From positions 3,475,131 through 3,539,130 of the forward strand of contig CM026424.1 of the NCBI GenBank assembly GCA_014871385.1: 64,000 nucleotides of DNA, given 5' to 3'. The notes below the pieces were generated by a model. The model ran no database searches. It was not told the origin of the DNA and saw nothing but the letters and a program-made list of their open reading frames with translations. Made by a program: the position numbers and the translations under genes. Below, in pieces: positions 1 through 64,000 of the stretch (position 1 is its first letter; the number at the start of each line of letters is the position of its first letter). The DNA is from Ceratodon purpureus. Lineage: Eukaryota; Streptophyta; Bryopsida; Pseudoditrichales; Ditrichaceae.

Positions 1-908
1 AAGTCATGTTGGTTAACATACAGAGACGGAGTCCACTTCTCCAGCTTTGTGAACTCCATAGCCATGGCTTTAAGATACTCCGGGTCTCGCATCGTCTTCC
101 TTGCCTTCACAAAATTCGTGATCCGGTTCGACTGGAGCGAATAAGGCAACCCCTCGGACCCGGCCTTGAAAACCCTGCTCAATCTCTCCAATCCCTTGGC
201 ACCCACTTTGGTGAACTTCTCCACAAGAGTCTCCAGGGAGAAGAACGGCGGGTTGAAGAGGTGAGTCTCCATGGCCATGCCCTCCAGCGCAAGCTCGCGA
301 GTAACAATGAGCCCGATTGCGGCGCCGAGAGAGTGACCTGCGAGGCAGACCGTGTCATGGCTGTGCTTCATCACGACCTTCCTCGTCATGTTCTTCACGA
401 TGTCATACAGGGGGTTATGGTGCAAAGTCTCGGACAGAATCTGCAGGTCGGCAAGTATGTCCCGTTGGCAAAACTTCCTTGTACCCCGAATTGCTATTAC
501 GTATTTTGGAAGCGGCTTCTGCTCATTACCAACCCGTGGCGCAAGATCTCGTTGCCGGAAGACCTTCAAGCGGACTTTGCAAGTGGGGTTGCCAACAGCG
601 GCGATTTCTTCTTCAGTCATCTGCTCAGCTTGCAACGATTCCTCCTCGTACCCGAAGGTCTCCCAGAAGAGAGAAGCGTCCTCCCTGCCGCGATCTGCCG
701 CATACACTCCTTGGATCATGCACGCCAGAATCTCGTAGAGCTCACTCTGCTGCCCTAGCGGCTTCTTCCCATCCTGCTGTCCCTCCACTACATCGACATG
801 TCTATCATCTGTAACTTGCAGCTTCTGCCCTTTGTAATTTGTATAAGCTGCGCTCCCAGCGCTTTTGAGCGCTCCTCCCAAACGTGTTGCCCTCGATTTG
901 AATGGCAT
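1..908 (-). CDS. Class-3 lipase-like alpha/beta hydrolase, 5' part of gene
   Basis: An open frame runs without a stop from the ATG at 908 to the window edge (302 codons), so the C-terminus lies outside. It contains the nucleophile elbow A-G-H-S-L-G with the predicted catalytic serine at residue 193. About 50 residues upstream is K-Y-V-I-A-I-R-G-T, the strand and turn that precede the oxyanion region in Lipase_3 proteins. This arrangement resembles the plant family around Arabidopsis At4g10955 (named 'GDSL esterase/lipase' but carrying a Lipase_3 fold). The predicted role is hydrolysis of an acyl ester; the substrate is unknown. No signal peptide is evident, as the N-terminus (MPFKSRATRLGG) is basic. 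No intron is seen in this part. The acid and histidine of the triad would lie off the window. Family assignment is good; the substrate is not inferable. Confidence 0.8.
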   Translation of the reverse strand, partial: MPFKSRATRLGGALKSAGSAAYTNYKGQKLQVTDDRHVDVVEGQQDGKKPLGQQSELYEILACMIQGVYAADRGREDASLFWETFGYEEESLQAEQMTEEEIAAVGNPTCKVRLKVFRQRDLAPRVGNEQKPLPKYVIAIRGTRKFCQRDILADLQILSETLHHNPLYDIVKNMTRKVVMKHSHDTVCLAGHSLGAAIGLIVTRELALEGMAMETHLFNPPFFSLETLVEKFTKVGAKGLERLSRVFKAGSEGLPYSLQSNRITNFVKARKTMRDPEYLKAMAMEFTKLEKWTPSLYVNQHD

Positions 909-1888
909 GATGCTGAATTGAACTGATCAAGGTGAAGGAACGTCAAAAGATCGACCTTCGGTTTTTTCTTCTTCTACGACTCTGCTGCGACAATTGTACC
1001 ACGCTTGCTCACTCGAAAACTCGAACTGACTCATATCAACTGATGTATCACCAACAAGGTAAGTCAATCAATATCTCTAGCTTCGGTACTGGAATTCGAA
1101 TATCTTTACATTCAAGCTCGAACTTATAAATCTATCTTCACTACATGCAGTGCTGACCATGTAACTGTAACGGATATAAGCAACTCTTGTCAAACCTTTA
1201 ATACTAAGTTCTTAGTGAGACTTCTGAAACTAAAGAATCACCCATTCAAACGACTCTTGTCAAATCCTTAATGAAACCAATCGCTTTAGAGTCATTATAT
1301 ATCAATGGCTTGGATATGGAAAATTCTGGGTGAACACTTCACTTGGCTCAGATTGACGTCACTGGCCAGTCAAGAAAAGAAAGTTCCGAGTGAATTCTCC
1401 TATACTCATCGAAAGTGGAGATAGTAGTGGGAGAAGGCAAGGAAACGCCATCAGGCAGTGGGCACAGTGTGTACTGTACTGTACAGTACAAATGAGATAT
1501 TTGGGGGCACAGGCGGCAGCAGGTTCCTCTTTGGATGCCACAACACTTGTCAACAACACTGATCATGATCAATGGCTTTGGTCTCGACAAAACTTGAGAA
1601 AATTTATTGCACGGCACTATTCTATGCAACCACATACAGTGAAACTCATTCACACGGCAGGTGGAGCTGGATCCTCAAACGGTAGCCGAAGTCCTTGACA
1701 TGTAGATGCGCACCTGGGTCTCCATCACCTCCAAAGCTGGCCCCCTCGGCATTTCAACGCTGTTGAAGAAAGCTCTGTTTCGTTCACCATCGCCAAATTT
1801 AACTCAATTCCGTAGGCCAGCGTTGAGCAGAGACGGCCCACAGCACCACACGCACGTACAAGCACTCAGTTAGATTGCGCTTTGAGCG
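909..1888. promoter_or_regulatory. Divergent intergenic promoter region
   Basis: The lipase-like gene (leftward) and the DUF538 gene (rightward) start 980 bp apart, head to head. On the minus strand a TATATAAT-like box lies near 1293-1302 and could serve the lipase gene. No clear TATA box is seen just upstream of the DUF538 start. A cluster of GTAC motifs is listed separately. No protein-coding signal is convincing here; the short open frames lack codon structure. Confidence 0.5.
1470..1490. promoter_or_regulatory. Four GTAC cores at 5-bp spacing (palindromic)
   Basis: Four GTAC tetramers begin at 1471, 1476, 1481 and 1486, and the inner 16 bp is a perfect palindrome. GTAC is the core bound by plant SBP/SPL transcription factors, including the copper-response regulators SPL7/CRR1. 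That the site is used here is inference; it could also be a chance simple repeat. Confidence 0.35.
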
Positions 1889-3953
1889 ATGAAGAGTGCC
1901 ATTTTTCTCAAGACATTTCTGGCTCTGCTGGTGATGGTGGTGGTGACGACGGACGTAGCCGAGGCTGATTCCGTGGTGGAGGAGCTCCTGAAGAACGGCC
2001 TGCCGGTGGGGCTGCTCCCCAGCTCCGTCAAGAGGTACTCCATTGATAAGGAGGGCGCATTTTCAGTGTCTCTGGAGGGGCCTTGCTACGCCAAGATCGG
2101 GGACCAGGTGTGTGTAACTTGGTCACCTGCATCTGCAACTAATTCTTCTTGTTGAAAAGGTGCAGTTCAATTCTCATGAGAATTGCTCGCGTAGGCTGCC
2201 ACTGCCTTTCGTTCAGGATTCTTTCCCAAGTGGATGGGGCTTCTTTCTTTTCGCTATTCTCTGCTGTTCTGGGACTTTTCGATTTAGGGTCACACAGAGT
2301 TTTGAAATTATCTCTATTAAAGCTCAATTTCGGTATTTTCGACCTGCCATTGATGAACAGGAATTAGAGAGAGGAAAATAATGTGTTCATCATGCATGGG
2401 ATGTTTGAAATTGTTCAGGTTTGAGGAGGAGTTTGTATATATATTTAACTTTGAAACGATCCACTGCTTGATTATGGTCACCGTTAGCCCTGCACAGGAA
2501 CTTGGTGCAGGGGTGCGGTTAGAGGTTGGATGCAACTGTCATGACAGTAGTTGCAGGATCTCTCTCTGGGATCTCTAGACTCGATGAGTCATAACTTAAT
2601 GACATATCGAGAAACATTTCCCGGCTTGACCCACTGTTTCAGAGCATGACTTTTGGTGTACATTACAATCAAAATGGGTGAAATAACCGTCCACTTTTCA
2701 TATTCACGTAGTCAAAGGTACGGAAGGTTGAAAACTTGAACTTGAAGAAGGACGAGTTGCCATTTAATTCGAAAGAATGTCGAAAAGGCTGATCCTTTTC
2801 CGAATCCAGAGTTATACTTAGGACGATGCTTTCAAAGCAGACCTAATATTAGGGATTTTGGAACTTACAGCTGAGCAGATACACACTGGAAGTTTTGGTA
2901 ACATTAGCCGGGGCTACTCTATGTGGAGTTAGCCCCCATTTTAGCCCCCCTTCACAAAGGTTCAGGAAATCTCAGATTTCTTTGTACACTTGTTTTAGCC
3001 CCCAAAATTGCACACCTTGGCCAGGCTAATCTTTCCTGGCTAGAAGAAAGGGCAAGTTTAGCCCGGGTTAAAGTGCCAAGGATTAGCCCCCTTTTGAGTT
3101 TAGCCCTAGGGGCTAACAGCTCCAAAACTTCCTGTGACAATTGATAACTGTGTGTTTAACGTGTCTTTCCTTGTCGTAATGCAATATATTCAGTGACAAC
3201 AATTGGGGCTCTCAGTGTTTGTTGGATGCACATTGTTCTTTCTGCATTCAAGTATGTCTGATGAAGTGCTGATACGAAGCTGAATTTGAAGTCAGTACGT
3301 CATTTAAACCCGGAAAACCATCAGCAACGTTAACAGGAAGGCCATATAATTTGATTGACTGTATTCAATCCTCAAGAACTGTAAAGAGTCCTAAGAAACT
3401 GTAATTAAACATCTAACGTAGGATTTGTAAGTCATTATTGCATCTTCTTCAACATGTTCGTGCGGAATCTCCACTAATGTTTAATATCCTTGCGCATCAT
3501 TCCTCAGCTGGCATATTACGACCAGAATATCACGGGAACACTGAAGTTCGGCTCCATCAGCAGCCTGGATGGAATCGAGACAAAACAGCTCTTCGTCTGG
3601 CTGCCAGTGACAGGAATCTATGTGGATGTTCCAGCAACACCCTACATCTACTTCGAGGTTGGGGTCTTGACGAAACGACTATCACTTGCCGTCTTCGAGA
3701 CACCCCCGAAGTGCTCCGCAAATGCTCTTGTGACCGGACTCTACATTCCCAGCTGGGTAAGTTCCTAAAAGACACCTGGTGATGTACTTAAGGTGATGCT
3801 CGAATTCTCTAATCAGACAAGACGCATTGTTTCATAATATGGGTCTATCAATGTTGACATGAACACATTTTGCTGTTTCTGCGGCAGATTATCAACGGTG
3901 AGTTTGGAGGCTTTCGACCAGGAAGACTGTCAAGGAAGGCGCTGCAGAGATGA
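1889..3953 (+). CDS. DUF538 family secreted protein, three exons
   Basis: Predicted join 1889..2107, 3508..3756, 3888..3953 gives 177 residues. Exon 1 encodes a hydrophobic signal peptide ending near A-E-A-D (residues 1-27), then the typical DUF538 opening: L-L-K-N-G-L-P-V-G-L-L-P, then Y-S-I-D, then G-P-C-Y-A-K. Exon 2 gives L-A-Y-Y-D-Q-N-I-T-G-T, the S-I-S-S-L-D-G-I-E core, F-V-W-L-P-V-T-G-I and V-G-V-L. Donors CAG|GTGTGT and TGG|GTAAGT and acceptors CCTCAG and CGGCAG all keep phase 0. The small third exon adds about 21 basic residues before a TGA. The length fits the family (about 150-180). DUF538 proteins are plant-specific, related in fold to bactericidal/permeability-increasing proteins, and often stress-responsive; the molecular role is not settled. 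Intron 1 (1.4 kb) contains a GGGGCTAA-rich repeat. The exon 3 call rests on splice signals and continuity, so it is less certain than exons 1-2. Confidence 0.87.
2905..3119. repeat. TTAGCCCC-rich inverted-repeat-like insert in DUF538 intron 1
   Basis: The segment begins TTAGCCGGGGCTA and ends TAGCCCTAGGGGCTAA, and the TTAGCCC core recurs several times within. It is GC-richer than the surrounding intron. The ends resemble those of a small non-autonomous hAT-like element, but I found no clear 8-bp target duplication, so the class is a guess. Confidence 0.35.
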
Positions 3954-4260
3954 TATCTTTCAGAGAGAATCTGGAATGTTTAAATATGTATGTGTTTATG
4001 CCTGGAGGTGCACTCTTTATTACGTTTGGGAATTATGTTTGTCATGACCCCAACTTACATTTCACGTGTATTTGGGGAATGTATTCTGTGCACTCATACA
4101 TAATTATACAAATTTAATTTTGTGCACCTGCAAGGTATGTGAGTGTTCACTGTTTTTTTAACATAAGAATTCAATACATTGTAATGATCAGTGTAATATT
4201 TTAGAATAGTGCTGGAGAATATCCTTTTAAAACCAATAAACAAATAGAAAATATTCCATG
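3954..4260 (+). terminator. DUF538 3' UTR and poly(A) signal
   Basis: Downstream of the TGA the sequence is T-rich and non-coding, and AATAAA occurs at 4235-4240. This is a reasonable polyadenylation signal for the DUF538 transcript. The cleavage point is not determined. Confidence 0.45.
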
Positions 4261-6222
4261 GATCTACTTTGTAACAGACGGCTTATACTACACACCAAGA
4301 GCCATGATCAAGTGGCTCTAAAATCTATCATTGGTATATCAAATTAGGCCTGGGATGACTTGAGTTTACATTTTTCAAAGAAAAGAAGAATGTCCATAGA
4401 AATTGAGGTGCTCAAAAGGTCTGTAAAGTAGCTTCATGGATAATGCTTCATGGTCAATGGATTTGTTGGGTAAGGAGCCAAAAAAAACCTCATTTATTCC
4501 AAAATAAAAGACTAATTGGACTAGAGATCAAAAAATCAAAAGTGTTAGAATGGTTTTAAAATTTCTAATCGACATACTATTGCTATTTTAAATTAAAATT
4601 TATCAAAAAATTGCATTCACAGTTGTAGTTTGAGAGATGAAAATGCCCAATATTTTAAACAATGCATCTTTGAATCTTTATTTATAATAGATATAATGAA
4701 TGTGGATTGAATATAACCTTATTTGATAATCAAAAATAACTAAAACACATGAAAAAACTTACTAGTGTCTTTATATTTGGTGTGGAAACGTTTGATGGTT
4801 TTTAAACTTAAGAGAAATTAGTTTTCAAAGATGGAATGGCAAATAAACAAGTTTTCCATAAATCTAAAGACTACCATACTCTTACACATCAAAAATAGTG
4901 AGCACTAAACTCTTCCATCCCTCCCAATTATTTAAAGTAAAAAGTAATGACACAATAGAGTAAAGCTCATGGTATCTTTTAAAAACTTAAATTAACTTTG
5001 AGAATAATTCTAATATATACTAAAAACAAATTAGCTCATCTTTATTTTGGTGCATTACCACTCTTCTTTATCCAACTTTGATTTAAATTTAGTTATAGAC
5101 CATAAAGGCTTTAAAATTACGTTTTTTTGAAGTATAAGTATGGAAATGTGACGAAGAGCTTTGACCAAGAAAATATTCCGTTTTTTTTATTACAATTCTT
5201 AGTGTATTTTATTAACTATCCGTGAGTGCGACATATACTCTCAATCACACCACTTCAAAAGGGATAGCATATTCCACTTGTAGAATTTCATTACAACAAT
5301 TTAGATTTTAGGTTCTACACTTACTATCTTTTTCTGAATGGTCTAATGCAAGGAAGTGTTTTAACTAAAACTTGGTTAGACCTTCAAAGGATTTGCTACC
5401 CTTTAGATGGGATACTTAACGCCATATTTATTAAATTGGTCAATCTTGATTATTTTGGCTGCTCAAATAGTGTGATTTCACTTCATTTTCTCTCTTTATT
5501 TGAATAGTGTGGCGACAATATAAACAAGATTTGCTATTTTAATAAATACAACGATATTTATTTGTTACTTGTGAAACGCCAATTTGTAGTTTTAAGATCG
5601 TCGCTAAAGCAGTTGCCAGACTAAAGAGGTGTTGATATATTTTGTCCAACCAATGCCAAAGCAATTCTAGTTCAAGTTGCAACATAAGGATGTGATTTGG
5701 AATAAACCTTTGCGTACTGAGGTGCCATTGTGAAGAATAATACATCAATGAGACATTGAATTGACACTGTTCATGATGCATCTCAAGGTTTGGGAAGTTT
5801 CAAAGGTCATCCAGCTATTATCCTTTTTTAATTATTTGGTAATTTATGTATGATACTTGTGTGATACTGGGATGATTCTCATGTGATATTTTGGGAAGAT
5901 TTCAATAACAATGTACCGTCAAGGTTCGTTCAGGCTACAGTTGTAATGCTAAGTGGGAATGGGAAGAGATGCTGACTGACTTTTGCAGCGTGTCCAGAAA
6001 TCAGTGCAGAGAGAGATGGGAAATTTAGCCACCCCAACTGTATTACGTAGCTAGTCTGCATGTTTTCATTCCAAGTACAAACTAAATCTACCAAGAATCT
6101 CATGGAAGGCTCCAGATTCACCTCCACAACACCTAATGTAGAAACACAATCTAAATCCCTTCTGTCCCAGAGCTCATCTCTCGAGGTAAAGTGCCCACCC
6201 ACGTCAAGCGCGGATTACTCAC
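4261..6222. other. Intergenic, AT-rich, no gene seen
   Basis: AT-rich DNA without a convincing open frame or repeat. GC content rises from about 5930, next to the exon-like segment at 6223-6348. Confidence 0.5.
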
Positions 6223-6348
6223 CTACGGGCATGCGACGTCACTAGTCGTCTTCACTCGATTTTTCTTCCATGCCTTCCAGAAGTAGCACATTCTGGCAAA
6301 AGAGAATTTGTCTTCTTGGGCAGTGTCCGTTACACAGATCAACCATGC
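6223..6348 (-). other. Isolated exon-like segment, unassigned
   Basis: On the minus strand a polypyrimidine acceptor (CCCTTCTAACAG) precedes a 126-bp block that ends with the donor CCGTAG|GTGAGT. The block is a multiple of three and is GC-richer than the flanks. In phase 0 it reads A-W-L-I-C-V-T-D-T-A-Q-E but meets a TAG as its last codon; another frame opens with its own ATG. I recognise no domain. It may be a terminal or untranslated exon of an unseen transcript, or chance. Confidence 0.25.
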
Positions 6349-7427
6349 CTGTTAGAAGGGAAAAGACCCAGACAGCAGACTGGAAACTTTAGACGCCACC
6401 ACATGCACCGCAGAAGCCAACTCAGTGTACAACATGGGCAGTTGCACATCAGCATGCCTCCTCTGTCAGACTCCGGGATTCTAAGCTTGTATTATTCGCA
6501 AGCACTAACCGCTGATTCAAAGAAACCGACTCCTTTCAGCTACCAATTCCAAGTCCAGTTCAATGTATTGAGGCTTTGCACACCTTTATGTTTCGTACTG
6601 CAGTTATCTCTCCACTTCTTCCCCATTATGGTACTTTGTCAATCAACGTACCAGGAATTATTCTTGAAGTTTTAACAATGCAGTGTAAAAATTTCATAAA
6701 ATTGCTTCATGCATTTCACATTGAAACTGAAATGACCTGTTTGGACAAGTCCATTAAAATAATCAAGCTTAGAAAACTCCTATCAACAGTACGATGCACA
6801 ATTTTAATTTGCATGAATATTGAACTAGATTGAAAAATAGTGCAAACTGGAGTTGCAAAAAGAACTGAGAAAGAATCAAGGGTGCTCTGTAAGCCTTCGG
6901 CACAAAAGTCTACCAATATTGCCAGTCGTCTAAATTGTTAAGCACACCACACACAACTTAGCTGGGAAAAAAAATCAGTGGCTCGCTGCAATCACGAATT
7001 GTCTGGATCAATAGCGATCTTAGTCCCACTATCATCATCAAGTCTAATTAAAAAGCTGTACAATAAATCCCGAGTAACTAACTAACTAACCATTCACCAT
7101 CTAAACTATGTTCGAACAATTCACGAACTCTAGCTCCTTCAACCATGACGCTCCCCTTTGATTAAACAACACGGCTACTGGATCCAGTCAGCTGATCATC
7201 ACATTCCATCCCGTCTTAATACTAGTATGGTGATTGATCAAGGCTACCAGTTGATCGATTGTCAATCATCCAAGCATCTATTCCGAGCTAGCAGCATGAG
7301 CGAATTGAATATCAATTGAGTTTCTTACATGAATTGGGCAGTTGGATCCATCCATCTATCCATCGGTCTTCGATCTTCGATCTCTTGTGGTTTGTGTGGA
7401 TTGTACAAGTTTGAGAACTCTGCAGGT
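6349..7427. other. Intergenic, including probable 3' UTR of the bHLH-MYC_N gene
   Basis: The part next to 7427 should be the 3' UTR of the leftward gene. The remainder shows only short open frames without family features. A (TAAC)n-like run occurs near 7077-7090. Confidence 0.4.
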
Positions 7428-10329
7428 TCAGCTGTAAATCTCGCTCAAGAATGAGTTGTACGAGTCGCCATTTTCCAACGAGTCATGAAGAGTACCAAAA
7501 TCAGCCAAGTTGTCGAACGTGTCGAGAAACGAGCTAAACTTCTGACTGTCACCTTTGCATTGGGAAGTCCCAGTCTGATGGCCTTCAGTATCATCCGATG
7601 TGTGCTCCGCCGATGCCACATCCGAGTTTCCAGAGCTCGGAGAGCTCGAGGTGGTGGTGGCACCGAGGTTTCCCGGCAGCGGCTCCGTCTCTGCCTTCGG
7701 TTTCGGCAAGCTCGTCGGGGCCACCGCGGAGTCTTTTGCACCCGAAGTTTTGTTAACGACGGGGCGACTGACGGGAGGCCGATTGGAGAACGATCCCGTG
7801 ACAATCCCTCCGTTGACGTCGAATCCCTCAGCTCGCTCGGTGGGCGTCACACTCGGGAGCTTGGACAGGAGAGCCTGCAGGCTGGACATCGAGGGGAGGA
7901 GGTTAGGGATGGTGGGGCTGGTGGCACCGCCTTGTGGACTGGTGTGGCCCGTGTTCAAGGACTTGGGTGGGGATGGACACTCAGGCCGGTGTTGGAAGCC
8001 TTCGGTGGGGCTCATGTAGGAGTAGTCCTTGAAGCTGAGCGACAGGGGCTCCGAGTCCGGGGGTCGCTTCACGCCCAGGACGGAGGTGTCGGACGAGGAT
8101 CGCCATAGCTGGGGGCCGATCCGCGGCGACAGGAACTGGTCGATGGAGCGCGCCGTCAATTGCGTGGCGGACGCGGCTTCGGACGTCGCCATCCAGTGGC
8201 CGCGGTCCGTGGGCGAGGAGCCCTCGCTTCCTGAGCGCTTCTTCCCTGCACAAGACATCGGATGGGGGACGAACACACCCGGAATCGATTGAAGGTAGTT
8301 GAATCTCCGTTGCATGTGCAAGACGAAGTTTAAATCCTCCATGATCTGCTCCACCACATCCCGACCCAAGCACCACACTTTTTCAGTTCAACTTTCCTCA
8401 TTTAAACGCTCCAAAAGCTGATTATCAAACCATGCCTCTGAATGCACTTGTATTGGATGTAGAGAGCGTTATTATGTCATAACATTATGCTTGTTTGATG
8501 TTATGGTGTGTCCTTGATTTTAGACCCTTCATTTTCATGACGTAAGAAAGATCCAACCATTAACTTAGATTATGTCAGGTACTGTAAAACGTAAAGCCTT
8601 GTCATGAAAACACCGTGTCCCCCCACTTGTGCGGCCATTGCGTTACTTCTTGAAACAAGGCTCTACTTGCATACTGACTCAAGAACAGATCCAGGAAAGT
8701 CACAAAAGATGATGAGACTGAGAACAGTTGGATGGTTGTTTTTGACTCACCTTCTTGGTTGACCCCAGCTGAAGGACGCCCTCCTGTACTGCTACCACGG
8801 CGATGGTCTGGATCCCAGACTTGAACTGCGCTTCCCATGTCCGTGGGTGCTGCACATAACCAACCAAAATCATTTCCTTGCACTTTCATTCCTAAAACCA
8901 CCACTTTGCATGATGATATCCTTTTAAGGAATTATTAGTAGTCACAACCCTAGCAATAGTAGTACTTATTGCGATGGACATGGCCATGGTATAATAATTT
9001 CGAAACGGTAAATCAAGAAATCAGAGGCGGATTGAGACTTCGGATGTTTTGAAACTTACAGGGTCAAGAGAGCCCTGCCATGGGGAGAGGAAGCTAATCT
9101 CGTGCTCCACCGGCTCTCGGTACACCCACTTATGGCTGCTGTCGGCCGCAACTTTGCCCATCAAACTGTCAAAGAAAACCAAAAGTCTACCGTTTAATCT
9201 TCACAGTGGATGCAGGAATGAGCTCACGGCAATGGCATTGCGATGTTCTTTGGAAATGATGTGAGGGTTGGAGGATAATTGCTTACCCTTCGCCGTAGTT
9301 GTAGACTTCGTGCGACATTTTGAAGAAAAGTTCGGGGCTCATAGCTTCTGATTCGTCGTCGCTGTGGCTACCTCGCTGTGAAGGTTGTTGAGGAGCAGCA
9401 GCACCTGGGAAGAACGGCGGCCCTCCCCGGGTGTCCTTGGCAGCGCCGGCAGCACATGCTGAGAAGTTGCAGAAGCCGTCCTCCCACACCAGAATCCAGT
9501 TTCGTTTGTTGCCTTTGGATCTGTCCATCATGCCGCCTTCCGTGTCCCATCTGCACCACCACAAAGCCACAATTTGAACAAAGGGGAAAAAAGGGAGGAA
9601 AAATGGCTACATCGCTACCACAAATGATTATATTGCTCTCAATCCGTGGCCTTGCAGTACGATCACTGGAAAGTTCGAAAATACTTAAAGTATAGGTCTG
9701 GGTGATCTCCGAGGCGTTGACTACCTCGCTACAGACAGCAAGCGTGCGAAGAGCTGTAGATCCCAATCAACACGCGACAAAACTAATTGACAATTGGGCA
9801 TCACCCAAATCTACTGACACATGATTCGATCGCAGCTTAGAGTTGCAGGTGATCTTTCCGACTCGCAGAGCCGGCCAGTAAAGGCACCGCGACGAGTACT
9901 ATGACAGTGAAGATCGGAATCTCAGATTATCTGAAATTCAACTTCTGAAGCTGGTTGCAGCAACAATAAACTAACCCTGTGCATATAATTTTCTATGCAC
10001 TTTGTAACAGAAGGCTGGAGAGAGCGACTACAATACTCTCTAACTTGAGTACTTGCGACTGATGTGTTTGATAGAATTCAACTTTTAGGTGAAGGTAGTT
10101 GCATGGTACACAATAGTACATGAAACCGGGTAAGAAATGCACTTGAAAAAGACACAATGGGAAGGAGAGAGGTTGGAGATTGAAGTAGTACGCACTGTGG
10201 GGGAGGGTAATTCCGTGGCAAGATGCGCCAGAAGACGGCGTAAACCCACTGCGACTCCGTGCACAGGCGGCGCAGCGTGTGCTGCAGCAGATGGTTCAGA
10301 GTCGGCAATCCCTGCCTGGTCACGTCCAT
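7428..10329 (-). CDS. bHLH-MYC_N domain protein ('WNK-related' family), five exons
   Basis: Predicted join on the minus strand: 10329..10196, 9550..9287, 9165..9060, 8849..8751, 8345..7428, giving 506 residues. Every junction has GT/AG ends and phase continuity (donors GTGCGT, GTAAGC, GTAAGT, GTGAGT). The N-terminal half (residues about 10-230) is a bHLH-MYC/R2R3-MYB N-terminal domain: L-C-T-E-S-Q-W-V-Y-A-V-F-W-R-I-L-P-R-N-Y-P-P-P, then N-W-I-L-V-W-E-D-G-F-C-N-F, S-H-E-V-Y-N-Y-G-E-G, H-P-R-T-W-E-A-Q-F and Q-S-I-P-G-V. The C-terminal 270 residues are Ser/Pro-rich and probably disordered. No basic helix-loop-helix and no kinase domain is present, so the common label 'WNK-related kinase' is a misnomer. 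Family members are presumed nuclear co-regulators. The ATG at 10329 is the first in frame. The exon 5 acceptor (GAGCAG|ATC) was chosen by family continuity and has a poor pyrimidine tract. Confidence 0.9.
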
Positions 10330-12100
10330 TCTAGCACCGACGATGCAAAGCACGCTTTCTGAGAGTAGTCTTCAGCGTCAACTTGTGGTTTAATGGTAAG
10401 CACTACTCAATCACTATCCACGACCACTCAAAGATCTGACATCAGCTAACCTGATGGAAAATGTTCAACCTCTCGCCCGCTGCTTGGAATCAAACTCCAA
10501 CCGAGAGATTTGATCCAATGCTCAGGTGAAGATCAGGCAATCTGAGTGCATCTTTGATAGAGTCTAGGCAACTGAACTCTCAAATATCCGTTACTACTTT
10601 TGTTCCAGCGCACTGTCACCAAATGGTACTCCAGTTTCTCAAACTCTCTCCACCACTCCCAGTGTCTCATACAAAAAATCGATACCAGTAACCACTAATA
10701 CCACATCGCAACAAATCTACATGAGAGTAACCCCAACTGAAAACTATATGTCATCAATACTTCACAAGTAGGCAAGCCGAAAAATGCCGCCTGGTCGACT
10801 CGAGCCTGCTCGAATAAATCACGCCGCACGCCCACCTTGCAGCTGATGGCTGATGAATCTGCAACTACTCAGCAAGCTAGCGCTGTGAAGACTGGCGCCT
10901 TGGACAGCCCGGCAGCCAGCACCGTCCAAGCGTTGTACCTGCGATTTAATTAGTTTGAGCCGAGCTCAAAGGAAAGGATTGATAATGCGCGCGTGATGAA
11001 TGATGCACGTCAATGCAGGTATTGGATCAGATACGACACCGACGCCTTCCGCCACAGGCACGCAGCTCGCTCCTCTTTTGGACCTCTCTACACCACCTTC
11101 GTCAGTGCCTCGCCTCTGTGCGTGCCGTGATAGGCACTGCAACGGGAAGTCAGAAAGTCGCGCTCAGTGCTCCCCCTGCTGCAACTGGCAACGATAATGC
11201 CACCGAGAAAAGCTTACACCCAGCTCACACAACTTAACGCTTCCAACTCAATGCCCCCCGCCCCCCAACTCCCGCAATATCCCCCCCCTGGACCCGGTTA
11301 CCGGAAACTAGTCTACTCCCCCGTCCCACTACAACACCCCCAAATACCACTCCTCCGCCCCCTAGCTCCTCATTACACCCTCCAGCAGCTAGCGTCTGAC
11401 AGTGAGATTCATCAACAACCCGCGGCTGGCTAGATCCTTTTAAGCTTTTCCTGGTGCAACCAGGCGAATGATGGAACCAGTCGCACTCATCACTCCTTAC
11501 ACCCAGCTCTGAGTAAGGACAACAACAACGGGATCACAATGATGACCCCCTCCTCTCGCTCACTCCCTCCCTCCCCCAGCTCTCGCTCAGACACTCGTAC
11601 CCCCAAAAGAAGAACTACGATCCCTTCCTAGTGGCCGGCGTGAATTAAGCGCCTGTACCATATATATATATTACCAGTCTCCACAGGACCAAGATCAAGA
11701 CCACAAGACTACTCCACCCCCACACACACTTGATGATACCGCGATCAGAGACTGGAGCAGTGGATTCTGAAGAAGGGAATGCTAGCTGCTAGCTGCTAGC
11801 TCCCGGTCTAGTGACTGCTCTGAGGTCGATCAGGGATGCGATGAGAAGAGGGTTGAGAACTTGAGACTGTAAGTTAGCGAGAGGCTGCTGTAGACATGGA
11901 TGGGAGTAGTGGGGAGTGGGGAGCATGGGATTGATGGTGATCAAGTGGGGGCGATGGGGAGGGGAGGTGGTGCGACGGAAACTCGGAGCAGGGACGACGC
12001 CGGGGTTAGAGTAGAGCGGCTTATAAGACGCCGACTGGTGAGGAGGGCGCTGCTGCTGCCCTTTGTTGGTATTATTAGCCTGCCCCAGTAAATTCTCTCG
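10330..12100 (-). promoter_or_regulatory. Leader and promoter region of the bHLH-MYC_N gene
   Basis: GC-richer than the following intergenic DNA, with CT-rich runs on the plus strand (about 11545-11590), a TATATATATA stretch at about 11660-11670, three GCTAGCT units at about 11780-11803 and a TTATAAG box near 12020. Either TATA element could direct leftward transcription, giving a leader of about 1.3-1.7 kb, probably with an intron. Several short ATG frames on the minus strand could act as upstream ORFs. The transcription start is not determined. Confidence 0.4.
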
Positions 12101-12430
12101 CGAGTAATTTTGGAAATGGAACTTGAAATATTTGCTTTTTTTTTTATTTGGGGTGAATGACGGCCCACGGGCCATCGGTGATGCCCAAGGGCCAGCCAGA
12201 TCCCATTCTCTGCCACGTCGGACTGGGTGGCAAGTGGACCCCCTTGTTGGGGTGGGAGTTTGCATTGCTTTGTTGTTGAGGTTTTTTTCTTTTTTTCACA
12301 CTTGGATCTGGAATCTGCCATGGAGTTTATGTTTGAGCACCCAAACCCCCTTTTTCTCATTCAAGACTCACCCATGATCTCAGCTTTTCTTCTTTATCTC
12401 ATTTGTTTCTACTTGCAATTATAATACCTG

Positions 12431-15400
12431 GGCGATAAACCTCACCCCTGAAGACAAGCAGGCCGCACGCGGGGAAATAATGGTGGAGCAAATGGCCCCG
12501 ATTTTATTATTGTTGATTGAAATATGTTATCTATTATAAATTTTGAAAGATGTTTTTAAGTTGTTCAAAATTGACTAATTAGGTCCCTTCAATTGGTTCG
12601 GGCTCTTAATTCCAAAAATAAACTAACAAATTCTCAAATAAGGCGAAAAGCTTCGTAAATTAAGAAAAAAGATGGAAAGGAAGTCTATCATGTTGTTAAG
12701 ACAAGGATAAGTTATCTTATCAAGAATATTTTTCCATATTTTTCTAAAATAAATAAATATTCATTTGAAAAAGAACAAACTTGTTATGGTGCTACAGTAT
12801 TTTCTCCTCTCAAGAGTGAATACTATAGTCACACATAACCATTAACAAAATAGGACTAATTGTTTTAAGGCTTGTTTTGTGTGGAAGTTTGAACACCAAG
12901 CCATGAGCTCATTGTCGATTGGAGCAAGCGTTTATCTCATATAAGTGGTTCAAGTTTAAACCCTACTAGAGTCATTTGAGCACGTTTGAGCAGATGTGGG
13001 ATACAATGAAGAATGATTATTTGATATTGATAAAATTTCATCATTAATATGAGTATTTTTCTTAATTAATAACATTTTCTGAATTTAACCATATTATTCA
13101 TTTTTTGAAATTAGATTATCAATGCACATTTTCTAAACATAGTCATGCTATATGGTCCAAATACTCATTAAAAGAAGGTCTTTCTATGACCTATGAAAAG
13201 GCCACTCTATGAATTACAACATCAGTCTTTTGCATCTTTATAATCACTTCATTAAAATTCATTCCATGACATGTAAGAAAGTCTAGACATACTTTGGAAA
13301 ACTGTGCTTATCTTTAATGGGCATTTATTTCATGAAGTACTTGTAGGCTGTAGCAATATCATCAAATAGACTTTGTTATTTACACATAAATAAACGAAAT
13401 ATCAATGAGAAGGTGAATATGAAACTTTCAATGTTTCATAGACCAAATCAAATGATATTGATAATTAAAGATTGAATTCACAATATTTTAACTTAGACTA
13501 CTCAAAATGGTGTTGATGTATAATTCTTTTCAAAATCTAGTTGATTTTTATCAATAGTGCATTATAATAATAACTTGCAATAACTAAACACTTCAAAATT
13601 AGTTACAATCATCTAAAAACAACGACACAAATATTCTCTCCAAATTAAACACTATAAAAAAATTGATTTTGATACTTCATTGCTTTAAAATGGTATTATG
13701 CATTTTTTTCATAATGTCAAAAATTTAATAGTAAATTTTAGAATAAATATTTTTTTCTTTTATTACGTTGTACAATACAATTCATACTTAGATCTAATGG
13801 TTGATTTTTATAAAAGGTAGGAATTATTAGAATAAAGCATTTTCAAAATTTTATAGATTGTCTTTGAGCATAAGACCTTCTTTATTATAGTTTTAAAATT
13901 TTAGATGTTAAACATCTATGCTCACTTAATGTTGTATCCTTTAAAAAAACATACAAAATAATAAAGAGTACTATCATTAAGATTTAATATTTTAAAATAC
14001 TAATGCCATTTCAAGTTATAAGAAGATTTTATTGTAGCTTCCTAGCTATTTCTTAACAATGTTCCTATTAGTTGTTTATTTTCAAAACAATGGTTACACA
14101 TTTCAAAAAATACTAAATATTAAAATTGGAATTTTTAAATCACAACAAAAATTAAGTCAAGTATACAATTAAGTGATTGTTTAAAATTCAAAAATATTTG
14201 TTGTTAATTTCATTTGGTGATATTGTTTCAACTATTTTTACTTTAAAAGCCTTTATTAACTATTAAGAAACTTCATGAGTGCAAATAATGTAAAAAGAGT
14301 TAAAAACAAAATAAAACATCATTCATTTTTTCAATTTTTTTAGCAAACTATTAAGAAGTTATAGTACAACCTCACCCACAAATCCAAGCTAAAAAATAAT
14401 CAATAGTTATACATATCACATGTCTTCAAATACGACATTTATAATATTTGCCACATTCTAAAATAAAACAATGTAATAGTATTTGAGATTGAATTGTTTG
14501 TTTTTTGTAATATTTCTTTAAGATTTGGAGTTGAAATTACTTGGATATAGTGAATATAAGTCCTACAGTCAACTTATTGCACAAGGACACGAGCTAATTG
14601 AAATGCCATTGTAGTAGGAAAAAAATTCTTTAAAGTATAATCAAATATTTCTTTATTCAATGAAGATGTGTTGTTTGAATAACAGTAGCCAAATATTAGA
14701 TAAGAAAAACTTAAATTGGCAAATCCATTTTTAAAGGTGAAAGTTAACCTTCAAAGTATACTTAGTAAAACCATGATTAATACATATTTATGCATACTAT
14801 ATCTTTTATTTAATAACCAATAAAGATGAACAAATTGTATAATATAACTAAGTACTATCATTTGCTTATGCAAATAGTCTTGTCATGTAATAGTTTTAAC
14901 ACAAGTGTGTAATACAATTTGTCTTGTTTAAGTTCCAATTATTAATTTATTAATTATATTTTATAATGAAGTCATTTTTTAATTACTACTTTGCTAATTC
15001 TTTTAATCCTTTAACGTCCTAATTCAACACTATTTTCAAAGATTGGTTATAAATTTTCTGATTAAAAACAAAAATAGAATTATTGTACAAAATAAAGTTG
15101 TAAATTTCAATGTGAAGATAACATTTCTACAGTTGGATTCATCATGTTTCTTATTAGTGTTATTTAAATGTTTTTGCAAGATTTTCTTATGAAATTCAAT
15201 TTAAATTCTAAAATTAACACAAAACAATTTAAAAATATTGTAATAAAATTGGAATAACATGCACTACAAAATAGTATGGTTTCCATTATTTGATTCTACT
15301 TATTATGGAAAATCATGTTTAAGGTCTATTTTTTTTAATTAAGATTGAAATTTGACATAAATCACTTTTGTAATTTTTCAAAAAATCACATTATCTTATT

Positions 15401-15879
15401 TTGAAGATCTATAATGTACATATTGTATTCAACTAGCACAATTTTATTTTTTTAAATGAATGAATGTAAAACATCATAGTATGTGATGAAAAGACCCATC
15501 AGAAATCATCCAGTGTCTTGAATATGAACGCTTGTGCACCAAGGGATTAAAGCATTATGAAATTTCACGAAGCTATTTATTCAAAAAGACAATCATTCAT
15601 GCATAAGTTGTCTTCCAGGTCATCATGGCATGGTGGAAACTAAAATATGATTACAATCTATAAATGATACCTCTTTATTGCGCTTTAATTGTTATGGTTT
15701 TTAACTCCCTAAAAGATACATTAAGAAGTCAGAAGTTAAATGTTGTTTTGTTATTTGTCTTAAATGACTACTCCTTTGAGTGTATAGTATCCTTCATAGT
15801 TTTTATTTTTATTTTAGATAACTGATACTCTGGTTGATTGAAGATAATATTAGATGAGATTTCATCAGCCAACAAAATT
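12431..15879. other. AT-rich intergenic DNA, no gene seen
   Basis: Very AT-rich, with stops in all frames. At the left border (about 12428-12480) GGGCGATAAACCT-like sequence resembles the left end of the MITE at 39518, so it may be a remnant of that family. Nothing else is recognisable. Confidence 0.5.
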
Positions 15880-16345
15880 TGTAAATGACAAGTGTTGACA
15901 AAGTACCTGAGGTCATCAGCAAACTTTAGTGCTTTTAAAGAATGCCACTTGCCTCCATTTACATGTCTGTACCCACATGCTTCTAGCGACAAAATCATTA
16001 AAAGATTGGTGCTAGGATTTCACCACCAAAATCTGTAAATGATTAGTGCTGACGAGGTGCTAACATATCACCTAACGTTACTGCTCAGAAATGCCACATA
16101 TCTCAACTCTCACCACCTATCTGCAACCGCTTACTTACAGCCACAAAACCTATAAACAATTGGTGCTAACAAGGTGCTACCATATCACCAACAAACTTTA
16201 GTGTTCAAAAATGCCACTTGTTTGCCACCTCTCCACACCCACTTGCTTGCAACCACAGAATCCTTAAAGGATTGGTGTTGACAAAGCGCAAGCATGTCAT
16301 CACCAAGACTTTAGTGCTCCAAAATGTTGCTTGTCAGCACCCGAC
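15880..16345. repeat. Degenerate tandem array, about 115-120-bp unit
   Basis: The phrase ATTGGTGCTAACAAGGTGC, followed by CATATCACC, AATGCCACTTG and ACCCACTTGCTTGCA, recurs near 15889, 16039, 16159 and 16272. Spacing is about 113-120 bp between the last three. About four diverged copies. No coding potential. Confidence 0.7.
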
Positions 16346-16491
16346 TTGCTTGCAGCTATATGCTTGATGCATGATTTTGAGCTGAAGCTTTGAGACCATT
16401 ATATGAAGTCTGGTGACCATTTCTAGATGTATCGTCTTTTCAATCACCGTCTCTCATGTCTGATTGAATTCCTATCTTTTGTATTTTTGTA

Positions 16492-16755
16492 TTTAGGGCT
16501 CTTGTTGATTATGACCATGCCTAAATGTAACACCATCTTTTGAGTTTAGGGCTTTGGTTGCTTCCAATCATGTTGTGCCTTTTGTGTTTAGAGCTCTTGT
16601 AGCTCATGTCTAGCTATAATACCATTTTTTGAATTTAGGGCTTTGATTGTTTTCAATCATTTTGGGTCTTTTGTGTTTGAGGCTCTTATTGCTCATATCT
16701 AGTTGTAAAATCATCTTCTGTGTTTAGGGCTCTGGTTACTTCCAATCGTGTGAAA
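16492..16755. repeat. Tandem array of about 90-bp units built of two half-units
   Basis: Six half-units begin with TTTAGGGCT or a variant and alternate between CTTGTTGCTCATGTCTAG and TTGGTTGCTTCCAATCAT continuations. This gives about three copies of a 90-bp unit. TTTAGGG matches the plant telomere heptamer but is embedded in a longer unit, so this is not telomeric DNA. Confidence 0.7.
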
Positions 16756-17729
16756 AGTCAAACTTAGCAATGAGGAATGCAAAGAAATATTGATGCACTT
16801 TAGTGTTTAATCTATTAAATCCAACATTATTAACATTAAGACTTTGTCTAAGTGGGTATCAATCAAGTTTTAAAGTGTAATCACTCCTATGAACATAAGT
16901 ATACTTTTGAAGAAGAAAAAAACAATTAGAAGTAGTTTGTTACATATCAATAAAAGAGATGAAGTCATTATATCCTTGTGTTAAATAAGCTACAATTATT
17001 TGGTTATCTATGATGCAAGAATGAAATGCCACCGTTACAAATGCTTTATTCTGCAAAGCACCAACAAAGTTTAATGTAAGTGAACTAGTGCTAAACATGG
17101 ATAGGATGCTTACATTTTTTAATGACTAAATAGAAAGCATCAAAATAGACTTTGCATTAGATGTTATATTAGCCATAGTAAAGTTGCTCAATTATGAGGT
17201 CACTTTGCAAATAAACTAGTGCTGTGAAGAATATAGTTTCTAGTTTTGTCTAAGCAATGTCTGAATCATGGATGAAAGTCTTTTTTACAAATAAGAGCCT
17301 AATAAAACTTTGGACATAAAGAAGTTAAGTTGAAAATGAGGTTGGTGAGTCAATTTTTAATTAATGAAGGAAATGAGCGGATTTTGTTGGGTCAAGTTGC
17401 TAGTATAGATTGACTGTAAACTATGTCATGACTTTCTATTTTTGCTTTGCATAGCAACCTAGTCAATCACTTCAACATTCTATAAAATACATCTTATACA
17501 CAAAACCACTAGTCATGGTATATAACTCCCTTTTAACACAACAAATGTTGGTTGGATAAAACAATCATTCTACCATAAGATATCATTTATTAACTTTTCT
17601 AAAAGATTCTATAAACTAATATCTAAAATGTCTAAATAAAATTATCATCTCCATAAAATGTGTGACACAAGATTAATTTTTTATGGCACTATTCAAGTAC
17701 AAAAGAAAATAGTCTTAGTCTTTCACCAT

Positions 17730-17848
17730 GCTAATTAACATGTGTGCAAGCATTATACACTCATTGTTGACATTATGTAGAATCAATTTGCTAATTAACA
17801 TGTGTGCAAGCATTATACACTCATTGTTGACATTATGTAGAATCAATT
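17730..17848. repeat. Perfect 60-bp tandem duplication
   Basis: The block starting GCTAATTAACATGTGTGC at 17730 repeats from 17790 with no visible difference over about 59 bp. Perfect identity in otherwise decayed AT-rich DNA implies a recent slippage or repair event, or an assembly artefact. Confidence 0.9.
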
Positions 17849-18026
17849 AAACAATATTAAGTTTCTGAATCAAATTTCACTACATCACCAACAACGCTAG
17901 GGCATGCCATTGTTCTTTAATTTTAGCATTTAACTTCTTCAAATTGAGCCTTCTTCAAAGACTAATTGTATTGTTAATTTTGCCACTCATTTATTTGTTT
18001 TCATTTCCATACTAAAGTGACACAAA

Positions 18027-18398
18027 GAGAGAGAGAGTAACTCGGGCCGAAGGCCCGCGTGAATGAAGTGTTTGTTGGGGATAATGACACTAAGTATGCC
18101 ACCAGGACCTACAGAGTGCATGCTACCCGTGTTGCCTCCTTTCGAAGGTAAACACTATAACTACCTAGCCTAGAGCTAAGTACTACCATTAGGAAGAACA
18201 GACATGTTCTCCACCCCTAGGACATTTTAAAGGGTACCCATACAACAAGGTCAAGGGACCCCCCACCAAGATTGGGTGGATCAATGGTGGTAAAGCCCCG
18301 GGCGGCATTGGGATTCGAACCCTGGTCATCCCAGAGGGATGCCAAGAGCCTACCCAACCACTGCCCGAAGACCCTATGGTAGTTTAAAGTCATTCCGG
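18027..18398 (-). mobile_element. Full-length tRNA-derived SINE with 16-bp target duplication
   Basis: The perfect 16-bp direct repeat ACTAAAGTGACACAAA flanks the element (18011-18026 and 18399-18414). Read on the minus strand, the 5' region has a pol III B box GGTTCGAATCC (18311-18321), and an A-box-like GGGCAGTGGTTGG lies upstream of it. The 3' end carries a short hairpin (GGGCC TTC GGCCC) and then a TCTCTC tail. These are the hallmarks of a SINE mobilised by a LINE. The length is 372 bp. Related copies lie at 36163, 38602, 39950, 50351 and 58197. I do not recognise the family name. Confidence 0.9.
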
Positions 18399-18414
18399 AC
18401 TAAAGTGACACAAA

Positions 18415-20188
18415 ACTACAATGTGAATGTAGTGTATAAGTGAAAATGTCATTGCAGTATATAAGCCAATTTTTTTCTATACAAAGATTGGTCTTATAAA
18501 ATGTAGTGAGGTTGAAAAGTCCATTAATCTAAAACAAATTGTACTATCTTGTATTACCTTTTCAATAAATAGTTAATATTATGTTTTATTTGATTTGCAT
18601 ATATCCATAATAACATCATAATCTATTATATTAATATATTTGCATCACCGATGCAACTATTACTATAATCAGTCAATAACTTATTTTATGAACTTGCCTT
18701 ACCTTTTGGAGTGCAATTAGTCCATAGAACTTTATGAACCATATTATTTAATAGACCATTAGTATGATGGGTTTTTATTCTAGTCCAACTTTCATTAGCA
18801 TCTTCATGACTTTTACATTTAAATCAAACTATAGATATTAAAATTCTAATTAGAAGTAATCAACAAAGATAAAAAGAAATCAGCTTGATTAATCACATTC
18901 AATTAATCACATTCAATTAATCATCTCATAGTTTGGTACCAGTTAGCATGGAATCATATAGAAATTAAATGTCATTCAAAATCAACTACACCAAACAAAG
19001 CAAAAATTAGTTATTAGGCTTGTATTACAAAGAGGCAATTACAAATTGCTTAGGATTCACACTATGATAAAATTTTGATGATCTAACTTCTAATCTAAGA
19101 CAAATTTTAGCTAGTCCCTTTTTAAAGGTCACAACTTTAGAATTTAACCGCACCATTAATTGAATTTCCATCTTACACCTCTTCTAACATCTAATACTGA
19201 TACAATATTCTTTTCTTTCTGCATTTTACCACAATTTGAAACTTGATTTTTATTTTCTTGACTAATAATAATAAATAAATAAATCTATGTATCTCATTAC
19301 TCTATTCAAAACATGTGAATATACTTCAAATAAAAACCTTCCGTCTCATTTTTCCTTTCATTTCTATACAACTTTAGAATCAATCTCTTTCCCTTTGTGT
19401 AATAAACATGTATGTAAAATGATTTTAATTAATCAAACCAAATTATTAAATTGACGTAAGTACAGCTGAAAGTTGGAAAACATACAAGGAGACCCCTAAA
19501 TCCTAATCTAAAAATGTTTCAAAATTGGGCATTGTTAATTTTAAATCACGATAATTCAAAATTGAATAAGATTTCTTGCAACTGGTTTCTAAAAATAGAT
19601 TTATATACTTCATTTCTTATTCTTTTGTTTTAAGAAAATTAGTTAGTGAAATTGATGATTGGTGCACTGCAATGAGTTTGGAATATCATGTTTAAATGTC
19701 ATATTTGAATCATAATTTAAAGTCAAATGCAGAAACCATTTCCTTTGAAACGCAAGGTCCAGAATTTTTGAGATTTGTGAGCTAGAAGCTGGGACTTCTC
19801 TGCTGTAAAGCCAGACACAGGAATGATGAATACCGGTATGTAGCTCAACAAACTCTATGCATCTGGCATTCTCTGGATCAAGCATGCTGCTTTACACCAT
19901 TTCATCACTAGTTTGACTCAAGGATATGGAGTCCGTAACAAATTGTCTCTGAAATTCCAGCACATGCAGTGCTATGCTTCTGTGGGATTTTTGCATTACA
20001 ATACATATGACAGTTTCTAGTTATTTCGTAGGGTATCCAAGTGCCCTTCTAAGGAACTACATGCTAGTTCCTGCTGATACATGTATTCTACAAAATTTGT
20101 TAGCAAGCTTCATTCCTGAATTGCAATCATTCCATAAAAATCACTCACAAAAAAACCTTCCACGAAAATCAGGTCCTGTTAATACATA
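18415..20188. other. AT-rich intergenic DNA, no gene seen
   Basis: No supported gene or element. A short repeated TTAATCACATTCAA motif occurs near 18890-18920. Confidence 0.5.
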
Positions 20189-20333
20189 AGGTAGAGACAC
20201 CTAAAACCACCAACTTAAGGATTTTGAGCCTTTTTTTTCAGGGTTATTTTTGGGGTGTAATTTTCACTTGTTGAAAAATGGGTTTCTCATAGAATGCAAA
20301 AATTTTCAAAATTTTCTTCCCAATATTGAAATA

Positions 20334-23300
20334 AGGTACAGGCACCTATAACGGAGAACTTAAGCATTTGAGCATGGAGTGTCTGTGATTATGAAGGAGC
20401 AGTTATTTTTCCTTTGTAAGGAAATAAGGTTCAAGAAGAATGGAAATTTTTAATTTTTTTTTTAAGGAAATCTGAAATTACTACAAATTTTTGAGTCAAA
20501 AAGTAGCCCAGACACACAACCGCCATATAGCTTCACCCATTTCGGATAGGAATAAAAGCAGTGAAGGAAACTCCATTACTGAAAAACCATAACAGACATC
20601 ATGCAAATGGAGAATGGAGAGCACCAGTTACGGACAAGTCTGGACCACAAAGCTAACTAAGAAGCTCCCAATTCTAGCCATAGCCGGAGGCTGTTGATGT
20701 TATTGGGATTCCCTCCATCCGCACCCCGCGCTCCCCATGCAGGCAGCGGAAGTCCCGAGAGCGGGCACACCGTCCTCCTGATTCGGTGCAAATTTTGAGG
20801 CTCAAACCGAGTCTTCCACCTGTTCGTCGACGGTGTCAACGGCTCCTTATCGCAGGCTCTTCCCGCCCTCCATCGCTTCTCATTCCCTGCGGAAGGAAAA
20901 TGTGAGATGCATGTTGTAGGTTTACAGATAATGGTTGTCGAATAGTTTGAGGTTGGGGGTTTGGCGACATAGATATCACAGGGTTGCCAAATTGATCGAA
21001 AGGGAGGAAGTATGGGTGAGCTTGCATTCCCGGAGATGTTGAAGTGTACGAGAAGTAAGGGTTGTGAATTGCTCCAGAATTGAAAGAAAAATCTGAAGGA
21101 CCTGGCGCCTCTTGCCCGGCGATTGTCGTCTCTCCTCCCTGTCCATCGTTTGGGCGACCCTGAGATACCTGAGTTGCCCTGCCTCCGAGGCGTGTCACCG
21201 TGCTCCTAGCCTTCTCGGCAGCTCTTTGTGCCCGCGCCGCTGCTGCCTCAGCTGCGCGCAGCGCCTTCAGGCGTGCTGCCTCCTCTCGCTCTTCACGTCG
21301 ACGACCTCGCGCTTCGGCTAGCGCAGCAGCCCGGGCCTCCTTTTCGGCAGCCTTCCGTTGTCTTGTGGACTCCTTCTCGGTACGTACCCTCTCCTTCTCT
21401 CGCGCTGCTAACTCCTTCGCTTCATTGAGTCGATGTACCGCTGCGGTATACTCGTCAGACGTGAGAATCTTGGACGTCGTGAAGTCGAGGAGGGAATCTC
21501 TCCTTCTCGAACTAGCTCGGGCTGCAATGGTTGGGAGTGTGAGAAACCTGGTAATGGATTCAGGTTCGCCGTCGTCGTTATCAACCGTGCTGATTTCGAG
21601 GGCTCCCTCTCCCCTCTCTGCAGGGTCGGGTGCTACGAAGTAATGTGATGCGTTCGAATTGGGCACCTCCTCGAATTCGCCCTCCATCTCGAGCCGCGCC
21701 TCCTCGCCCAGTACGCTTCTCCCCAGAGCCTCATCACTCCCGTCCTCCTCTGTGCTGTGATGCTCGGCTTCCTCGTTCTCACTGTTTGGTGTGTGCACAG
21801 ATACAGGGTCGCAGGGAACAACCTGTCCATCGTTTCAGAAAACGTGCGTTAGTTTGAGGCTACAGGTTGGAGCAGAGCATGCTCGTTACCGAGGAGCATG
21901 ATGCAGTCAACGCCAAGCAGAGCAACCGCAATTCATCAAGTCTGAATAACAATAGCTCCATCCTCCCGAAGAGCAGCAGAGCACTCCACTCAGATCAACA
22001 GAGCACTACACCGGCAAAGCAGTCCACCGTAGCCATGACTCGCACTCCACCGAGACCTTCCCTCATGTGCTGTCCGTTAGAACAGATGTGAATTTCTATT
22101 AAAAAAAAAAAAAAAACAAACAAACGGTGAGCTTCCTTACATTTGAATCGTCATTGCCTGCAGGTTCCGGAAGCTCATCGTCCACCTGCAGGTCAGGAGC
22201 AGTTGGTGCAGCCTCGGCAGTTTCAAAAATTTCCGCAAGACCAAGGTATGAATTCACTGCCTCAGTGTTGAGAGGGTATATGCCTGTCGCTCTGAATCCA
22301 CTGCATATGTTCTCTTTTGTCAACGCTTTTCGCAGAGCCAAATGCACCCAATGAGCCAAAGTTGATTTAGTTGCCGGCTGCATCAAATTTCTAGATGTCC
22401 AGAAGTCTCTGTAACTTCTAAAGTTCTGCTTGAATGATTTAAACACACTAACATCTAGTGGTTGTAGGGCGTGAGACGTATGGGCAGGAAGCGTGATCAT
22501 GTCCAAGCCTGCAGCACGGGCCTCGAGGACGACATCTAGTGTGCAATGTGAATTGTGCCCATCAAGTATCATGAGGTGTCTCCTTTCAACTGATATTCCA
22601 CCCATGCTCCTTACACTTTCAATAAAGTGTGACAACCACACACTAAAGAGGTATGTTGTCATCCAAGCCCGGGGTTGCATGGCCATGGTTGCCCCGGGCT
22701 CGCATCTTTCAATGTAATTTTGTCTGAACCGTGTGCCTTTAAAAACATAGAAAGAAGGGATACTCACTCCACTTGCGTTTATGCAGACCAAGACACTAAG
22801 CTACTCTCTCTGGTCAGGCACGAGGGAGTGTACATGGCATGCGCCTTTCTTTGTGATCACAAGTCCTCCACCACTCCTCCCAGCTTGTGCACCGGACTCG
22901 TCGCAGTTCCAAATCCTGTCTGCACTGTACTCATGCAAGGTCATTAAAGTCTGTAAGTTTCTGTAAAAGCTTTCCACGTTTTCTGCACATAGGCCCTTTG
23001 CACGTGCGGTCTCGAGGGCTTGAGACACCCGCAGTGAAAGCTCTGGGTGGCGATGCCGCCACCACCGCATCCAACCACCACCTGGGATGCCATCGCGGAA
23101 TGGGGTGACTCTATCCTTTGTTATGTCATATACTTTCAGTTTGAGAGCAGTAGGTGTTAGTCCTTGCCCCATCTCACACATGCGTATACAATAGTCTACA
23201 AGTAGTTTTTCTTCACTTTCACTCAAAACTGCAGGTGGCCCCCTCTTTCTACTACTTCTCATGCCATAACACCATTCACGAAAAGATGTGTAAGGTATGT

Positions 23301-24486
23301 GGTACATCTCTGATGCCTTTTTCATGCTCATACCTCCGTCTACTGCAGCCTGTGCATCCCGCAACTGAGCGTTTGTCCATTTCCCAGTCTTCTGTGCCAT
23401 GCGAGGTCTGCGGGTCTGCGCTTGCGAGTCTGCTACGGGGGGCAGGTTCGGCATCGAAGAGGGCTGCATGGGTCTGCGGAATGCTGACGCTGGTGCCTGC
23501 GACCCGACTGCAGTTATGTCTTCGGCGGGCTCATATGGTGTTCCGCTTGCAGGCACACTTGGCGTTGCTCCCCGTCGAATCCGCTGCTCTGCTGGTCTGA
23601 ACCTGGGGGCTGGTGTCAAGCACTCCGTTGGTGCGGTGAAGAGCCGCACTCCGTTCACTGATCGGAGGAGTCCACGACGACTACCGAAGGCGTTCACCTG
23701 CGTCGCTCTAGTCCTCGGCGTCGGCACTCTGCTTGCAGTCCTCCTCTCCGGCCCGGCAATTACCCGCTCCAGCTGGCTGTAATCCAGCTCTTGATCGCCC
23801 ACCACAATTTCGTCTCCGCTCGATTGCTCCTCATCAGAACCGTAGCACATTCTGTCGTCATGAGGGGCGGCATTGTTGTACTGGGGATTTTCGTCACTAC
23901 CTAATAAGAGATCCTCGCTGCTAAGCTGTGGGCTGAACGCCATGAGTCACAGATGATCTACAATCTCTCAGGCCCAAACCGAATCTGCAATTCTATAATG
24001 TCAATGTGTGCATGTCAATGAACAGTCACGAGAATGCACTTCAAAGAACCAAAGAGATCAGCTCGCTAACTCCTTCGCTGGATACGCTCATTGCAATGTG
24101 TGCAAGTCAGGAAGACACCGAAACAAGCACTCTTATTCCCCAATTCCAGTCATGAGATCTGAAATTTCGGCCATGACATACACCAGTAACCGCTAATCTT
24201 CATGCTAAAGCCGGTTAACTTGGACCACATTAACCACTGCCATGATAAATCAGATCCAAATATAAACGGTGGCCATCACGGATAATAAAAGTCGTTAACA
24301 GCAGCCATGTGAATTACCAGTTTCCGTATTTGGGTGCACCAGTTTCGGCTACCTCCCCTCCACTATGAGATCATGCACCGCACTCTTGACGGATAAAATT
24401 ATCTCTTTCTAGTTTAGCCATGCGCGGCAGTGACAAAGCCTACTTACTGGTCATGGGGGTGCTAACCGGTATGGGTGTCTGTACCT
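20334..24486 (-). mobile_element. Pogo/Tigger-like DNA transposon (Tc1/mariner superfamily), near complete
   Basis: Inverted terminal repeats AGGTACAGGCACCTATAACGG-like (left) and AGGTACAGACACCCATACCGG-like (right, reversed) agree at 17 of 21 positions. They are flanked by TA on both sides (20332-20333 and 24487-24488), the duplication used by Tc1/mariner elements. The 4.15-kb interior carries one leftward transposase gene (20836-23943). It is a relative of the element at 46852-50318, about 0.7 kb longer, partly because of a probable 363-bp intron. Confidence 0.85.
20836..23943 (-). pseudogene. Pogo/Tigger-like transposase gene, one intron, one nonsense codon
   Basis: ATG at 23943 (MAFSPQLSSEDLLLG). 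The first exon runs to 22141 and encodes, in order, an acidic N-terminus, a psq-type helix-turn-helix (G-K-W-T-N-A-Q-L), a CENP-B/Tc5-type DNA-binding domain, and the DDE_1 nuclease with W-N-C-D-E-S-G, M-I-L-D-G-H-N-S-H and L-Q-P-L-D. A TAG at 22801-22803 interrupts the frame between the first two catalytic aspartates; the frame itself continues. Donor AAT|GTAAGG at 22140 and acceptor GTGAG|AAC at 21777 would remove 363 bp with no counterpart in the relative at 47387. The second exon ends at 20836 and encodes an Ala/Glu/Arg-rich coiled coil. About 914 codons in all. The intron is inferred by alignment; it could instead be a small insertion. Confidence 0.82.
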
Positions 24487-25035
24487 TAGATACAAATTTT
24501 TAAACACAAAAGTACTTCATGACCCAAAACTGATATGTAGACTTTTCCATTGTCACACCTAGCTTGTACTAATTTCCACTCATGATCAGACCCAAAACCA
24601 CGAGCTTTTTGAGTGTTTTGATTGATCAGCTTGAATTGAGTGGTCTGACAATGCTAGTTCAGCTTATTGTCGGTTCTGGGGAGGCCTACAGGTTGGTCAT
24701 GGGGGCGGTGGTGGTTTTCGGTACCTCTACCTTATATTCCACAAAAATTGAGGGCTTCGTATTGGATCTCCTTGAATGGGCACAAAAGAAAAAGTATTCC
24801 AGTTCCTTCTTTAGGGCCAACATGAATTAAGTGTTTGTTTGTCAAGTACTTTGTGTAATTGTCCAAATAACATAGACTAAAGAAGAAGATTACTACCATC
24901 TCAAAGAAAGGGTTCTTAATAAGTAACCCATACTAAGCATAATAGAATAGTGTGCATGATAGGTGGGTGTTTTATAGAAGTTTTGCTGCCAGGCCATGAA
25001 CTTAGATGCATTGGACAAAGTGATTCTTTGGTTAA

Positions 25036-25789
25036 CCCCTAAACGCCTAAACGACCAAAAACTAGTCGTTTTCATTTTTCCAAGTTCCAAAACTGTCATC
25101 CAAATGACAATTTTTCATCCATTTTTTTTTCATGTTGTAAAGTTGTGAGAAATCTATCTAATCTCATTAACAACTTCTCAAAATAATAATTTCATGAATT
25201 TTGGTGCCTCCTTAAAGTCAAAAAGATCAATACCGTATGTGCATTCAAAAATTCCTTGATACAGACAGCTGAAACACAATTTTGACTATCGGGATGATCT
25301 TTTTTGTAGTTGAGGTAAACTAATGAAATGTATTTTGGCAAATCTCTTTTCCAGTCCAATTTAAAAATTCTAAAAATACCTAAAATTGATTTATTTATAG
25401 CTGGTATAAGATGAAGGGGTATAACCGTGGCTACTTCTTGATTTTCCACGGTTTTGGGTTTTTTCAATATATTTTTTAATTAAAACATAATTTTTGAGCA
25501 CGGTAACTAATATAAGGTTTTTGGTTGTCATATTCATCTATGGTAAATATTTCATAATTTTTTAGTATAACCTGTATTTGATATGAATTTTCTTTGTTTG
25601 CTTTGATTTGAAATTTTATATTAATTACATTTTGAAATATTTAATTTCGATAAAATTATTTCTTGTAGATAACATGTGTATCTAACTAAGAAAAGTTTAA
25701 AATTCATATTTTACATTATTTATAGTAGCAAAATAAAGCATCCAAAGTCAAAGTCTATTTCTGTGGTCATAGGCTTAGGCATTTGGGGG
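25036..25789. mobile_element. TTAA-flanked inverted-repeat element, copy c (754 bp)
   Basis: Left end CCCCTAAACGCCTAAACG. The right end, reversed, reads CCCCCAAATGCCTAAGCC. TTAA abuts both ends (25032-25035, 25790-25793). The interior is AT-rich and non-coding and is homologous to 40563-40979 (copy c'). No transposase. The TTAA target and CCC ends are the hallmark of piggyBac-type elements, but with only termini to go on the superfamily is an inference. Confidence 0.7.
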
Positions 25790-25793
25790 TTAA

Positions 25794-27801
25794 ACTGGTT
25801 AGAGTTCAAAACCCGAGTTTTTCATTTATAAATAATGTGGTTTTGAATTTTTTATTTTAGTATAGAAACTTAGTATATTTGAAGACATTAAATCTTTTAT
25901 TCAATTTCTTTTATTTTATTGTATAAAAGAAAAATTAAACTAATATGGTTAAATAAGCTAATAACATATTTTAGACAGCCAAGGCTATTTGCCATGGTCC
26001 TTAGTGTAACACAACCCTATAGTATAGATTGACCATTAGTATCACGGTGTGGCATATCGATATGCTAGCACAATTACAAGTTATAGATATGTCTTTTTAG
26101 AATTTCAATATAAGTGAATATAATTATAGTGAGATATCTTACCCTCAACTCGTATAGTAAGCTTGTTGGTTGTTTTTAAAGGCTTATCAATATATTAATG
26201 AAATATATAACAAGATTACAAGTTCTCACCTCAATGTTAAAGTTTTCTTTAGATTGAAATTATTCTAAGTGATGCATATATGGAGAAAGCTGAAGAGAAA
26301 TAACTAAGCCGTATGACAAATCAAATATATCTTACAATCCTCATCTAAATTAGCTTCAATAAATATATAAACATCTCATTAGATTGCTATTCTTTAATGT
26401 AGAAGTGTTAATAATTAGGAAAGACAAAGTGCTTAATCTTAGAAGACCAACAAGTGGGAGTAGTATAAATCAACAACTGGCAGTATCGAAGTGGCTCATA
26501 TCAACATGACTCCTTCTTGGTTATTGGTTCTCTTGCACATGATTTTGATAGCCTTCCAATTTTATTTTATTTTAAATATTAGTATAAGCCTTTGAAAAAT
26601 CATATCAAATTGAATAAAAGTTGGAATGATGATTTTTTCATCATAACATCCTCTCTTTTTCATGATTTTTAACCCAAATTTCTTGCCAAGAAGCTTCACA
26701 CACTAGTCGATTTTCCCAAATCTTGTCAAAATGGTCATATTTTTGGTCACCAGACCTAAGGTTTGCATGGGTCCATTTTTTTGGCCTGGCCAGTTTTGGG
26801 GTTCTAGATGTACTTTTTATAAAAAATAAAATTGAAGTCCCTTGAGAAATATACAGAGAAATCCCTAAATGAGCACTAAGTTGTACCAGTATATGCCATC
26901 CAACCAGTCCAGCCAAGATCATCCATCCATATTACACATTACAATGTTTCATGTCCCAACAGTTTAACATAGGCTTTAAAAGCTTGGACATAGGACTGTT
27001 TGATTTGCAGCAGTTGAAAGATGAGTGCAAAATCAGGGAAGTTACTTTGTACAGATTCTGTGTGTTCAATTTTGATGCCCAAATGTAGTCTCTAAGCTTG
27101 GGAACTTAGCATGGGACAGTTGATGAGCTTGCATGATGAATGTAGTGGCTTGAACTCAACTTACTTTGTACCAAATACATGGCTCTCAGTTATGTCAATA
27201 CGTTCAATTGTCTCCAAAGATTAATACCTTGAGTTCAGACAATACTTGAAACACATCATTACAGTAATTTCATGAGGACTTACTTTGTACATGTTTTGTA
27301 TTCCTTTTTCTGAGTCTCCCCATTCATGTGTGACAATTGAGTAACTTTAATTGCAACCCCATGTGACAATTCCACTTGAAATACTCTCAATGACATTGAC
27401 TGGAAAGTCTTGTTTTCAACGTACTTAACTTGGTATTCCCCAAGCCACTGATTTGGTAGTAGGAAAAAAAATCATTTTTTGCCCTGGACTGTTTGTACAC
27501 ATGTACATATGCCCAAATTGCTTACCTTTCCACACCTGGAATACAGTATTGCCAGACACCTGTGGCTTGACTACAATGACAATTATAAAATTTACACTTG
27601 TTTATTTTGTCATAATATGTTAGGCAAGAATCCCTCTGTAAAATATTTTCACACTGAGTCACAGTTGCAGTCTCCAGTAAACCTTTAGTCATACTGTATT
27701 CAGTTACAATTTCTAACAACCGCCTCAGTATTGTACAGTAGGGTCCAAGGCAGAATGGCGTTTGGGCAATTCCAGTGATGGTGTCCGACACTGCTGCCAA
27801 C
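25794..27801. other. AT-rich intergenic DNA, no gene seen
   Basis: No supported coding frame or element ends. Repeated ACTTTGTAC phrases (27040-27300) suggest an old low-copy repeat but do not resolve into units. Confidence 0.4.
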
Positions 27802-28341
27802 TTTGACACCCTCCACAGGACTAAAAAAATTCTATTTTACCCTGAAAATTTGGGAAAAACATCATCTCTATGTTGAGAATATGCATACCAAATCCCAAGT
27901 CTAGGGGACATATGAAACAAAAGTTATCAAAGATTAACCACCATGGGGTAGCTGTGAGAAAAGTTTCATAATCGCCGAATTTGACACCCTCCCAAGGATT
28001 GAGGAAATTTTTTTACCTTTGGAAATTTTGGAGTGGAAACACCTTCATGTTGATTACATGTGTTAAAAAATCCAAGTCCAAAAGACCCACACATAAAATG
28101 ATATTCCAAATCTACCAATAGGTGTAGTTGTGAGAAACAAAGAGGAAAATTGTCTCACAACTTTGACAGCCTTCCTAGGGTTGAGAATTTGTTATTTTTA
28201 AATGAAAGCTTTGTTTCATGTAGATGAATAGTGACTTAGAAAAATGAATTCTGGCTTTGAAATTGTATTAAGAATTAAATATTTTTTTGGAAATTAAAAC
28301 TACCAAACAACAATGTCATAAGCATTTTGAAAATCTAGTTT
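27802..28341. repeat. Three degenerate tandem copies, about 180-bp unit
   Basis: TTTGACACCCTCC recurs at 27802 and 27981, with TTTGACAGCCTTCC at 28162. Each is followed by GGATTGAGGAAATTT-like sequence and TTTTACC. Spacings are 179 and 181 bp. The unit length is in the range of plant satellites; three copies only. No coding potential. Confidence 0.65.
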
Positions 28342-29182
28342 GAAGAAAATTAGAATTTGGTCAATAGATGGTTTCGTATTATAGAAGCACGTAATTTAAG
28401 ATATAACCTTGATCAAATTGCCTTGCAAGATTTGAGTAATGTCTGCAAGGATTCTTGTGGTAATAACTTCATCTTGTCATATTTTCTTTGCATTATGCCT
28501 AAAGTAGACGTGGTAGAATTTGAGAATACCTATGAGGTTAGAGAGGAAAGGCACGTGGTCGGAGTGCATCAAGTGCTATGCAAATAAGTATTTGATAATG
28601 GCTGGAGAAGGTAGAATTGCCAACAATCCGATGACAAGTGCAGGGGCTCAGTTCAAAATTCTTGAGTTCTTAAAAAATGTAGCACTTGTCAAACTTGTCT
28701 AGCATCCAATTAGAATTGAAACATATATTGTCTTAGTAGAAGGAGAGATTCTCTTGCAAGGGAGGTTGTAGACATTTAATATTGTTTTCAAAGAGTCAAA
28801 CATGTCTTATTAGTACATGGGCATTATACCGTTGCAAGTTGACAATTTGTCTACACATTACTCTACCATAATCAGATCACTTAGCAAGACCCATTTGGCA
28901 TCTCAGAAGAGCTATCTAATTAATAACTCACGTAGTGTGCACCATGCCTTAGACTCATTAGAAGTAGATCCGTCACTAAATTCAATGTTGCTTTTGCAAG
29001 ATAAAGTAGTGAACGTCGTTGCCCATCACCGCGCCATTTAGAGCCATTGATCACTTTGAGGCATGGAGACTAGGGTATTTAGTTGACTTGCAAATGTGAT
29101 TGTCGAACAAGCTGCTTTAATGAACTATGCACCAAGGTAGGTGCTTTGTAGGAATTTAAGCAAAGGTCGCCTCAATAAGGCT
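28342..29182. other. AT-rich DNA, no gene seen
   Basis: Short open frames around 28357-29041 have no recognisable domain. The block 28350-29040 is somewhat less AT-rich and may be decayed transposon sequence; I cannot classify it. Confidence 0.35.
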
Positions 29183-29186
29183 TTAA

Positions 29187-30078
29187 CCCCTAAATGCCCA
29201 CCATGAATTCACATCAAAAACTGCCTTTCAACACTCATTTGCGAAGCAAGTTGATTTTTCCAATTTTATGGGATGTTTTTCCAATTTCAACCGTAGGATC
29301 TCATAGCTAGCTTATTGGGACATTCTTTTCCAAAATTTTAGAGAAAAATACATCACCAATTGCAAGATCGTAATGTTCAAAGTTAAAAAACAAGTTTTTT
29401 TTAATCCTTCAAAAAACTGAAATCTCACTTTCAATGATTTTTCAAAAAATATGCTTTACAAATTTGAAATGGGCAACTCCATATTCTAATATAAAAATGA
29501 CTTGAGAATCTACACAAAAAATGTCAAAAGAAAAAACTTAAATTTTCATCTTCAAAAGATATGTAAATCTAAAAACACTGTAGAATACAAGGAAAAACTA
29601 AATTGCTAATTACATCCACATAAAAGTGGATAACGTTACTTTCAACGGTTAAAAATGATGTGATACATAACAAAAAACTTTTCCAATTTTTATTTTTGAA
29701 ATATTGTCAAAATTGTATTCAAAATGAGTACTTAAAGTTCTTTTTCATGAAGAATTGACCAAACTACCCGCATAACATGAATTGTCATATCTTTTACCTC
29801 TCTTTTGGGAATGGACTGAATCAAAGCATTCTGTTTAAACATGAATCTCTACAAAATGGTGATATTTTTATTTATTTAAAAAAATAAAAATTGAAATGTT
29901 TTGTGGCTGCCCGCATTGAGATTTTTTACCTTCAACCATTCATAACTTTTGCATTACATATCCAAATCTTATGAAACAAAGTTTGGCATGCACGTAATGA
30001 CCTAGAGAATCCACATGCAAAATCTCAAAACTTGATATTAGCCGGAGACCACATTTTGGTTGCATGGGAGTTTAGGGG
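29187..30078. mobile_element. TTAA-flanked inverted-repeat element, copy a (892 bp)
   Basis: Left end CCCCTAAATGCCCACCATG, right end reversed CCCCTAAACTCCCATGCAA, with TTAA at 29183-29186 and 30079-30082. The interior is AT-rich and non-coding and contains CAACCGTAGGATCTCATAG near 29289, a motif shared with the other copies. Confidence 0.75.
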
Positions 30079-30082
30079 TTAA

Positions 30083-33000
30083 AAGAGGCATGTGAGATTT
30101 GGAGTTTTTGATTATGTGATTTCTTCTTGCTTCTCGTTGTCATTCAACTTGGGAGAGGATTCTTCTAATGTCGGTGTTTTATGATGGGGCTAGGCTTCTT
30201 GGGAAGGCTCCTAACCTCCTTTAGTCTCCAAGTAGAAGAAGAAGCGGCTGCCAATTTAAATTTGAGAGGCTATCTCCCAATTCCAAGGGCCCTCAATGCA
30301 TGAAGGATAGGATAGGGGCAAACTTGAGTCTAAGCTTTCTTCTAAGGAATGGTGATGAAGGAAGGTAGGTGATGTTGGCTCTTTGAAGGAAGCAACATGC
30401 AAATAAGATTGAGATTAAAAGCTTGAAATGGTGAATTTGTCTAGGAATTCAAGGGCAATGTAGATGGCAAGGTCAAAATGGCCGTTAAGATAATATAACG
30501 GTGGTTAGCAACCATCTATATCTAATTTTACAAGTTGCAAAAGTGAATGCCGTCATAATGGCAAGATTAGAGATGTAAAAGAAATTATGTTGTAGAAGCA
30601 ATGGAGGTAGGGGTAGAGTTTTAAATCTGATTCGTCCAAGGTGGACAATGTGTCTAGAGTTTCTTGAGGTCCAAGTAGGTAAGCAACGGTACTTAACAAT
30701 GGTGGCAAAGGTGAACTAGCCTAACCGATTGGATAGTTGTTTCGAGGAAGCGCGAGCTTGTCCTAACAAGGCCGGATGATGTCTGCTAGAATTAAGTAGA
30801 TATGATTTCTCAGATCATAGAACGTGGTCATGACATGAGAGTAGAGGGTCGGCCTCCATAGCTGTGGATTGAAACTATTTCTAGCCGAGGCTGGTCTGAG
30901 GGAGAAGGTAGGGAAAGTCTTGGCAAGGATGGTTGTAGCTACATTTCTAAAGCCTATGCGGTAGTTTGTAGTGCTATTTTTGGCTCATACGAGCATAGAA
31001 CCTTTTTTGTCAAAGTAGATATTAGGTTTGTATCTACAGCCTCCACATCTCTCTATTTTGTAACGGAAATGTAAGGGTGACTTGAATAATCTAAGAGGAG
31101 GTTTATCTCGATAGCTACTATTTGGGGTTTTATATCTGCTCTTCTCTTCAACTTGCATGGGTCATTGTACAAGGCATGTACCACAATTGTGAACTAGAGA
31201 CACACACGAACAACAGTGTACCCATGATAGATTATAGTTGATCAAAATTAACATTTTTAATGTATGTGCTTAGACAAATTAATTGTGCATAATATGATGG
31301 ATTAGCTTCTAGTCATCTTTTGATGGTTCTCCTTCAACTCTATATGTTAGCATCTTTACAAAGATGTAGATTTGTCATTCCATGTAGCAATCTCAAAAAT
31401 TAATTCCAACCTATTTATGTGATATTTTAATGTGCTTCCAATGGTGGTTTCTCAAGTACCAGTACTTGTAATCACTAGTGGGAATGCTCGACAAGAAAAC
31501 TAAAGTTTACACCAAAAAATGTGTTATTTCTAGGGTGGGCGAAATGGTGTAATGCATGTCCAGTTTGGTGTAGTTCGACTCTCTGAAATACTATTCTTGA
31601 GGGGATCACGACATACTAACTCTGGTTATGAGGTCCCATAGGGGTTTGCATATTGTACAATTTTATTTTTTTTAACTTGATTTTGAAAAATCCAACTGTA
31701 TGATCTTGTTTAGAGCCATCCAATTAGTCCATTTACCAAGTTTTATCAATTTTGACCATACAGATCTTGAGATATATATAACCAAAGTTCCAAGTTTTAT
31801 AAAAACTTTCAGGCATATGAACAATGATCAGGTCGACTTCGACTTTAGGGGGGTAAAAATGACTTTGTTGAAAACCCTCTACAAATCAATTGTCCACGAG
31901 GGGCTAACTATATTTTTCCTCCACCAAAAGAAACAGAAACCGCAATTCAATTACTAGGCACCAAGGCTAAGCACCAATGAGAATTCTCCAATTTCTCGGG
32001 CTCCATCCCAATGTTTTCAGTGTAAACACGTTTCACAGTATATATACCATCAGAATGGGAAGACTTTCGTGGCCTTGTACATGACTGTACAGACAGGCCC
32101 GAAAGTCAAGTGAGGCCAACTCTATGGCATTGACATATATGTAGCATTTAAATTACAAGCATAACTTACTGGACAACGAGATGCCTTGAGGAGACAGCAC
32201 AGACAGAGCACAGAAATTCAACTTTGCAAGATCATTGACGGAATGCAGTAAAGTTAGTCAATAAGATGAGCTCCACAATGGGGCATTTTTCTACTTCTTT
32301 CCTTTTCTGACAAAATAGAGCATGATTCTCTGCAATGTTCATATGGTATATTATTACCTTGACCTTTGGCTCTAGAGTCTGGCAGTGGGGTGGTTCTAAG
32401 TTACTTTGATACTAGGGTTCTTCACAAGGTAATCCGGAATTTGATTCAGATACCATGGGTATTGATTTATACTCTAGGCTAACCCTATTCGGAAGCTTTA
32501 AAACTTTGTCAATGAAAAAATAAATTAATAGATGGATGCATAATTTCTTCTATTACAAAGATTTATAATGGTTTGCTAAAATGATTGTGAATTGGTATCA
32601 ATGATTTACGATGGCCAATAGGTCATCGCCTAAATTAGTTTTAATAATTGATCCATATTTTTAAAAAGCCATGCCTACTTGTTTGTCTGTTACACAACAA
32701 GTCCACATGGATTTATGCTTACAATCCATATCTACTAAGGATCCACAATGTACATTCATTAAATCTTCAAGATTAGCATTTATCATACAAATCTAATTTA
32801 TGTGTGTTTGAAAGACATGAAACTTATTTTATTGCTTGAAAAATTGATTAATTTGTCGTTTGAAATTCTAGAAAAATTATCTCTATATCTTTTGAAACAA
32901 TGGAACTTTTGTATATCTGTGTATAGTTTCCACAATACACATAATAAATGCATTGATGATTTCTTTTAAGAATTCTTAAAAATAAAAAAATTAAAAATGA

Positions 33001-34276
33001 TTTTATATTTGATACTTTCCAAAACATGAATTAGACTTAATAAAAACTAGTCAATTAAAAAATACTTTAACACATTGTACAAAAATTTAGCACACTTATT
33101 GTAAAAACATTTCTCAAAATATACATTTTACTTACATTCATGTTTTTTTTATTTTTTATATTTTATATTTTATATATATATATATAAATTAAAAATAAAA
33201 ACATAAATAAAATATGTATCAACTTGAAATTTCATAATTTTATTTTAGTGTTATTATTTGAAATCAATCAATTACTTTGTTAATGGAAAATTATTTTTAT
33301 ACATGTGATGTAAAGATTTTGTGCATTGGTGCAGTAGGTTCCAATGATTTGTGGTGGCTAATAGACCATCAAATAATTTAGTATATTATTATTTTTTTAA
33401 AATCTAAAAGCATTAAGCTAATTTTAATTTTAAACTTCTAAATTCTATTATGGTTTTTTTTAAATAAAATATTTATTCTTACAACTAAACACATGGATCT
33501 TCTACAAAATGTTCAATAGTTCATAATAATTCTAGCAACAAAATACACTTCATGTCACATTCTACTCGTCATAATTGTGTTTTTTTTTAAGTATAAGAAT
33601 TTATATAAACTTTTGCATTGAAGTTATATTGAAAGCACTTATGGATTTAAATAGATGTCTCCTTTGACATAATTGAGCTTGATGGTTCAAAAATGATTGA
33701 ATTGCACAAGATTCAAGATACTTTGTCACACATAGTGAAATTTAAAGTGTCTTTTCAATTCATTATCCTTATCCTTACTTACAAAGGTTACTAATGACAA
33801 CTTTAAAACTCAATTACAAAACCTAATGGAATAGAATTCTAAAGAAACCATGGCATTTTGAATATGAATTTCAATTTGTAGTGTTTAATTTTTTGCAACA
33901 ACAAAGTGATAGTGCATTTAAGAGTGTCAAAAATGACCTTAAACTACTTGCATAAAAAAAGAGGTGGGCTATCCTTAGGAGTACTCATTGGAACCAAAGA
34001 GGGCAAGGATTTGAATATGGTCGGATGTACACCAAGACTACTAATGTTCTCTTACTTCATAAGAACATGCCTACAAACATGTCTCCAGGCATGAAGAGGA
34101 TTGCTTCTAGACCTCATGTTACGGAAGGGGCGTTGACATTGAATAGCGAATGATATGAAGTATAGGGTCTTGTCAAAATATTTACCACAAACAATAAAAA
34201 AAATTACCGAAGGAGAACCACCGTTGTATACTATCCTTATTTATTGCATGACATATTTGGTATACAATATTGTTGT
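30083..34276. other. Intergenic DNA, AT-rich with a less AT-rich block at 30.1-31.2 kb
   Basis: The block at about 30100-31200 has higher GC and may be remains of a transposon, but no domain can be read. A CACTAGTGGGAATG motif near 31473 resembles a CACTA-type end without a partner. A short (TA)n run lies at about 33171-33187. Otherwise nothing is seen. Confidence 0.35.
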
Positions 34277-34280
34277 TTAA

Positions 34281-35220
34281 CCCCTAAACGGCCAAAGTCT
34301 TAGAATAGGCTTTTTGGAATTCGGAGCAGATTCCTACGATGTCAATTTTGGATGTAAGTTTGTGAAATTTTTTGTAGACGTAGGGAATTGCTAGAGCTTT
34401 GCGGGAGTATAATTTGTTTTTTTCACTAGATATTGAAAAAAATATTTATGGTGCCCAAAGCGTTTTTTCCTACTTCTCGGGCAGCTCCAAAATTTTCATA
34501 CACCCTCCAACTACCTTTGGGATTTTTAGCGCAAGTAACTAACATGATTGGTTTTGAGATTATCAAAAAAAAAAAAAAAAAATCTTTTATTGTGGAAGAT
34601 TTTCATTCTATAAGGAGCCAAAGTTTTATCATTTTTTTCGGTCAAGCATGAAAAAATAATTCTTTATGACATAAAAGATAGAGACTTTGTTCTTTTTTTT
34701 TCTTCACCTTTTTTACTTCAAGAATAGACATATACCTTTGTTTGACTGCATGGATTTTTATTGTAACAAAAAAATGGCTTATCAAAAAAATAAAATTAGT
34801 ATTAACAATAATATAAACATGTGTTCCTTATACAATGTTTTTCACAATGCTACGCTTTTTTGTTAAATCTAAAATTTGGTGCACAAGTAATTAACACTAT
34901 GTACATAATTTTAGTACAAAACCTCCAACATGTATAGTGCAAAAAATTTACTCAAAGAGGAGTCAAAAGTCAGTTGATCATGTTTTGAAAAGATAAAAAG
35001 AACAATGTTTCTTATTTCAATCTCAAAAAAAGATCGATCTTTCAATCCACGCGGTCAAATTTATTATAAAAAAAAATTGCATGATCTCTTAGAAGTCTTA
35101 AGTCAGATCCTACGGTTAAAGATGCAAAAGCAATTTTATTTTTGGTTTGTTCACTCTTGCTTCTTAAATGATAGTTTATGGAGTGTTTTATCATGAGAAA
35201 TAGTCACGGCCGATTAGCGG
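34281..35220. mobile_element. TTAA-flanked inverted-repeat element, copy d (940 bp)
   Basis: Left end CCCCTAAACGGCC, right end reversed CCGCTAATCGGCC, with TTAA at 34277-34280 and 35221-35224. The shared internal motif is present in reverse (AGATCCTACGGTTAAAG near 35106). Non-coding; no transposase. Confidence 0.7.
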
Positions 35221-36162
35221 TTAATAGAAATAAAGACATCCATTTTTTCCCGGGAAAAAAAGAAGAAGAAAACAATAGAGCATTTGAATATATGGGAATA
35301 TTCCATGTTCAGGCAACCTTGGTTGTGGCATTCCTCAAACAGTGGGAGCAATGAAAAGCAAACCTGTAGAGAACTGTTGAAGCACTTGTAAGTTGTCTGG
35401 ACACTTCAATTGACCAACTTCTGGAATTCAATTGGTAGGAACTCCAAAATAATTTACTTTCAATCATTTGGCCTCAATAGTGGAATAGGATAGCATAAGA
35501 CCTAAGCTTATTGCTAATGAACTACGGACAAAACTAGTCCAATTCATCTACTGTCCAATAGCCTTTCCTTTATGCTTCCTAGCTCCAACATTTGACCAAT
35601 CTCCGGTGGAACATGATGCTCGAGTTGCAGGTATCAAATGGTCATTACTTACAAGTCTACAAACTTTTGTTCTAATGAGGATTGGGATAAGAATTGAGAA
35701 TATTGAAAATTTGGGTGGGCTGAAGGTGCCAGGCAGCTAATATGTGGAAGGATCTGCTTTGAAACTTATCATTGTTTTCTCATGAATGCGGCCCATACAT
35801 CAATAGCCTGGTTTTCTAAACAAGGTATTAGTATGAAACAGTCCTTTGACAATAGCTAACTGTCAAATAAAATTGCACATGGTGAAGATTGTAGAATGGA
35901 TGGTGGACCAATTGCAACTTCCAGAAGTTGAGCAGAAGGTATCTTTATAAGTCATGTGAATACAAATCTAGTTGGCATCATGATGTGAGTTTAATGAGAT
36001 GGCTTAGTTGTATCTCACCTATGAGTTAAACATGTTGGACACCTTGTTTCATAAGTGAGAGGGATTGGCATAAAATCCTTCTGAATAAAAATAATCATAA
36101 AAAATCAAAACCAATTTAAATGAATACCTCTGACATTCAGTTCAGTATGCTTTCTGATGCCA

Positions 36163-36283
36163 GATAGAGAGAGAAACATCAGTCTCCGAAGGAGACCGAC
36201 GTGAATGAAGTGTCTGTTTCGATCCACCCCCAATCCAATGTCCACATGACAAAGGTATGGAAGTAAAGATCTACTCCCCCCTT
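36163..36283 (-). mobile_element. Short (5'-truncated) SINE with 13-bp target duplication
   Basis: CTTTCTGATGCCA is repeated at 36150-36162 and 36284-36296. The 121-bp body, read on the minus strand, matches only the 3' part of the long SINEs. It ends with the hairpin GGTCTCC...GGAGAC and a TTTCTCTCTC tail. The perfect duplication shows an insertion already truncated when it landed. Confidence 0.88.
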
Positions 36284-36406
36284 CTTTCTGATGCCACTTT
36301 ATATTTAGGGCCAGTTTTATACTAAGTCCAACAGTAGGCCAAGAATGTTGTCATGGTTATTTGAGGCAAAGGATGGGATGACAAGATGAAAAAATATTAA
36401 AAAACT

Positions 36407-36671
36407 CGGTACACTAACTAACACCCATCGAACTCCCCGGGTGGGCCCACGTAGAACCTCCCAACTTGTAGGTTGTTGGTCCCACGGTCCGCGCGAAGGG
36501 TTCCCCGACTAAATTTGGGTTGTAGAACCCAAATTTTGGAATAACATCTAAAAAAAGACTATAAAACCCCGCATTTGGAATTTCAGGGTTCTACATGTAG
36601 AACATGAACAGTGTTCTACATGCTAAAAAAGGGTTCTCTGGGAGTTTAATGGGTATTAGTTAGTGTGCTCC
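36407..36671. mobile_element. MITE with about 31-bp inverted ends and 10-bp target duplication
   Basis: The ends CGGTACACTAACTAACACCC (left) and GGAGCACACTAACTAATACCC (right, reversed) continue with matching CAT..AACTCCC. The 10-bp repeat TTAAAAAACT flanks them at 36397-36406 and 36672-36681. Long inverted ends and a 9-10-bp duplication point to the Mutator superfamily. 265 bp, non-coding. Confidence 0.82.
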
Positions 36672-37559
36672 TTAAAAAACTATTTCAAGAATATTTAATT
36701 GGTTATTGTGTCAAATGACTGCTAAACAACTTCATTTAAAGGATAACTTTAATAATCCAAAAATTGCTTGAATAATTCTCAAAATAGCATATATGGAAAG
36801 AAATCAACATATGGTAGGACCCTATGTTAGATGGTATAGAAACGGGAGTTAAAAACCCAACAAATACTTCAAGGGTTTTGAAAATGGCCTTAAATAAAAA
36901 AGACAACACTTCAAATGAGCTAAAAATGAAAATATTAGTGACATTTTTAGTGAAGTTGGAGTATTCACGAGACCAAGTTTCATATCCAAGGCTTTGAAGT
37001 TGTCTAGAAAACTTGACTTTAAGTAACTTCATTTATAGAAAAGTGTTAACATATTGGCAAGCCATGTCATTTTTTCATCCATGCTTGAGATATTTCATAA
37101 AAATAGTATTAGTTGTAATGAAAACCAAACTTATCTGATTGACTACTTCTTTGAGAAGAGGTGTTTATGAAAATCTCCTTAGTAACAAAGCCAAAAAATT
37201 ATCATATCATCAATGATAACATTCTAAATGATTTGCTCCATTCTTGAAGTTGGCCACATCCATTTGCAAATACCTTTGCACATTTATCAATTTGTATTCT
37301 CTATAGAAAGAAACTTGTAGTAAAGACCACATGATTTTAAATTCTTAAGTTCTAGGTGAGATTTTCAAGGGATGAATACATCATTACCACATGAAGAATG
37401 TTTAATACCCATTACTATGACCGTTTTAGCGGCTGTGTAGAATATTGTAAGAGCATAATTTCAAATCATTTGTTAGGTAAAGCATATTTAAAAACTACAA
37501 ACTATAAACTATAAACTAAAAAATATAGATTGTAGTTCAAACACTATTCGGTGTAAACC
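36672..37559. other. AT-rich DNA, no gene seen
   Basis: No open frame with family features and no element ends recognised beyond those of the flanking MITE. Confidence 0.4.
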
Positions 37560-38400
37560 GGCACTGATAGGGTCTATAATTAGGTTATTTGAAAAGGGGA
37601 TGAGTGGGCGTGGTTCCCACGTAGTGTGGTGTATTTCTGGACTCAGCCACGAGGGATACGCCGTGACAACGCGGGTGTAAATTGTTGGGCCCGCTTCTCG
37701 TAGTAATTCCTACGAATCTGATAAATTTAGTGGATGGATTTGTACTCTGTCCTTTCCAAGATTTACGTGGCCATGGTGAATCGGCTTATGCGGTTTACCT
37801 GCAAGAAATTCAATTACTCGGTCCGACGATGATGATGTCCACTGGTCTCATGTCCAAACTGGATGCACTGTATACCCGCCGTGATATACCTGCAGCAGCT
37901 CTATTGATGACCGTCATACAAGGCCAATTCTATATTGGTATTTGTCGTCATGGATGGGTATCAATGTATCCGGATTGTTTCTCTTATTTGGGTCGTAAGA
38001 TGTTCATACCCTTATCCGTTTAATGGTTGATATTTGTTGGATGCTCTACAACTAGGTATAAATAATCAGGTCTATCCGAGTATCATCAACGTGGAAATGT
38101 GACCGGATGGTCCTAATGTCGGCGTCGAGATTCTGATTTTGTTCGTCCAAGTTGCATTGTCGGTTTGGATCATGGATGTCTATACGTAATCCCAGAGGAT
38201 TGTTCAAGTCCAGTTTAATAATAAAAAACGTGGCACTTGGAGATTAATAAAACATTGATCGATTCAGGACATGTAATTTGAATTTCAAACGCAAGGAGTG
38301 CACTTTATTATATCGATTCGTGAACGAGTGATCTGGTCACCACGATGAAATGAAGCGCCCTTACTAAGGACGGTTTGTCTAATGTACACTATGATTTTCA
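37560..38400. other. Island of codon-like composition, origin unknown
   Basis: Sequence texture changes abruptly: balanced GC, many CG dinucleotides and protein-like words in more than one frame, for example a 113-codon stretch from 37682 containing R-R-D-I-P-A-A-A-L-L-M-T-V-I-Q-G-Q and H-G-W-V-S-M-Y-P-D. I recognise no family. The region as a whole is broken in several places and is not an intact gene. It could be a fragment of a foreign or virus-like insertion, or of an unusual transposon; both are speculation. Confidence 0.3.
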
Positions 38401-38601
38401 CTCGTAACTGGGCTTTCAGATGCAATTAAACCGCCTTCTTTGTTACCATGGGTTTTTTTTTCTTCCAAAGCAAACGGGATTGCCACTTCACGTAGACACC
38501 GCTCCCCGACGATTTCACCAAGGTATGCTCCATAAGGATAAATGGCTGCCGGTCCTCTATGAAAATGAGTGGCAAGTTTGGCACGTTGATCTAAGATGTA
38601 T

Positions 38602-38709
38602 TTGTAGCACTTATTCGCCTTTTGTGCATAGGCTTCCAATCTTCTGTTGGATTGAACAGACACTTAATTCACGTCGGTGTCCTCCTGAGACCGAAGTTTC
38701 TCTCTCTCT
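38602..38709 (+). mobile_element. SINE 3' fragment
   Basis: Plus-strand match to the 3' end of the SINE family: GGATTGAACAGACACTTAAT, then TTCACGTCGG, the hairpin (GTCCTCCTGAGAC) and TTTCTCTCTCTC. Flanking CTTCCAATCTTCTG and CTTCCAGATTTCTG may be a decayed target duplication, but the first lies inside the aligned part, so this is uncertain. Confidence 0.65.
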
Positions 38710-39517
38710 TCCAGATTTCTGAAAAGGACTCTTCCAACTACCACTAGTCCGTCCCTCTACGACAATTGTGTCACCTTTGTCAGGATGTAACACAAAGCAT
38801 AAGCAATTCACAGCCAGTGCATTCTCAGTGATTCTAGGCAAAAGTCCGAGTTCAAAGCGAGGGCGGGGCACTCTCACCCGCAGTGCAGATGCAGATGTTC
38901 CTCACATTCAGAGTTATCTGGAATGGAATGTTCTACTCTCTCCTCTCTTATCTTGTAGAGAACAACTTCAAGTAGTTCAGAATTATGAGGAACAATGAAA
39001 ACATTCAGTCAACAACAACTAAGTCCATATCTGGATGCAAGACATGAATGACTGAAGAAAAACCTACAAATTTAGCCACAGGTTAAGCCAACAAGTTGAA
39101 ACTTTTAGGTCAAACATTGGATTGGTGATGTGGGAGACATGGGCGTGGCATGAAATTGTGGCACCTGTGTAGGTCATTTGCCCTGTGTTTACATCAATCA
39201 AACTTGATTACAGGCTGAGCCTCCAATCACCACAGGCACCACTTAACCTGGCTGTTGTGAATGATTTCAATTCGCTGTTTCAAGGTTCAATACCACCAAA
39301 AAGTACATGCTACCACTGTGAAGTTGTGCAGAAAAGTACAAAAGCAACAAATAACTTAAATACATGCTAAATCACCTACTGCCAGTTAGTTGCGTAGAAC
39401 CCAGCAGATGGTGAAAAAATGTTTTGCTTGAGTCCCACCAAAAAAGTAAGGAGAAGAAAATGTGAAGAGGGAATTTAAAATAAAAAAGAAGAAGAAGATG
39501 GGGACCATCACATGTAG

Positions 39518-39827
39518 CCCCGGCGATAAACCTTGCCCTCGTCTTAATGACAAGCCCCCCCTAACCAAGGCACCCAGTGCAGGGGAGCAAAAAGCCCCCT
39601 ATAAAACTTTTGTTAATTGAAAAAAAAAATTAAAAATTAAAATGAATTGCCTAAAAGTATCTAAGTGGGTCCCCTTATGCTAATTTGGAGTCCTTTGTTC
39701 CATTAAAAATAACCAAATTATTAAAAGAGGACGGCATGTTCCTAAAATTAGAATGAGGAAGGAAGGGAGGAGTGGGATGGCCCTCTCCCTCATTGTTTAT
39801 TTTCAAGGACGAGGTTTATTGTACGGG
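39518..39827. mobile_element. MULE-like MITE with 9-bp target duplication
   Basis: CACATGTAG is repeated at 39509-39517 and 39828-39836. The ends CCCCGGCGATAAACCTTG (left) and CCCGTACAATAAACCTCG (right, reversed) are inverted. A second member of the family lies at 50344-50763. The 310-bp interior is AT-rich and non-coding. Confidence 0.82.
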
Positions 39828-39949
39828 CACATGTAGTAGTGCTTGGGTTCTGATACAAGTTGAGGGCCTCCTTCCATATTGCAGTCGAGCTACTTCAGGA
39901 AGCCAGGAAGCCAGCTTCCAATTGATGAGTAATGAGCGCTCACAAAGCA

Positions 39950-40280
39950 TTTGATTCTTCATACAGTGCTTGCTTCATTCGACAACCGGTGAGGTGGTTG
40001 TGAGTTCAAATTTCAATGCCAACGTGGTGCCTACTACCATAGTTCACTCGACTATGGTGGGGGGTCTTGAGACCTCGTTGTATAGTTACCCAAAAAGACC
40101 TTGGGGGAGATAACATGTCGGTTGTCTTCAATGCACATAGTGTAGAAAAGTGTTTACCTTCGAAAAGGGGGAGTAGCTCTAGATTCATTATCCTTTGTCC
40201 AGTGGCCATCGGATTAGTGAATAGAATGAACAAACACTATATTCACGTCGGCCCCTTTGGAGTTGGAGTTCTTTTTCTTC
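39950..40280 (+). mobile_element. Long tRNA-derived SINE with imperfect target duplication
   Basis: TAATGAGCGCTCA(CA)AAGCA flanks it at 39930-39949 and 40281-40298, differing by a 2-bp gap. The head has a B-box-like GTGAGTTCAAATTTC. The body is colinear with the SINE at 18027-18398 (CTTGAGACCTCGTTGTAT, GTTTACCTTCGAAAAGG) and ends with ATATTCACGTCGG and a TC-rich tail. 331 bp. Confidence 0.85.
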
Positions 40281-40562
40281 TAATGAGCGCTCAAAGCACT
40301 TAGGTGCAAACTTCTCCCAGCAATTGGTCTACAAATATTATAAATTTCTGAAATACAATTAATGAATACTCACCGATGGCTCTCAAATCAAAATTTGTGC
40401 AAAGCCTGCTTTCAGCTCCCATGATAAGGTGGAGAGCCAGTGATCAACAAGGGACCAAAAACCGCTTAATCTACCTTGGGGCTTGAAATGAATACCATTG
40501 ATAGACACTCCAGTTTCTGGTCCCTTGTTGGTTGTTGGTCCTCTGCCTTTATAGATGGAATG

Positions 40563-40979
40563 GAATCTATCTAATCTCATTAATGAATTCTCAAAATAAC
40601 AATTTCATGAATTTTGGTACCTTTTCAAAGTCCAAAACATTAATACAGTGTGTGTATTCAAAACTTTCTTGTTACAAACAGCTAAAACACAATTTCGACT
40701 GTTGGAATGTTCTTTTTTGCAGTTAAGGTAAACTAATGAAATGTTGTTTGACAAATCTATTTTCCAGTCCAATTTAAAAATTCTAAAAATACCTAAAATT
40801 GAGTGATTTATAGCTGATATAAGATGAAGGGGTATAACCGTGGCTACTTCTTGATTTTCCACGGATCTAGATTTGAGTTAAAACATGATTTTTGAGCACA
40901 GTAACTAGTATAAGGTTTCTAGTTGTCATATACAACTATGGTAAATATTTCCGTGGTCATAGGCTCAGGAATTTGGGGG
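40563..40979. mobile_element. TTAA-family element, copy c', truncated and internally deleted
   Basis: Closely similar to 25147-25789 over its length, but it starts abruptly at the left and lacks a segment of a few hundred bases before the right end. The right end (AGGAATTTGGGGG) abuts the TTAA at 40980-40983. Similar open frames on the minus strand of both copies reflect nucleotide homology rather than a gene. Confidence 0.72.
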
Positions 40980-40983
40980 TTAA

Positions 40984-41911
40984 CCTCTAAGTGCCCAAGA
41001 AAGCCAAAACGGCTTTTTGCCATTTCGGTCAGTCTAGATAAAGGGGTTAAAATTGATATTTTTGCCTAAGATTTTTACTGGATGCTCCTTGTACTGCAAA
41101 GTTTATGTGGTAAGATTTGCAAAGCCAAATTCCAATTTGAAGACCTTCATCTAGAAATTTTAGGTTTCAAGTCCAAAACGGGCAGCTTAAAATTAGGCTT
41201 TTTTTTTAAAACAATTCTTGAAATACGTTCATAACCAAACCACCACTCAAATTCCAAAGAGACCCAAGTCAAAAAATATACCAATTTTACAAGGGCAGCC
41301 TCTAAAAATTACAAAGACAAGCTTCAATATTTGCAGTATTTTTTGAATTACTTCTTTCAAAATTTGTCAAAATTTGAGATTTTAGAATTTTTCAAAAATA
41401 ATTTCGCTCAAAAATCAAAACCTTATAAAGGCACCTAACCACCGTTCAGATTTTTCTAAAACCAAATATACGTGACGTCATGCATGTTTTACTTTATCAA
41501 CGTTTTCAAACCTACTTCTAGAAAACAATTTTTATGAGAGCCAAAAAAAGGAATGAGTCTCTCAAATTTTCCATGGAGGTACTCAAATTGATTACCTACG
41601 TGGGAAAAAATATGGACAAAATGTTTGAGGTAACAATCTTCAACTCCCCTTTTGCACCATTTTGACCATGTCATTAAGCCAATGCCTAAAAAAAGTTTTG
41701 CTGCAACTTTGAATATTATAACCTCTAAGATGGTAAACATCCAACGGCCTAAAATTTTATCAGTACATTTAAAGAAGGTTTAGTACAAGATCTTACGGCT
41801 AGATGTATAAAAAAGCAAATTTGTTTGGTTCAAATTGTCGTTTCTACATGCTGGTCAAAAATCACTGTTTTGGAGGTTTTGAGACCCAAAACACGCTTGG
41901 GCACTTAGGGG
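40984..41911. mobile_element. TTAA-flanked inverted-repeat element, copy b (928 bp)
   Basis: Left end CCTCTAAGTGCCCAAG, right end reversed CCCCTAAGTGCCCAAG: 15 of 16 match. TTAA flanks at 40980-40983 and 41912-41915. The interior is AT-rich and non-coding, with GATCTTACGGCTAGATG near 41791. It is closely related to copy e (51723). It is the best-preserved member of the family here. Confidence 0.8.
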
Positions 41912-41915
41912 TTAA

Positions 41916-44900
41916 AAAAATCTACATAAATTTCTTATTAAAGCCCAAAGCTGTTGCCTTCTAATGTACTCAGACGTAGCAAATTTGGCTAATTTTAGTG
42001 CCAAAATGACTTACTCTTAGAAGATGATTGAACCACAGTAGAGTGTTTGTTATATTTTCTTGTGGGAATTTATTAATTTTTTTCTTATAACACAAACAAG
42101 AAGAGAAGGTTCTTGAGCTATAGGAAATTAGTCATCTTCTATTGATAAAATTGAGGCAATCATTGACATCAAATCAATATCTATCTTATATAAACCATAT
42201 CTCAATTGGCCATAGATTTGTTATAATAATCAATCCATTGTTGTACTTGTTTATGCATCTTCTTTATTTGTTTAATACCCTCGTTTGTATTTTAGAACTC
42301 TTTTAACAAAAAAATAATCAATTTTTGTAAATTTTTCAATATTCAATTCACATGCTTTAGGCTGAGTGCTTGGATTTTAGAACTTTGGTGTATGAATTCA
42401 ATTTTAGATGGCTTTGATTTTTAAATTTTTGTGTATTTTATCAACACAAAATTTTGGACTCTTCATTTGAAAGGACTCCAAATTTGACCAAATGACCTTT
42501 TATTTTGTCTGTTTATAAAGGCCCCTCTCACTTCTAAGGACTCCAAGCTTTTTCTTAATGATGAACAATAATTGATTTACAAGTGTTACAAGTATAATTG
42601 GTAGTGAGATGTCGAAATTTTAAGTGTACAATTTTATAATAGACTTATTGCACATCGTATAGCTTAAATTTAGACTTATGGATCAAAATAGATAATAAGG
42701 TATTCCATTATTATACAAACTTATTAAAAGATTATTTTAAATACTACATAGTTTAAAAGATTTATTTGAAAAATCATCTTTAATGCGCACCATTCTTATT
42801 AAGATTGCATAAATATTTGATCAAAAAAATTATCTCCAATAAATTTTCATAAGCATTATTGGTATCTTTCTTATTTTGTTATCTTTTTGTTGTGTTGTAA
42901 TCCCTATTTTTTTTTATCTTTTCCACTATAAAATAACATGAAATACTTAATGATAGAGCATACTTGCCTGCCATTTGTGTTTCATAAAAGTATGGAGTTC
43001 AAATTTATTTTAAACCCGGGCGAAAGCATCAACCCAACAAAAACGGGTTGATTTAGGGTCTAGTTAGGCTCCCCGTAGGTCAGTTTTTACTGGATGAAGT
43101 CAATTATCATATCTTTCCATTTATGCTTCAAAATTCTTCAAACTTTTGGAGATATTTGCAGTCAAAGTTTAAAAATACTATTAGGGCATGCTAAAATTTG
43201 CCCAAAACTGTAGTATATCCTCATTTATCCTTAAAATCTGCCAAAAATCAATTAGTTCACATAAACTTCAAAAATTCACCAAAATTTGAGATTCTCCTTT
43301 TCTCAAGTTTCAATTTTTATACATGTAAATAAAATTGGAAGGCATAATCTCGCCGCTCGGATTTCCAATCCAATATTTCTCCATATGCCTTTCCTACTAT
43401 CAAAGACCATCCTTTGTTTATGAGTTTCACCATACCTCTAAGTTGAAAATCAAGCATTTCTTTAGATTTTACAAGTCACATGAGGGAAAAAAGTGCATGG
43501 ACATATTCCAAAGCCACCTAGGAACAAGAATTTGAAGATCCTCACATCAAATTTACTTTTGAAATTGATTTTTTTGGCACACTAAATAGTTCAAACCCGT
43601 TTTGCAATAAGATTCTTTTTTTTTTCCAAATTTAAACATTATGATCTCACAAACTGTAAGGATTTTGAATCTAAAAGTTGACGTACACATACATGTACAA
43701 GTAAGGTACTAGACCTTACAATTATTCCTCCTAAAATACATCAAAACTAGAAAACTTACACTTTGTATTGAAAGAGTCTAATTTTGAGGGTTTTTGGCAG
43801 TTTTGATGCCTTTCAACTTTAGGAATTAATTACAATGAATTTATTTTTGGAACCATGGATCCAAAATTAATATGAGGATGAGAAAAACTAATTTTAGACA
43901 ACATTATCATTTTATGATTTATAATTTTACACATCAACAAGAAAAAGTTAGAAATTTTTCCTACCAAAGACTACCTGTCTTAATTGCAAGGGCTAGGTTT
44001 ATCAATAAGGAAAATATTATACAAAATATTAATTCAAAGTGGAGTCAAATTCTTGTTGGCATGTCAATCATGGTCATAGAAAAACTTCTTCTAGTCCTAA
44101 TGTTAAAAATTTCAATCTGCACAACATGGATCCAAATATGCTTTATTTTTTCTAAATTTATGAATGTAAACCAACTCATTTCTTATTATTTCATACTTTC
44201 TTCATTTTATTTAAAATATAAATTTTGTATTAAAAATAATATACCAAAAATATCTAGAAATTGTGTCGATATATATATCTAGAAATTCAATTATACTATC
44301 AACTTATGAATGCAATTTGTCAAAAAACTGACCTTATTTTTCCAATGTATAGGCATTGAGGCCCACCTCAACTGAACCAACATGAAGAATATTTAGCATT
44401 TCTCCGACCCACAAGCTTGGAATTTAAATTAAACTGACCCTAATGTACAGCACCTCTAGGCCTCTAATCCGGACAAGCTCAACCATGATTAGGCCTGACT
44501 AACTTACTTACAGCACCTAATTAAGCTCTTCTCTCATCTAGGGATCAGCAATCGTCTCAGATTAGGGAGCCTTAAACAGCGTCAAATTTATCCAAAAAAG
44601 GCCCAGATAATCCAAAGGCAGTAACATACAAGCCAAGAGTACCATGAACTTAAATTTAGAAAACCCATTTCACCAAGCGAATGAGAATTTAGAAGAACTA
44701 AAAGAATCAAAAAGATTATGTGGACTAATTATGGCCTGACCCTATTTGTGAGAGCTCCATGTATCCATAACGAAGTGGGCCCCACTTGATAGGAAGCTCA
44801 TGATCTCATGGTCACTCAAAACAGGATTATAATCGGAAACTTTGATGAAGTAATCATGCTCAATTCATCGATATATATTTATCACTGCTTTATATTTATC

Positions 44901-46109
44901 TCTTTCTCATTACAGTGACAGTTCCCCGCATCCTGTCAAACCTTGTGATTGAATGATAAGGCCACCTACATTTTCCTTTTCACCTGCCCATATTATTAAG
45001 CATGTAAATCCATAAACGTTTACCACGATGATTGAGAGAGAGAGTAAAGACCACCAAACAATTGAATTGTAATTTAAAAAAATATGTTTATTGTCGGGGT
45101 ACCCTAGGAGGTGGTGGTTAATTTCCGGCCGTAAAATCTCCACTCTACCGTATGGAAATTCCCCGGTGACGGGTTGCCAAAAAAATAACTAGTGAGCTTG
45201 CCGCTGGTTGTGAGAAACAATTCATATGCCTCATAAAAACTAAATTAAGATTTTATTTTTATTTTTATTTTTTATAATTTTTATTAAATGTGGACGAATT
45301 TGTATCCCTGAGCTGGGTGCATATTTTTCTTCGTGCTGCTGGTGTTCTGTGTGTCGAAAACCATACCTTTGATATTACAGGTAAAGTGAAGAATTAGAAA
45401 GAAGAATAATTAATAAAATTAGTAACCCAACTGTCAAGGGCAACGAGAATTCCCTCCAACTGCTATACCCCCAATTTGGTCCAGGAAGCACTGTTAAACA
45501 CTTCCTAAGTTCCATATACAGTTGTTGGTTTAATAGTATGCTCTTGTTTTCAGATTATGTTGGGAATGTAAAAAACTTCTTGTACTAATCACCACTTTTC
45601 AGATGAAAAATAAAAAATAGTAATTCACCGAAATAGTGTGCCTCAGAGAGTGACGTATCTACTGAATCTTAAGCAGTTTGAAGGAAACAACCATGATTTC
45701 CAAATACCATGTAGATAAATCCATATTATCTTACAACCTTTCATTACATGTATCCATTAGAATATAATTGAGTTCTAACACGATAAACCGCATAAAAAAA
45801 AATCCTCTAGATTTTTCATGTATCTATTGTAAGCATATTTAATATGGGTTCCCTTACTTGATCACGAAAGAAAGAATGAAAAAAACTTTGGTCTTTAAAA
45901 GGGAATCATTGCAAAGATAATATATGTTTGTTCCACCACTAAGCCTACATACACATGATTTATAGAGGTATTATTGAGCATCACATTGTTCAATGACTCG
46001 CATTAAAATGAATCAAAAATATACTAGAAACTCTATTATTTAATTTTGATCTTTTCCCTTGTTTATTGTGATGATAACTCCTTTGTTTAATACAATAATA
46101 ATGAAGTTG
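41916..46109. other. AT-rich intergenic DNA, no gene seen
   Basis: Long AT-rich tract. The 136-codon open frame at 43872-44282 is Ile/Lys/Asn/Phe-rich with no domain and is judged a composition effect. Around 45085-45180 TTTATTGTCGGGG may be a lone MITE end. Confidence 0.45.
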
Positions 46110-46247
46110 CACTAGTGCAAAAGGTGTATAACACCAAAGATGAACACCAAGCACTACCGGATTACACCAAAAATTTAAAACTTTTGGTGTAATCCATCAC
46201 TACTTGGTGTTCATCTTTGCTGTACTTGTACACTTTTTCCACTAGTG
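46110..46247. mobile_element. Small CACTA-type inverted-repeat element
   Basis: The ends CACTAGTGCAAAAGGTGTA (left) and CACTAGTGGAAAAAGTGTA (right, reversed) bound 138 bp. The halves are further complementary (GGTGT...ACACC, AACACCAAG...CTTGGTGTT), so it can fold back almost completely. The 3-bp flanks TTG and TCC do not match, so the target duplication is lost or the ends are off slightly. Confidence 0.65.
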
Positions 46248-46851
46248 TCCAAAAATGAAGCCAAAAAATGAACTCAGGTTCAGTCAAAAAATGAAGTTGG
46301 GTTTGTTTCAACAAAAAAATAAATCAAATAATGAAGTTGAAATTTACAAATAATTTCGTCCTTCTTTTTCCATGATTGCCTGGAGTAAAGCACTCTCATT
46401 GAGCCAATCACAAATTTTAGGGCGTCCCTGAATATTCACATTGTCATTGTAAAGTGGCGCCTTTGCTCTTGCTCCAAAGTATTGGCATGGTGGCAACCTA
46501 AAATCCAATCACATCCTTTTTGTTTTATCTTTGAACAGTATAGAGTTTCCGGGCAAAAAATAGTTCACTAGACTATGAAAAATTAGAAGGAAATGACAGA
46601 AAAAATTTATTTTGAAAAGCATTTCCGCAACAAAGGGATGGGAGTCCCTTGGCCCAACACAACGAATATGCTGTAAGTGCAAACTTAGCCAACATATTCG
46701 TGTAATTCGATTCCCACTCTAGAACCCATCTCTGAGATACCATAGTTTGTACGTACGATGTACAGGGTTAATTTATATCCCATATATGCCTCAATTTAGA
46801 ACTGATTAAAATTCTTTGGTGGTGTAACTTTTACTACTCCCCAACATCTTA
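46248..46851. other. Spacer between the CACTA-type element and the pogo-like transposon
   Basis: AT-rich and non-coding. No supported feature apart from the TA dinucleotide at 46850-46851 that belongs to the pogo-like insertion. Confidence 0.4.
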
Positions 46852-49800
46852 AGGTAGGAGTACTCATAACCGTCCTTTTAAGCTATTTTGGGCTGGTTAC
46901 CACTTACAGGAAGAACCAAAAGTAATATTCATAGATTTGCAAGAGAAAATTAAAAATATTGAGAGAAGAAAGAGTCTTAGAAAAAACAAGTATGTATTTA
47001 TTATATAATTTCAAAGTACATAATTCGTAGGGTGCTATGTCTGTCCATAGCTGGTGGTGGAATGGATCAACAATTAGCTCATTCTTGTCCAGAGAAAACC
47101 CACTCATGCCTGCATCATATCCTAAAAATATTTTTAACTTCACTGATTACCATCCGCAAGTGTCTAAAAGAACCAAGGTACAGTGAATAAAAAATTGTCC
47201 TCAAATGTCCAACTACCGCTGCAAAGCTAACTCAAAAAGAACCCAAAAGCACCTCATAGGCGCCATCTATGAACAGTAAACCGTCCCACCAAAACTGGAA
47301 AGCAACTGTAGAGTGTGAAGATCCGACCCACGAGGCCCATGCACGCACAGGTAGCCAACGGCTCTTCCCTGCAACTTTCCAACGTCTCAAAACGGGACGG
47401 GATCCATGGAAGTCGGATCTCCAGCCCCTGGCCTCGTCGGACCTCCATCGGCGCAAGGTGCAGCCCCTGCCCTCGTCGGCGCTCTTCTGCGCTTGCGCGC
47501 CTGTTGCTCCAGCCCCGTCGTTGCCTCCCTCTGCTTACGCTCTTTCTCTGCCTCTCTCCTCGCCTTCTCTCTTTCCTTCAGCAACTTCTTGCGCTCCGCT
47601 TCAATGCGCCGCAAGACCTTCGCGGTGTCTTTCGCCTGTTTCTCTCTCTCCTTCTCGAGCTTGCGGCGCTCTACTTCTTGCTTTCGCTCCTCTTTCTCTT
47701 GTAGCACAGCCTCTTTTCGCGCTGCCTTGGCCTCCATAGTCTCGATGTACTCATCGCTCGTCATGAGAATCGAACTGCTGTAATCTATCAGGGGCTCGTT
47801 GCGATGGCGCTGTCTTCGAGCAGGGCGAATGACTCGTGGGAGTTCGAAGAGATTCGGCAGTGCAGGCAGCGGTGCAGGCAAGTGGTCCGCCCTGCCGACG
47901 TTTTCTTCCCTGTCCGAATCGTCGGGGTCCGAAGGCACGTAGAAGTGGTCACCCGCCGGTTGTGAGCTCGGAATGCGCTCTCCAAGCAGCTCTTCCATGC
48001 CCGGATCCGCCTCCGTCTCGCCCTGGTCAGTGCCCTCACCTCCATCCGGCTCGCTTTCAGATCCCGACAGTAGAGGTTGCCCATCCCCATTCTCAGGTGC
48101 CTCGGTTTCGAAACATTGTGAAGGACCAGTGTACTTATCCATGGCGTTGGGATTCAAAGGCCATATGCCAGTAGTTTGGAAACCTTTGATGATGTTTGCA
48201 GGTGTCAGCGCTTTTCTAAGTCCTAGCGAAACCCATTGCGCGAGGTCTTCCTTGCTGGCTCCTTGCCCTCTGTTACGGACTGACCATGCATCTCTGTAAC
48301 CTCGAAACGCTACTTTGAACGGTTTAAAAATACTGACATCTAGTGGCTGCAGACGATGGCTGGTATGGCTAGGCAATGACAACACATCAAGTCCATGCTC
48401 TTTGGCTTTCACAACAACGTCCAAAGTTACGTGAGATCCATGCCCATCGAGAACAAGCAGGTGCCTATTTTCAGGTGAGATTCCAAACCTTCTCCCCAAC
48501 ACATTGATGAAATGAGATATCCAGCCAGCAAACAAGTACGATGACATCCAGGCATTGTCTTGCATTGACATAGTGGCACCAGCTTCACATTTACATATGT
48601 AGTCTCGCTCTCTGCGTCGTCCTTTGAAGATGTAATAATTCGGAATTGACTGGCCTGCAGCGTTGATGCAGGACAGAACAGTGATATGTTCTCTGGCGTC
48701 TGGAACCACTGCATGTACAGATCTAGTTCCTCGTTTCGCGAAAACAAGATTCCCACCTCCAGATCTACCTGCTTGCGCTCCACTCTCGTCGGCGTTCCAT
48801 ATGTGATCTGCAGGATACTTGTGCGTCCTGAAGATGAACTCCAGGTTACGGTATAGAGAGGCGACACTTGTTGGATTTAAGCCTCTCGCTCGGCCTTCTT
48901 CCAAGCACTGGGGAGCTCTAAGGGTGAGCTCCGGATGCCTGCGTCGAAACCACCGAAGCCAGCCCGCCCCAGGGACACCATTCTTGAAAGGCGTCCACCT
49001 ATCTTGTGTAAGCTCTGCAACTTTCATTCTCACATCAGTGATTGAAAGAGGATGGGCGCGCTCTTGCATGTCAAGCAAATATCTTACCAACTGCTCGTCC
49101 TCCTCGACCGATAACACTCCCTGCCTCCCCTTCTTCCGTTTGAGCGTCTTGCCGTAAACGTGGTCTCTTAAGGATGATGCTGGAATGTTGTAGTCTCTTG
49201 CCACCGCCTTCAGTTTCGCGCCTGAGTCGATGGCAGCAATCGCCGCTTGCAACTGCTCGTCCGTCCAGAGCCCGGTCCTCCTTCGATGCTGCGCAGGAGC
49301 TCTCTGCGTCGACGTCCCACCGAACTCCATCGGCGGTCCAGGGCGTGCATGCGATGGGCGCAGGTTGTACCCTGTAGCACTCTCCCGCGACGCCCTCTCG
49401 TGCACCACGTCTGAGAAGCGCACCTGCCCTGGCCTTTGGTGGGGATTCATCGCCTGGCCCACCGCGGTTGCTTGGAAACCACCTCGTGCCCCACCACCAT
49501 TCTCTCGCACCCCACCTCCCATGCTGGGCATCGCTTCGTGGAAAGCAAAAGCTCCGACCCCATTGCCGAAGATGCTTGATTGTCGACCAGGGAGGTTGGG
49601 CACTGGCCGGAACACCGAGGCCTCACCACTGAATTGCAGCTCATCAGACACTTCGCTTTCTCTCACTAATCCATATTGTTGTAACTCAGGGGCCCAGCTC
49701 TCTTCTTCATTGTAGACACTCTCGTAACCTCTCTCTGTCTCCGTATTACTTGCCATGGTCACTGTCAAGAGGAGAAAATCTCTACTTCTATGTTCAAAAC

Positions 49801-50318
49801 AAAGATACACAAGAAACTAAAACAAAGCCTTAAGCAATCATCAGTGCAACACTTCTTTCATACCATGGAGAATTCACTTTGCAACATAAATTTTTGTTCT
49901 CTTCTGTATTTGCATTACAACCAAGCCTTGCACCCTTCATTAATGGGCAATATTGCAAATACTGCACCCTAAGTTACAAAACGCCGCCACTTACCGTTCC
50001 TTAACTAGTTGTAATTAGACCCTAAACTGCCCCCACCCTCTACTTTAACTGCAACACATGGCTGCTAAACTGCGTTTAAATATTTGATCAACCACCCTTC
50101 TACTAATCTAATTAATTTATAGTACCAATAGTATCATGTATCAATCTCCGTCCATCACGAGACCCTATACAGCCTCATCCTTATATTATTCTGTCCATGA
50201 CAATCCCCATAACCGTCACTTTTCTGTCCAAATCAGGCTTGGGATGTCATGGGGCGGTTGTGGGTCAAAAATTAGGGCTCGGAGTTGGGTAAAGGGACGG
50301 TTATGAGTACTCCTACCT
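46852..50318 (-). mobile_element. Complete pogo/Tigger-like DNA transposon, apparently autonomous
   Basis: Terminal inverted repeats begin AGGTAGGAGTACTCATAACC and are identical over 24 bp, extending to about 29 bp with one mismatch. TA flanks both sides (46850-46851 and 50319-50320). The 3467-bp interior holds one uninterrupted transposase gene on the minus strand. The 560 bp upstream of the ATG would contain its promoter. Identical ends and an intact frame suggest recent activity. The termini share the start AGGTA with the element at 20334, rather than the CAGT start usual for Tigger/pogo and Emigrant elements. Confidence 0.92.
47387..49756 (-). CDS. Pogo/Tigger-like transposase, intact
   Basis: 789 residues from the ATG at 49756 (MASNTETERGYES). 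Cuts and pastes DNA in the nucleus by binding the element's ends. Domains in order: acidic and Gly-rich N-terminus (1-155); psq-type helix-turn-helix (about 160-205, G-L-W-T-D-E-Q-L); CENP-B/Tc5-type DNA-binding segment (about 210-290); DDE_1 nuclease with W-N-A-D-E-S-G (Asp near 321), V-L-D-G-H-G-S-H (Asp near 438) and L-Q-P-L-D 36 residues later, a DD35D spacing. After an acidic linker comes a Glu/Lys/Arg-rich coiled coil (about 665-760) and a Pro/Arg-rich tail. Typical Tigger proteins are about 500-600 residues, so the C-terminal 250 residues are an addition, shared with the gene at 20836. Single exon. GC-rich compared with its AT-rich surroundings. All three catalytic aspartates are present. 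Confidence 0.92.
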   Translation of the reverse strand: MASNTETERGYESVYNEEESWAPELQQYGLVRESEVSDELQFSGEASVFRPVPNLPGRQSSIFGNGVGAFAFHEAMPSMGGGVRENGGGARGGFQATAVGQAMNPHQRPGQVRFSDVVHERASRESATGYNLRPSHARPGPPMEFGGTSTQRAPAQHRRRTGLWTDEQLQAAIAAIDSGAKLKAVARDYNIPASSLRDHVYGKTLKRKKGRQGVLSVEEDEQLVRYLLDMQERAHPLSITDVRMKVAELTQDRWTPFKNGVPGAGWLRWFRRRHPELTLRAPQCLEEGRARGLNPTSVASLYRNLEFIFRTHKYPADHIWNADESGAQAGRSGGGNLVFAKRGTRSVHAVVPDAREHITVLSCINAAGQSIPNYYIFKGRRRERDYICKCEAGATMSMQDNAWMSSYLFAGWISHFINVLGRRFGISPENRHLLVLDGHGSHVTLDVVVKAKEHGLDVLSLPSHTSHRLQPLDVSIFKPFKVAFRGYRDAWSVRNRGQGASKEDLAQWVSLGLRKALTPANIIKGFQTTGIWPLNPNAMDKYTGPSQCFETEAPENGDGQPLLSGSESEPDGGEGTDQGETEADPGMEELLGERIPSSQPAGDHFYVPSDPDDSDREENVGRADHLPAPLPALPNLFELPRVIRPARRQRHRNEPLIDYSSSILMTSDEYIETMEAKAARKEAVLQEKEERKQEVERRKLEKEREKQAKDTAKVLRRIEAERKKLLKEREKARREAEKERKQREATTGLEQQARKRRRAPTRAGAAPCADGGPTRPGAGDPTSMDPVPF

Positions 50319-50343
50319 TATGTACAGTGCAGGGACACTTAGC

Positions 50344-50763
50344 TCCCGGAGAGAGAGTAACTCGAGCCGAAGGCCCGCGTGAATGAAGTGTTTGTTGGGG
50401 ATAGTGATACAAATGGATGCAGCACCGCAATGCTAACGTGTCATAGGAGAGTACTCATGTGTTTAGCTCCCGGACAATAAACCTTGCACTCCTCTTACTG
50501 ACAAGGCAGGCTCCTCCCCCTTCCACATTCTAATTTTTTAAGGCTTACGGCTCTTTCAGTAATTTTGATATTTTTAATGGAACTAAGGACCCCAAGTTGG
50601 TTTAAAAGGGACTCACTTAGTTAATTTTAGGTAGTTTTTTTTTGTTTTGTTTTTTAAATATTTTTCATCAATAAAATAATAATAGGGGGCTTTTTGCCTC
50701 CTCCAATGGGTGCCATGGTTGGGGGCACTCGTCATTAAGACGAGTACGAGGTTTATTGCCGGG
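50344..50763. mobile_element. MULE-like MITE interrupted by a SINE
   Basis: The left end TCCCGGACAATAAACC is split by the SINE insertion (50351-50474 including the duplicated copy). The right end is AGGTTTATTGCCGGG. Flanks ACACTTAGC and GCACTTAGA are a probable 9-bp target duplication with changed end bases. The ends and sub-terminal GTCTTAATGACGAG match the MITE at 39518. Confidence 0.78.
50351..50462 (-). mobile_element. Short SINE with 12-bp target duplication
   Basis: TTAGCTCCCGGA is repeated at 50339-50350 and 50463-50474. The 112-bp body on the minus strand ends with ACACTTCATTCACGCGGGCC, the GGGCC TTC GGCTC hairpin and a TACTCTCTCTC tail. It is closest to the subfamily of the copy at 18027. 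Truncated at its 5' end. Confidence 0.88.
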
Positions 50764-51722
50764 GCACTTAGATCTAATCATTCATTATAACTTAACCTAG
50801 TAGACTACCATTGTCAAATCTTTTGACAGAGATTACTCCTCACTGGCTTTCACTCAATCTTCAAAAAACATTGTAATCACTACAGTTTGCTAATCCTGTA
50901 AAGATCTGAAACTTACAGAAATGGGATGACTAGTTACGTACAATGGGTGTTATATTACAAACATTGCAAGTTCCACATAAAAGAATTAGGAGTATATGTT
51001 TGTAGTATACCCTTCCTATGTATTCGGTATTGATCATGATTACGGTACCTCATATTCCACAAAAAATACATTGTTTGGTTTAAGACCGCCCAGTAGACAA
51101 TGGTTTCAAAACTGGCAAAATATTTGTCAACACTCTCGACTCCATCATCCGTGTTCAAGGAGCCATATCCATGGCATCAGCAGCATTAAGATCTGGTCAG
51201 GGCAGACCTTGGAAACAGAGTTTTTGTGCATGGCCATCTGAGTCCCGTTCAGGAATGTTCCCTCTGCTTATTCACCTGGTCAGCCCGCTCCAGACGCCGG
51301 CTTGCATTTTGATCCGCATTTACACAAGGTCATGAGATTGTCACTACTTGAGAAATGGTTTGAGTATGGTATGTACACCTATCCCCGGGACCCCCCTCCC
51401 TCTCCCAAAGGCGGACATTGTCAGATTCTTGCTCCATTGTAGATTTTATTACCCTACGATTACCTATAATGTACCCCATGTATACATGCAGCAGGGTGTC
51501 CGGCTATAGGTTAACCTATATTAGTCACTTCTAAAATTTGTAGTTATTATTGTAAGTGCTTATAAATATCCCAAAAATGGGGAAACTTCGTCTTTTCCTA
51601 TTAGCAATCACTGAAAAATAGTGAGGCACTCATTCCACCACTCCAAGTATAGTGAATTCCTTAAGTGTACGAAAATAAGTATTCATACCTTATACCATGA
51701 GCTTGGTGGACTTGCATTTTAT
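50764..51722. other. Intergenic, no gene assigned
   Basis: Less AT-rich than its surroundings around 50990-51450, but no domain or splice pattern convinces. Possible remnant of an old gene or transposon. Confidence 0.35.
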
Positions 51723-52770
51723 CCCCTAAAGGTCCAGGAAAGCCAAAATGGCTTTTTGCTGGTTCGGGCAACCTAGATGAAGAGGTTAAAAGTAATATTT
51801 TTACCTAAAACTTTTACTAGATGCTCCCTTTACCGTAATGTGTACGTGGTGAAATTTTCAAAGTCAAATTCCAATTTTACAACCTTCAACTAGAAATTTT
51901 AGGTTTTAAGTCAACTTTGGGCAGTTTTAAAAAAGGGCTTTATTTTTATTTTTTTAAATTAGAAATATGTTTAGAACCAAATCACTACTCAAAATCCAAA
52001 GTGACCCAAGTCAAAAAATTTACCAATTTTACAAGGGCACCCTCCAAAAATTACATGAACAAGCTTCAATTTTTTTTTGTAATTTTACATTTTCTCCTTT
52101 CAAAAATTGTCAAAATTTGAGATTTAGGAATTTTTCTCAATTTTTTTTTCCTAAAATTCACAAACTTATAGATGTAACTTTTTACCGTTCACTTTTTTTG
52201 CAAACAAAAAATCTTTAAGGTTATTTAAGTTTGACCATATTGTGGGTTTTATACCTCCTTTTGGAAAATAATTTGCATGAAGGCCAAAAATTCAAAATGA
52301 GTCTCCAAAATTTTGCATGGAGGTGCCCAACTTAGTTACCTACATGGAAAAAAATATGAGCAAAATGTTTGGGGTAACAATCATCAAGTCTCCCTTGGCA
52401 CCATTTAGACTATGCCTTTTTGACAAAGCCAAAAAAAAAGAAACAATAAACTTTGATTGTTATAATTTTACAAATGGTCAAGATCCAACAGTTGAAATTT
52501 AATAAGGTGTTAGTGAAAGTAGTTAGGTTGAAGATCTTACGGTTGGAAATATTAGAAAAGCAAATTGTATTGGCACTACTGGAAATGTGGTATGAGTAGA
52601 CCACATGAGTACACCCCATAGTGACTAGTTACACCCACTGTAGGTGTAACTAGTCACTATGGGGTGTACTCATGTGGTCTACTCATACCACATTTCCAGT
52701 AGTGTGGAAACATTCATCAATTTCCATAAGGTGGTCAAAATCTGCAGTTTTCGGTTTTGGAGGTGCACTT
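51723..52770. mobile_element. TTAA-family element, copy e, interrupted by a CACTA MITE
   Basis: Left end CCCCTAAAGGTCCAGG, preceded by TTAT rather than TTAA. It is colinear with copy b (CCAGGAAAGCCAAAATGGC, GATCTTACGGTTGGA). A 131-bp palindromic MITE sits inside at 52574-52704. The expected CCCCTAA right end is missing; instead a lone TTTTTCCAGTAGTG occurs at about 52799-52812. The right boundary is therefore approximate. Confidence 0.65.
52574..52704. mobile_element. Near-perfect palindromic CACTA MITE
   Basis: Begins CACTACTGGAAATGTGG and ends with its exact reverse complement. The two arms of about 62 bp appear identical around a short loop (ACTGTA region, 52636-52641). TGG flanks both ends (52571-52573, 52705-52707), the 3-bp duplication expected of CACTA elements. 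Arm identity suggests it is young. Confidence 0.9.
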
Positions 52771-55058
52771 TGATATACTCATTGGTCTCCCCAAACCGTT
52801 TTTCCAGTAGTGTGTGGAGGGAGGAACACAGTGAATTTTTGGGATATAATGTGCATAGAAAAGTTAATTGTAAAAGGGGTTACGACATGAGATAATATGA
52901 ATATTTAAGATTTGTTTTATGATCAAAGAGAAATATTGTTGTATTTTCTTTTCCAGAATTGTAAATTACACATGTATGTGGCCTTTTTATCAATTTTAAA
53001 CATGCTGTTCAATGTTCATAATCACAAGACTTGTAAAAGATATGGAGATCAATGACTTAGTAGCATAATTGAATAAAAATTAGATGCAAATAGTTCCATG
53101 AAGTAGAAGTGATGAATATTTGAAAGAAGATTTATACTGATTTAAAAAAATATGTTGTGAAAATGACTTGAGATATGCTAGTATATTCTTCAAGCTCATG
53201 TTGATTAAGCAATCGTAGGATGATGATTACAAAATCATATTTATAAACTTAAATACACATCTCAAACTTGGCAAGTGATGTTTTTGCAAAACAAATTGCA
53301 CTTTTTATGAAGGTATGATGGAGATTTCTTCTTTTAGTAAAAGAACAAAAAGATGAGCTTTTTCTTATCATGGAGGTTTTCCTTAAGTGACTTTAAGAAG
53401 TCATAACTAACTTATCTTTTATCATCACATATTGAAAACTTATTTAATTTGATATTTAAACATGAGCATTTATAAATTTAATAAAAAAAAGAATATCACA
53501 AAATTACAAAATATGCACATTTTATTAAGCGAGATAGTAACTAGACAATCTACCTTATTCCTTAAATTTTGTTAGTGTTTCTGGAACAAAACTGCCAAAA
53601 ACAAATCCCTCCTATAGCAACCTATCAATACATAAAATAAGACATTTTATGACATTTGTAATTGTAAGATCTTAAACTTGCCTTATCTAAAAAGGCATAT
53701 ATAAAATCATAGTGCAATCCATCCAACAAATTGCATTCAAGTTTTGATAACCACAATATATACTTTACAAGGACATCTATGACGAGTCATTAACTCTTCT
53801 AGGTGTTGAATTTTGATTCATGTTCACTAAGTTTGAGCTCCATTCTAAATACTTAAAAAGGGCAAGAAATCTTCCTTTTGATCAATGAAGTGTACCAAAA
53901 TTCCTTGATATTCTCTAAATTCAAAAAGATAACCGTTTTATGTCTGATTAAATATCCAAAAGGTAAATATGTTCTTGTAAATAAGAAGAACATCCATACG
54001 AAAATTTCAAGAGAATTGGAATAAAACTCGAATTTATGCAATCACTATAATTTTCTAGAATTTTCAAGTGTCAACTTTATAATTGTGGGTCTTTTAGATG
54101 GGCCCGTTGTCATGTCATACAAGTTGGATGATATATTTGCGCTAAATGAATATTGCAGACTAGATGAAAACATCATGCGGATGAAAATTGTGCACTCGAT
54201 GAAAACTGCATTGCGGATGGAAATTGTATTCCAAATAAAAACTGTGTCTAGGTGGAAACCGTTCATTAGATGATCATTGCATGTTGGGTAAAAACTTTCA
54301 TGAACATATGAATGAGGAAATATTAGGCTTATTATATTGTAAGTATGTATCTTTTGAAAATTAGTCTTGTTCCTTTTTACCCTTATGAAGGACATATAAC
54401 ATAGGTAAAAAATAGAAGATTGCAATTTGTTGTTGGGTAATCTAAAGTTGAGGCAAATTCTTCTAAAATCGGTTACTTTTTAATTGTAATTTCAAATTTT
54501 TTTAAAATTGTGCCATTGAAAAGCTACTAGTGAGATGTATGCATGGTGAAGAATTCCAATTTTTTTGGAACTTAAAATAGCTTACCTATCATATTACATC
54601 CATAATATGGTCTCAAAGAACATTAGAAGTTATAAATCTCTTCATAAAATTTAAGTTTAAAGTTCTATTTATAAATCTTCTTATCATAAAATCATACTAG
54701 AAGGCAATTGTTTCTACAATGAACATGTAACCACCTGACACCAAAGAATCATATGCACTTCCTGTGAACACATCTATTAGCCATGATTCACCTTCTTATT
54801 CGGGACATAGAGAAAATGTTACATCCTACATTGTCAAAAAGGACAAAAAGAAAGGTACCAACGTTCATGGTTTGACCAATGGTGGTGGGTAAGTGTTGGA
54901 ACCAGACTCTCTACTTTGTCCATTTGATTGATAGATTTGTGGCTGCAGAAATTGGATCTATGCAATACTTTTCCAGTTTTTTCCTGCAGGGACACTACAA
55001 CAATGCTATATTTGGCTGAATTGTTGTGCCTGGGGTGTACATGGAAGCCTGCTATGAG
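52771..55058. other. AT-rich intergenic DNA, no gene seen
   Basis: No supported gene. It contains the 18-bp tandem repeat listed separately and, toward 54830-55058, less AT-rich exon-like DNA. Confidence 0.4.
54142..54270. repeat. Degenerate 18-bp minisatellite
   Basis: Successive units such as GATGAAAATTGTGCACTC, GATGAAAACTGCATTGCG and GATGGAAATTGTATTCCA give about six copies at 18-bp spacing. An 18-bp period keeps frame, but no host protein is evident. Confidence 0.65.
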
Positions 55059-55334
55059 GAGTGTGTCTAAATCCCCCCATCGAGCGTGGCTCGGAGGCCA
55101 GGTTCGGGGGGGTGGGAGGGGTGGGGGCAAATCTCTGCCCCTATTATTTGCCTTGAGTGGGGGTCCTCGTGATCTCAAGAAGACCTCCTAGGGTAATTTG
55201 GTGCCTACGAGCCCAAATTTACAAAAAAAAAAACCAAAAAAAGACCCCAGGACCCCAAAACGGGGAGGGGCAGAATTTTGGCCCCCACCGAACCTGGCAA
55301 CCGAGCCACGCTCGATGGGGGGATATAATGAGAC
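55059..55334. mobile_element. GC-rich MITE with 11-bp target duplication
   Basis: CCTGCTATGAG is repeated at 55048-55058 and 55335-55345. The inverted ends share ATCCCCCCATCGAGCGTGGC, then TCGG and GCCAGGTTCGG, over about 38 bp with few changes. The interior is rich in G and A runs and is non-coding. Long ends and an 11-bp duplication fit Mutator-like elements. The sequence it split (55000-55435) is unusually gene-like. Confidence 0.85.
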
Positions 55335-57754
55335 CCTGCTATGAGCTCCTAGAATCAGCCATTGCGGTAATCCAGGACTCACCTGGGAGGAGGAACAATG
55401 TGGATTCTGGAAGGAGGCCCCCTCTGCGTTGATGAGCGTCAAAATGGTGGTCCATTTGCTTTTAACCAAGTATCTGTATTCTCCTAGTTACCAGTGGCAT
55501 TTCAATAATAGTATTTTCAGTGATGTATAGACCTAGATGGAGTACATTTAAATCTATGCAATACTACTGTTTTATGTCATCCCAATTCCCAATGACCAAC
55601 CAGTGCCTCTGACCTTCCTCGGCTGCTGTGATCATAATCAACTAATTAAGTCTCTTGTGTCTGGACCTTGAAGTAGTACACTACTTGATCAGGGTCTTGT
55701 ACACAATCTGGGTCACATTGACCAGATGATGAATTCAAGGGAGCTCATGACACATATACACAGAGTGACCAACCCAAATGTCCTGGAATTCAAAGTGTAG
55801 CATGTCAAAATTGCAAATAGGGTAAACCAGTTCTAAAATAACAGAATCCTGATGTAGTGAAGTTTCTAGAAGAAGAGTTGCTCAATAACCCTGGAAAAAT
55901 GTGTAACCTACCTGTTTTGACACAAACAACTCTTTCACACACACCCTTGTACAAGTTGGTACAAGTATGTAAGAGCTTACAACCACATAATCTTCAACAT
56001 GCAAACTGTGTTTTTGATACCTCAAGGTTAAAAACCTACATTATAAAGTCTGATATAGTCGACAAGTAGTTTGGAGATCTGGACTCTCAAGGATCAGTGA
56101 ATACTTCTTGTGATATGTCAAAATAGAGTAACTACTCTTTCAGTCATTTGTGCCTGAAAATTTCTGAATCATGAGTCCAGGTGGACCAGTTGACTGAAGT
56201 CGAAGCTGAGTTTTGAAGGCCCTTTAGACTGCATCTGGGTGCTGCACACAATGCAATCTGCAGACAGAATTCTGTAGCTGGGTTCTGTCAATGCCTTGGA
56301 TCTTGAACTGAGCTTATCAGTCTTCTTGAGAGTGAAGGATAGCAGTGACAATGGGCGGTGCAGCCACCTTATCATGGGTGCAGTCACAGTCCTTACCATC
56401 TGATCAAGCTCCATACTACCACTTACAACTTACATAACTCATCAGAAGTCTGCATCCAACAAAATGTCTTTTCATTTGACCTTCTATCCCAGATTGATTC
56501 TTGATGAGTAACAGAATGTAAGCTTTTTTTTGGAGGAAACAGTCAGCCATATCAAGCCAACTCAGATCCACCATACCCATGTGCCCAACTCCTTCAATAC
56601 TACTGTAAAGCCCACTGCTCAAGCCACGTGATCAACATTTTCCTGGTGCCCCTAAGTATATGCTTAGATGTGCAATGCAGTAACACATTGGTACATGAAT
56701 TCCTGCAGCTCTGATGTCTGCATTCAAGTTCTTGGCTGTGTTATGTAGATCATTCAAAGTTGAATCCAGTCAGATCACTACATTGGTCAATGGCGACCAC
56801 CGGTGCGGTTTTCAAGGTCAATATTCTCTGAGAGTCTGGAAAATTGGAGTGGGGTTTTCTTTACAATTAGTGACTCTCTGATCCATTGCAGATTATGCCT
56901 GCAAGCAGCAAGCTGGTACCAACTGTGTGTGAGAGAAAACCTGAGAAGTTTCCATTCTAAGTAAGGAGTAGGGTGAAAGATGCGTCATCGGAATGATACC
57001 AGGACGACGATTCAGTCTTATGTGGTACATTAGATAAGTCCAAAAGCTTCATCTCCAGCAAAGGTATCCCCTGCAGATCTTCTGAGAGGCAAGTTGTAAG
57101 CTGAAATTTTCATTCCCAAATTTGTAAAAGGTCTGAGTTCTCCATTACAGGTATGTAACACCTATACCTCGACTTAGAGCACATAACTTAGAGTAATCTA
57201 CATTAATTGACTATTTGTCTATTCATATAGGTCACTTCAATTGAGAATCCCACATTATTTGAGCTTTGTTATAACTTGGATTTGAACATATCTTTGTACA
57301 TCATGTATCACCATGCCTCAAAGTGTCTCGCTCACTTTTGTTAAGGTGACAAAGGCGATGATGCACTTTGTGCAAATGAACTAGTGAATGTTCAATATGA
57401 GCCTATACTTGTAAAACTGCACATTGAAACGGTAATTGCTTCATAATTTTCATAGCTCACCATCTCATGGAAATTGAGACGTTCTATGTTGCTGAAATGT
57501 CTACAATTTCAATAGCCATTGTTGATGGAAATGCATCCACCTCCTGATTGAAGGAAATCATATGAGGTTAGTCATCTACCAAAGCTCATGAAAAATATTA
57601 AGTATTAATCATGTCCTCCTTTAGAAATTAACTTAAACGGGAAAGTATCATTCAATGAAATCCTAGTTTTTAAGGATATATATGCCTTTATTGATGTTGG
57701 TATTGACTCTTAAAAGTAAATTTTTATCTAAGAAAACATTGTATCAATTCTAAA

Positions 57755-57791
<37 letters not shown>

Positions 57792-58196
57792 TATTCTGAT
57801 AGTATGACAACTACTGAGATTAACAATCCATATACTCAAAATTGACAATAACAAAGTTTTCATTGTATGCTTAAACATCAATGTTGAAGGTTAATATTCT
57901 AAAACTTGCATCTATAGAAATGGTAAAAAAAGACATCCATTTATAGAATAAGGAAAAACGATACATTTTCTTATTAGTTGTTGCAAGTGTGTTTACAAAA
58001 ATGGAAATATAACCAGTTTATAAATCAAATAATTATTATTATTATTTATAGTTTTATCATGAAAAAAAATATTACAAAGCTAGAACTATTTTTTCAATGC
58101 AAAATTATTTTCATAGAGTGGACATATAAAATCTTTTACTACATAGATTTATATTTGCTCATAAAAATGATTTTTCATTAATGCCCTAGGTACAAA
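55335..58196. other. Intergenic; 55.3-57.2 kb moderately GC-rich, unassigned
   Basis: Between 55335 and about 57180 the composition is exon/intron-like, with acceptor-like tracts (for example CTCTGATCCATTGCAG near 56878-56893 and TTCTCCATTACAG near 57140). No domain can be read on either strand. It may be a decayed or non-coding gene. From 57.2 kb the DNA is AT-rich again. Confidence 0.3.
57758..57788. repeat. (TA)n microsatellite
   Basis: About 15 uninterrupted TA dinucleotides. Confidence 0.9.
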
Positions 58197-58318
58197 TAGA
58201 GAGAGAGAAACTTCGGTCCCTGGAGGAGACCGACGTGAATTAAGTGTTTGTTCGATCCAGCTTCAATCTAATGCCCACAGAACAAAGGTATGGGAGTAAA
58301 GATCTACTCCTCCCTTTT
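58197..58318 (-). mobile_element. Short SINE copy
   Basis: The minus strand reads from GGGAGGAGTAGATCTTTACT through ACACTTAATTCACGTCGG to the hairpin GGTCTCC...GGGACC and a TTTCTCTCTCTC tail. It is very similar to the copy at 36163. No target duplication recognised. Confidence 0.75.
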
Positions 58319-58622
58319 GAGAGTAGACACTTTAGTGACCAGTAACAAGAAACAAGAAAGGTTATTTCATTAAGATGTGAGTTTGACATTTAGAATAGAA
58401 TAGTTTGAGTTACTAAAAGTGAATAGTTGATAGTTTTGTAGGGTTTGGACTATGGCGGGTCGAAGGTTTCTGGTAATGGTTGGTGGTTTTCTATTCTTCT
58501 GTTGTGGAAGAGGATAGACATGGTCACATGGCATAGTATATGGCAGTGTTGTTTATATTTTTAAAAGTGTTTTTAATGGTAAGCATGGGTATTTTGAAGT
58601 TGTCTTCAAGTAGTTTCATTAA
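58319..58622. other. Spacer between the SINE copy and TTAA element f
   Basis: AT-rich and non-coding; TTAA at 58619-58622 belongs to the next element. Confidence 0.4.
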
Positions 58623-58882
58623 CCCCTAAATTTCCTTGATGCAAAAGTGCCTAAATCACAAAATTTGACCTTCTTCTACTTCTGGCCCAATAAACCTCAA
58701 TCTAAGCATTATTTAGAAAATTCAACCGTAGGATCTCAAATTTAACTTGAAGTTCTACATACATACCAAATTTGAACCGCCGATTCTTTTGCATTTGTGA
58801 GATCATAATGGTAAAAGCTGACTGATTTTTTCTCCTGCGGGAACCACTAAAACTCATTTCGGGTTTTAAGGATAGTTAGGGG
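58623..58882. mobile_element. TTAA-flanked inverted-repeat element, copy f (260 bp)
   Basis: Left end CCCCTAAATTTCCTTG, right end reversed CCCCTAACTATCCTTA, with TTAA at 58619-58622 and 58883-58886. Carries the shared CAACCGTAGGATCTCAAA motif near 58722. MITE-sized member of the family. Confidence 0.75.
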
Positions 58883-58966
58883 TTAATGGAATGTGTGTAG
58901 TGGCTCTAGCCCTTGCTGTGATGACAATACAGGGGTCAACTTTCAAGCCTTAGCGACAATCCTAGC

Positions 58967-59749
58967 TGTAACAAACCTCCCAACAGGTTTGCCACCAACT
59001 CTCAACAAAAAGACAAATAAGACAAGGGAAAGATAAAAACTCAATAGAACTACAAAGATCAAAATATATTGACTGAAGGCTCACCACCCAACCATAGAGA
59101 AGTGATCACCAGAGAAGTGTCTCACCATCTCACCCCCGAGCCTTTATATATGAGTTCCTTCCCAAAAGGAACTACAGTCTATCTTAGGCTATGTCCCAGA
59201 GTCTAGCCTATTCATAGTTCATTCTATCTCCTTTACTCCTATATCTGGAGTAAAGGTAATCCACAAATCCTTCTAGGTTCTTCTATCTCTTCAACTCAGA
59301 GACTCTTCTAGATCTTTCCATCTTCTTTACTCCTATATCTGGAGTAAAGATAATCCATAGATCATTCTAGATCCTTCTATCTCTTTAACTCAAAGACTCT
59401 TCTAGATCTTTACTCCTATATTTAGGGTAAAGATAATTTACCACTATCTTTACTCCTATATTTAGAGTAAAGCTAATTCACTACTATCAGTAGTCTAATT
59501 CTAGTGTACCTCATCTTGAGTTGTCTAACTCTTGTACACATGTTCTCAATCTTGGAGTAGTCTGACTCCAATGCACTAAATATAGAGCTGTCTAACTCCA
59601 GTGCACATGTTCTCAATCTGGAGTTGTCTGACTCCGGTCCATCCATTCTTAACTGGGAGTTGTCTGACTCCTTTCATCCTCTGCTTACACACTGTCCAAT
59701 GTGATTAGAAGATTTCATTCATCCATCTATCAATGTAAGTTACCTTACA
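58967..59749 (-). mobile_element. 3' LTR of the Ty3/gypsy chromovirus
   Basis: The boundary at 59749 is set by a purine-rich tract on the minus strand (AATGGAAGGGGAGGA) next to TGTAAGGTAAC. The far end GTTTGTTACA at 58967 gives TG...CA ends and a length of about 783 bp. The LTR contains internal repeats: TACTCCTATATCTGGAGTAA units (about 59230-59480) and TTGTCTGACTCC units (about 59515-59680). The far boundary is inferred, since the other LTR is outside the window and cannot be compared. Confidence 0.65.
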
Positions 59750-62700
59750 ATCCTCCCCTTCCATTAAAAGTCATTGTCCTCAATGACAAAGTCAGGATAA
59801 TGCCTTCTAAAATCAACTTCTCTCTCCCAAGAAGCTTCTTCTTCCGGATAATCCTTCCACTTGACATAGAATCTACGGAATGTCTTGTTCCTCAGATGCT
59901 GATTCTCCACCTTCAAAATCTTCTCTGGTTGAGCAAGTAGTTCTCCCTGAGGAGCAGTTTTTGGAAGATCAGGCAAAACATGACTAGGATCAGATATATA
60001 TTTCCTCAACAAACTCACATGAAATACATCATCTATCTGCCAATCCTCAGGCAACTTCAGTTTATAAGCAACTTGTCCTATTCTCTCAATAATTTCAAAA
60101 GGACCACAAAACCGAGGTGATAACTTCCTTGACTTACCAAGCTTGAGTCCAGATCTTTTTGGAGTTACCTTCAAAAATACTTTATCACCCACTTCAAATT
60201 CACGAAAGATTCTTTTTCTATCAGCATAGTGTTTAGCTCTATCCTGAGCACTCTTCATAGCCAACTTTGCCAACTCTCTAATTTCATTCATTTCCTTAAT
60301 CATTTCATTAATGCTTTCAAATCTAGTAGTAGGAGTAGAGAGTGTTATAGGAGTTCTACATTCTTGACCATATAAAATATAGAATGGACTTACCCCAATA
60401 CTACTATGAATATGATCATTGTAAGCAAATTCAATCAAATGCAACGACTTATCCCATGAGTGTTGTTTCTTACCAACATACATTCTCAACATATCTTCAA
60501 GAGTCCTGTTAGTTCTTTCAGTCTGTCCATCATTCTCAGGATGATATGCAGTACTCAACTTAATTTTGGTCCCACACAATTTGAAAAGTGTGGTCCAAAA
60601 TTCACTCACAAATTTACGATCTCTATCACTTATAATCTCACGTGGAATTCCATGGTGTTTGAAGATCTCTCTCATAAATAACTCAGCTACCCCATAAGCA
60701 GTTACAGTAGTAACTGTAGGAATAAAATGAGCTATCTTAGTGAGTCTATCTACAACCACCATGATGCTATCAAAGTTACTTCGAGTCTTAGGCAATCCAA
60801 CAATAAAATCCATACTGACCGATTCAAATTTCAAGTTAGGAGCACTAAGAGGTTGCAACAATCCAGGGCTCTTCACTTGTTCAGACTTAGAGACTTGACA
60901 TTTCAAACATCTTTCAACATATTCTTTGACATCCTTTTTCATTCCTGGCCAGTAATAATGACGCTTGACTGCCATATAGGTCTTTTGAAAACCTGGATGG
61001 CCTGCTATTGGAATATCATGAAGGTTATTCATAATATTGAGTCTATATTCCCCAGCCTTGGGAATACAGACTCTGCCATTATAATATAAAACTTCATCTT
61101 TCAATTCAAAAGACTTAAACCTATCGATTTCATTCACAGTTCTAGCTTCCTTAGACAGACTTTCAAATGGAATTTTAAAGAAATCATCATTAGGATAAAG
61201 CAATTTGATTTCATCCATCAGAGAATTTCTGATGCATGAAATAGCATTTGCTAGCGGTCTTCTAGAAAGAGCATCAGCCACCACATTTTCCTTACCTTTT
61301 ACATATTCAATTTCAAAATCAAACTCTTGTAACAATTCCATCCACCTACACTGCCTTCTACTCAAATTCGATTGGGTTGATAAATATTTCAAAGACTGGT
61401 GATCGGTTTCTATCTTAAACCTTACTCCTAGTAAATAATGCCTCCAAACCTTCAAAGAATGAATGACTGCAAGTAGTTCCTTCTCGTGTACTAGATAATT
61501 TAACTCAGCGGAATTCAATTTACGAGATTCATATGCAACTATCTTTCTATCTTGCATCAAAACTGCACCAATAGCTAAATTGCTAGCGTCGATACACAAT
61601 ATTATGTTTCCTTTCAAGGGATCCATAATAGTCAAAACAGGAGTTTGGGTTAATACTGACTTCAAAGTCTGAAAACTCAAGTCACACTCAGCAGTCCAAT
61701 CTATTTGATTACCCTTTCCTTTCAACAAATTGGTCATAGGAGCAGCTATTTTAGAAAATCCTTTGACAAATCTTCTATAATAGCTTGCAAGACCTAGAAA
61801 ACTTCTCACTTCACTCTTGTCTTTTGGTATTGGCCACTCAGCAACTACCTTGACCTTCCTAGGATCTACTGAGATTTCCTCATCAGAAACGATGTGACCA
61901 AGAAATTCAATACGAGCGGTAAAGAAATCACACTTACTTAGCTTAGCATATAACTTATTCGCTCTCAGAATTTCAAAAACTTGTTTAAGATGTTTCTTAT
62001 GTTCTTCTACATTTTTAGAATATACAAGAATATCATCCATAAATATTAACACAAATTTACCCAAAAAATCACGAAATAAGGAATTCATCAAAGTCATAAA
62101 CGTAGCAGGAGCATTTGTCAGTCCAAAAGGCATTACAACATACTCGTAATGACCTAAACGCGATCTGAAGCCTGTTTTCGGAATGTCAGACTCTTTAATT
62201 CGAATTTGATGATAACCACTCTTCAAATCTATCTTGGAAAATATTTTTGATCCATGTAAGTGATCAAAAATATCATCAACACGGGGCAACGGAAACCTAT
62301 TCTTGACAGTGAGTTTATTAAGACCACGATAATCTACACATAATCTTAATGATCCATCTTTCTTCTTAACAAAGAGGACCGGGGCACCCCAAGGTGATTT
62401 GCTAGGTCTAATGTAACCTTTGTTCAACAAATCTTTCAATTGATTCTCCAACTCAACATTTTGAGTTAGAGAATGACGATAGGGTGCCCTAGCAATAGGA
62501 GCGGCATCGACAATTAAATCTATAACGTGATCAACATCTCTCCTAGGTGGCAATCCCGTCAACTCTTTAGGAAATATATCTTTAAATTTATCCAAGAATT
62601 CATTCATTCTTTTGTTATCCTTACTTTCATCCTCAAATTCACTCACATGTATTAGAAATACTTCGTGGTTTTTCCTAATACATCGTTTCATTTGTAAATG

Positions 62701-64000
62701 AGAAAGCATAGGGACCCTTGGTGAAGATCTCTTACCTCTTATGGTGAAAGATTCCCCGTTGTGAAGCTTTCCATGGACTGCTCCCTCCTTGCATGCAATC
62801 CATGCGTCCACTTGCTTCAGCCACGCCATCTCCAATATCACCTCATATCGTGCTCCATTCCAAGCTTCAAAGTCCACCTCAGTATCTACACCTTGAATGT
62901 TCACAGGAACCTTCAACATGCGGTGAGTGATGGAACTAGTTTGGTTGTTTGGTAACAAAACTGAGCAAGGTTTGATAGGAACTAGGGGAAGTCCTATCTT
63001 GTGAGCAAATGAAGTTGATATGATATTGTGAGTGCTACCAGAATCGATAAGAATCATAGAAGAGAAGGAAGAGTTCAGAAAGCCTTTGATTTGGAGCACC
63101 GTTGGATCTTGCTCCACTTCCATGTTCATAATAGCAGCTGAGACAGTTGGGACAACATCCTTGCTTGGTTCTCCATCAGATGTATCTTCATCTCCTTGCT
63201 CCACCTCCAAAGCTGCTGTCTTCTTTTTGGATGATGGACACTCAAAGCTTCGATGTCCAGGCTTATGACACCTAAAGCAAAGACCTTTCTTCACATGCTC
63301 CTCCTGCTCTTCTTTGCTCAACATGGCACCCCTCTGTCCTGGATTGAACTTGGAACCTTGAGAGGGATTAGAACCTTGAGAGAACTTTGAAGACTTAAAG
63401 TTATTAGACCGATTGAACTCAGAGGACCTCTTTCCCAACAGACTCTTGTTCTTCTCTAACTTGCTATTAACCTCCCTCTCAAAGTTCAAAGCCACTTCTC
63501 TAACTTGCTATTAACCTCCCTCTCAAAGTTCAAAGCCAAACCATAAGCATCATCTAGAGTCCTTGGATGATATGCATTGACTTTAAATCTAATTGAATCC
63601 TTTAAGTTACGAAGAAAGAACTCAACCCTATCACTTTCACCCCAATTGGGAAAATAGACAATATGTAAATCAAACTTTGACTTGTATTGGGTTACAGACA
63701 AACTTCCCTGTTTCAAGTCATAGAGCCCTTGGTGCATGTCTTCTCCGTAATTCCCAGGAAGGAATTCTTGAAGAAACAAGTGTTTGAAAGTGCTGCAATT
63801 TGACAGAGGTTGAAGTCCACAATTCTCCCGGTCGTTCTTCAAATTATCGTACCACACACGAGCTTTGTCTTGAAGACAAATCACCATAGCCTTGATCTTG
63901 TTATCATCTTGGTAATCTAAAGTGAAGAAGTCCTCCAGCATGGAAATAAAAGACTTGACCTCCTCCGGTTTGCAGTTCCTTCCTCCAAAAGAAGGCTTGA
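59750..64000 (-). mobile_element. Ty3/gypsy chromovirus internal region (gag part and pol), runs off right edge
   Basis: Read leftward, the parts in order are: capsid-like gag sequence (from the edge), a CCHC zinc knuckle C-F-R-C-H-K-P-G-H (about 63280), retropepsin-like protease L-I-D-S-G-S-T (about 63050), reverse transcriptase with F-M-D-D-I-L-V (about 62035), RNase H (about 61600), integrase with an HHCC finger (about 61000-60900) and DDE core, and a C-terminal chromodomain [10 protein letters not shown] (about 59870). The order and the chromodomain identify a chromovirus. The visible coding part looks almost whole, with about one break. Age cannot be estimated because only one LTR is in view. 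Confidence 0.92.

Follow-up and report, generated by a model that had tools for sequence, protein, structure and literature searches.

The five complete elements found in the 64-kb window, as we call the whole stretch of Ceratodon purpureus DNA that was analyzed, are almost certainly miniature non-autonomous piggyBac transposons (MITEs) that were derived by internal deletion from coding elements of the same genome. The window lies within contig C4 of a 362.5-Mb assembly with 151 contigs. A piggyBac-like nature had previously been proposed from the letters of the window alone, and this sequence-only reading was supported by the ends, the TTAA target, coding partners with the PF13843 (DDE_Tnp_1_7) domain and uninterrupted sites. 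All piggyBac-defining features that could be tested were present.

The elements of the window are listed in Table 1, together with the whole coding elements of the genome. The outer four bases of the complete window elements were TTAA at all 10 boundaries, and 7 of the 10 ends were exactly CCCCTAA, which bears out the earlier claim of at least five TTAA-bounded members with CCCCTAA-type ends. The non-canonical ends were CCCCCAA (25032, right), CCGCTAA (34277, right), and CCTCTAA (40980, left). CCC-initial inverted ends were thus found in 8 of 10 cases, the exceptions being the left end of 40980 (CCT) and the right end of 34277 (CCG). Long mutual matches were restricted to the pairs 40980/51719 and 25032/40564, and on this basis the window members were grouped into several related families, with 34277, 29183, and 58619 standing apart. 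Relatives of the 25032 family were also present in loci L004 and L008.

Table 1. Elements of the window and whole coding elements of the same genome. Coordinates and lengths of the complete window elements include both TTAA copies.
Feature	Position in window	Length	Strand	Remarks
Complete non-autonomous element	25032..25793	762 bp	+	TTAA at both ends
Complete non-autonomous element	29183..30082	900 bp	-	TTAA at both ends; strand from weak end matches to E028
Complete non-autonomous element	34277..35224	948 bp	+	TTAA at both ends; both ends match coding element E021
Incomplete member of the 25032 family	40564..40983		+	Focal element inserted in its right-hand TTAA (40980-40983)
Focal non-autonomous piggyBac element (MITE)	40980..41915	936 bp	+	Ends CCTCTAAGTGCCCAAG / CCCCTAAGTGCCCAAG; orientation as in its coding relative E031
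3'-truncated relative of the focal element	51719..52564		+	Left boundary TTAT; right end lost next to a palindrome
Complete member, the shortest	58619..58886	268 bp	-	TTAA at both ends; strand from match to E031
E043, E044		3.9 kb		Whole coding elements
E009		4.6 kb		Whole coding element
E028, E029		5.1 kb		Whole coding elements
E021		5.4 kb		Whole coding element
E031		6.5 kb		Whole coding element

Two damaged members had also been recognized before, and both proved to be real and truncated. Positions 40564-40979 are an 86-89% copy of the 25032 element, of which they cover the interior and the right part, and the focal element is inserted in the TTAA that terminates this truncated older element. 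The 51719 member begins with TTATCCCCTAAA, and its similarity to E031 breaks off about 95 bp before the end, beside a palindrome at 52574-52704. A search for the tail of this member beyond the palindrome found none. The palindrome itself is 131 bp long and near-perfect, with 65-nt arms that are 98% complementary and a 1-nt spacer.

With one mismatch or fewer, TTAACCCCTAA was matched 12 times in the window compared with 1.53 expected (sd 1.17; maximum of 5 in 100 shuffles). In the whole genome, 5697 + 5792 = 11,489 exact copies of TTAACCCCTAA were counted, a 43-fold excess over the 141 + 128 = 269 copies of the reversed pattern. Similarly, TTAACCCCTAAA was found 4663 + 4744 times, compared with 70 + 58 for its reversed control. 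Among the first 100 listed places of TTAACCCCTAAA, all of which lie in the first 3.3 Mb of contig C1, the neighboring pairs within 1.5 kb were inward in 27 cases and outward in 4, and 19 of the 27 inward pairs spanned 823-934 bp. The count of exact TTAACCCCTAA ends suggests about 5,600 element equivalents, to which variant ends would add more. TTAA is common in AT-rich DNA, and the GC content of the window is 38%, so that such ends might be put down to chance or to base composition. However, the genome-wide excess and the shuffles, none of which reached the window count, refute this explanation, and the copy boundaries are sharp; its probability is practically nil. In the search with the focal element, 40 of 2,286 first-look candidates were scored, namely the window copy and 39 others at 93-95% identity. 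The match covered at least 913 of the 936 bases in these 40 copies, and two short partial matches were found beside one copy.

The absence of a coding member from the window had been noted from the letters and was confirmed, as none of the 116 scored PF13843 matches fell there. These matches came from a six-frame search of the whole genome, in which 116 of 998 candidates were scored. All of them were above the cut-off, the best with an E value of 5.3e-84, and 93 of the 116 contained no stop within the match, while 23 did. None of the 14 control genomes gave a PF13843 match. Eleven of the loci were extended, six by 9.9-kb stretches and five by adjoining stretches, and 7 of the 11 were whole elements of the form TTAA/CCC...GGG/TTAA. 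A transposase of the DDE_Tnp_1_7 type bounded by such ends, which the sequence-only reading had proposed to look for, is therefore present in the same genome. At L039, L040, L041, and L042, a full pair of ends was not seen within 9.9 kb each, and these loci were not counted as whole. The seven whole elements had CCC-initial ends in 14 of 14 cases and stop-to-stop frames of 660-1073 aa, and each of them contained a PF13843 match.

The 841-aa open frame of E031 matched PF13843 with 265.9 bits (hmmscan, cut-off 22.4), and no other Pfam family was matched at E 0.1. The corresponding score of E043 was 260.6 bits (hmmscan, cut-off 22.4), and its C-terminal region showed a sub-threshold zf-nanos match (E 0.024; 15.3 bits, cut-off 27). 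When compared with solved structures, the E031 transposase matched piggyBac (6x67, E 7.5e-27) and piggyBat (9c0f, E 1.6e-24), and three catalytic blocks were aligned. Those of E031 and 6x67 read TIDEM/TIDEQ, MDNYFTS/CDNWFTS, and GVDVSDQ/GVDTLDQ, respectively. The aligned aspartates (DDD) are those that we take to be the catalytic residues, and by this alignment the three catalytic aspartates of piggyBac are present in E031. The third catalytic block served as the criterion for reading a locus, by which L009-L011 were missed, and the pattern for the first block was unreliable. The second block was found in 32 of the 33 loci read in this way (the exception was L022). The piggyBac superfamily is also characterized by a cysteine-rich zinc-binding domain at the C-terminus; a Cys/His motif was found there in 24 of the 33 loci by pattern match alone.

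The focal MITE was collinear with both ends of E031. Its positions 1-206 matched E031 1-206 with 71% identity, positions 375-434 matched 5930-5989 with 80%, and positions 581-936 matched 6149-6503 with 70% (E 3.7e-32, the best match). The 34277 MITE matched both ends of E021 (E 3.3e-20 and 2.4e-9). Since both of their ends match those of E031 and E021, respectively, internal deletion of coding piggyBac elements is the best explanation for the focal and 34277 elements. E031 is a relative and not a demonstrated source of the focal MITE, because the identity was 70-80% in the aligning parts. Among the 11 coding loci extended, no coding element with exact CCCCTAAGTGCCCA ends was found, and the exact parents of the MITEs were not found either. 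Moreover, the 51719 relative matched E031 6110-6408 with 81% identity over a 302-column alignment (E 9.8e-78), and the 58619 element gave a partial match to E031 6391-6287 (73%, E 5.3e-11). The 29183 element showed weak collinear end matches to E028 in the reverse orientation (E 0.007 and 0.026), and the 25032 element matched the coding elements weakly or over very short stretches, with the query cut at 25790 and the right-end row out of register.

These matches also bear on the possibility that the elements are MITEs of the Tc1/mariner or pogo type that have a TA target and ACCCC ends and prefer T-TA-A sites. The ends are structurally compatible with this possibility, and pogo-like DDE_1 transposases occur in the same window (47387-49810 and 22099-23943); it is the transposase, and not the ends, that rules out a TA target in combination with ACCCC ends. 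However, no DDE_1 or DDE_3 match was found in E031 and E043, the two coding partners scanned, and the stretches that the focal MITE has in common with E031 measure 206 bp at one end and about 355 bp at the other. We regard a Tc1/mariner or pogo origin as extremely unlikely.

The piggyBac reading of the elements was further examined at their target sites. The genome contained 387 exact CCCCTAAGTGCCCA ends, and TTAA stood directly before 349 of them. Twelve focal copies were fetched, one of which was the window copy, and 9 of the 12 had TTAA at both ends. The others were L054 (left ATAA), L055 (left end lost, right TAAA), and L056 (right CTAA). The flanks of the focal copies were unrelated by eye. 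In a BLAST search with the joined flanks, a few showed partial similarity to other sequence and were examined as possible paralogous sites.

The copy at L056 was inserted at the inner TTAA of another piggyBac terminus, which belongs to the E043 family. At this site, all five fetched paralogues were continuous and had no insert. TTAA was kept in three of them (L064, L067, and L068): L067 and L068 had exactly GACGTTTAAGGGTTAA at the site, and L064 had TTAA with changes beside it. The other two paralogues read TTAC (L065) and TTGA (L066). In addition, when the flanks of L048 were joined with a single TTAA, they aligned across the junction to the L052 paralogue without extra bases, and this paralogue read TTAC. 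A check of empty sites for a single TTAA had been suggested by the sequence-only reading, and the alignments of these uninterrupted paralogous sites fit a 4-bp target that occurs once. The TTAA target duplicated on insertion, a piggyBac trait, is found in these elements. Three further candidates were rejected as empty sites. The left flank of L051 matched window positions 18028-18333, but the match stopped at the junction; L049 gave weak evidence, with about 72% identity across the junction and CCAA in the paralogue; and L053 had palindromic flanks. The L053 copy of the focal family (1501-2437) lies within a long near-perfect inverted repeat, and its joined flanks matched their own reverse complement with 99.8% identity over 588 bp.

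TTA is contained in TTAA, and an excerpt of PMC10004981 describes Tourist MITEs, whose target is TAA/TTA, as a standard class in plants. The elements could accordingly be viewed as Tourist-like MITEs of the PIF/Harbinger type, for which the target would be the 3-bp TTA/TAA, an alternative that had been named for testing together with the TTAA ends. TTA was found to fit worse than TTAA. All four TTAA bases were kept at those 349 of the 387 ends, and if the element is written symmetrically as TTA-ACCCC...GGGGT-TAA, it is flanked by TTA on the left and TAA on the right, which is no direct repeat. Furthermore, in the scans of two coding relatives, E031 and E043, PF13843 was matched but no Harbinger family, and neither of the two showed a Harbinger-type transposase with a Myb-like protein. 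The elements resemble Tourist/PIF-Harbinger plant MITEs in being short and in having inverted ends and an A+T target, but the latter differ in their 3-bp target and their transposase, neither of which was found in the moss elements. A PIF/Harbinger origin is therefore very unlikely.

As piggyBac elements, the window MITEs would be served by the DDE_Tnp_1_7 transposase of their coding relatives. Once bound to the CCCCTAA-type ends, this enzyme would excise the element at TTAA and integrate it at a different TTAA. Each copy would thus be flanked by TTAA, and the unoccupied site would carry a single TTAA. The transposase of the coding relatives probably cross-mobilizes the window MITEs, their excision is presumably seamless, and the family may still be able to move today. 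Recent movement was indicated for the lineage of E043 and E044, because these two copies (loci L043 and L044), each of which has an open frame of 1073 aa, shared 99.1% identity across 3,904 bp and lay in different flanks, with the similarity ending at TTAA on both sides. The pair L031/L036 (99.2% over 3.2 kb) was rejected as evidence of movement, since the similarity breaks off inside the element.

The transposases were diverse. For this comparison, L009-L011 and L022, which the patterns missed, were left out of the 36 loci read; in the 496 pairs of the remaining 32 loci, the identity of the catalytic core ranged from 33 to 99%, with a median of 41%. A domain of about 75 aa was found upstream of the catalytic core in E043, where it lies in the same open frame, and in E031, E029, and E009, where it lies in separate upstream frames. 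A profile built from these four versions also detected it in further loci that had not contributed to the profile, among them L014, a relative of E043 (E 2.7e-25), L040 (E 2.6e-16), and L039 (E 2.6e-12). The whole elements E021 and E028 gave no match to the domain, also when the profile was iterated once, so that it is not general to all lineages here. No Pfam family matched the domain at E 0.1 in the four proteins that carry it, and no PDB entry matched the E043 version at E 10. When the genome was searched with the E031 version, 68 matches reached E 0.001 or better. Eighteen of them lay within 8 kb of a scored transposase match, all 18 on the same strand and 1.2-1.9 kb upstream. The other 50 had no scored transposase match nearby, with 116 of the 998 transposase candidates scored. 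The upstream domain is a possible variant feature of these piggyBac elements.

With a little less than even confidence, we propose that mosses host their own piggyBac radiation, which would be old, diverse, and still moving, with thousands of MITEs and with deep lineages whose core identity goes down to 33%, and in which several lineages would carry a moss-specific N-terminal domain that resembles no known piggyBac domain. If this is true, the moss radiation is a plant-native piggyBac system.

An uneven distribution over the assembly was also observed. Contig C6 has 110.5 Mb, or 30.5% of the assembly, and is probably a sex chromosome. For C. purpureus, an excerpt of PMC8000587 gives a 360-Mb genome and U/V sex chromosomes of more than 100 Mb each, about 30% of the genome. 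Relative to the 30.5% share, elements of the piggyBac type were apparently under-represented on C6. It carried 19 of the 116 transposase matches that were scored (binomial P 0.0004) and 4 of the 40 scored focal MITE copies (P 0.002), counts that come from best-scoring subsets in which a scoring or age bias is possible. The matches of the upstream domain were not depleted there (23 of 68).

The moss elements share with animal piggyBac (6x67) and piggyBat (9c0f) the DDE_Tnp_1_7 core, the three catalytic blocks, the TTAA target, and short CCC-initial inverted ends. Unlike animal piggyBac, some moss lineages carry the extra upstream domain that has no Pfam or PDB match. Beetle piggyBac elements are 2.1-3.5 kb long with 500-725 aa in the part of PMC12732532 available, compared with 3.9-6.5 kb and 660-1073 aa for the moss coding elements. 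The length alone is unexceptional, since other animal piggyBac elements span 1.23 to 9.51 kb in an excerpt of PMC10813416. Like piggyBac-derived MITEs, the window elements are short, non-coding, and flanked by TTAA, and have ends in common with coding elements, while the presence of several families side by side in the moss genome sets them apart.

The sequence-only reading had described piggyBac as rarely reported in land plants, and this statement calls for some caution. A 2025 paper, in excerpt, reports piggyBac as widespread in animals, fungi, and protists and plant occurrences as occasional, naming red algae (PMC12732532). In a 2015 survey, also in excerpt, PiggyBac is among the superfamilies listed for all groups studied, land plants included (PMC4438587). 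A fern genome table excerpted from PMC6890710 gives 1,230 PiggyBac fragments and 0.00% of the assembly. The class of piggyBac MITEs is not new, because piggyBac is listed among the angiosperm MITE superfamilies in the excerpt of PMC10004981. Among openly licensed papers, a scope outside which the Ceratodon genome paper falls, none was found that joins piggyBac and Ceratodon, and none on moss piggyBac elements was evident from the listings. Thus, piggyBac has precedents in land plants, and the present elements are of interest for the scale at which they occur in such a plant, for their diversity, and for their recent activity. The numerous exact TTAACCCCTAA ends, the open transposase domains, the wide range of identities, and the near-identical copies would make the history of plant piggyBac testable, the histories to be told apart being vertical inheritance, repeated transfer, or both. 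The moss elements could also offer plant-native pairs of transposase and donor for marker excision in plants, for which animal-derived piggyBac has been used, judging by reference titles in PMC12732532.

Other transposons were observed in the window. A Ty3/Gypsy-type polyprotein with a chromodomain lies at 59764-63495 on the minus strand and is open over 1243 aa. The two pogo-like transposases, both on the minus strand, combine DDE_1 with a Tc5-type HTH, and one of them is open over 807 aa, while the other is split in two frames. An excerpt of a pogo survey reports land-plant pogo from 23 eudicot species only (PMC7386202), and pogo in a moss genome may be worth attention.
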